Assembly: GCA_030740435.1 (NCBI GenBank)
Contig: JASLXG010000191.1
Span: 1-33,799 of the forward strand
Length of the DNA: 33,799 nucleotides
Source: Alphaproteobacteria bacterium
Lineage (GTDB): Bacteria; Pseudomonadota; Alphaproteobacteria; UBA2966
Direction of reading: 5' to 3'
The first letter of the stretch is position 1. Each line of letters starts with the position of its first letter. The notes under the pieces were generated by a model. It saw only the letters and a list, made by a program, of their open reading frames with translations, did no database searches and was not told the origin of the DNA. Positions 1-33,799 of this stretch are shown here, one piece after another. A program made the translations under genes and the position numbers.

Positions 1-288
1 GAACTGGCGCACGAGCGCGGCACGCCGGCCCTGGTCAACATCCACGATGTCGGCCTGGCGCAGGATTTTTCCGACCGGGTCATCGGCCTCAGCGAAGGGC
101 GGCTGATCTTCGACGGCCCCACCAGCGATCTCACGGCCGACGTGCTGACGCAAATTTATGGCGAAGAGGACTGGAGCCAGACCATCCGCCGTGACGATGA
201 CGATGACGATGACGAGGGCGCGGGCGATAGTTCGCCGGCAGGTAAATCCCTAACCGACCAGGTCCGTGGCGAGGCAGCCGCCGGATGA
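1..288 (+). CDS. phnC: PhnC-type ABC transporter ATP-binding protein, C-terminal part
   Basis: Partial gene, cut by the window start; frame 1 is open from base 1 to TGA 286-288. The visible 95 residues match the end of a phosphonate/phosphite-type ABC ATPase: the switch histidine region reads VNIHDVGLA (residues 12-20 here), followed by the [16 protein letters not shown] segment typical of PhnC. The Walker A, Walker B and signature motifs lie upstream of the window. The ATPase would energise the two permeases encoded next. Its stop overlaps the permease start (ATGA at 285-288), so translation is probably coupled. An unusual run of seven Asp and a Glu follows the conserved part (residues about 65-72). 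The PhnC assignment rests mainly on the two adjacent PhnE-type permeases; the real substrate need not be a phosphonate. Confidence 0.85.
193..213 (+). repeat. GACGAT tandem repeat encoding a poly-Asp tail
   Basis: Three and a half copies of the hexamer GACGAT lie in frame in the 3' end of the ABC ATPase gene and encode seven consecutive Asp. It is outside the conserved ATPase fold and could vary in copy number between strains by slippage without shifting the frame. Confidence 0.8.
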
Positions 289-1088
289 CCACCCGGACGA
301 CTGCCCCGGGCAGCTGGAAACCGCCCAGCCTGATTGAAAGCCCCTACCTGCGCTACGGCATCTTGGCACTGGGGCTGGCTTACCTGGTCTGGTCCATGGG
401 CACCCTGGAAATCGATTGGGGGCGCACCGCCAGGGGCTTCCCGCGCGCCGGCGACATGCTCCAGCGCATGGTTCCCCCCGACTTCAGCCGCTGGGAATTG
501 CTGCTCCGCGGCATCATCGAGAGCCTCGAGATGGCCTTTGCCGCCAGCGTCATCGGCATGGTCCTGGCCGTGCCGCTGGCGGTCTGCGGGGCCCGCAACC
601 TGATGCCGCTGCCGGTCTATCTGGTGGCGCGGTCGATTATCGTGCTGAGCCGCACCTTCCATGAAGTCATCGTCGCCATCTTCTTCGTCAAGGTCGTCGG
701 TTTCGGCCCCCTGGCCGGCTTGCTCACCCTGATCGTGGCCTCGGTCAGCTTCATCGCCAAGATGATCGCCGAGGACATCGAGAACATGAGCATGGGCCAG
801 ATCGAGGCCATCCGGGCGACCGGCGCCAGTTTTCCCAAGCTGCTGATCTACGCCGTGCAGCCTCAGGTTCTGCCGCGCTATCTGGGCGTCGCCATCTACC
901 GGCTGGACGCCAACATCCGCCATTCGACGGTGGTCGGCATCGTCGGCGCCGGCGGCATCGGCATGACCCTTACGGCCACCTTCAAGCGCTACGACTACGA
1001 CTTCAGCCTGGCCATCCTGCTGACCATCATCGCCTTGGTCTTTCTCGGGGAAATTTTCTCCAACTGGGTGAGGAAACGCCTGCGATGA
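285..1088 (+). CDS. phnE1: PhnE-type phosphonate ABC transporter permease 1
   Basis: A 267-residue inner-membrane permease with several hydrophobic segments (about residues 24-42, 80-105, 112-130, 138-160, 245-262). The EAA-loop signature that contacts the ATPase is visible as [20 protein letters not shown] near residue 170. The PhnE-type block [15 protein letters not shown] follows near residue 212. The length fits the family. It begins within the phnC stop (ATGA) and ends within the start of the next permease (ATGA at 1085-1088). Tandem, non-identical PhnE subunits are known from phosphonate and phosphite importers, where they presumably form a heterodimeric channel. No periplasmic binding protein is in the window; it should lie upstream of base 1 if the order is phnD-phnC-phnE-phnE. 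The substrate is not proven by sequence. Confidence 0.92.
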
Positions 1089-1897
1089 CGGCCTCCGAGC
1101 AGGCCGTCCGCCAGCCCGATATCTGGCGCAAGTATTCGCCCGGCGAATCCTTGGCGCGCTACGCCTGGTTCCTGGGCGCCGTCTTCATCCTGGTCTGGTC
1201 GCTCAGGCATCTCGACATCAACTGGGCCTACTTCATCGACGCCCATATTCAGGCGGCCGATCTAATGGTTCGCATGTATCCGCCCGACTGGCAGCACTTC
1301 GACTACATCCTCGACCCCTTGCTGGAGACCATCCACATCGCCACCCTGGGCACGGCGGTGACCGTCATCATTTCGCTGCCGGTGGCCTTCATCGCGGCGC
1401 GCAACACGACATTTAACGGCTTCACCTGGGCCCTTGGGCGTTTCATCCTGGTGGCGTCGCGTTCCATCAATACGGTGGTCTGGGCGTTGATTTTCGTGGC
1501 CATCTTCGGGCCCGGCGCGATGGCCGGCATCTGGGCCATCGCGGCGCGCTCCATCGGCTTCACGGGCAAGTTGATCGCCGAGGCCATCGAGGAAATCGAC
1601 CATGGCGCCGTCGAGGCCATTGAGGCCACCGGGGCCTCGCGCCTGAAGGTTCTGCTGATCGGCGTGCTGCCCCAGGTGCTGCCGGTGATCTACGGCACCG
1701 TGGTCTACCGTTGGGACATCAACATCCGGGAATCGACGGTGCTCGGTTTCGTCGGCGCCGGCGGCATCGGCATCGAGCTTTATTCCTCGATCAACCAGTT
1801 CCTCTGGCGCGAGGTGGCGTTGATGTTCATCGCCATCTTTGCCGTCGTGGTGATCAGCGAGTTCGTCTCGGCCACCGTGCGCGCCAAAATCACCTGA
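1085..1897 (+). CDS. phnE2: PhnE-type phosphonate ABC transporter permease 2
   Basis: A 270-residue paralogue of the preceding permease with the same architecture: an EAA loop (EAIEATGASRLKVLLIGVLP, about residues 178-197) and the RESTVLGFVGAGGIG block near residue 220. It has an extra N-terminal cytoplasmic stretch of about 30 residues before the first membrane span. It probably pairs with the upstream permease. Its start overlaps the previous stop by four bases. A 65-nt gap follows before the next gene, the only sizeable gap in this operon, so the downstream genes may be less tightly coupled to transport. Confidence 0.92.
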   Translation: MTASEQAVRQPDIWRKYSPGESLARYAWFLGAVFILVWSLRHLDINWAYFIDAHIQAADLMVRMYPPDWQHFDYILDPLLETIHIATLGTAVTVIISLPVAFIAARNTTFNGFTWALGRFILVASRSINTVVWALIFVAIFGPGAMAGIWAIAARSIGFTGKLIAEAIEEIDHGAVEAIEATGASRLKVLLIGVLPQVLPVIYGTVVYRWDINIRESTVLGFVGAGGIGIELYSSINQFLWREVALMFIAIFAVVVISEFVSATVRAKIT

Positions 1898-1910
1898 GCC
1901 TCTGATCCGC

Positions 1911-1930
1911 GGGCGGACAGCCAGCCGCCC
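1911..1930 (+). other. Small hairpin between permease and B3/B4 gene
   Basis: GGGCGG (1911-1916) pairs with CCGCCC (1925-1930) around an 8-nt loop. No T-run follows, so a true terminator is unlikely. It could partly attenuate the operon or stabilise the upstream mRNA. Confidence 0.35.
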
Positions 1931-1962
1931 AAACACATTCTTCGCTACGAGGCACGGTTTCG

Positions 1963-2640
1963 ATGTCCGGTTCAAGAATTTCACCGCCGGCAACCATCCC
2001 GCCCACAACCATCGCCGCCGACTATGCGGCCTGGGGAATAGAGATCTCCTTGGGCTGCCTGACGGCCACGGTAGCTGTGGGCGAGGGCGGGGCGGGGCTG
2101 GATGCGGCCATGGCGGCGGTGCTGGAGGCGGCGCCCGACGGCATCGCCGGGCTGCCCGCCATCGCGGCGACGCGCCGCGCCTACAAGGCAGGGGGCAAGG
2201 ATCCCAGCCGCTACCGGCCCTCGGCAGAAGCCTTGCTGCGCAGGCTGCGCCAGGGCAAAGGGCTCTATCGCGTTAACAACGTCGTCGATGTCACCAACAT
2301 GGTCTCGATTGCCAGCGGATTCTCTATCGGTATGTACGATCAGGCGCGGCTGGACGGGCCGCTGACGCTGCGCCCGGCCGCCGAGGGCGAAACCTACGCC
2401 GCCATCGGGCGGGGGCCGATCAATCTGGCCGGGCTGCCGGTGCTGTGCGATGCTGCGGGGCCCTTCGGCTGCCCCACCAGCGACAGCGAGCGCACGGCGA
2501 TCAACACCGGCACCACGGCCATATTGATGGTGATATTCGATTTCGGTGTGGCGCACGAGCTGCCGGCGGCTCTCGGCCAGGCGGTGGCCTGGATTGCCGA
2601 GCACTGCGCCGGCCGCGATATCGAGGAGTGCCTTTTGTGA
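1963..2640 (+). CDS. Stand-alone B3/B4 (PheT-like tRNA-binding) domain protein
   Basis: A 225-residue protein resembling solo B3/B4 domains (COG3382 type), which correspond to the editing-site domain of the phenylalanyl-tRNA synthetase beta chain. Diagnostic stretches are TRRAYKAGGKDPSRYRPSAE (residues 70-89), the basic LLRRLRQGKGLYRVNN segment (91-106) and VDVTNMVSIASGFSIGMYD (108-126). Solo B3/B4 proteins are annotated as RNA-binding or putative editing proteins; the role in a transport/catabolic operon is unknown. The start is supported by GAGG at 1949-1952, ten bases upstream of the ATG. The stop overlaps the GTG start of the next gene (GTGA at 2637-2640). A possible link is protection against mischarging by an amino-acid-like substrate or intermediate, but that is only inference. 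Confidence 0.85.
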   Translation: MSGSRISPPATIPPTTIAADYAAWGIEISLGCLTATVAVGEGGAGLDAAMAAVLEAAPDGIAGLPAIAATRRAYKAGGKDPSRYRPSAEALLRRLRQGKGLYRVNNVVDVTNMVSIASGFSIGMYDQARLDGPLTLRPAAEGETYAAIGRGPINLAGLPVLCDAAGPFGCPTSDSERTAINTGTTAILMVIFDFGVAHELPAALGQAVAWIAEHCAGRDIEECLL

Positions 2641-3497
2641 ACGAGATCAAGAACGTTCTGGTGGTCGGCTCGGGCACCATGGGGCGCGGTATCGCGCAGT
2701 CTTTTTTGCGCGGTGGACACCGGGTGACGGTGCTCAGCCGCGATCCGGCCAAGGTGAGCGGACTGCCGTCCGAGGCCCGGCTGGTCGGCGAGCCACCGGA
2801 TCAGGCGCCGGATTTGATTCTCGAAACCGTGGTCGAGGACCTCGACGTCAAGACGGCGCTCTATGCCCGGCTAGAGTCCGCCTACGGCGGCGGGCCGATC
2901 CTGGGCACCAACACATCGGGGCTTTCGCTCGATGCCCTGGCTGGGGGTCTCGACCATCCCCGGCGCTTCATCGGCATACACTACTTCCAGCCGGCCGAGG
3001 CGCTGCCGCTGGTCGAGGTCATTCGCACCACCGCCACCACCGACGAGGTCTTTGCCGCCGTCGCCGCATCTCTGGGGCGCAACGGCCAGCGCGTCTTGGA
3101 GGTACGCAAGCCGGTCAAGGGATTCCTCGCCAATCGGCTGCAGCACGCCATTTTGCACGAGGCCTTCAGCCTGATCGAGGCCGGCGTGGCCACGGCCGAG
3201 GACGTCGACAATTTTGCCAAGTACCTGTTTGGGCCGCGGCTCTCGGTGACCGGCTTGATCGAACAGAAGGACATCTCCGGCCTCAACGTCACGGCCAAGA
3301 CGCAGCACAACCTGGTACCCGACCTCGACCATTCGGGGCGGCCGGGCCGGCTGCTTCTGGACAAAGTCGAAGCCGGCGATTTCGGCGTCAGCACGGGCCA
3401 GGGTTTTTACGACTGGCGGCAGCGCGACGTCGAGGCGCACAAGAGCCGTGCCGCCGACAAACTGGCACGCATCCTGGCAATCGTGCTGGAGGAATGA
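2637..3497 (+). CDS. 3-hydroxyacyl-CoA dehydrogenase family protein
   Basis: A 286-residue NAD-dependent dehydrogenase. The GTG start at 2637 is chosen because it overlaps the upstream stop, has GAGGAG at 2623-2628 eight bases before it, and puts the Rossmann fold at the N-terminus. Visible motifs are GSGTMGRG (11-18), the NTSG segment (92-95), and the GIHYFQPAEALPLVEV block with the expected catalytic His115 and Glu127. The C-terminal helical domain runs from about residue 140 (KGFLANRLQHAILHEAF). These enzymes oxidise 3-hydroxyacyl-CoA or related hydroxy acids with NAD. The exact substrate cannot be told; the neighbours (ABC importer, hyuAB) suggest a step in catabolism of the imported compound. 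Confidence 0.9.
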   Translation: MNEIKNVLVVGSGTMGRGIAQSFLRGGHRVTVLSRDPAKVSGLPSEARLVGEPPDQAPDLILETVVEDLDVKTALYARLESAYGGGPILGTNTSGLSLDALAGGLDHPRRFIGIHYFQPAEALPLVEVIRTTATTDEVFAAVAASLGRNGQRVLEVRKPVKGFLANRLQHAILHEAFSLIEAGVATAEDVDNFAKYLFGPRLSVTGLIEQKDISGLNVTAKTQHNLVPDLDHSGRPGRLLLDKVEAGDFGVSTGQGFYDWRQRDVEAHKSRAADKLARILAIVLEE

Positions 3498-3542
3498 TAC
3501 CCAATCCGCTTGGTTGATTGCGGCAAGGCAGGAGCGGCGTCG

Positions 3543-5573
3543 ATGATGCGTGTAGGTGTCGAGGTGGGGGGAACCTTTACCGATTTGGTGCTGGTCGACG
3601 GGGCCGGCGTGCGCGTCGAGAAGGTGCCCAGCACGCCGCACCAGCCCGACCTCGGCGCCATGCAGGCGCTGGCCGCGGCCGAGGTCGATTTTGGCCGGCT
3701 CGAGGATCTCGTGCACGGCTCAACGGTGGCCACCAACGCGGTGCTGGAACGCAAGGGGGCCAAGGTCTGCCTGGTGGTCAGCCGGGGCACCCGCGACGTG
3801 CTCTTTTTGCAGCGCCACACGCGGCGTCACATCTATGACCTTTTCTACCGAAAGCCCCAACCGGTGCTGCGGCGGCGCGACGTGGTCGAGGTCGCGGAAC
3901 GGCTGACCGCCGACGGCTCGGTGGTCGAGGCGCTGGACGAGGCGGAAGCCGAGGCGCTGTTGCGGGAGAAACTCGCGGGCGGCTACGCGGCCGTGGCGAT
4001 TTGCTTGCTCAACAGCTACGTCAACCCCCGGCACGAGGAGCGCCTGGCGGCGCTGGTGCGCCAGATCGACCCCAGCCTCAGCGTCACCTGTTCGGCCCAC
4101 GTCTGCCGCGAGTTCCGCGAATACGAACGCTGCTCGACGGCCGCTCTGGCGGCCTACGTGCAGCCCGTGGTGGCGAGCTACCTGGGGCGTTTTTCGGCCT
4201 CCCTCGAGGCCGCCGGCTACCAGGGCCGCTTCAGCATCATGCAATCGAACGGCGGCCACCTGCCGGCCGCGGCCATCGGTCAGAACGCCATCACGTGTCT
4301 CTATTCCGGGCCCGCCGCCGGCGTCATCGGGGCCGCCCGCCAGGCCGCCAAGTCGGACTTCGAGAAAGTCATAACCCTGGACATGGGCGGCACCAGCACC
4401 GACGTCTCGCTGGTCGAGGGCGGGGTTCCGGAACTTGCCGGCATGACCGAGATCGACGGCCTGCCCATCAAGACGCCGGTCATCGATATCGCCACGGTGG
4501 GCGCCGGCGGCGGCTCGCTGGTCTGGCTCGACGACGGTGCCATGTTGCGCGTCGGGCCGCAGTCGGCCGGCGCCGATCCGGGTCCCGCCAGCTATGGCCG
4601 CGGCGGCAGCCAGCCGACCATCACCGACGCCCATCTGGTACGCGGCACGATCCGCGCCGCCTCCTTCCTCGAGGGCCGCATGGCGCTCGACGAGGCGGCG
4701 GCCCGGGCGGCGCTGGAGCCGCTGGCCGAGGCCTTCGGCATGGCTCTCGAGGAAGCCGCCGACAGCGCCGTGCAGATCGCCGAGGCCAACATCGTGCGGG
4801 CCGTGCAGCGCGTCTCCACCGAACGCGGCAAGGACCCTCGCGACTACGCCCTGGTGGCCTTCGGCGGGGCCGGGCCGATGATCGGCGCCCGGGTGGCCGA
4901 GGAGCTGGGCATGAGGGCCGTGGTGGTGCCGCCGCACGCCGGCGTGCTATCGGCCTGGGGCTTGTTGACCTCGGACTATGGCCATTACGAGAGCCGGACC
5001 CACCGGGTCCTTTTAGATGGTGCTGCTACGGGCACTGATTCTGCCATGGCTGAGTGCCGCCGTATTTTGGCCGAACTGCAGGCCGCTGCCGCCGGCTATT
5101 TGGCTGAGCATGGCGTCGCCGGCGGCCCGGCCTATGCCGCCAGCCTCGACATGCGCTACGTCGGCCAGGCCTTCGAGATTTCGGTCCCGGTCGATCTCGA
5201 GGCCATCGCGGACATGCCCCAGGCCGAGCTGCAAGCCGCCTTCGAGGAATGCCACCGCCAGGTCTTTGAATTCGACAAGGGCCACGGCGGGCTTTGCGAA
5301 ATCATCACGCTGCGTGTCGGCGTCGCCGTGCCGCCGGCCGCCCTGCCGCAGGCGGCGCCCCCAGGGGGCAGCGGCCGGCCCGCGGAATCGGTCCGGCTTT
5401 TCGAGCGCGGCGTCTGGCTCGATTGCCCCTGCCGCCAGCGGCACGACGTGGATCAGGCCCAGGGGCCGGCGCTGATCGAGGACGGCACCTCGACCATCTT
5501 TCTGCCGCCGGGCTGGATCGCCGCCAGCGACGCCGCCGGCAATCTTGTGCTCGAGCAAAGGGAATCCCCATGA
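3543..5573 (+). CDS. hyuA: Hydantoinase/oxoprolinase subunit A (first copy)
   Basis: A 676-residue HyuA-type subunit. Such proteins hydrolyse hydantoins, 5-oxoproline or related lactams with ATP, or act in acetone-carboxylase-like enzymes, together with a HyuB subunit. The actin-like ATP-binding motif VGGTFTDLVLVDG is at residues 8-20 and the second phosphate loop DMGGTSTDVSLV near 280. The ATG at 3543 is preferred over the upstream TTG at 3510 because AGGAG (3530-3534) lies eight bases before it and the conserved N-terminus starts there. The gene follows the dehydrogenase by 45 nt and overlaps hyuB by four bases (ATGA at 5570-5573). Length and motifs are complete. The specific lactam or cyclic imide is unknown. 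Confidence 0.93.
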   Translation: MMRVGVEVGGTFTDLVLVDGAGVRVEKVPSTPHQPDLGAMQALAAAEVDFGRLEDLVHGSTVATNAVLERKGAKVCLVVSRGTRDVLFLQRHTRRHIYDLFYRKPQPVLRRRDVVEVAERLTADGSVVEALDEAEAEALLREKLAGGYAAVAICLLNSYVNPRHEERLAALVRQIDPSLSVTCSAHVCREFREYERCSTAALAAYVQPVVASYLGRFSASLEAAGYQGRFSIMQSNGGHLPAAAIGQNAITCLYSGPAAGVIGAARQAAKSDFEKVITLDMGGTSTDVSLVEGGVPELAGMTEIDGLPIKTPVIDIATVGAGGGSLVWLDDGAMLRVGPQSAGADPGPASYGRGGSQPTITDAHLVRGTIRAASFLEGRMALDEAAARAALEPLAEAFGMALEEAADSAVQIAEANIVRAVQRVSTERGKDPRDYALVAFGGAGPMIGARVAEELGMRAVVVPPHAGVLSAWGLLTSDYGHYESRTHRVLLDGAATGTDSAMAECRRILAELQAAAAGYLAEHGVAGGPAYAASLDMRYVGQAFEISVPVDLEAIADMPQAELQAAFEECHRQVFEFDKGHGGLCEIITLRVGVAVPPAALPQAAPPGGSGRPAESVRLFERGVWLDCPCRQRHDVDQAQGPALIEDGTSTIFLPPGWIAASDAAGNLVLEQRESP

Positions 5574-7219
5574 CCGCCAGCGAGCTTTCGCCGCGCGACG
5601 AGGCCATTCTGTCGCAGGCCTTCCTGGCCATTGCCAACGAGATGGGCGCCAAGCTCGTGCGTTCGGCCCATTCGACCATCGTGCGCGAGGCCCAGGACGC
5701 CTCGACGGCGATCATGGATGCCGGCGGCGCCGTGGTGGCCCAGGCCGAGCTGATTCCCATGCAACTGGGCTCGATCAGCTACACCTTCGGGCCCTGCGCC
5801 GAGGTGACGCCGATTGCTGAGCTGCGTGAGGGTGATTTCTACATCACCAACGATCCCTACCAGGGCGGCCAGCACCTGCCGGATGTCTTTATTTTTTCGC
5901 CCATCTTCGTCGACGGCGAACTGATCGGCTTCGCCTCCTCGGTGGCCCACCACATCGATCTGGGCGGCGGCGCCCCCGGCCTCAACCCCGATGCCGGCGA
6001 CGTGCATCAGGAAGGCATCATCATCCCGCCCAGCCGCTACAACGTCGGCCACGACTGGAACGGCGGGCCGCTGGAACGCCTGCTGGCCGCCAACATTCGC
6101 CTGCCCGATCAGACCATCGGCGACTTCAACGCCCAGTTCGCCGCCAACTCGATCGGTATCGAGCGCCTGAAGGAGCTCTGCCGCAAGCACGGCACGGCGC
6201 GCATCCGCCAAGCCATGCAGGCCATGCAGGACTATTCCGAACGCCGCATCCGGGCCGCCATCGCCGCCGCCCCCGACGGCACTTACCTGGGCGAAGACTC
6301 CATGGACGACGATGGCCTGGGCAGCGGGCCCTTGACCGTCAAGGCCCGGGTAACCATCTCGGGCTCGGACATCGAAGTCGACTTCGCGGGCACCTGCGAC
6401 CAGGTCAAGTCCAACATAAACAACCCCTTCGCCTCGACCGTGGCCTCGGCGGTTTCCTGCATCAAGTCGGTGATGACCAGCGCCGACATCCCTTACAACG
6501 ACGGCTGCGCCAAGGCCATCCGGGTGACGGCGCCCTATGGCAGCGTGCTCAACCCCAAGCCGCCGGCGCCGGTGCGGGCCAGGCTGTTGCCCAGCTACCG
6601 GGTTTTCGACGCGGTCATGAAGGCCCTGGCCCAAGCCATGCCCGACCGCGTCATCGCCTCGGGCTACGACACCACGACCATAGCCTGCCTCAGCCGCCTG
6701 GGCCCGGCCGGCTACAGCATCTACCTCGAGGTTTTCGGCGGCGGCTATGGCGCGGGACCACACAACGACGGCTGCGACGGTGTCGACTCGCCCTTGTCCA
6801 ATTGTTCCAACATCCCCATCGAGGCCATGGACATGGGATTCGATTTCTTCCGCGTGCGCGATTACAGCCTGGTGCCCGATTCCGGCGGTGCCGGGCGCCA
6901 GCGTGGCGGCCTGGCGTTTCGCCGTATCTACGAGATCCTTGCCGACGAGGTCATCTTCGCCACCTACGCCGATCGCTTCAAAATCCAGCCTCAAGGCCTT
7001 TTCGGCGGCCAACCGGGAGCGCTCGCCCAGACCGCCGTCGAGCGCGACGGCCAATGCCTGCAGCTCAACTCCAAGCAAAGCCTCAAGCTCGAGAAGGGTG
7101 ATCTCCTGATCATGCACACCGGTGGCGGTGCCGGCTACGGCCCGGCCGCCGAACGCCCGCCCCAACGCCTCGAGAGTGACCGCGCAGACGGCTACGTCAG
7201 CGCCGATCCCGAAGCTTGA
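5570..7219 (+). CDS. hyuB: Hydantoinase/oxoprolinase subunit B (first copy)
   Basis: A 549-residue HyuB-type subunit and partner of the preceding hyuA. Family blocks are clear: KLVRSAHSTIVREAQDASTAI near residues 24-44, ITNDPYQGGQHLPDVFIFSP near 90-109, FAGTCDQVKSNINNP near 270-284, and the Gly-rich C-terminal HTGGGAGYGPAAERPP. The start lies in the ATGA overlap with hyuA, which supports fixed stoichiometry. It is the last gene of the + strand operon; no strong intrinsic terminator is visible in the 248 bases after it. Confidence 0.94.
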   Translation: MTASELSPRDEAILSQAFLAIANEMGAKLVRSAHSTIVREAQDASTAIMDAGGAVVAQAELIPMQLGSISYTFGPCAEVTPIAELREGDFYITNDPYQGGQHLPDVFIFSPIFVDGELIGFASSVAHHIDLGGGAPGLNPDAGDVHQEGIIIPPSRYNVGHDWNGGPLERLLAANIRLPDQTIGDFNAQFAANSIGIERLKELCRKHGTARIRQAMQAMQDYSERRIRAAIAAAPDGTYLGEDSMDDDGLGSGPLTVKARVTISGSDIEVDFAGTCDQVKSNINNPFASTVASAVSCIKSVMTSADIPYNDGCAKAIRVTAPYGSVLNPKPPAPVRARLLPSYRVFDAVMKALAQAMPDRVIASGYDTTTIACLSRLGPAGYSIYLEVFGGGYGAGPHNDGCDGVDSPLSNCSNIPIEAMDMGFDFFRVRDYSLVPDSGGAGRQRGGLAFRRIYEILADEVIFATYADRFKIQPQGLFGGQPGALAQTAVERDGQCLQLNSKQSLKLEKGDLLIMHTGGGAGYGPAAERPPQRLESDRADGYVSADPEA

Positions 7220-7290
7220 CGGGGGGGATCGGAGACCCTGAATCCACTCGGCGACAGGTCGGCATTTTCCCGCTGTGTCCGGTAGGGGCA

Positions 7291-7318
7291 TTGACATCTC
7301 GGGCAAAAAGGATATACC
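7291..7318 (+). promoter_or_regulatory. Sigma-70 type promoter for the cold-shock gene
   Basis: A perfect -35 box TTGACA (7291-7296) and TATACC (7313-7318) are separated by 16 bases. Transcription from here would start near 7325 and give a 5' leader of about 140 nt before the cold-shock ORF, as is common for cspA-type mRNAs. A second TTGACA at 7371-7376 has no convincing -10 box. Confidence 0.6.
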
Positions 7319-7467
7319 TCGCCCCAACGTGATGCATTCGTTTGGTGCTACCTGAAGACCGGTACGCCGATTGACATGGTGCCCCCCTGACGATGTGAGC
7401 GTTCGACTGGCCGCGCTGTCACGTGGTGTGATATGCGGAAATATGGCCGCTGTTAGAGGAAACAACT

Positions 7468-7677
7468 ATGACTACCGGTACCGTCAAATGGTTCAACCCG
7501 AACAAGGGTTACGGGTTCATCGAGCCGGAAGATGGCTCGAAAGACGCCTTCGTGCATATTTCGGCCGTCGAGCGCGCTGGATTGAGCTCGCTCAACGAAG
7601 GCCAGAAGGTCTCGTACGAGCTTCAGCCCGGGCAGAACGGCAAATCTTCGGCCGAGAACCTTTCTCTGGTCGACTAG
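7468..7677 (+). CDS. CspA-family cold-shock protein
   Basis: A 69-residue single cold-shock domain that binds single-stranded RNA and DNA and acts as an RNA chaperone or antiterminator in the cytoplasm. RNP1 is KGYGFI (13-18) and RNP2 is DAFVHIS (26-32); KWFNPNKG precedes RNP1 as in the family. The ATG is preceded by GAGGA (7456-7460) at seven bases. The gene stands alone behind its own promoter and long leader and is followed by a GC-rich hairpin. The leader may fold and control translation with temperature, as for E. coli cspA, but no specific structure was established here. Confidence 0.96.
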
Positions 7678-7687
7678 CTGTACAAGG

Positions 7688-7716
7688 CGCCGCCCCCACT
7701 CCCGTTGGGGGCGGCG
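7688..7716 (+). terminator. GC-rich hairpin after the cold-shock gene
   Basis: CGCCGCCCCC (7688-7697) pairs perfectly with GGGGGCGGCG (7707-7716), with a further A-T pair and a 7-nt loop. It lies 10 nt after the stop codon. No T-run follows, so it may act as a pause or 3'-end stabiliser or need Rho. Confidence 0.6.
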
Positions 7717-7826
7717 GCCGCTCGTCTTCGGCGCTGCGGCTATCTATCGTGACAAGGACTGCTAGCGGCGGGTGATGGCTCGCGCCGTCCTTGCGCTCGA
7801 CAAGGCTTTTTACATTGCACATGAAT

Positions 7827-7853
7827 AGCGCGGCGGTCAGCGATGGCCGCGCT
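7827..7853 (+). other. Hairpin upstream of the small charged-protein gene
   Basis: AGCGCGGC (7827-7834) is the reverse complement of GCCGCGCT (7846-7853). It sits in the 237-base gap between the cold-shock gene and the next ORF, about 60 bases before the latter's start. Function unknown; no T-run follows. Confidence 0.3.
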
Positions 7854-7914
7854 TGTGGTGCGAGCCGATATTTGCCCTCGCCCCCGGCTCGAATTGCAGC
7901 GGAGGAATCCCGGG

Positions 7915-8118
7915 ATGTGGAAATCATCAAGGAAATCGGCCAAGTCGAAGGCCGAGGCGCTGTTCGCGGCGACCCAGAAGAAGGACCGGCAGGTCCTGGA
8001 CGAACGCGAAAGGGAGCGCCAGGAAAAAGCCGCCCACGTGGCCAAGCTGCGGGCTTTGCGCCTGGCCAAAGAGGCAGCCGACAAAGCGGAAGCCGAAGAA
8101 GCCAAAGCCAAAGCCTGA
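7915..8118 (+). CDS. Small charged helical protein, function unknown
   Basis: A 67-residue hypothetical protein. The ATG at 7915 has a near-perfect Shine-Dalgarno GGAGGA (7901-7906) eight bases upstream, which makes real translation likely. The sequence is almost entirely Lys, Arg, Glu, Gln and Ala with heptad-like spacing (FAATQKKDRQVLDERERERQ, then LRALRLAKEAADKAEAEEAK), predicting one long amphipathic helix or coiled coil. No catalytic motif, signal peptide or membrane segment is seen. It converges with the methyltransferase gene on the other strand, 14 bases away. Not recognised as a named family with certainty. Confidence 0.7.
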   Translation: MWKSSRKSAKSKAEALFAATQKKDRQVLDERERERQEKAAHVAKLRALRLAKEAADKAEAEEAKAKA

Positions 8119-8132
8119 TCCGCTTCGGATCT

Positions 8133-8966
8133 TCAGATCTTGCGGGCCACGAAGAAAGTGGTTTGGCCAACCTGGCGGCGCGGGGCATCGCTTTCCGCCA
8201 GATAGCTATCCAGCCCGCCCATTTCGCGCAGTTCCCTGATCTTGGCCTCGGCGGCGGCGATTTCCCCTGCCGGGGCCAGGGCCCAGCTCGAATCGGTCTT
8301 GCGCCACTCGGGCTTCAGTGGCCCCTCGGCGTCGGCGTAGGCCGCACCCTGCAGTACCCCGTCGAGCGGCACGAAACGGCCTTCGACGGCAAAACCCAAC
8401 TCGCCCAGCATGACCTCGAGTTCTGCTGCCGGGATGCAGCGGCCAAAGAGTTTCTCGAGCGCCGTCGGTATCAGGTGCATGAACCAAAAGCCCTGGCGAA
8501 GCTGTTCGTGGCTGCAACAATTGACGCTGACGACGCCACCGGGACGGAGTACGCGGTGGGCCTCCGCCAAAGCGCTGCGGTGGCCGGAAAAGCCGCCATC
8601 GCCGCCTGTTTCCAGGTGATGAAGCACCTGGTTGAACATCACGCCATCGAAGTGCGCCGTCTCGAAGGGCAAGCTCTCGATGCTGCCTTGATGGAAGGCG
8701 ATGCGGCAATCCTTGGCACCGTCCGCCAACTTCTGTTGGGCCACGGCCAGCATGCCGGGGTTGATGTCGATGGCCTCGAGGTGATCGACGTGGGGCAGCA
8801 CGAGATGGGCATAGGCGCCGGTGCCGCAGCCGGCATCGAGCAGCCGGAAGGGGGCGCCCGATTGCCGTGCCAGGGCCAGGGCGCCGAGCAGGATCTCGCT
8901 GCCGATGGGCTGACGGGTCGTGTCGTAATGTTGGGCGACTTCGGAGTAGTTCTCGTATTTGCTCAT
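8133..8966 (-). CDS. Class I SAM-dependent methyltransferase
   Basis: A 277-residue methyltransferase. Motif I, which binds S-adenosylmethionine, is LLDAGCGTGAY (42-52); the acidic ribose-binding residue lies in LEAIDINPGML (about 63-73); motif IV region reads FDGVMFNQVLHHL. The fold resembles the UbiE/Methyltransf_11 group. It is the last gene of a four-gene minus-strand operon and its start overlaps the stop of the upstream methyltransferase by four bases. The acceptor is unknown; coupling to hyuAB suggests a small-molecule substrate. Confidence 0.9.
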   Translation of the reverse strand: MSKYENYSEVAQHYDTTRQPIGSEILLGALALARQSGAPFRLLDAGCGTGAYAHLVLPHVDHLEAIDINPGMLAVAQQKLADGAKDCRIAFHQGSIESLPFETAHFDGVMFNQVLHHLETGGDGGFSGHRSALAEAHRVLRPGGVVSVNCCSHEQLRQGFWFMHLIPTALEKLFGRCIPAAELEVMLGELGFAVEGRFVPLDGVLQGAAYADAEGPLKPEWRKTDSSWALAPAGEIAAAEAKIRELREMGGLDSYLAESDAPRRQVGQTTFFVARKI

Positions 8967-10000
8967 ATGGGCCTCGGCTTTGCGCCATTCTGGGAAACGA
9001 TGAACTCCGGCGGTGCCACGAGGTCGAGGCGACCATCGCTATTCTCACCCTGCCAGAGCAATATCATTTCGCAGTTATTTTTCTCCGCTTGCAAGCCGTA
9101 ATGGGCTGCCAGCGGCGGCTCCAGCGCCAGTCTTGTTTCGTCCTGCCCGGCCTCGATGCGGCGGGAGATGTTCCGCGTCGAGGTCTCGACACTGGATAGG
9201 CTGACGGAATCGATGATGAACATGGCGAACAATGTGCCGCCGCCGTGGTCCGGGGCGAACTTCAGCCCGGCGCCGGCGATCGCCGCGCCGGCGAATTCGT
9301 ACCGCAAGAAGCTTACTGGCCGGGCGCCGATACCGTTTTTGTCGGGGCCGAGCAGCACCAGGAATGAGATCTCCTCGAGCGAAGGCGAGAGCTCGGCCAA
9401 GGAGGCGGTAGCAAAGCCGTTCGTGAACATTCCCGAAATTTCCCGCCATTCAGGATGCAGGCGCAAAAAATCCCTGACCGCCCAATTGACGCCGGGAAGC
9501 TGGAAATCGTCGACCAGCATGACGGCATTGTTGGCGGCGAAGCGGGCGCATTGGATGAGATCCGTCAGGGCCGCGGCGTGGCTATGGTCGCCGTCGATCA
9601 GGGCCAGGTCGAAACGCAGCCCCGGGTTCAAAGTCAGGCGTTTGAAAAAGTCGAGCGAGCCCACGGTGACGAATGTGGTGATATCCCGGGCCGCCTCGGG
9701 CCAACGCTGCATGGCCTCGTGAACCTCCGCCTCGCGGGTTTTCAGCAGATCGATGGTCAACAGTATGCCGCTGCCCGTATCGGCCAGCGCGCGGGCAATG
9801 ATCTCCGAGGTGCCGCCATAATAGGTGCCGATTTCGAGCACCGTGCCGGGTCGCTGCAACCTGACCAGGCCATCGACAAAGGCCCGCGAGGCGGGCGACA
9901 GCAACGAGGCTTCGGGAAAGGTCTCGAACGTGCTCAGCGTCGCGGCGAAGCTTTCGGCGCTGACGATGCCTCTGATTTGCTCAGCCAGATCGTCTCTCAT
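8963..10000 (-). CDS. Class I SAM-dependent methyltransferase with CmcI/Methyltransf_24-like domain
   Basis: A 345-residue protein. The N-terminal 190 residues form a methyltransferase domain: motif I is VLEIGTYYGGTSEII (54-68), the post-I Asp is in LLTIDLL (80-86), and the IDGDHSHAAALTDL block (135-148) is typical of the Methyltransf_24 and cephalosporin-hydroxylase-like group. Residues from about 195 to 345 are an extra domain I do not recognise; it may bind the acceptor. It overlaps by four bases with both neighbours (hyuB upstream, second methyltransferase downstream), so the four genes are probably translated together. Confidence 0.85.
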   Translation of the reverse strand: MRDDLAEQIRGIVSAESFAATLSTFETFPEASLLSPASRAFVDGLVRLQRPGTVLEIGTYYGGTSEIIARALADTGSGILLTIDLLKTREAEVHEAMQRWPEAARDITTFVTVGSLDFFKRLTLNPGLRFDLALIDGDHSHAAALTDLIQCARFAANNAVMLVDDFQLPGVNWAVRDFLRLHPEWREISGMFTNGFATASLAELSPSLEEISFLVLLGPDKNGIGARPVSFLRYEFAGAAIAGAGLKFAPDHGGGTLFAMFIIDSVSLSSVETSTRNISRRIEAGQDETRLALEPPLAAHYGLQAEKNNCEMILLWQGENSDGRLDLVAPPEFIVSQNGAKPRPI

Positions 10001-11673
10001 TTCTCATCCGCCCAATCGTAGTGTCGGCGGGCCGCGTCCGGGCTGACCTTGCCGTCGGCCAGATCGGCCTCGAGCGCCGTCCGGTCGCGCTCGGCCGCCG
10101 GACCGAAGCCGCCGCCGCCGGCGGTTTCGATGCGCAGGCGGTCACCGGCCGCCAGCTGGGTTACCGTCTTCGACGGGATTTCCTCGCGGCTGCCGTCGGC
10201 GCGCACGATCTGCGAGTGCGCCAGTGCTCCGGCCTCGCCGCCGGCCAGGCCCGCGGCGGCCGCGAAATGGCGCTCGCCGCGGTGCGAGAGTGACACCGGG
10301 CCTTCGAGGAATTCGAATTCCTTGATCACGCCGAGGCCGCCGCGGAACTTGCCGGCGCCTCCTGAATCTGGGCGCAAGGAGACGCGGTGGACGCGGATCG
10401 GCGCCTCCATCTCCATGGCCTCGGCCGGCAGGTTCATGCAGTTGGTGGCGTCGGTCTCGATGCCGTCGATGCCGTCGTGGCCGGCGCCGGCACCGGAGCC
10501 GCCGGCCAGCAGCTCGCCGGTGACGAAGGCCTTGCCGCTCTCCGCCATGCGGCCGCCAAAGGCCATCACCAGCAGCTCGCCGGCCGGGCTCGCCGGCACC
10601 CGGTCGGGCACGGCCTGGGCCAGCGCCCCCAGCATGCAGCCGGTGATGCGCTTGATCGTCGCGGTGCGGGCGTTGACCGGTGCCGGCTCGCGCGGGTTGA
10701 CCAGGCTGCCTTCCGGCAGCGTCAGCCGGATCGGCCGGAAGCAGCCGCCGTTGCTCGGGATCGAGGAATCGGTGATGGCGCGAACGGCGAAGCAGGCCGC
10801 CGCTAGGCTGCCCGACGGCACGCAGTTCATGGGGCCGGTTACCTGGGCGCTGGTGCCGGAGAGATCGAAATGGACGTCGTCGCCGGCCAGCGTCGCCGTC
10901 ACTTCGATGCGGATGCGCCGGTCGAGGTCGATGCCGTCGTTGTCGAGGTAGTCGACGTAATGGTAGCTGCCGTCGGGAATTTGCCGGAGCGCCGCCCGGG
11001 TCATGGCTTCGGAACGCTCGAGCAGGCGCTGGCAGACCTCGGCCAGGAATTCGGCGCCATGGCGTTCGACCAGGTCCCGGAGCCTCCGGATCCCGACCTT
11101 GCAGGCCGCCACCTGGGCGTTGAGGTCGCCGAGGAAGGTATCCGGTATGCGCACGTTCTGGCGCAAAAGCGCCGTCAGGGTGGGGTCGAACTCGCCCTCC
11201 CGGGCCCAGCGCACCGGGGGAATGCGCAGGCCTTCCTGGAACACCTCGGTGGCGTTGGTCGGTACCGAGCCCGCCGACATGCCGCCGATGTCCTGATGGT
11301 GCGTCATGGCGGCGGCATAGGCGACCAGGCGGTCGGTCGCGAACACCGGCATGATCACCGCCACGTCCGGCAAGTGCGTTCCGCCGCAATAGGGATCGTT
11401 CATCATGTAGATGTCGCCGGGCCGCATGTCGGCCGGCGGGAAGCGCTCGATGACGCTGGCCAGGCAGGGGATCAGCGTCGCCAGATGGATGGGGATGGCG
11501 CAGGCCTGGGCCAGCGTCTGGCCTTCCGGCGTGAACAGGCTGGCCGAGGCGTCCATGCCCTCCTTGACGATGGGCGAAAAGGACGAGCGCAGCAGCGTCG
11601 TCTCCATCTCCTCGGCGATGCCCTCGAAGCGGTGGCGCAGCACCTCCAGCGTGATGGCATCGATGTCACTCAT
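9997..11673 (-). CDS. hyuB: Hydantoinase/oxoprolinase subunit B (second copy)
   Basis: A 558-residue HyuB-type subunit. Family blocks are present: ETTLLRSSFSPIVKEGMDASASLF near the N-terminus, YMMNDPYCGGTHLPDVAVIMP near residue 90, SGTSAQVTGPMNCVPSG in the middle and the C-terminal TAGGGGFGPAAERDR. It is clearly diverged from the first copy (for example YMMNDPYCGG against YITNDPYQGG), so it is not a recent duplicate. Its start lies eight bases inside the 3' end of hyuA and its stop overlaps the methyltransferase start. Confidence 0.94.
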   Translation of the reverse strand: MSDIDAITLEVLRHRFEGIAEEMETTLLRSSFSPIVKEGMDASASLFTPEGQTLAQACAIPIHLATLIPCLASVIERFPPADMRPGDIYMMNDPYCGGTHLPDVAVIMPVFATDRLVAYAAAMTHHQDIGGMSAGSVPTNATEVFQEGLRIPPVRWAREGEFDPTLTALLRQNVRIPDTFLGDLNAQVAACKVGIRRLRDLVERHGAEFLAEVCQRLLERSEAMTRAALRQIPDGSYHYVDYLDNDGIDLDRRIRIEVTATLAGDDVHFDLSGTSAQVTGPMNCVPSGSLAAACFAVRAITDSSIPSNGGCFRPIRLTLPEGSLVNPREPAPVNARTATIKRITGCMLGALAQAVPDRVPASPAGELLVMAFGGRMAESGKAFVTGELLAGGSGAGAGHDGIDGIETDATNCMNLPAEAMEMEAPIRVHRVSLRPDSGGAGKFRGGLGVIKEFEFLEGPVSLSHRGERHFAAAAGLAGGEAGALAHSQIVRADGSREEIPSKTVTQLAAGDRLRIETAGGGGFGPAAERDRTALEADLADGKVSPDAARRHYDWADEK

Positions 11674-13747
11674 GCCGTGCCCTAGGGGCGCGGCGTTCGA
11701 TGAGCAAACTGCCGCCCTCTACGACGCCCGCCCGCCAGCCCGGCGGGATCAGCGTCGTGGTGTCGGCCTGCTCGACGATGGCCGGGCCGGCGATCCCGGC
11801 GCCCGCGGGCAGCGCTGTGCGATCGTAAATGGCGGCGCCGATGGTGCCGGCCGTGCCGTCGACGCTGATCGGGCGCTCGCCCTTGGATCGGGCGTCGTTC
11901 ACACCGGTTTCCTCGGCCGCTGACAGTATCGAAAGGTCGAGCTCGGCACCCCTGGCCCGGTGGACCGAGCGCAAGTTGACGATGCGGGCCGGGCCCTCGA
12001 TGGCGTGTCCGTGCACGCCTTCGTGGACGGCCAGGAAGGCGGCGTGAAGTGCCGCCGCCGGATCGCTGCCCGTGAGGTCGAGCGGCACTTCCAGGCTGTA
12101 GCTCTGGCCGATGTAGCAGATGTCGGCGAAATAGTGGATTTCCTGGCTGCCGGCGGCGACACCCTCGGCCGCCATCAGCTCGGCGCAGCGCCGGTCGATG
12201 GCGGCCAGCGCCGTTCTCGTGGTTTCCAGGTCGAGGTCTTCGAGCTCCCGGTGAAAGGCGGCCGTGACCTCGTGCTCGACCGCTGCCGCCAGCAGGCCGG
12301 TGGCCGACAAGACGCCCGGGGTCTGAGGCACGAGCACCCTTGCGATCCCCAGTTCGGCGGCCAGCGGCACGGCATGCAGCGCCCCGGCACCACCGAGCGC
12401 CAGCAGTACGAAGCCGCGCGGATCGAGCCCGCGGTTGACCGAAACCAGGCGAATCCCCTCGGTCATCTGGGCATTGGCCACCCGGTGGATGCCCAGCGCG
12501 GCTTCGTCGACGCCAATCCCCATCGGGCCGGCAATCACTTCGGCGATGGCTTGTCGCGCCCGCTCGGCATCCAGCGCCATGCTGCCGCCGGCGAAGTTCG
12601 AGGGGTTCAGGTAGCCCAGCACGACCGAGGCATCCGTCAGCGTGGGATCGGTTCCACCCTGGCCGTAGCAGGCCGGTCCGGGATCGGCGCCGGCCGACCG
12701 CGGCCCGACCCGCAGGCCTGCGGCGGCATCGAGCCAGGCGATGGAGCCGCCGCCGGCGCCCAGCGTGTTGATGTCGAGCATGGGCACGCGCACGGAAAAG
12801 CCGGCGATCTCGCTTTCCGGCCGCACCAGCGCCTGGCCGCCGGAGACCAGTGCAATGTCGCAACTGGTGCCGCCCACGTCGAGGGTGATGAGGTCATCGA
12901 ACCCCGCCGCCCGCCCCGCCGCCCGGCCGCCGATGACGCCGGCCGCCGGCCCCGAAAGAAACAGCCTGACGGGCCGCTGACGCGCCACTTGGGCCGCCGC
13001 CAGGCCGCCGCGCGATTGCATGATCTGCAAGGGCGCCGGTACGCCGGCCGCCGCCAGGTCGCGCTCCATGGCGCCCAAGTAGCGGTCGACCACGGGTTTC
13101 GAGTAGGCATCGAAGGCGGTGACGCAGGTGCGCTCGTATTCGCGAAAGGTGGGATCGACGTCGGACGAGAGCGACACCATGACGCCGGGATGGTGCGCTT
13201 CGATGTACTCGCGCGCCGCCTGTTCGTGCTCGGGGTGCAAAAACGAAAAGAGAAAACAGACGGCAATGGTTTCGACCTGCTGGCCGACCAACCCGTCCAC
13301 CGCCCGGGCCAGCGAATCCGCATCCAACGGCACCAGCACCTCGCCCGCCGCCGAGACCCGCTCCCGCACCTCGGCCCGCCGCGCCCCCGGTGCCAGGAAC
13401 ACCGGCGTCTCGGGCTCGAGGCGCAAGTCATACATCTGGCGCCGCATCTGGCGGCCGAGCTCCAGCACGTCACCGAAGCCCTCGGTGGCCAGTATCCCGG
13501 TCCGCCCGCCACGGCGTTGCAGCACGGCGTTCGTCGCCACCGTGGTGCCGTGCGCGAAACGCACCAGCTCGCTGGCTTTTAGATTCCATTCAGCTTCCAT
13601 GCGCTCGAAGCCCGCCCGTATGGCCTCGCTGGGATCGGCCGGCGTGCTCGGCACCTTCATCAGGCGAATGCCGTCGGCGCCCCGGCAAACGATGTCGGTA
13701 AAGGTGCCGCCTGTATCGATGCCGATTTCGTAAACTGGATCAGCCAT
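11666..13747 (-). CDS. hyuA: Hydantoinase/oxoprolinase subunit A (second copy)
   Basis: A 693-residue HyuA subunit heading the minus-strand operon. The start at 13747 places the ATP-binding motif IDTGGTFTDIVCRG at residues 10-23, as in the family; an open frame continues about 49 codons upstream but has no family similarity. The second phosphate loop reads LDVGGTSCDIALVSGG near residue 290. The C-terminal part ends with the usual GPAIVEQADTTTLIPPGW block. Its stop overlaps hyuB by eight bases. Nothing convincing as a promoter was found in the 166 bases upstream. Confidence 0.93.
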   Translation of the reverse strand: MADPVYEIGIDTGGTFTDIVCRGADGIRLMKVPSTPADPSEAIRAGFERMEAEWNLKASELVRFAHGTTVATNAVLQRRGGRTGILATEGFGDVLELGRQMRRQMYDLRLEPETPVFLAPGARRAEVRERVSAAGEVLVPLDADSLARAVDGLVGQQVETIAVCFLFSFLHPEHEQAAREYIEAHHPGVMVSLSSDVDPTFREYERTCVTAFDAYSKPVVDRYLGAMERDLAAAGVPAPLQIMQSRGGLAAAQVARQRPVRLFLSGPAAGVIGGRAAGRAAGFDDLITLDVGGTSCDIALVSGGQALVRPESEIAGFSVRVPMLDINTLGAGGGSIAWLDAAAGLRVGPRSAGADPGPACYGQGGTDPTLTDASVVLGYLNPSNFAGGSMALDAERARQAIAEVIAGPMGIGVDEAALGIHRVANAQMTEGIRLVSVNRGLDPRGFVLLALGGAGALHAVPLAAELGIARVLVPQTPGVLSATGLLAAAVEHEVTAAFHRELEDLDLETTRTALAAIDRRCAELMAAEGVAAGSQEIHYFADICYIGQSYSLEVPLDLTGSDPAAALHAAFLAVHEGVHGHAIEGPARIVNLRSVHRARGAELDLSILSAAEETGVNDARSKGERPISVDGTAGTIGAAIYDRTALPAGAGIAGPAIVEQADTTTLIPPGWRAGVVEGGSLLIERRAPRARHE

Positions 13748-13914
13748 GTACGCGCCCCGCCGGAAATCGTCCGCGCCCTTGGTAGCACTTCCGGCAGGGC
13801 TCAGGCCACGATTGATGGGGGAGGGGGGTGGCGTCCCACACCCTACACTTCCGGAAACCCGGTCCGGCCGGGCCATCATGAAGTCCGCCGGCAACCTCCA
13901 GTGACGCTGCCGGG

Positions 13915-14691
13915 CTAGATCCCGCTGAAATCCGCCGGCCGTTTCTCCTCGAAGGCGGCGATGGCCTCGCGGTTGGCGGGGCCGCCGACGAGGCTGGCGA
14001 AGGTTTCGTCCTCGCGCGCCCGGGCGGCGCGGACGGCGTCGAGGCGGGCGGCCAGCAGGAGTTTCTTGTTGGCCACCAGGGCAGCCACCGGCATGGCGGC
14101 GATCTTGGCGGCCAGAGCGTTTGCCGCGGCCTGCAGCTCGGCGTCCGGCACCAGGGCTTGGGCGAGGCCGCAGGCCACCGCCTCAGGGGCCTCCAGCCAA
14201 TCGCCGGTATAGAAAAGTTTCGCCGTGGCGGCGGCGCCGATGGTGGCCGGCAACAGGAACGAGCTGCCGGCCTCGGCCGAGACGCCCAGGCTGACGAAGG
14301 GCGCCTTGAGGCGCGCGCTTTCGGCCATCAAGACGAAATCGCAGTGCGGCAAGAGCGTCAGGCCGATGCCGACGCCGATGCCGTTGACGGCGGCGATGAG
14401 GGGCTTGGGAAAGGCTTCGACGGTCTCGATGAAATCCCTGAAGCCGGCGTCCATGCGCTCCTCGTGGCTGCGCCCGTCGGCCAGCTCGCCAAGGTCCTGG
14501 CCGGCCGAAAAAGCCCGGCCCTTGCCCGTCAGCACCACCACGGCGACGTCGCCGTCGGCGGCCGATTCCTTTAGCGCCCGGGTGACGGCAGCGTAGAGCG
14601 CGTCGTTGAAGGCGTTCAGCGCCTGCGGCCGGTTCAGGGTCAGCCGGCGGACCCGTTTTTCATCATTGATGCGCAGGAGATCGTCGGTCAT
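13915..14691 (-). CDS. Enoyl-CoA hydratase/isomerase (crotonase) family protein
   Basis: A 258-residue crotonase-fold enzyme acting on CoA thioesters. The first oxyanion-hole segment is AFSAGQDLGEL (60-70) and the second NGIGVGIGLTLLPHCD (about 104-119). The conserved LGVSAEAGSSFLLP block carries a Glu in the usual catalytic position and resembles the hydratase/isomerase subgroup. It begins nine bases after the cyclase-hydrolase gene, so it may be co-transcribed with it. The substrate is unknown. It is intact, unlike the two broken genes upstream. Confidence 0.9.
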   Translation of the reverse strand: MTDDLLRINDEKRVRRLTLNRPQALNAFNDALYAAVTRALKESAADGDVAVVVLTGKGRAFSAGQDLGELADGRSHEERMDAGFRDFIETVEAFPKPLIAAVNGIGVGIGLTLLPHCDFVLMAESARLKAPFVSLGVSAEAGSSFLLPATIGAAATAKLFYTGDWLEAPEAVACGLAQALVPDAELQAAANALAAKIAAMPVAALVANKKLLLAARLDAVRAARAREDETFASLVGGPANREAIAAFEEKRPADFSGI

Positions 14692-14700
14692 GGCTCGGGA

Positions 14701-16094
14701 TCAAGATTCTACAGTTGCCAAAAAATCCCTGGCCTCTTGCAGAAACCGCGGCCAGGCCGGCTCGTCCTCGAGGATCAGATGGTTGTGGCCCTCCAGCGCC
14801 ACGAAACGGGCGCCGGGGATGCTTGCCGCCATGCGGCGCCCGGCGTCGAAGGGCACGATGCCGTCGTCACGGCAATGCAGTACCAGGGTGGGCACCGAGA
14901 TGCCTGCCAAGAGGTCGCTGACGTCGATGTTGTTGGTGAGGCCGCGCAAGCGGGCGGCGGTTTCCGGCGAGGTCGTGTTGCGCTGCATTTCGTTGAACCA
15001 GTCCATCTGCTCCTTGCTGGCGCCGGGCATGAATCTCGTGGTGAAGAATTGGCGGAAGGCGGGATTGTCCTGGCCCCAGCCTTCGCGAATCATCTGGGTT
15101 TCCAACGCCGCCATCTGTTGGTCGGCCTCGGATCCCGTTTGCAGCCCACCCTTGGCGAAACCGCCGTAGAGCAACAGGCGGCTCACCTTCTCCGGATGGC
15201 GGATGGCGTAGGCGATGGAATAGCTACAGCCTTGCGAAATGCCAAAGAGCGGAAAGCGCTCGAGGCCGGTGACCTCGATCACCGACGCCAGGTCGTCGAC
15301 CATGCTGTCGAAATCGATAGTGGCGCGTTCCAGTCGGAGAGGCCGTTGCCGCGCTGGTCGAAGCGCACCAGGGTGTGGTCCCGGGCAAAGGCTCGCAGCA
15401 GGTGGCCCCAGACCGGGCTTTGCCAGTCGTATTCGAGGTGATGCATCCAGTTGGGCGCCTTGACCAGGGGCGGGCCATCACCCACCGTGGCATAGGCGAT
15501 GGTGACGCCGTCGGCGGCTTGGCAAAAGCGGATTTCCTGCTGCAAATCATCGGGGAGCGCAGTCGCGGATTCCCTGACTTCGCTGCCGCCCGGCCGGCCG
15601 ATGCGCCAGACGCGCAAGGGCGCCGAGACGTGCTTGACGGTCTTGTCGCCGAGATCCTCGAAGGGCGCCTCGATGCGGTTGCGAACCGCCTCGTAGACCA
15701 GGCCGGAGAGGCAGATGCTGCCGGGATCGGCCAGGCCCTCGAGGCGGGCCGCCAGGTTGACGCCCTCGCCGTGAATGTCCTCGCCGTCGTCGATGACGTC
15801 GCCGAGGTTGACGCCCATGCGGAATTCGAGCGGGCTGGCGGCCAGTTCGTTTTGCATGGCGATGGCGCAGTTGACGGCATCCTGGGCGGTGGCGAATTCA
15901 GCCAGAAAGCCGTCGCCCGTATGCTTGACGATGCGCCCCGAAAGCCTGGCGATGGCCGGATCGATGACCTCGGATCGGGCCTCGTGCCAGGCGGCCACGG
16001 TGCCGTCGGTATCCTGTTCCATCAGGCGCGTGTAGCCGGCGATGTCGGCCGCCAGGATGGCTACGAGCCGGCGGCTGATTTCCTTCTCGGCCAT
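14701..16094 (-). pseudogene. Class III adenylate cyclase fused to alpha/beta hydrolase, frameshifted
   Basis: The N-terminal part (start 16094, with AGGAGG before it) is a class III nucleotide cyclase domain that makes cAMP. The metal-binding aspartates are Asp17 in LAADIAGYTRL and Asp61 in KHTGDGFLAEF, and the transition-state block is GEGVNLAARLEGLADPG (107-123). From about residue 185 an alpha/beta hydrolase begins (VRFDQRGNGLSDWN, then in another frame MVDDLASVIE and the nucleophile elbow GISQG). The frame breaks at 15323-15327, after SDWN. Adding one base, or removing a GC pair from the GCGCG run, restores one protein of about 464 residues with the family order. Cyclase-hydrolase fusions of this type are known in proteobacteria. 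Either a mutation or a sequence error; the cyclase half alone might still be made. Confidence 0.85.
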
Positions 16095-16126
16095 TCCCCC
16101 TCCTGTTTGGCCTCGACCGGCAAATC

Positions 16127-16504
16127 TTAGCCCAGACGGCTTGCTGAGGCCGAAAAAATCTTGCGCCAGACCAGCCCCAGTGCCGCGAGCAACAAGAGCG
16201 CCGCGGCGGCGACGTTGTTGAGCGGCAGCAGCAACTCGCCGAGCAGTCGGTCGTCGAGCGGGACCAAGGGCAAGGCGAGACCTTGAAGCAGCAGGCCTGC
16301 CGCCCCTTGCAGCGGTGCGGCGAGCAACCAGAGGCAGATGGCGAGGGCCAGGCCCAGAGCGATCCGGGCGAGCCGCGGGCGGCGGCCTTGGGCCTCGATG
16401 CGGGCCATCACCTGGGCGCTGAAGGCTTCCGCCGGCAGCTCCTGCTCGGCCTCGGCGAACATTGCTTGCAGGCCAAGGTCGCGGTCGTCGCGGTTGTCGG
16501 TCAT
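16127..16504 (-). CDS. Short membrane protein, possible anti-sigma factor
   Basis: A 125-residue protein with a soluble acidic N-terminus (residues 1-40, DNRDDRDLGLQAMFAEAEQELP) and two to three hydrophobic segments (about 48-66, 68-82 and 96-112). Its start overlaps the stop of the sigma factor gene by four bases (ATGA at 16501-16504). Position and layout suggest an anti-sigma factor that tethers the sigma factor at the membrane, but no zinc-binding HxxxCxxC motif is present, so the role is inferred from context. Confidence 0.7.
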   Translation of the reverse strand: MTDNRDDRDLGLQAMFAEAEQELPAEAFSAQVMARIEAQGRRPRLARIALGLALAICLWLLAAPLQGAAGLLLQGLALPLVPLDDRLLGELLLPLNNVAAAALLLLAALGLVWRKIFSASASRLG

Positions 16505-17096
16505 CGGGGATCCTCCGATTCAGGGCGCTCGGCGTAGGCGGACAGGAGTTGCCGCAGGCGCTGGGCGCCGCGGCGGATGTGGGATTTGACGGTGCCTGCG
16601 GGCAGGTCCGTGAGTTCGGCGATTTCGCCGTGGCTCAGGCCCTCGGCGTAGGACAGCACGAGGCAGGTGCGCACGGGCCCGGCCAGCCTCGCCAGGGCGG
16701 CGTCGAGGTCCATGGCAAGGCCGTTGGCCGCTGACTGGGCGCGGCCGGGATCGATATGCTCGTCGAATTCCTCGGCGCCGCTGAGAGCGTCCTGGCGGCG
16801 CTGGTGCTGCAGCCAGGTGCTGACGGCCAGGCGCTTGAGCCAGGCACCGAAAGCCTGGGCCTGGCGCAAGCCCGCGATACCGCGCCAGGCCTGCAGGAAG
16901 GTTTGTTGCGCGCCAGGTCGTCGGCCAGCGCGGCATCGCCGCTGAGGCGCCGCATCAGGTTGCGGATCCAGGATTGGCGCCGCCGGACCAACTCGGCAAA
17001 GGCGTCCCGGTCGCCGGTCCGGGCCAGGCCGACGACCAGGGATTCGGGTGCTTGGGCGTATTCGGCCCGGGAGTCATCGGTCTTCGTGGGGGGCAC
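16501..17096 (-). pseudogene. ECF-type sigma-70 family RNA polymerase sigma factor, frameshifted
   Basis: Two frames together encode a group 4 sigma factor. From GTG 17096 the first frame gives region 2 (VVGLARTGDRDAFAELVRRR, then LSGDAALADDLA). The second frame continues with QQTFLQAWRGIAGLRQAQAF and region 4 (LAGPVRTCLVLSYAEGLSHG, EIAELTDLPAGTVKSHIRRG). The break lies in a (GC)3 run at 16908-16913. Removing one GC restores the canonical DLAQQTFLQAW motif and a 197-residue protein, so a dinucleotide expansion is the simplest explanation. As written, no full sigma factor can be made without frameshifting. It overlaps the possible anti-sigma gene downstream and follows a DUF6249-like gene by 18 bases. 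Confidence 0.88.
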
Positions 17097-17114
17097 GAAT
17101 TCGCCGCCTGACAG

Positions 17115-17522
17115 CTAACCTGAAGGTCGGTTTTCCTGGTCGCCGGCCGACTTTGCCGCCACCAGCAGCCCGACGGCGATGCACAGTATCAGGGCGGCGA
17201 CGCCCAGCAAGGGCAGCAGCGCCGCCGCCGTCTGCTGGCTGACGAACCATCCCAGCAAGGCCAAGCCCGGAGCGATGAACAGCATGATCAGCCCCGATAT
17301 CCTGAGATCGCGGTCCAGATGATCCTTGGCGCCGCTGGCCGACAGGATCTTGCTCATGAGTTCCTGATCGATGGCTTGGCCGCTTTGCATCATGAGGCGC
17401 AGCGTTTCCTGTTCGCTCTCGCGCTTGCGCACGTAAAACCAGATGCCGGCCACCACGACGATAGCCACGAACCCCCAAAAGCCGATGGCCGCCAGTCCGG
17501 CTCCGATACCCATTCCTTGCAT
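17115..17522 (-). CDS. DUF6249-like membrane protein
   Basis: A 135-residue membrane protein: one N-terminal span (about residues 8-28), a soluble charged segment (RKRESEQETLRLMMQSGQAI, DQELMSKILSASGAKDHLDRD, about 32-72) and two further spans (75-92, 100-122). The pattern resembles small DUF6249 proteins that often sit next to ECF sigma genes. A strong Shine-Dalgarno GAGGAGAG precedes the ATG. It is first in the run DUF6249-sigma-membrane protein-cyclase. The function is unknown; it may take part in sensing for the sigma pathway. Confidence 0.75.
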   Translation of the reverse strand: MQGMGIGAGLAAIGFWGFVAIVVVAGIWFYVRKRESEQETLRLMMQSGQAIDQELMSKILSASGAKDHLDRDLRISGLIMLFIAPGLALLGWFVSQQTAAALLPLLGVAALILCIAVGLLVAAKSAGDQENRPSG

Positions 17523-17599
17523 CTCGCTCTCCTCGGTTTGAGTGCCTGATACCCATAAAGATGCAGCGGGCGGCGGTTTGGATGCAGCCGGGCGGGATT

Positions 17600-18027
17600 T
17601 TACCCTGCTACCAGGCCCGCCGCTTCGATGCCGGCGATGGCGCAGGCCTCGTCGAGGTCCGAGGTGTCGCCGCTGATGCCGACGGCGCCCCAGATCTCGC
17701 CGCCCGCCGTCTCGCGGATCAAAACCCCGCCCGCAACCGGCACCAAACGGCCGCCCGAAGCGGCCACGGCGGCGCTGATGAAGCTCGGGCGTTCGGCCGC
17801 CACCTCGGCCAACTGGCGCGAGTTCTGGCCCATGCCGAGAGCGCCCCAGGCCTGCCCATGGCGATCTCCGGGCGCAGCAGGCTGGAGCCGTCCTGGCGCT
17901 CGAAGGCCTTCAATTGGCCGCCCTGGTCCAGGACGGCTACCGTGAGAGATTTTGCGTTCAATTCCAATCCGTTGGCGAGAGATGCTTTGATAATGGTTGA
18001 AGCTTGTTCGAGGCTCGGACGAATCAT
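17600..18027 (-). pseudogene. GlcG/HbpS-like (DUF336) protein, frameshifted
   Basis: A small heme-degrading/HbpS-GlcG family protein. The first frame gives MIRPSLEQASTIIKASLANG, LTVAVLDQGGQLKAFERQDG and SLLRPEIAMG; the second continues with AWGALGMGQNSRQLAEVAAE, GGRLVPVAGGVLIRE and GAVGISGDTSDLDEACA. The frames meet at 17851-17855; one missing base in the AAGG of an expected MGKAWGALGMG motif explains the shift and restores 142 residues, the normal family length. The start at 18027 is preferred over 18039 because GGAG lies six bases before it. Members bind heme or act beside glycolate and other catabolic genes. It is divergent from the amidase gene. Confidence 0.85.
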
Positions 18028-18114
18028 CGGGGACTCCATTTGTTTTGCCGCAACGGCGGTATCCGCTATTAGTCGGTAATCCAGGGCATAGCACATATCG
18101 GAGGCGTGGCAACC

Positions 18115-19527
18115 ATGACTGAACTTTGGCAACTGACGGCGCGCCAAGCCGTGGCGCTATTGAAGAGCGGCGAGGTCAGCCCGGGCGAGCTGGTGGATGC
18201 GGCGCTGGCCCGCATCGAAGCCACCGACGGGGCGCTCAATGCGCTGCCCACGCTGTGCCCCGATCGGGCCCGGCAAGCGCCCCGAGCCGCGGCTGACGAA
18301 AAGGCGTCCGAGGCGCCCGGGTGGCTGGCCGGGCTGCCGCTGGCCATCAAGGACCTGGTCGAGGTGGCCGGAGTGCGCACCACATTCGCCTCGCCCATCT
18401 TTGCCGACAACGTGCCCGAAGAATCCAACATCCTGGTACAGCGCCTGGAAGCCAACGGCGCCGGCGTGCTGGCCAAATCCAACACGCCCGAATTCGGGGT
18501 CGGGGCCCAGACCTTCAACGAGGTCTTCGGCACCACGACGAACCCCTGGAACACGGCGCTCACCTGCGGCGGCTCCTCGGGCGGCTCGGCGGCGGCCCTG
18601 GCGGCCGGCCAGGTCTGGCTGGCCAGCGGTTCCGACCTGGGCGGCTCGCTGCGCATTCCGGCCTCGTTTTGCGGCGTCGTCGGTTTTCGCCCAAGCCCCG
18701 GCCGGGTGGCCCGCCATCCCACCTCTTCGCCCTTTGCCGGGCTTTCAATCGAGGGGCCCATGGGCCGCACGGTGGGCGACGCGGCCCTGATGCTGGATGC
18801 CATGGCGGGCCAGCACGTGCGCGATCCGATCTCGCTGCCCCGGCCCGATCGCTCCTTCCAGAGCGCCGTCGACGAACCCCGGCCGCCCAAGCGCGTGGCC
18901 TTCAGCCCCGATCTTGGCCTGGGTCCGGTGGAACCCGAGATTGCCGAGATTTGTGCCACCGCGGCGGCGCGTTTCGAGGAACTCGGCGCCGTCGTCGAGG
19001 AAGCCACGCCCGACTTTGGCGATGCCATCGAGTGCTTCCATGTGCTGCGGGCGGCCCAGATGGTCACCGCTTTCGATACGCTGTTGGCGGAAAAGCGTGA
19101 GCTCTTCAAGCCCGACCTGGTGTGGAACATCGAACAGGGCCTGGTCCTGGACGCCTCCGCCATCGGCCGCGCCGAACGCGCCCGCGCGGCGCTCTACCAC
19201 CGCGTCGTCGATTTCTTCGAAGACTACGATTTGCTGCTTTCACCGACCGTCATCGTGCCGCCCTTCGACCATGAAAAGCGCTACGTCGACGAGGTCGCCG
19301 GCCAGCGCTACGACAACTACCTAGACTGGCTTTACTTGACTTTCGTCGTCACCCTGACCGCCTGCCCGGTGCTGTCGCTGCCCTGCGGCTTCAGCGCCGG
19401 CGAGCTGCCGGTGGGCTTGCAGGTGATTGCGCCGCCGCGCGGCGACCACGCCTTGCTCTCGGCCTCGGCCTTGGCCGAAGAGATGTTCGGCTTCGCGGGG
19501 CAACTGCCGATCGATCCGCGGCCTTGA
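18115..19527 (+). CDS. Amidase signature family amidohydrolase
   Basis: A 470-residue amidase hydrolysing a C-N amide bond. The Ser-cisSer-Lys triad is complete: Lys79 in LPLAIKDLVEV, the cis-Ser in GGSSGGSAAALAAG (152-165) and the nucleophile Ser178 in GSDLGGSLRIPASFCG. The ATG at 18115 is favoured over GTG 18106 because GGAGG (18100-18104) is ten bases from it. The gene stands alone, divergent from the GlcG-like gene with an 87-base shared upstream region, and is intact. It resembles aspartyl/glutamyl-tRNA amidotransferase A-like and aryl-acylamidase-type enzymes, but no GatB or GatC is nearby. Substrate unknown. Confidence 0.93.
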   Translation: MTELWQLTARQAVALLKSGEVSPGELVDAALARIEATDGALNALPTLCPDRARQAPRAAADEKASEAPGWLAGLPLAIKDLVEVAGVRTTFASPIFADNVPEESNILVQRLEANGAGVLAKSNTPEFGVGAQTFNEVFGTTTNPWNTALTCGGSSGGSAAALAAGQVWLASGSDLGGSLRIPASFCGVVGFRPSPGRVARHPTSSPFAGLSIEGPMGRTVGDAALMLDAMAGQHVRDPISLPRPDRSFQSAVDEPRPPKRVAFSPDLGLGPVEPEIAEICATAAARFEELGAVVEEATPDFGDAIECFHVLRAAQMVTAFDTLLAEKRELFKPDLVWNIEQGLVLDASAIGRAERARAALYHRVVDFFEDYDLLLSPTVIVPPFDHEKRYVDEVAGQRYDNYLDWLYLTFVVTLTACPVLSLPCGFSAGELPVGLQVIAPPRGDHALLSASALAEEMFGFAGQLPIDPRP

Positions 19528-19543
19528 AAAAAGGATGGGTCCC

Positions 19544-19814
19544 CTAGCCCGCATTTCTCACCGGGTCACGGCCTGCGTCGCCCCCAGGTGATGCGATCCG
19601 GAAGGGATAGGTCGATGAGCGTAGTGGGATTACGCTCTTCGACCTTTTCCGTAGCGGGCGCGCGGCTGGGGGCGACCCTTCGGGCGTCACTGTGGCGCCG
19701 ACAGGGTGCGTTGCGCTGCTTGCCCGATGTCCCCACATCGCGCGGCGCAGCGCGCCTACCCTGTCGACGCCACAGCGACGCGCAGGCCATGACCCGGTGA
19801 GAAATGCGGGCTAG
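19544..19814. mobile_element. MITE-like palindromic element with 25-bp terminal inverted repeats
   Basis: A 271-bp element without coding capacity fills most of the 384-base gap between the amidase and SnoaL-like genes. Its ends, 19544-19568 and 19790-19814, are perfect 25-bp inverted repeats beginning CTAGCCCGCATTTC. They extend inward with gaps to about 39 bp. Between them are two further arms: GTCGCCCCCAG (19577-19587) against its complement at 19666-19676, enclosing a hairpin (19610-19623 with 19631-19644), and a long imperfect arm 19684-19782 with a perfect CGATGT-CCCC-ACATCG tip (19725-19740). Both ends carry CTAG, consistent with a TA-type target site. No transposase is inside, so it would be mobilised in trans. 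Confidence 0.75.
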
Positions 19815-19874
19815 CTTCCCAGCGGACCCTGAAAGAGCATGCCCGCCAAGGGTGCTTCAAAGGCTGCCACGGCC

Positions 19875-19894
19875 AAGCGCGCGGATGCGCGCGC
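19875..19894 (-). terminator. GC-rich hairpin after the SnoaL-like gene
   Basis: Two GCGCGC blocks flank a short loop about 20-35 bases past the stop of the minus-strand SnoaL-like gene. No T-run follows, so termination is uncertain. Confidence 0.3.
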
Positions 19895-19911
19895 CCGGTG
19901 AGGGCCTTTCA

Positions 19912-20328
19912 TCAATGCATGGTGCCTTCGCCGGGCTCGGCCTCTTCGACCTCGGGCGCTTCGGCGCTGGGGCCGGAATGGTGGTGGCAAAGCCGCCAGA
20001 CGCCCCTCTCGTGGACGAAAAGATTGCTGGCGGCCAGCAGGTTCTCGCCGATCACCTCGTTGCAGGTGACCAGTGCCAGGGGCGCCACGGGCGCGAAAAG
20101 CTGGACCCGGGCGTTGAAGGCCATCACCGGCGGCGCCTCGGGATGGGTCAGGATGGCGCGCCAGCTTTCGATCACCGCCTCGCGGCCCAGCAGCGCGTTC
20201 CAGCCCGGATGCACGCAACAAACCGCCACGCCCTCGGCCCACAGCGCCTCCATGGCCTCGGCATCGCCCTCGGCAAAGGCTTGGTAGAAAGCCTCGTTGG
20301 CGAACAGCACGGCCGCGCTTTCGGTCAT
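19912..20328 (-). CDS. SnoaL-like / NTF2-family protein
   Basis: A 138-residue small alpha+beta barrel protein of the NTF2/SnoaL superfamily (DUF4440-like). The N-terminal helix reads FANEAFYQAFAEGDAEAMEALWAEG (9-33), followed by the HPGW segment, the REAVIESWRAIL helix and the terminal VHERGVWRLCHHHSGPS, a common ending in this group. Members serve as ketosteroid isomerase-like, polyketide cyclase-like or protein-association domains. The substrate is unknown. It lies about 50 bases beyond the chimeric TPR gene and may be the tail of that transcript. Confidence 0.85.
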   Translation of the reverse strand: MTESAAVLFANEAFYQAFAEGDAEAMEALWAEGVAVCCVHPGWNALLGREAVIESWRAILTHPEAPPVMAFNARVQLFAPVAPLALVTCNEVIGENLLAASNLFVHERGVWRLCHHHSGPSAEAPEVEEAEPGEGTMH

Positions 20329-20380
20329 AGGTCATTAGACGCCGGGTGAGGCGCCCCGGCAAGGGGCGCGGCGCGCCGGC

Positions 20381-22907
20381 CTATGAGCGCCGTTTGATCC
20401 GGGCGCGCTGGTAGTCGAGCAAATCCGCCAGCGTTTGTTCCAGCGCGATCTCGGGCTGCCAGCCGGTGGCGGCCTTGAAGGCCGAGCAGTCGGGGATCTG
20501 CAAGGTGACGTCGGAAGGCCGCATGAGCGCCGGATCGACCTCGTGCTCGATGGCTACCTTGGCCATGCCCTTGAGCATTTCCAGCATCTCGCCCACCGTC
20601 ATGGTGCGCTCGTCGCCGATGTTGTAGACGGCACCGGGCGGGCATTTCTCCAGCAGCAGCCAATAGCCGCGCACGGCGTCGCGCACGTCGGCGAAGGTGC
20701 GCACGCTGTCGAGGTTGCCGACCTTGACCGGATCCGAGCGAATCCCGGCCTCGATTTCGGCGATTTGCTTGGCAAACGCGCTTTCGGCGAAAACATCGCC
20801 CCGCCGCGGCCCGGTGTGGGTGAACATGCGGGTGCGCAGCGTGCGCATGCCGTAGGACAAAAAGTATTGTTGCGCAATCATGTCTTCGCCGACCTTGGAG
20901 ACGGCGTAGGGGCTGGCCGGGCGCAGCGGGTTGGTCTCGCGGATCGGTAGCTCGTCCTGGTTTACCTGGCCGTAGACCTCGGACGACGAGCAGATGTGGA
21001 TCAGCGGATCGAGGCCCGAAAGCCTTACCGCATCGAGCAAGTTCGTGGTGCCGATGACGTTGGTGTTGAGCGTGTCGGCGGCGCTGTCGAAGCTCACTTG
21101 GACGTAGGACTGGGCCGCCGCCAGGTCGCCTTCTTGGCTGAGGTCGCGAAAGCCGTCAAAGCCCTGGCGCAGGGTCCGTGATATGGGCTCGTCGTCGTCC
21201 GGCGTCAGGCCATAGCCCAGGATCTCGAAGCGTTCGCGGTCGTGGGCCAGGAGCAGCTCGCGGAAGGCAAGACCGACGCTGTGGGCACGAAAATCCGGTG
21301 AGATGTAGCCCAGCCAGGGTCTTTGGCGCGTGCTATCGTGAAGAAATGGCGCCGCCGTCGGGGCGGCGGCGGCAGCCTGGGCCGATATCCGCCTGGCCAG
21401 TTCGACCCCCAACGCCTCGGCCTCCACGGGCAGGCTATAGAGCGCGAAAGGTGAAACCGTGACCTCCTGGTCGCCGGCCACTTCCCTGGTCGCCAAGTCC
21501 ATCACCCGGGTCACCGTGGCGCCCAGGTTCCGCCAGTTGCATTCGCGCAGCAGCGCGTGGGCCAGCGGCGTAAAGGCGGCGCTTTGATCGGGCCAGCGTT
21601 CGACGACGCCGCGAAAGAGCTCGATGGCCTCGGCGTAGCGCTCGATGCGGAAGAGCAGCGCGGCGGCATTGAAGGGCGGGCTGGGCTCGTCAGGGGCGGC
21701 CCGGGCGGCCTGGCGATAGCGCTCCAGCGCCTCGTCTTGGCGGCCCGCCGATTGCAACACGTTACCGAGATCATTGAGCAGCGCGTAGTTGCCCGGCTGG
21801 CGGGCCAGCGCCGTCTCGAAGTGCGCCACCGCCTCGGACCAGCGTCCCTCGGCCTGGCGCAGCGCCGCCAGTCCGGCCTCGTGGTGCCAGGCCGAGGGAT
21901 CGATTTCGCGACAGCGCAAGTAAAGCGCTTCGGCTTCCTCGAGCCGTCCGGCTCGGCGCCGCAAAGTGGCCAGGTTGAGCAGCGCCTCGTGTAGTCCGGG
22001 ATCCAACCGCAGCGCCCTGGCGAAGGCGGCTGCGGCGGCCTCGGGCTCTTCCAGCCGCATATGGACCCGGCCCAGTGTGCAATGCGCCTGCGCCAGCTCG
22101 GGCGTCAGTGCCAGGGCCTGGCGACAGGCCTGGGCCGCCGCCTCGGGCCGTTCCAGCGCCAGCAAGCGGACGCCGCAATTGAGCAGCAATGCGGCATTGT
22201 CGGGCGCGCCTTCGATAACCCGCAGGAAGGCCAAGGCGGCGGCCGCGGCGTTGTCCTCCGAGATCTCCATCACGCCCCAGATGGTAGCGTGTCAGGACAT
22301 CGCCTGGGTCGAGCCGGGCGGCCGCCTCGAGGTCCCGGCGGGCGGGCTCGGGTTGTTCCAGGGTCAGCCACAGTTCGCCGCGTTGGCGTAGCGCTTCGGG
22401 CCACTCGGGGCGGTTGGCCAGGGCCCGGCCGTAGCTCTCGATGGCGGCTTTGCTGTGGCCCTCGAGGCCGAGCATGAAAGCCAGGTTGTAGTTGGCCTCG
22501 GGGCTTTCCGGTTGCTGCGCCAGGGCGCGCCGCAGGCTCTCGACGGCGGCCCCCACCTGGTTTCGTTGGGCCAGGATCTCAGCCTGGCGGCAAAGCGCCA
22601 CGAAGTGGTCAGGGTCGAGCGCCAGGGCGCGGCGGCAGCAGTCCTCGGCGGCCTCGAGCCCGCCGTCCAGGGCTCGGGCCTGGGCCAGCTCGGCCCACAG
22701 CCCGGGGTCCTCTTCCAGTGCCAGCGAGCGCTCCAGCCAGCGTCCGGCCTCGGCCGCCTAGCCCGCCACCAGGGCGATGACCCCAATCCGGCCCAGCGCC
22801 ACGGCGTGGCCCGGGTCGTCGGGGCCGATCCGGCGGTAGGCTGCGGCCGCCTCGAGCAAGTGGCCGGCCTTTTCCAGCGCCTGGGCGGCGGAGAGGGCGG
22901 GGCTCAT
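20381..22907 (-). pseudogene. Chimeric TPR-SPINDLY protein joined to GDP-mannose 4,6-dehydratase C-terminus, with stop and frameshift
   Basis: Begins at ATG 22907, overlapping the upstream SPINDLY stop by four bases. The reading is MSPALSAAQALEKAGHLLEA..., interrupted by TAG at 22758-22760, then by a shift in a run of four C at 22275-22278 (removing one restores YHLGVMEISED). Repaired, it is about 841 residues: TPR repeats (to about residue 440), the beginning of a SPINDLY/O-GlcNAc-transferase-like domain (WLGYISPDFRAHSVGLAFRE...DGFRDLSQEGDLAAA), and then, with no frame change, an SDR domain starting AAQSYVQVSFDSAADTLN and continuing through CSSSEVYG, the active-site SPYAVSK, HTGPRRG and the normal C-terminus. 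The glycosyltransferase lacks its C-terminal two thirds and the dehydratase lacks its N-terminal NAD-binding GxxGxxG. The joint is at about 21107-21126. Neither enzyme should be active. Confidence 0.85.
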
Positions 22908-24612
22908 GCCCGGGCTCCAGCTTCGGCGGGCAGGGCGGGGACCTCGAGGCGCCGGGGGCGGGGCCCGCCTTGGCGCTGGCAATCCACCATCATTTCGATG
23001 CCGGTTTCGAAATGGCGCGCGAAGCGCTGGCTGTCGAAGAGCGGCTGGTTCAGACGGTTGGCGGCCAGCCGGGCGCGCAGCTTGGCCAGGCCTGCGCGGT
23101 CCGCGGCCAGGCCGATGGCTTGGCGCTGGAAGGCATCGAGATCGTCGGCGATCAATTCGGCCAGCCCCAGGGCGGCCACCAGCGGCGGCCCCGCCAGGTT
23201 GCCCTCGGCGCCGCCGTAGGCCAGCACCGGCACGCCTGCCCACAGCGCCTCCAGCGTGGTCACGCCGCCCGACTGGAAACGCGTATCGAGCATCAGATCG
23301 GCGAGGCCCTGGCGCGCCAGGTGTTCGGGCTGCGGCCGCTTGGCCGCGAACACCAGGCGCTCGCCGGCGACACCGCGCAGCTCGGCCTCACGGCGGAGGT
23401 TGGCCTTGGCCGTGTCGACGCCGTCGAGCAGCCACAGCAGCGAGCCCGGGGTTTTCTTGAGAATGCGCATCCAGGCGGCAAACATGCCCGGGTCGAACTT
23501 GTAGTGCCAGGCGAAACTGGCGAACACGAAGGCTGCCTCGGGCAGCCCTTCCTGGTCGCGCCGCGGCGGCTCGGCGATCTCGGGGCGCGGCGCCGGCAAC
23601 GAGTTCTCGGGCAGCATGATCAGGGTTTCCGGCCAAAAGCGTTGGCGCTCGGGCGGGCAATAGCGGGCGTCGCTGAAAAGATAGGGTAGGAAGTCGGCGC
23701 CCACGGTATCGCCGAAGCCGAGGAAATGGGCCTGTACCGGTGCTGGGCGCAAGGCCAGAATGCCCAGCCGTGCCCCGCGGGTGTGGCCGGCCAGGTCGAT
23801 CAGCACGTTGATCCGGTCCCGGTTGATGGTCTCCGCCGCGCTCTTGTCGTCGAGCGCCGAGAGGTCACGAAAGTGCTCGAAGCGCTGGCCCAGCAGGCGG
23901 GCCACGGCGTCGCCCGGCTGGGCCTGGGAGAGCGCGAAACCGAAGATCTCGAAACGTTGTCGATCATGCGCCGCCAGCAGCTCGGCCAGGGCCTGGCCGA
24001 CGCTGTGGGTGCGCAGGTCGGGCGAGAGGTAGCCCAGCCTGAGGCGCTCGGGTCGCGGCCAATCGTGGCTCAGGCTGGACGGACCGGCGGCCCGGGCCAC
24101 CTCGGCCGAGACGTGCTGCGCCACGGCCGCCGCCAGGGCGTCTTCGCGACAGGGCAGGCTGTTGAGGGAAAAGGGTGCGACATTCAGCGCCTCGCCGTCG
24201 TCGAGGCGCTGGCGCAGCGCCGTGATGGCGCGTTCCATGACGGCGCTCAGGTTGGACCAGGCACAAAGCTGCATCAGTGCCTGGGCCAGCGGCAGGTAGG
24301 CGTCTTCGTAATCGGGCCAGCGTTTGACCAGGCGGTTCAGCAGCACCGCCGCTTCGTCGACGAAGTCGAGCACCAGCATCAGGTTGCCGAGATTGAAAAG
24401 CGGCCGCGGGTCGTCGGGATCGAGGTCCATGGCGCGGCGGTAGGCCTGGCCGGCGTCCTGGGTGCGGCCCAGCGCCTGCAGCGCCACGCCCAGGTCGTTG
24501 TGCCCGGCGGCCCAGCCGCGGGAGCCTCGGCCAACGCCTGCTGAAAGGCCACCACCGCCCGTTCGGTCTGCCCCGCCTGAAGGAGCGCCCGCGCCTCGCT
24601 CTCGCTGCTCAT
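22904..24612 (-). pseudogene. TPR-SPINDLY family (O-GlcNAc transferase-like) glycosyltransferase, frameshifted near the start
   Basis: A TPR plus GT41-type protein. The first frame from 24612 reads MSSESEARALLQAGQTERAV, then VAFQQALAEAP; the second continues WAAGHNDLGVALQALGRTQD and on to the end. The break is in CCGCGG at 24516-24521: removing a CG pair gives AEAPGW and restores the exact 34-residue TPR spacing, so a dinucleotide insertion is likely. After the TPRs the transferase domain shows LRLGYLSPDLRTHSVGQALA, NVLIDLAGHTRGARLG, AHFLGFGDTVGADFLPYLF, DTRFQSGGVTTLEALWAGVP and GLAELIADD, all typical of bacterial SPINDLY-type enzymes that transfer sugars to proteins. Apart from the shift it is complete (about 568 residues when repaired). 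It sits beside a degenerate paralogue downstream. Confidence 0.85.
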
Positions 24613-24701
24613 GGCCCCGGTCTAGGCGGTTATGGTTAAGAAACGGGAAAAGCGGTTGGTTGGTAAGGGGGGGCGTGTGGCCGGGGTTAGTCCAAAAAAC
24701 G

Positions 24702-25814
24702 CTACCCGCTACGGCCGTAAAGTTCGATGTCGGCGTAGCTGCCTTCCTCGGGCTCATATAGAGCGCGGCGTTCGGGCTCCATTGCGGCCAGGCGTTCTTT
24801 GGCCGCCTCGGGCGATATGGCTTCCAGGCTGCCGTCCGGGTTCTGCACCACGACGCCGCTCGATTGCAGGGTCTTGAGGCGGCGCTGGCGCTCTTCCGAA
24901 GTGGGCGCACAGACCAGCATGCAACTGCCGCAGGTCAGGCTGACGTCCTTGCCGGTGGCGGCATAGACCAACGGCTGGTGCAGGCACCCGCCCTCGAGTT
25001 TGGGCTGGCGGGACCAGGCCTGGATGGCATCGACCACCACGTCGCGCAGGTTCTCGTCCTTCTTGGGGATGGGGAAGCGGCCCGGCGACCAGGTCGACCA
25101 CTTGCCCGAGGGATGCAGCCCGGAATAGCCGCCGCAGACGAAACCGCAGCGGTTGTAGTTGCGCCGCTTGGCGTAGGAGAATTCGACGCCGCCCATGGTC
25201 ACCGAGACCATGTCCTTCTTGCCCTCGTGGAGGAAGGCGGCGGGGCAGGCGGAGACGCATTCCATCTCCTCGCACTGGCAGAAGTTCTCTGCCGCCGGCA
25301 GGGGGGCCGTGGGCTCCAGTTCGGCCGTAGTGACGGCCGTGGCCAGGCTGACCATGGCGCCGTGGTCGAGTGTCAGCACGTTGCCCGAAAGCCCGAACCA
25401 GCCGACGCCGCCGCGCACCGCCAGCAGGCGGTGCGAGATGTCGGGCCGCATGTGGCGGTGTTGGACCTCCTCGTCGTTGCGGTAGACCTCGTTCGACAAG
25501 ACGCCCACCGATTGATGGCCGAAGTGGTCGATGTAGCCGGCGATCTGGGCGGCGATGCCGCTGGCCATGGTGTTGGTGCGGCTGTAGTCCTGCTGGTGCG
25601 CCTGGCGGTCGCGCTTGGCGATGAAGTCCTCGATCTTGGCCTGGTCGTAGGGCAGCGCGAAGGTCACGGCCGAACGGGCACCGGGCAGCACGTATTCCAG
25701 ATCGGTGGTTGGCGGTCCGCCGGCCAGGGTCTCGACGGTAGTGACGCCGACGGCGCAGGCGCCGTAATCGCTGGCGATTTCCGTGACCTTGGCGGTCAGT
25801 GCGGCGTTGTCCAT
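24702..25814 (-). CDS. QueG-like 4Fe-4S reductase family protein
   Basis: A 370-residue iron-sulfur protein resembling epoxyqueuosine reductase/reductive-dehalogenase-like proteins. A GVGWFGLSGNVLTLDHGAMV segment (136-155) corresponds to the QueG GLGWxGKN region. Cysteines suited to two clusters are at 179, 181, 186 and 190 (FCQCEEMECVSACPAAF) and at 295, 298 and 302 (CGSCMLVCAP); Cys223 and Cys227 are extra. The ATG at 25814 is chosen because GGAG lies six bases upstream; a TTG five codons earlier lacks such support. The spacing of the first cluster differs from a textbook CxxCxxCxxxCP, and the usual KN in the flavin/cobalamin region is changed, so a function other than queuosine synthesis is likely. 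Intact. Confidence 0.78.
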   Translation of the reverse strand: MDNAALTAKVTEIASDYGACAVGVTTVETLAGGPPTTDLEYVLPGARSAVTFALPYDQAKIEDFIAKRDRQAHQQDYSRTNTMASGIAAQIAGYIDHFGHQSVGVLSNEVYRNDEEVQHRHMRPDISHRLLAVRGGVGWFGLSGNVLTLDHGAMVSLATAVTTAELEPTAPLPAAENFCQCEEMECVSACPAAFLHEGKKDMVSVTMGGVEFSYAKRRNYNRCGFVCGGYSGLHPSGKWSTWSPGRFPIPKKDENLRDVVVDAIQAWSRQPKLEGGCLHQPLVYAATGKDVSLTCGSCMLVCAPTSEERQRRLKTLQSSGVVVQNPDGSLEAISPEAAKERLAAMEPERRALYEPEEGSYADIELYGRSG

Positions 25815-25910
25815 GGTGGCTGGCTCCAATACCTGGATCTGACAGATCCCCCCAACAAGATTGGCGATAATAGCGGAAGGAGCGACGGGGCGAAAGTGCC
25901 GGTAAGGAAA

Positions 25911-27023
25911 TCAGCCCTGGCCAAATGAACGCAGCGCGGCAATGGCGCGGTCGACGTTCTCCAGCGGCTGAGCCGGGCCGCAAGGCAGGTTGAAGCCCTC
26001 GGTGTGGAAGCGTTCGGAGTGGGGGAAAGATGCGGCGCCGGCGGCGAAATGCTCGGCACTGTGGACGCAGGGCAGGAAGGGCCGGGTCTCGATGCCCTGG
26101 GCCGCCAGATGGGTAACGATGGCGGTGCGCTGGGGCGACACCACCTCGGTCCAGACCGCCACCTCGCCCGCCTCGACCGCAACGGGCACCAGATCGAGAA
26201 AACTAAGATCGGCCAAGGCCGTGGCGTAGCGGCGGTAGATGGCGTTGCAGTGCTCCGCTTTGGCCGGCAGCCGGCGGACCTACCAGAGGCCGATGGAAGC
26301 CAGGATGTCGGTGAACTTGAAGTTGCCGCCCACCCCCAGGTAATCGTGCGAGACGACGTCGCGGACACCATGGTTGCGGATAGCCACTAGCCGCCGATAA
26401 AGCGCTTCATCGCGGGTTACCAGGGCGCCGCCCTGGCCGGTCGAGGTCAGCTTGACCATGCCGAACGAGAAACAGCCGATGTCGCCGAGCGTGCCCAGAT
26501 AGCCCTGCGGTGTGCGCGAATAAAGCGCCTGGGCGGCGTCTTCGACCACGGCCAGGCCACGCTGGCGGGCGATTTCGAAGACCCGGGCATCGACCGCCCG
26601 GCCGTTGAGGTGAACCGGAATTATGGCCTTGGTGCGGTCCGTGATGTGGGCGGCGAGGCGCTCGACGTCCAGGTTCGGCGATTCGGCGCCGCAATCCACC
26701 AGCACCACCCGGGCGCCCAGCAACGAAGCGGCATGGGCCGTGGCGATGAAGGTGCGGGTGGGCACGATGACCTCGTCGCCCGGGCCGATGTCGAGCGCCA
26801 GCAGCGCCATCATCAGGGCCACGCTGCCGCTGGTCGTGGCCACGGCATAGGGCACCTCGAGGCGGCGGCAGAGCTCGGCTTCGAGCTCGGCCGTCACGGC
26901 CCCCATGGAGATTCGTTCCCGGGCCAAACTGTCGAGGATAGTGGCGCGCTCGTCCTCGCCGATAGCAGTACGCCACCAGGAAACCGGCTCAGCCGGCTCT
27001 AAGTTAAGGGCGGCTTGCGGCAT
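25911..27023 (-). pseudogene. DegT/DnrJ/EryC1-type PLP aminotransferase with internal amber codon
   Basis: A sugar aminotransferase-type gene, 370 codons in one frame, interrupted by TAG at 26280-26282 (codon 248). Before it: VPYAVATTSGSVALMMALLA (58-77), EDAAQALYS (161-169), and the PLP-binding Lys191 in FSFGMVKLTSTGQGGALVT. After it: VRRLPAKAEHCNAIYRRYAT and the C-terminal domain ending at 25911. In this family the position is commonly Gln (GLxQLxRL), and TAG is one C-to-T change from CAG. As written a 247-residue truncated protein would be made, without the small domain, or full length by readthrough. It follows the Gfo/Idh/MocA gene by four bases; such pairs often make aminosugars for surface glycans. 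Confidence 0.85.
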
Positions 27024-27027
27024 GGCC

Positions 27028-28107
27028 TTATTCGTTTCCCACGTGGGCCTGCCAGATGGCCTCTATGAGAGCCATGTCCTCGAGCGCGTCCTGGCGGCTG
27101 GCGATGGGCTGGCGGCCGTGGTGCACGTCGGCCACGAAGGCTTCGGCCTGGCGCCGGAAGGACCAGCTCCAGTTGGCCAGCGGCGCCACGATTTCCTCGC
27201 CGCGGCCGGTGTTGCGGTAAAGCTCGACCTTGGTCGGCACGTTGCGCAGCAGGGCCGGCGGCAGGCTGAGCTTGAGGCGGTCGCGGCTGAACACCACTTC
27301 GACCCCCTCGATCCAATCGTTGTGGTCCATTTCGCCGTATTCCAGCACCGCCGGGAAGCTGGCGAAATCGAGCAGCACGGTGCCGCCGTGGCGTCGCCTG
27401 AGATCGGCGTGGCGCACCTCGGGCGTGTCATTGCAGAGGTGGCGCAGCAGGTTGATGGCGTGGACGTAGACGTTGACGAAATTGTCGTAATCGTCGTGCC
27501 AGGTGCGGGGCAGCCATTCCGGTGCCAGCGACCAGGACGGCAGCTCGTCGGGCCTTGGCTCACCGGAATCGACGAAGCCCGGCATGTTGCAGTAATCCTG
27601 GCCGCCGTAGCAGAAAAGCCGCACCAGCAGCACCTCGCCCAGTTCCTTGCTTTCCCTGAGTTCAGCCAGCATCCGGCGCGCCATCTCGACGCCCTCGTCG
27701 TGGCGCCGCATGGAGCCGACGGCATAGACCGTGCCCGGCTGCTGCGCCCCGACCAGGGTGCTGGCCTGATCCAGCGTCGCGGCCATGGGCTTTTCCGTCA
27801 GCAAATGGCGTCCCGCCCGCAGGCATTCGAGCGCGATGGGGCCGGTGTGGTGGCGCCGGGTGACCACGACCACGGCCTCGATGTCGGGGTCTTCGAGCAT
27901 TTCGCTGTGCCGGGCGTAGGCCCTGGGGATGTCGTAGCGCTTTGAGACCAGTTCGCGGAGCTTTGGCCGCACCTCGGCCAGGCCCAGCACGCGGCATTCG
28001 GGGATGTCGGCGTAATTGGCCAGATGGGCGAGCTGGCCCACGAAACCGGCCCCGATCATGCCGATGTTGAGGGGTTCGATGTGCTCTGCGGATTCCATTG
28101 ATTTCAT
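27028..28107 (-). CDS. Gfo/Idh/MocA family NAD(P)-dependent oxidoreductase
   Basis: A 359-residue sugar or cyclitol dehydrogenase-type protein. The N-terminal Rossmann motif is IGMIGAGFVGQ (15-25) and the conserved EKPMA segment appears near residue 105. The C-terminal alpha/beta domain contains the DDYDNFVNVYVHAINLLRHL segment. The family oxidises or reduces sugar hydroxyls with NAD(P). It heads the aminotransferase and SPINDLY cluster, with only four bases before the aminotransferase, suggesting that the two make a modified (amino)sugar. A good promoter lies about 65 bases upstream. Intact. Confidence 0.9.
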   Translation of the reverse strand: MKSMESAEHIEPLNIGMIGAGFVGQLAHLANYADIPECRVLGLAEVRPKLRELVSKRYDIPRAYARHSEMLEDPDIEAVVVVTRRHHTGPIALECLRAGRHLLTEKPMAATLDQASTLVGAQQPGTVYAVGSMRRHDEGVEMARRMLAELRESKELGEVLLVRLFCYGGQDYCNMPGFVDSGEPRPDELPSWSLAPEWLPRTWHDDYDNFVNVYVHAINLLRHLCNDTPEVRHADLRRRHGGTVLLDFASFPAVLEYGEMDHNDWIEGVEVVFSRDRLKLSLPPALLRNVPTKVELYRNTGRGEEIVAPLANWSWSFRRQAEAFVADVHHGRQPIASRQDALEDMALIEAIWQAHVGNE

Positions 28108-28170
28108 CGCAAAATACCTGCAAAACCTGGGCTAATCAGGGGTCGAGATCCGCTTCAAATATTAGTTCAG

Positions 28171-28198
28171 ATTATCCTTTTATCCCATTGTTTTTCAA
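28171..28198 (-). promoter_or_regulatory. Sigma-70 type promoter for the Gfo/Idh/MocA operon
   Basis: On the minus strand TTGAAA (28193-28198) and GATAAT (28171-28176) are 16 bases apart in a strikingly AT-rich stretch between two GC-rich genes. The -10 box lies 64 bases before the oxidoreductase start. Confidence 0.55.
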
Positions 28199-28207
28199 CA
28201 AAATTCC

Positions 28208-28498
28208 CTAATCCCCTCCGTCCACCAAAAAGACGCTGCCGGTGGACGCCGCCTGGCGCAAGGGCAAAATTGCCTGGTAGGCCTCGGAATTGTACCAGCC
28301 CTGGGCAACCTCGAAACTGGGGAACTCGATGACCACAACGCGCGGCCCCGGTTCGCTGCCCTCCAGGCTCTCCCAGCGCCCGCCGCGAACGATGAAGCGG
28401 CCGCCGTGATCGGCCACCGTACCCGGCGTCTGGGCGGTGTATTTGGCGTAGGTCTCCTCGTCGTGGAGGTCGATCTGGGCGATGACGTAGGCGGTCAT
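28208..28498 (-). CDS. DUF1330 family protein
   Basis: A 96-residue ferredoxin-like alpha+beta-fold protein of the DUF1330 family. Visible family features are the N-terminal YVIAQIDLHDEETYAKYTAQTP, GGRFIVRGGRWESLEG, and the FPSFEVAQGWYNSEAYQAI block. The ATG at 28498 is chosen because it starts the conserved part and has GGGAG a few bases upstream. The biochemical role of DUF1330 is not established. It is divergent from the GFA-like gene with 74 bases between the starts. Confidence 0.9.
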   Translation of the reverse strand: MTAYVIAQIDLHDEETYAKYTAQTPGTVADHGGRFIVRGGRWESLEGSEPGPRVVVIEFPSFEVAQGWYNSEAYQAILPLRQAASTGSVFLVDGGD

Positions 28499-28572
28499 GG
28501 CGGGCTCCCGTTGCGGTTTGGGCATATGCCGAAGCGGCAATACTAACTACCATGTGGCCAGGAGGGCGAGAC

Positions 28573-28935
28573 ATGAAAACCTATCGCGGAAGTTGCCATT
28601 GCGGCCGGGTGGTGTTCGAGATCGAGAGCGGGCTGGAGAAATTCGTCACCTGCAACTGCTCCATCTGCCGCCGCAAGGGCGCGCTCATGCTGCGCGTGCC
28701 GGCCGAACATTTTCGTCTGGTGCAAGGCGAGGAGGCGCTGGCGACATACGAATTCAACACCGGCGCGGCGCGGCACCATTTCTGCCGCCACTGCGGGATT
28801 TACCCTTTCCACCGGCCACGCGTGGCACCGGAGGCCTATGCCGTCAATGCCAATTGCCTCGATCTCGAGCCGGACGAGATTGCCCGTGTGCCGGTGACGG
28901 AGTTCGACGGGCAGGCGCTCAGCACTGTCGATTGA
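28573..28935 (+). CDS. GFA / CENP-V-like zinc-binding protein
   Basis: A 120-residue protein of the GFA (glutathione-dependent formaldehyde-activating enzyme)/CENP-V family. Zinc ligands are visible in GSCHCGRVVFEI (6-17), FVTCNCSICRRKGA (25-38) and HHFCRHCGIYPFHR (68-81). The ATG at 28573 is favoured over the upstream start at 28552 because GGAGG (28561-28565) is seven bases before it. The family binds zinc and is proposed to handle thiol adducts; the substrate here is unknown. It converges with the TauE/SafE gene, six bases away. Confidence 0.92.
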   Translation: MKTYRGSCHCGRVVFEIESGLEKFVTCNCSICRRKGALMLRVPAEHFRLVQGEEALATYEFNTGAARHHFCRHCGIYPFHRPRVAPEAYAVNANCLDLEPDEIARVPVTEFDGQALSTVD

Positions 28936-28941
28936 CCCATC

Positions 28942-29685
28942 TCAAAAGAACACCCGGGCCACGATATAGATCCCCAGCCCCAGCAGGGCGCTGAAGAAAA
29001 CCCGCCGGAAGACGGCTTCGGGCAGGTGCTGGCGCAGGCGCCGGCCCAGCGCCATGCCGGCGAAGGCCGGACCCAGCGCCACGGTCGATAGCAGCCCGAT
29101 CTGCCAGGTCAGGATCTGGTGGCGCGCGAGGGCTACGGTGAGGACCAATACCGTCGTCACGAACGCCACTCCCAGCGCCTGCACCAAGATGTCGCGGGGC
29201 AGGCGCAGCGCCTGTAGATAAAGCGCGCCCGGCACCATGAAAGAACCGGTGAGCCCGGCCACGAAGCCGGCCAGCAAACCGATCGGTGGTGACATCCAGC
29301 GCTCATGTCGTCCCGGCTCGGGGATCTGCCGTGTCACCAGGCTGAGGCCGGCGTAGCAGCACAGCACGATCCCCAGCAGGCCCGACATCAGCGTCGCGTC
29401 GGCTTCGGCCAGAACGTCGACGCCGAACCAGGCGCCGATGGAGGCGGCCACGAGAAAGACCCACATGCGGCGCAGCACGGCCCTGAGCGCGCCGCCCGAC
29501 AGGCTTTGCCAGATGTTGGTGGCCAGCGCCGGGATCAGCATCAGCGCCATGCCCTGCTTGAGCCCCAGCGTCGCCGCCACCAGGGCCAGGGCCACCGTCG
29601 GCAGGCCCAAGCCGACGACGCCCTTGACGAAGCCGGCGAGCAGAAATATGGCGCCGATCATGAGCAGGTTTTCTACGCTCCACAT
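28942..29685 (-). CDS. TauE/SafE family sulfite exporter-like permease
   Basis: A 247-residue integral membrane protein with about seven to eight hydrophobic segments. Family repeats appear twice: LLAGFVKGVVGLGLPTVALA (15-34) and LLAGFVAGLTGSFMVPGALY (about 137-156). The start at 29685 puts the first span at the N-terminus; the longer open frame upstream is only a shadow of the aldo/keto reductase gene. Members export sulfite, sulfoacetate or other organic anions. It starts 11 bases after the aldo/keto reductase stop, so the two are probably co-transcribed. Confidence 0.9.
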   Translation of the reverse strand: MWSVENLLMIGAIFLLAGFVKGVVGLGLPTVALALVAATLGLKQGMALMLIPALATNIWQSLSGGALRAVLRRMWVFLVAASIGAWFGVDVLAEADATLMSGLLGIVLCCYAGLSLVTRQIPEPGRHERWMSPPIGLLAGFVAGLTGSFMVPGALYLQALRLPRDILVQALGVAFVTTVLVLTVALARHQILTWQIGLLSTVALGPAFAGMALGRRLRQHLPEAVFRRVFFSALLGLGIYIVARVFF

Positions 29686-29696
29686 GGCAGGCTGCC

Positions 29697-30614
29697 CTAA
29701 AGCGCCTCGACCGTCGCGATCATGCGGCGCCTCAGGGCGGTATCGGGCAAGCGTCCCCGTAGCGCCCCCATGTTCTGGCGCATGTGGTCGACCCGGCTGG
29801 TGGCCGGAATGGCGCAAGTCAGGGCCGGGTGCGAGACGACCAACTTGAGAAAGACCTGGGCCCAGTTGGCGCAATCGATTTCGGCCGCCCAGGCGGGCAG
29901 GGGGTGGTGCGCCAAGCGCTGGAAAAGCCCGCCGCGCTGGAAGGGCCGGTTGGCGATCACCGCCAGGCCGCGCTCGGCCGCCAGCGGCAGGAGCCGGCGT
30001 TCGGCCTGGCGGTCGAGCATGTTGTAGGTGAGCTGGACGAAGTCGAAGGGCTGGCTGGCGAGCACCTTTTCCAGCTCGGCATGGCGCCGGCCGTGCGAGG
30101 TGGTGATGCCGACGTAGCGGATGCGCCCGGCCACCTTGTGCTCCAACAAGGTCTCCAGGTGGCTTTGCCAGTCCACCATGTTGTGGATCTGCATGAGCGC
30201 GAAGTCGCGGCCCCAGAGCTGGCGCGAGTGGCGCATCTGGCCGATGCCCAGCCACTTCATGGGAGTCCAGACCTTGGTGGCGGCGAAGAGCGCGCGGCTC
30301 TCCTCTTCCTTCAGCCGAGCCAGGCAGTGGCCGATCACGGCTTCCGAGGATCCGTACATGGGCGACGAATCGACCACGGCCCCGCCGGCGGCGAAAAAGG
30401 CGCGCAGCACCTCGAGGCGCCGGTGGCGCAAGTCCTGGTGCTCGCCCACGTCGAAGGTCAGCCACGGCCCCATGCCGATGACCGGCAGGCGCTGGCCGGT
30501 TTTCGGAATCGGCTTGGTCAGCAGCCCCGACCGAGCCACCGCCGACGGCCCGAGAGTCAGCGCCGCCAAGCCGCCCAGCAGCGCGCGCCGGCTGATTGTC
30601 GGGTTTGTCACCAT
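29697..30614 (-). CDS. Aldo/keto reductase with Tat-like signal
   Basis: A 305-residue NAD(P)H-dependent reductase. The catalytic tetrad is visible as Asp82 and Tyr87 (VVDSSPMYGSSE), Lys114 (AATKVW) and His144 (LMQIHNM). The start at 30614 places an N-terminal SRRALLGGLAALTLGPSAVA segment, a twin-arginine-type signal, so the enzyme is probably exported folded with its cofactor. The remaining open frame upstream is not conserved. It is divergent from the DapA-like gene with 36 bases between the starts and leads into the TauE/SafE permease gene. Confidence 0.88.
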   Translation of the reverse strand: MVTNPTISRRALLGGLAALTLGPSAVARSGLLTKPIPKTGQRLPVIGMGPWLTFDVGEHQDLRHRRLEVLRAFFAAGGAVVDSSPMYGSSEAVIGHCLARLKEEESRALFAATKVWTPMKWLGIGQMRHSRQLWGRDFALMQIHNMVDWQSHLETLLEHKVAGRIRYVGITTSHGRRHAELEKVLASQPFDFVQLTYNMLDRQAERRLLPLAAERGLAVIANRPFQRGGLFQRLAHHPLPAWAAEIDCANWAQVFLKLVVSHPALTCAIPATSRVDHMRQNMGALRGRLPDTALRRRMIATVEAL

Positions 30615-30650
30615 CGGGCTATGATACACCGGTCTTCTTGGGAGGAAGCC

Positions 30651-31610
30651 ATGACCCCGTTCAAAAACTACCAGCCCGGCGGCGTCATCCCGGCGACGCT
30701 GGCCGCCTTCCACGACGACCTGAGTATCGACGAGCCGGCCAGCCGCGGCCATCTCGGCCAAGTGGCGGCGGTGGCGGGGCTTTCGGCCATCACCGTCAAC
30801 GGCCATGCCTCGGAGGTCCACGCCTGCAGCTTCGAGGAACAGCAGCGAATTCTTGCCTTTTCGCTCGACGAGGTAGGCGACCGCTTGCCGCTGATCAACG
30901 GCATCTATGCCGACGGCAGCCTGGAGGCCGCCCGGCTCGCCGGCATGGCCGAGGCCGAGGGCGCCGCGGCGCTACTGGTCTTTCCCCCCGGCAGCATGTC
31001 CATGGGCGGCTACTTGCGCCCCGAAATGGCGCTCCGGCATTTCGAAATCATCGCCGAGGCCACGGACCTGCCCATCATCCTCTTCCAGTACCCCCAGGCC
31101 TCGGGATTGGGCTATCCCCTCGAGACGCTGTTGAAATTGATCGAGACCGTTCCCAGCATCCGCGCCATCAAGGACTGGTGCAACGACCCCATGCTGCACG
31201 AGCGCCAAATCCGGACGTTGCAGGCTCTTTCGCCCCCCGTCACCGTGCTGACCACCCATTCGGGCTGGCTCATGGCGTCCCTGACCATGGGCGCGGGCGG
31301 GCTGCTGTCGGGCGCCGGCAGCGTCGTCGCCGATCTCCAGGTCGATCTCTTCCAGGCCGTCAATGCCGGCGATCTCAAGCGCGCCCAGGCCATCAACGAC
31401 CGCCTGGTGCCGCTGGTCCAGGTCTTCTACGCGCCGCCCTTCCTCGACATGCACAACCGCATGAAGGAATGCCTGGTGCTGCTGGGGCGTCTGGAGAAAG
31501 CCGTGGTGCGACCGCCGCTGATGAAGCTCGGCGAGGCCGAGATCGCGGGCCTGCGCCAGGCCTTGCTGGCGGCGGGATTGCTGTCCGAGGGGCTGGAGGC
31601 GGCGCAGTAG
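30651..31610 (+). CDS. Dihydrodipicolinate synthase (DapA) family aldolase
   Basis: A 319-residue TIM-barrel lyase of the DapA/N-acetylneuraminate lyase superfamily. The Schiff-base Lys174 lies in SIRAIKDWCND and the general Tyr147 in IILFQYPQA. The substrate-binding loop reads NGHASEVHACSFEEQ (50-64) instead of the GTTGE of true dihydrodipicolinate synthases, so the real substrate is probably another 2-oxo acid. A perfect GGAGGA (30641-30646) precedes the ATG. It converges with the LarA-like gene; only five bases separate the two stop codons. Confidence 0.9.
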   Translation: MTPFKNYQPGGVIPATLAAFHDDLSIDEPASRGHLGQVAAVAGLSAITVNGHASEVHACSFEEQQRILAFSLDEVGDRLPLINGIYADGSLEAARLAGMAEAEGAAALLVFPPGSMSMGGYLRPEMALRHFEIIAEATDLPIILFQYPQASGLGYPLETLLKLIETVPSIRAIKDWCNDPMLHERQIRTLQALSPPVTVLTTHSGWLMASLTMGAGGLLSGAGSVVADLQVDLFQAVNAGDLKRAQAINDRLVPLVQVFYAPPFLDMHNRMKECLVLLGRLEKAVVRPPLMKLGEAEIAGLRQALLAAGLLSEGLEAAQ

Positions 31611-31615
31611 TTTTT

Positions 31616-32908
31616 TTATTCAAACGGCAAAAACGTCTCGTCCGCGTCGAAGCGCACCGGAACGGCATCGCTCAGGCGTTCGAGCTCGGGGTTCCGTTCG
31701 ACCTCGGCCGCCATGGGCTCCGAGACCCAGACCTGGTCCAGCTCCAGCGTGTTCCTAACCCGCACGATGCGGGCGTCCTCGGGCTCCAGCATGGGGCAGC
31801 CGCGTAGCGCCATGGCTATCGCCATGCGGTCGTTGTCGGCCACCATGGGCAATTTGCCGGCCTGGATGACGCCGGCCGTGACGATGTTGACGTAGGTCGC
31901 CGTCCAGTCCATCTGGCGCACCACGCGTTGGGTGGTGACGTCGGCACCGCTTATGCCGGTGGCATTGCCGTGCGTGGCCTCGGTCAGGTCGCGCACCACG
32001 ATGCGCTTGATGTGCGGCCCATTGTAGAAATTCGGCACCGGCCAGCTCGGCCGCCCGGTGGCGTTGGGATCCATGCCGGCACCGGAAATATCCTTGCCGA
32101 TCTGGTCGATGACCAGCACGTCGATGCCCTCGAACAAAAAGCGCGGGATGTTGGCCTTGGCGATTTCCAGTAGCGCCGCGTCGCGCTCGAAGATCTCGTC
32201 GGGCGCCACGATTTCGGCCGTCAGCAAGCGGTCGAAGGCGTTCTCGACGATGGCCACGCCAAACAACACGTTGGTATTGGCCAGAAAGGCCCGTCCGGCC
32301 GCCGGCACCATCTCGTCGAAGCGCTCCATGCCATGGCGGTGCAGCGCCTCGGCCCCGGCGTGCTTGGCCAGGCCAATGGCCATCATCTTGATAAGCCCAC
32401 TCTCGTGCACGGCGCGAAAGTCGGTGTGCGGCTTGACCCGGTTGCAAACCACGATGTAGTCGGCCTGGGAACAGATCTTGTCGCAATAGACCGGCGTGCC
32501 GTCATCCAGCCTTGCCACTTCGACCACCTCCATGGAGGAGCGGATCGGCACGCCGAGATCGGCCTCGCCCAGGCCATAGGATTCGAGGATCTTCTGCTGG
32601 CCCTCGGCCGTGCCGCCGGCATGACTGCCCATGGTCGGGGCAATGAAGGGCACGGCGCCCGCCGCTTTTAGTTCCGCAATCACCGCCTTGACCACAGGCG
32701 GCTGGGTGCGAATGCCGCGGCTGCCGAGCCCAATGGCCACGGACTTGCCCGCGAGGTCGACGGTTACCGCCTTCTTGAAGTCCGTGGCGATGCCCTTCTC
32801 CATGTCCGCCATCTCTTCGGCCGAGAACTTCTGGCGCACCTTGAAGAACGGCGGCAACTCGACATCGAGCCCGCCCGGCAGCGGGATGGGAATGGAGCTG
32901 GGGATCAT
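31616..32908 (-). CDS. LarA-like (DUF2088) lactate racemase-domain protein
   Basis: A 430-residue protein related to the N-terminal domain of nickel-dependent lactate racemase (DUF2088). Recognisable segments are AIGLGSRGIRTQPPVVKAVI (58-77), PFIAPTMGSHAGGTAEGQQK, then IRSSMEVVEVARLDDGTPVY, and NRVKPHTDFRAVHESGLIKM. The Lys-containing stretch that anchors the nickel-pincer cofactor in LarA cannot be assigned confidently. Related proteins of about 430 residues occur next to sugar-acid and hydroxy-acid catabolic genes; together with the DapA-like and aldo/keto genes a hydroxy-acid pathway is plausible. Racemase or epimerase activity is inference. Confidence 0.82.
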   Translation of the reverse strand: MIPSSIPIPLPGGLDVELPPFFKVRQKFSAEEMADMEKGIATDFKKAVTVDLAGKSVAIGLGSRGIRTQPPVVKAVIAELKAAGAVPFIAPTMGSHAGGTAEGQQKILESYGLGEADLGVPIRSSMEVVEVARLDDGTPVYCDKICSQADYIVVCNRVKPHTDFRAVHESGLIKMMAIGLAKHAGAEALHRHGMERFDEMVPAAGRAFLANTNVLFGVAIVENAFDRLLTAEIVAPDEIFERDAALLEIAKANIPRFLFEGIDVLVIDQIGKDISGAGMDPNATGRPSWPVPNFYNGPHIKRIVVRDLTEATHGNATGISGADVTTQRVVRQMDWTATYVNIVTAGVIQAGKLPMVADNDRMAIAMALRGCPMLEPEDARIVRVRNTLELDQVWVSEPMAAEVERNPELERLSDAVPVRFDADETFLPFE

Positions 32909-33038
32909 GGCGGGGGGACCTCCGGGGGTGAGGATGGCAGGCGGCGAGGGTACAGACTATAGCGTTATGGGCGGCAAGGGGAGAAAGGGATTGCTACGGC
33001 GAGATGGGGATGCATCAGATTGTCAACAAAAACTAGCA

Positions 33039-33067
33039 GTGACGAGCTACTTGCCTTTTGATAGAAT
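33039..33067 (+). promoter_or_regulatory. Possible promoter of the AbiJ-domain gene
   Basis: GTGACG (33039-33044) and TAGAAT (33062-33067) are 17 bases apart, at the point where the sequence turns AT-rich. The -35 box is weak, so the call is tentative. Confidence 0.35.
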
Positions 33068-33076
33068 ATTGGAGAA

Positions 33077-33145
33077 ATGAAAACCGCTATAGTGGGTGGA
33101 AACTGCGCGGCGGTTTGGTTTAAGGAGCTGCACTGCAATGAGTGA
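33077..33145 (+). CDS. Possible 22-residue leader peptide
   Basis: A tiny ORF, MKTAIVGGNCAAVWFKELHC followed by Asn and Glu, with GGAG two bases before its ATG. Its TGA at 33143-33145 overlaps the start region of the next ORF (ATG 33138), so translation could be coupled. No family is recognised; it may be chance. Confidence 0.3.
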   Translation: MKTAIVGGNCAAVWFKELHCNE

Positions 33146-33569
33146 TCGAGACGATTTTGATCCTAAAGAATTAACCTTCTCTGAGCGAGAGGGCATCGAT
33201 CCTCTACCGGAGCGATTGAAGCTCGGTGAATTACCGAAAAAATCAAGGGCTTTGCTTTGGAATGTCATTTATCAAATTTTTGAACGCAACAGATATCACC
33301 CAAAATTTGGGGGAGAATCATTGATTGGACAGTCTGCATTTTTGGAATTAGTAAAGAGATTTCATGTAAGGTACTTTGGCAATCCGGTGGATGAATTTCG
33401 AAATTACTTTGATCAAATTATTCCAGAGCATAAGGCGGTTATCTTAGGGCATGATTATCATGAAGTATTGAATTATATTGAATATTTTATCCAAAATACA
33501 GTTGACCATGCTGAGCGTCGGCAGCTTGCAGAGCAAATTTCCTTCGAACTAGGGCCTGTTGACAATTAG
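33138..33569 (+). CDS. AbiJ N-terminal-domain-like protein, probably truncated by an IS
   Basis: A 143-residue protein in an AT-rich segment unlike the rest of the window. The segment TFSEREGIDPLPERLKLGEL followed by RALLWNVIYQIFERN resembles the N-terminal domain of AbiJ-type abortive-infection proteins (AbiJ-NTD4: FSERxG...LW), which usually precede a HEPN-like effector domain in proteins of about 250-350 residues. The start at 33138 has AAGGAG (33122-33127) ten bases upstream. The last residues (GPVDN and the stop) come from bases that look like the terminal repeat of the adjacent IS5-family element, so the native C-terminus was probably lost on insertion. Low GC suggests horizontal acquisition. 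The anti-phage role is inferred from family resemblance only. Confidence 0.65.
   Translation: MSDRDDFDPKELTFSEREGIDPLPERLKLGELPKKSRALLWNVIYQIFERNRYHPKFGGESLIGQSAFLELVKRFHVRYFGNPVDEFRNYFDQIIPEHKAVILGHDYHEVLNYIEYFIQNTVDHAERRQLAEQISFELGPVDN
33549..33565. other. Putative end of the IS5-family element at a CTAG site
   Basis: CTAG (33549-33552) is followed by GGCCTGTTGACAATT, just outside the transposase stop (33566-33568). This resembles terminal repeats of IS5-family (IS427-like) elements. The other end lies outside the window, so the exact boundary and target duplication cannot be read. Confidence 0.45.
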
Positions 33570-33799
33570 CGCATGGCAATGATGGTGGCGGCGAGGTTCA
33601 AGTTTGCGGCGTAGCTGGTATCGGTCTTGTCGTAGCGGGTGGCGATGCCCCGGAATTTCTTGATCTTGGCAAAGTAGTTCTCAACCAAATGGCGCCATTG
33701 GTAGATGTCCTTGTCGTAGGCGATTTGCCTTATCCGGTCGGCTTTTGATGGGATGACCGCGGTGATGCCACGTTGATCCAGTTCCGCCCGCAGCCAATC
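33566..33799 (-). CDS. IS5-family transposase, C-terminal part
   Basis: Partial gene running off the window end. The minus-strand translation of 77 residues contains DWLRAELDQRGITAVIPSKADR, then YQWRHLVENYFAKIKKFRGI and ATRYDKTDTSYAANLNLAAT, the typical C-terminal DDE region of IS5-family (IS427-type) transposases. The Glu of the DDE triad is in HLVENYF. The stop TAA is at 33566-33568, overlapping the last codon of the AbiJ-domain ORF on the other strand. The frame is open to the window edge, so the element is probably intact at this end. Confidence 0.92.
   Translation of the reverse strand, partial: DWLRAELDQRGITAVIPSKADRIRQIAYDKDIYQWRHLVENYFAKIKKFRGIATRYDKTDTSYAANLNLAATIIAMR

Follow-up and report, generated by a model that had tools for sequence, protein, structure and literature searches.

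What does a single open reading frame encode when its first part resembles a TPR-SPINDLY glycosyltransferase and its second part a sugar-nucleotide dehydratase: a new enzyme, the remains of two broken genes, or a product of assembly? The frame lies on the 33,799-nucleotide contig JASLXG010000191.1 of an alphaproteobacterial draft genome (GCA_030740435.1), and this whole stretch is called the window here. An earlier note had described the frame as an in-frame chimera of SPINDLY and a GDP-mannose dehydratase-like enzyme. The analysis confirmed the chimera, because the frame is open for 630 amino acids and carries Pfam domains of both parents. The preferred reading, with a probability of roughly 0.7, is that a deletion fused two decaying genes of a sugar-modification locus and that the product is probably non-functional. 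The chimera and its parts are as follows.

20381–22273, minus strand: chimeric open frame of 630 amino acids with a GTG start, a TAG stop and no internal stops
21119–22273, minus strand: in-frame tail of a broken second SPINDLY gene, with TPR repeats and GT41 positions 76–146 of 543
21113–21119, minus strand: the joint, whose exact base is ambiguous (GCC is shared)
20381–21118, minus strand: C-terminal three quarters of a GDP-heptose/GDP-mannose-type 4,6-dehydratase (PF16363 positions 83–331 of 332), 91% identical to the protein of a same-genus genome (G001) and 80% to that of an intact relative (L114)

Up to residue 384, the chimera consists of TPR repeats followed by a short portion of the Pfam profile Glyco_transf_41. 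From residue 386 onward, the last 245 residues match the Pfam profile GDP_Man_Dehyd with E=2e-54. In other words, the 5′ portion of one gene and the 3′ portion of a second share a single frame, as is seen in deletion-born fusion genes. The view that each half lacks essential parts was borne out. The catalytic domain of the GT41 half is incomplete, with about 400 of the 543 profile positions absent. The dehydratase half retains the YxxxK catalytic motif as YAVSK and lacks the N-terminal nucleotide-binding glycine motif (GxxGxxG), the NAD(P)-binding motif, together with the first ~77 residues. The intact relative L114 displays this motif as GITGMVG near its start, and homology to the chimera sets in at about its residue 78. 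Both parents had been named correctly in the earlier note, except that the dehydratase is nearest to a GDP-heptose enzyme among solved structures: the best solved match of L114 is GDP-D-glycero-D-manno-heptose 4,6-dehydratase (PDB 7us5).

The joint had been placed near 21107–21126 and is now narrowed to 21113–21119, inside that range. A role of microhomology had also been proposed. The joint and the unfused G001 dehydratase have only three bases (GCC) in common, or seven with one mismatch, which is no more than chance in GC-rich DNA and is not evidence for such a mechanism. No direct repeat was found at the joint. The in-frame joining also says little, because two coding sequences on the same strand join in frame one time in three. 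Thus, neither the short shared bases nor the in-frame joining carries weight for function.

The dehydratase is found unfused in relatives. In the same-genus genome G001 (contig NZDS01000142.1 of a Rhodospirillaceae MAG), homology to the unfused gene begins at the joint and extends over 244 residues, and the neighbours of the gene, SnoaL-like and amidase genes, are those seen in the window. The second half has homologues in 38 other genomes, whose matches start at query residue 71 or 72 or further in, at or beyond the joint. The single match that reaches back to query residue 18 is a 35% match in G134 and belongs to an ordinary 361-aa frame. The two halves are therefore not a matter of chance similarity, because the homologues in the 38 genomes match from the joint onward and are unfused. 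The fusion itself was found in no other genome among a sample of 385 genomes of the class. A recurrent, conserved fusion was rejected on this ground and because a scan of GTDB contigs gave only unfused dehydratases.

Between the dehydratase tails of the window and G001, dS is 0.42 and dN is 0.055. Their ratio of 0.13 indicates that purifying selection acted on the gene during most of the time since the two diverged. G001 was rejected as a complete reference, because a repeated element at the end of its contig abuts the dehydratase gene and removes the start codon. With this repeat immediately before the gene, G001 does not show how the locus was arranged ancestrally in the genus. The repeat (L075 14306–14414; G001:C148) occurs ~10 times at contig ends of G001 and twice in the window's genome.

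Could the joint be an artefact, with unlinked or more distant stretches joined during assembly or in a chimeric library molecule? This explanation is unlikely, and less likely than a deletion. The genome is a draft of 236 contigs with 3% contamination, and the joint is present in this one genome only among the 385, as an artefact would be. However, a repeat at the joint, considered as a cause of misassembly, was rejected because none of assembler word length was found; elsewhere in the genome, the joint region is matched at best over 26–31 bases with 84–89% identity, and the parents share only the 3–7 bases mentioned above. Furthermore, the dehydratase side is anchored, since SnoaL-like and amidase genes adjoin it here just as they do in the sister genome, and the intact pieces are absent elsewhere in a genome that is 98.6% complete. 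In particular, no second copy of the missing dehydratase front was found in the window's own genome. The idea that full parents are duplicated elsewhere, and that the chimera is an extra copy, was likewise rejected as none were found there.

The region upstream of the chimera has the following parts.

22904–24613, minus strand: first, complete TPR-SPINDLY (GT41) gene (PF13844, E=9e-68) with a predicted start codon
22761–22907, minus strand: first 49 codons of a second SPINDLY gene, whose ATG overlaps the stop of the first (ATGA)
22758–22760, minus strand: in-frame TAG in the second SPINDLY gene
22292–22757, minus strand: continuation of the second SPINDLY gene past its stop codon, still in the original frame, with TPR repeats (E=1e-16)
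22274–22291, minus strand: frameshift inside a TPR repeat at about position 22280, where the coding signal switches frame

In a codon-usage scan, the coding signal follows a single frame from 22907 past the TAG as far as ~22300 and then passes into the frame of the chimera, in which it runs unbroken across the joint until the dehydratase ends. What the earlier note had overlooked is that the 630-aa frame forms the tail of the second SPINDLY gene, which is already broken twice upstream. This second gene carries the disrupting lesions of a pseudogene, namely the TAG, the frameshift and the loss of the catalytic domain. Because of the TAG and the frameshift, a ribosome that starts at the real start at 22907 cannot reach the chimera. 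Tandem arrays of ~4–5 GT41/SPINDLY genes were observed in two genomes of the same family (G002:C144, 71–90 kb; G004:C6, 23–42 kb).

A functional new protein would have to be translated from an internal GTG or ATG at 22273 or 22270, giving a TPR platform fused to the C-terminal part of a dehydratase. The 630 codons of open frame with coding-like codon usage throughout speak for such a protein, as does the good conservation of the dehydratase tail. It is nevertheless very improbable: both halves are without essential parts, a stop codon and a frameshift lie upstream, no relative carries the fusion, and the conservation of each half is older than the fusion. There is an equally slim chance that the frame is a young fusion protein soon after its birth: a stable product of the internal start, with the substrate-side part of a sugar-nucleotide dehydratase attached to a TPR platform.

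How would a deletion have produced the chimera? The layout of the full parent genes was examined in the 20-kb surroundings of eleven dehydratases of the class. Two of these loci, L220 and L223, encode a complete GT41 protein (694 and 714 aa) and a complete dehydratase of 338 aa on one strand; the ~2.3 kb that separate the two genes contain genes for an HddA-like kinase and an HddC-like guanylyltransferase. The deletion equivalent in them, from the end of the part matching the head of the chimera to the start of the part matching the tail, is ~3.2–3.4 kb. The earlier suggestion of a deletion of perhaps 2 kb or more thus held up, and a deletion of a few kb is likely. The search that it had proposed for relatives with the two full genes side by side succeeded in part. 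Two genomes have both genes on the same strand, but the genes are ~2.3 kb apart and the genomes belong to another family of the class, with SPINDLY proteins 24–26% identical to the chimera head. In L114 and L115, more distant intact relatives at 80% identity, a full 327-aa dehydratase is clustered with HddA-like and HddC-like genes. No HddA homologue was found in the genome of the window or in G001, while the same query has matches in 10 of the 11 relatives' loci, and no close HddC homologue was found in the window's genome, where the best match is 39% over 109 residues. The lack of an HddA homologue and of a close HddC homologue there fits a loss of the genes between the parents.

The parent layout in these distant relatives supports a deletion, with the ancestral layout inferred from two distant genomes. 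In the ancestor, a GDP-heptose-type 4,6-dehydratase gene would have shared a strand with two tandem TPR-SPINDLY (GT41) genes, and further genes would have separated it from the second of these. A deletion of ~3 kb, a size suggested by L220 and L223, would then have taken out the GT41 catalytic core, the intervening genes and the dehydratase's nucleotide-binding front, and the remainders of both genes would have happened to join in frame. As neither half keeps a complete active site, the product most likely has no enzymatic function and is probably decaying. Points against this reading are that the SPINDLY-dehydratase layout was seen only in another family of the class, that the G001 contig hides the ancestral layout, and that 630 codons past the lesions remain open and show good codon usage.

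Signs of decay are also present in the neighbourhood.

25911–27062: DegT/DnrJ/EryC1 aminotransferase gene with an in-frame TAG at 26280–26282, behind which the profile continues
14701–16094: cyclase-domain and alpha/beta-hydrolase gene that looks frameshifted
16501–17096: ECF-type sigma-factor gene that looks frameshifted

Given the truncated halves, the lesions upstream and the DegT gene cut by a TAG, a decaying glycan locus is the most likely state of this region. Both nonsense codons examined are TAG. A reassigned TAG was considered and set aside: TAG and the other normal stops close many genes, this frame among them, and a homology list of internal stops gave a mixed picture. One could also suppose that the stop, the frameshift and the joint are partly consensus errors in a poor contig whose underlying genes are intact. 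Several frameshifts in one contig are what such errors would leave, and in a rough homology test interrupted genes were more numerous in this genome than in the reference genome G003. Shadow frames in GC-rich DNA had spoiled the list of internal stops, and the comparison uses only a cleaned count, as a rough hint. On the other side, most large genes at 285–14691 match the full length of their profiles without interruption, so indel errors are unevenly distributed. Nor would consensus errors typically change one base to give a TAG or join two genes. Consensus errors are accordingly a highly doubtful explanation.

Two other elements were observed in the window. A ~270-base element at 19544–19814 has terminal inverted repeats of ~34 bases and some 40 full or partial copies in the genome at 83–97% identity, and is absent between the same genes in the sister genome. 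It looks like a member of a MITE family. The contig end (33000–33799) has a low GC content and contains an AbiJ_NTD4-like frame (33141–33566), followed by the end of a DDE transposase. The AbiJ_NTD4-like gene is possibly a recently acquired gene of a defence type.

The parents of the chimera belong to known systems. A modular TPR glycosyltransferase of the GT41 sort is FlmG of Caulobacter. Like TPR-SPINDLY or O-GlcNAc-transferase-like GT41 enzymes, the chimera has TPR repeats followed by part of a GT41 domain, and it lies directly behind a complete GT41 gene; it differs from them in the domain positions that it has lost. Its tail resembles the 7us5-type dehydratase of the PF16363 family, with the YxxxK motif kept, but it lacks the front of that enzyme, and the kinase partner HddA was not found in the genome. 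Deletion-born bacterial fusion genes are a described class, for example acrR-glcD and mlaE-htpX in the Mycobacterium tuberculosis complex (Kaul et al. 2026 preprint, PMC12803068). The chimera is similar to these mycobacterial fusions in that partial genes are joined into one frame and ancestral catalytic motifs are lost. In contrast to them, it is known from a single draft genome, and its upstream partner is already a pseudogene. The chimera is thus a further candidate for a deletion-born fusion in a draft genome and not a new enzyme class.

Deletions in decaying loci can splice unrelated genes into long open frames, and the chimera is one more natural example. Such frames risk being annotated as novel multidomain enzymes. 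In this case, the unfused gene of the sister genome and a check for lesions upstream indicate that the chimera is probably not an enzyme. If it is expressed, the chimera would be a case of gene birth by deletion.
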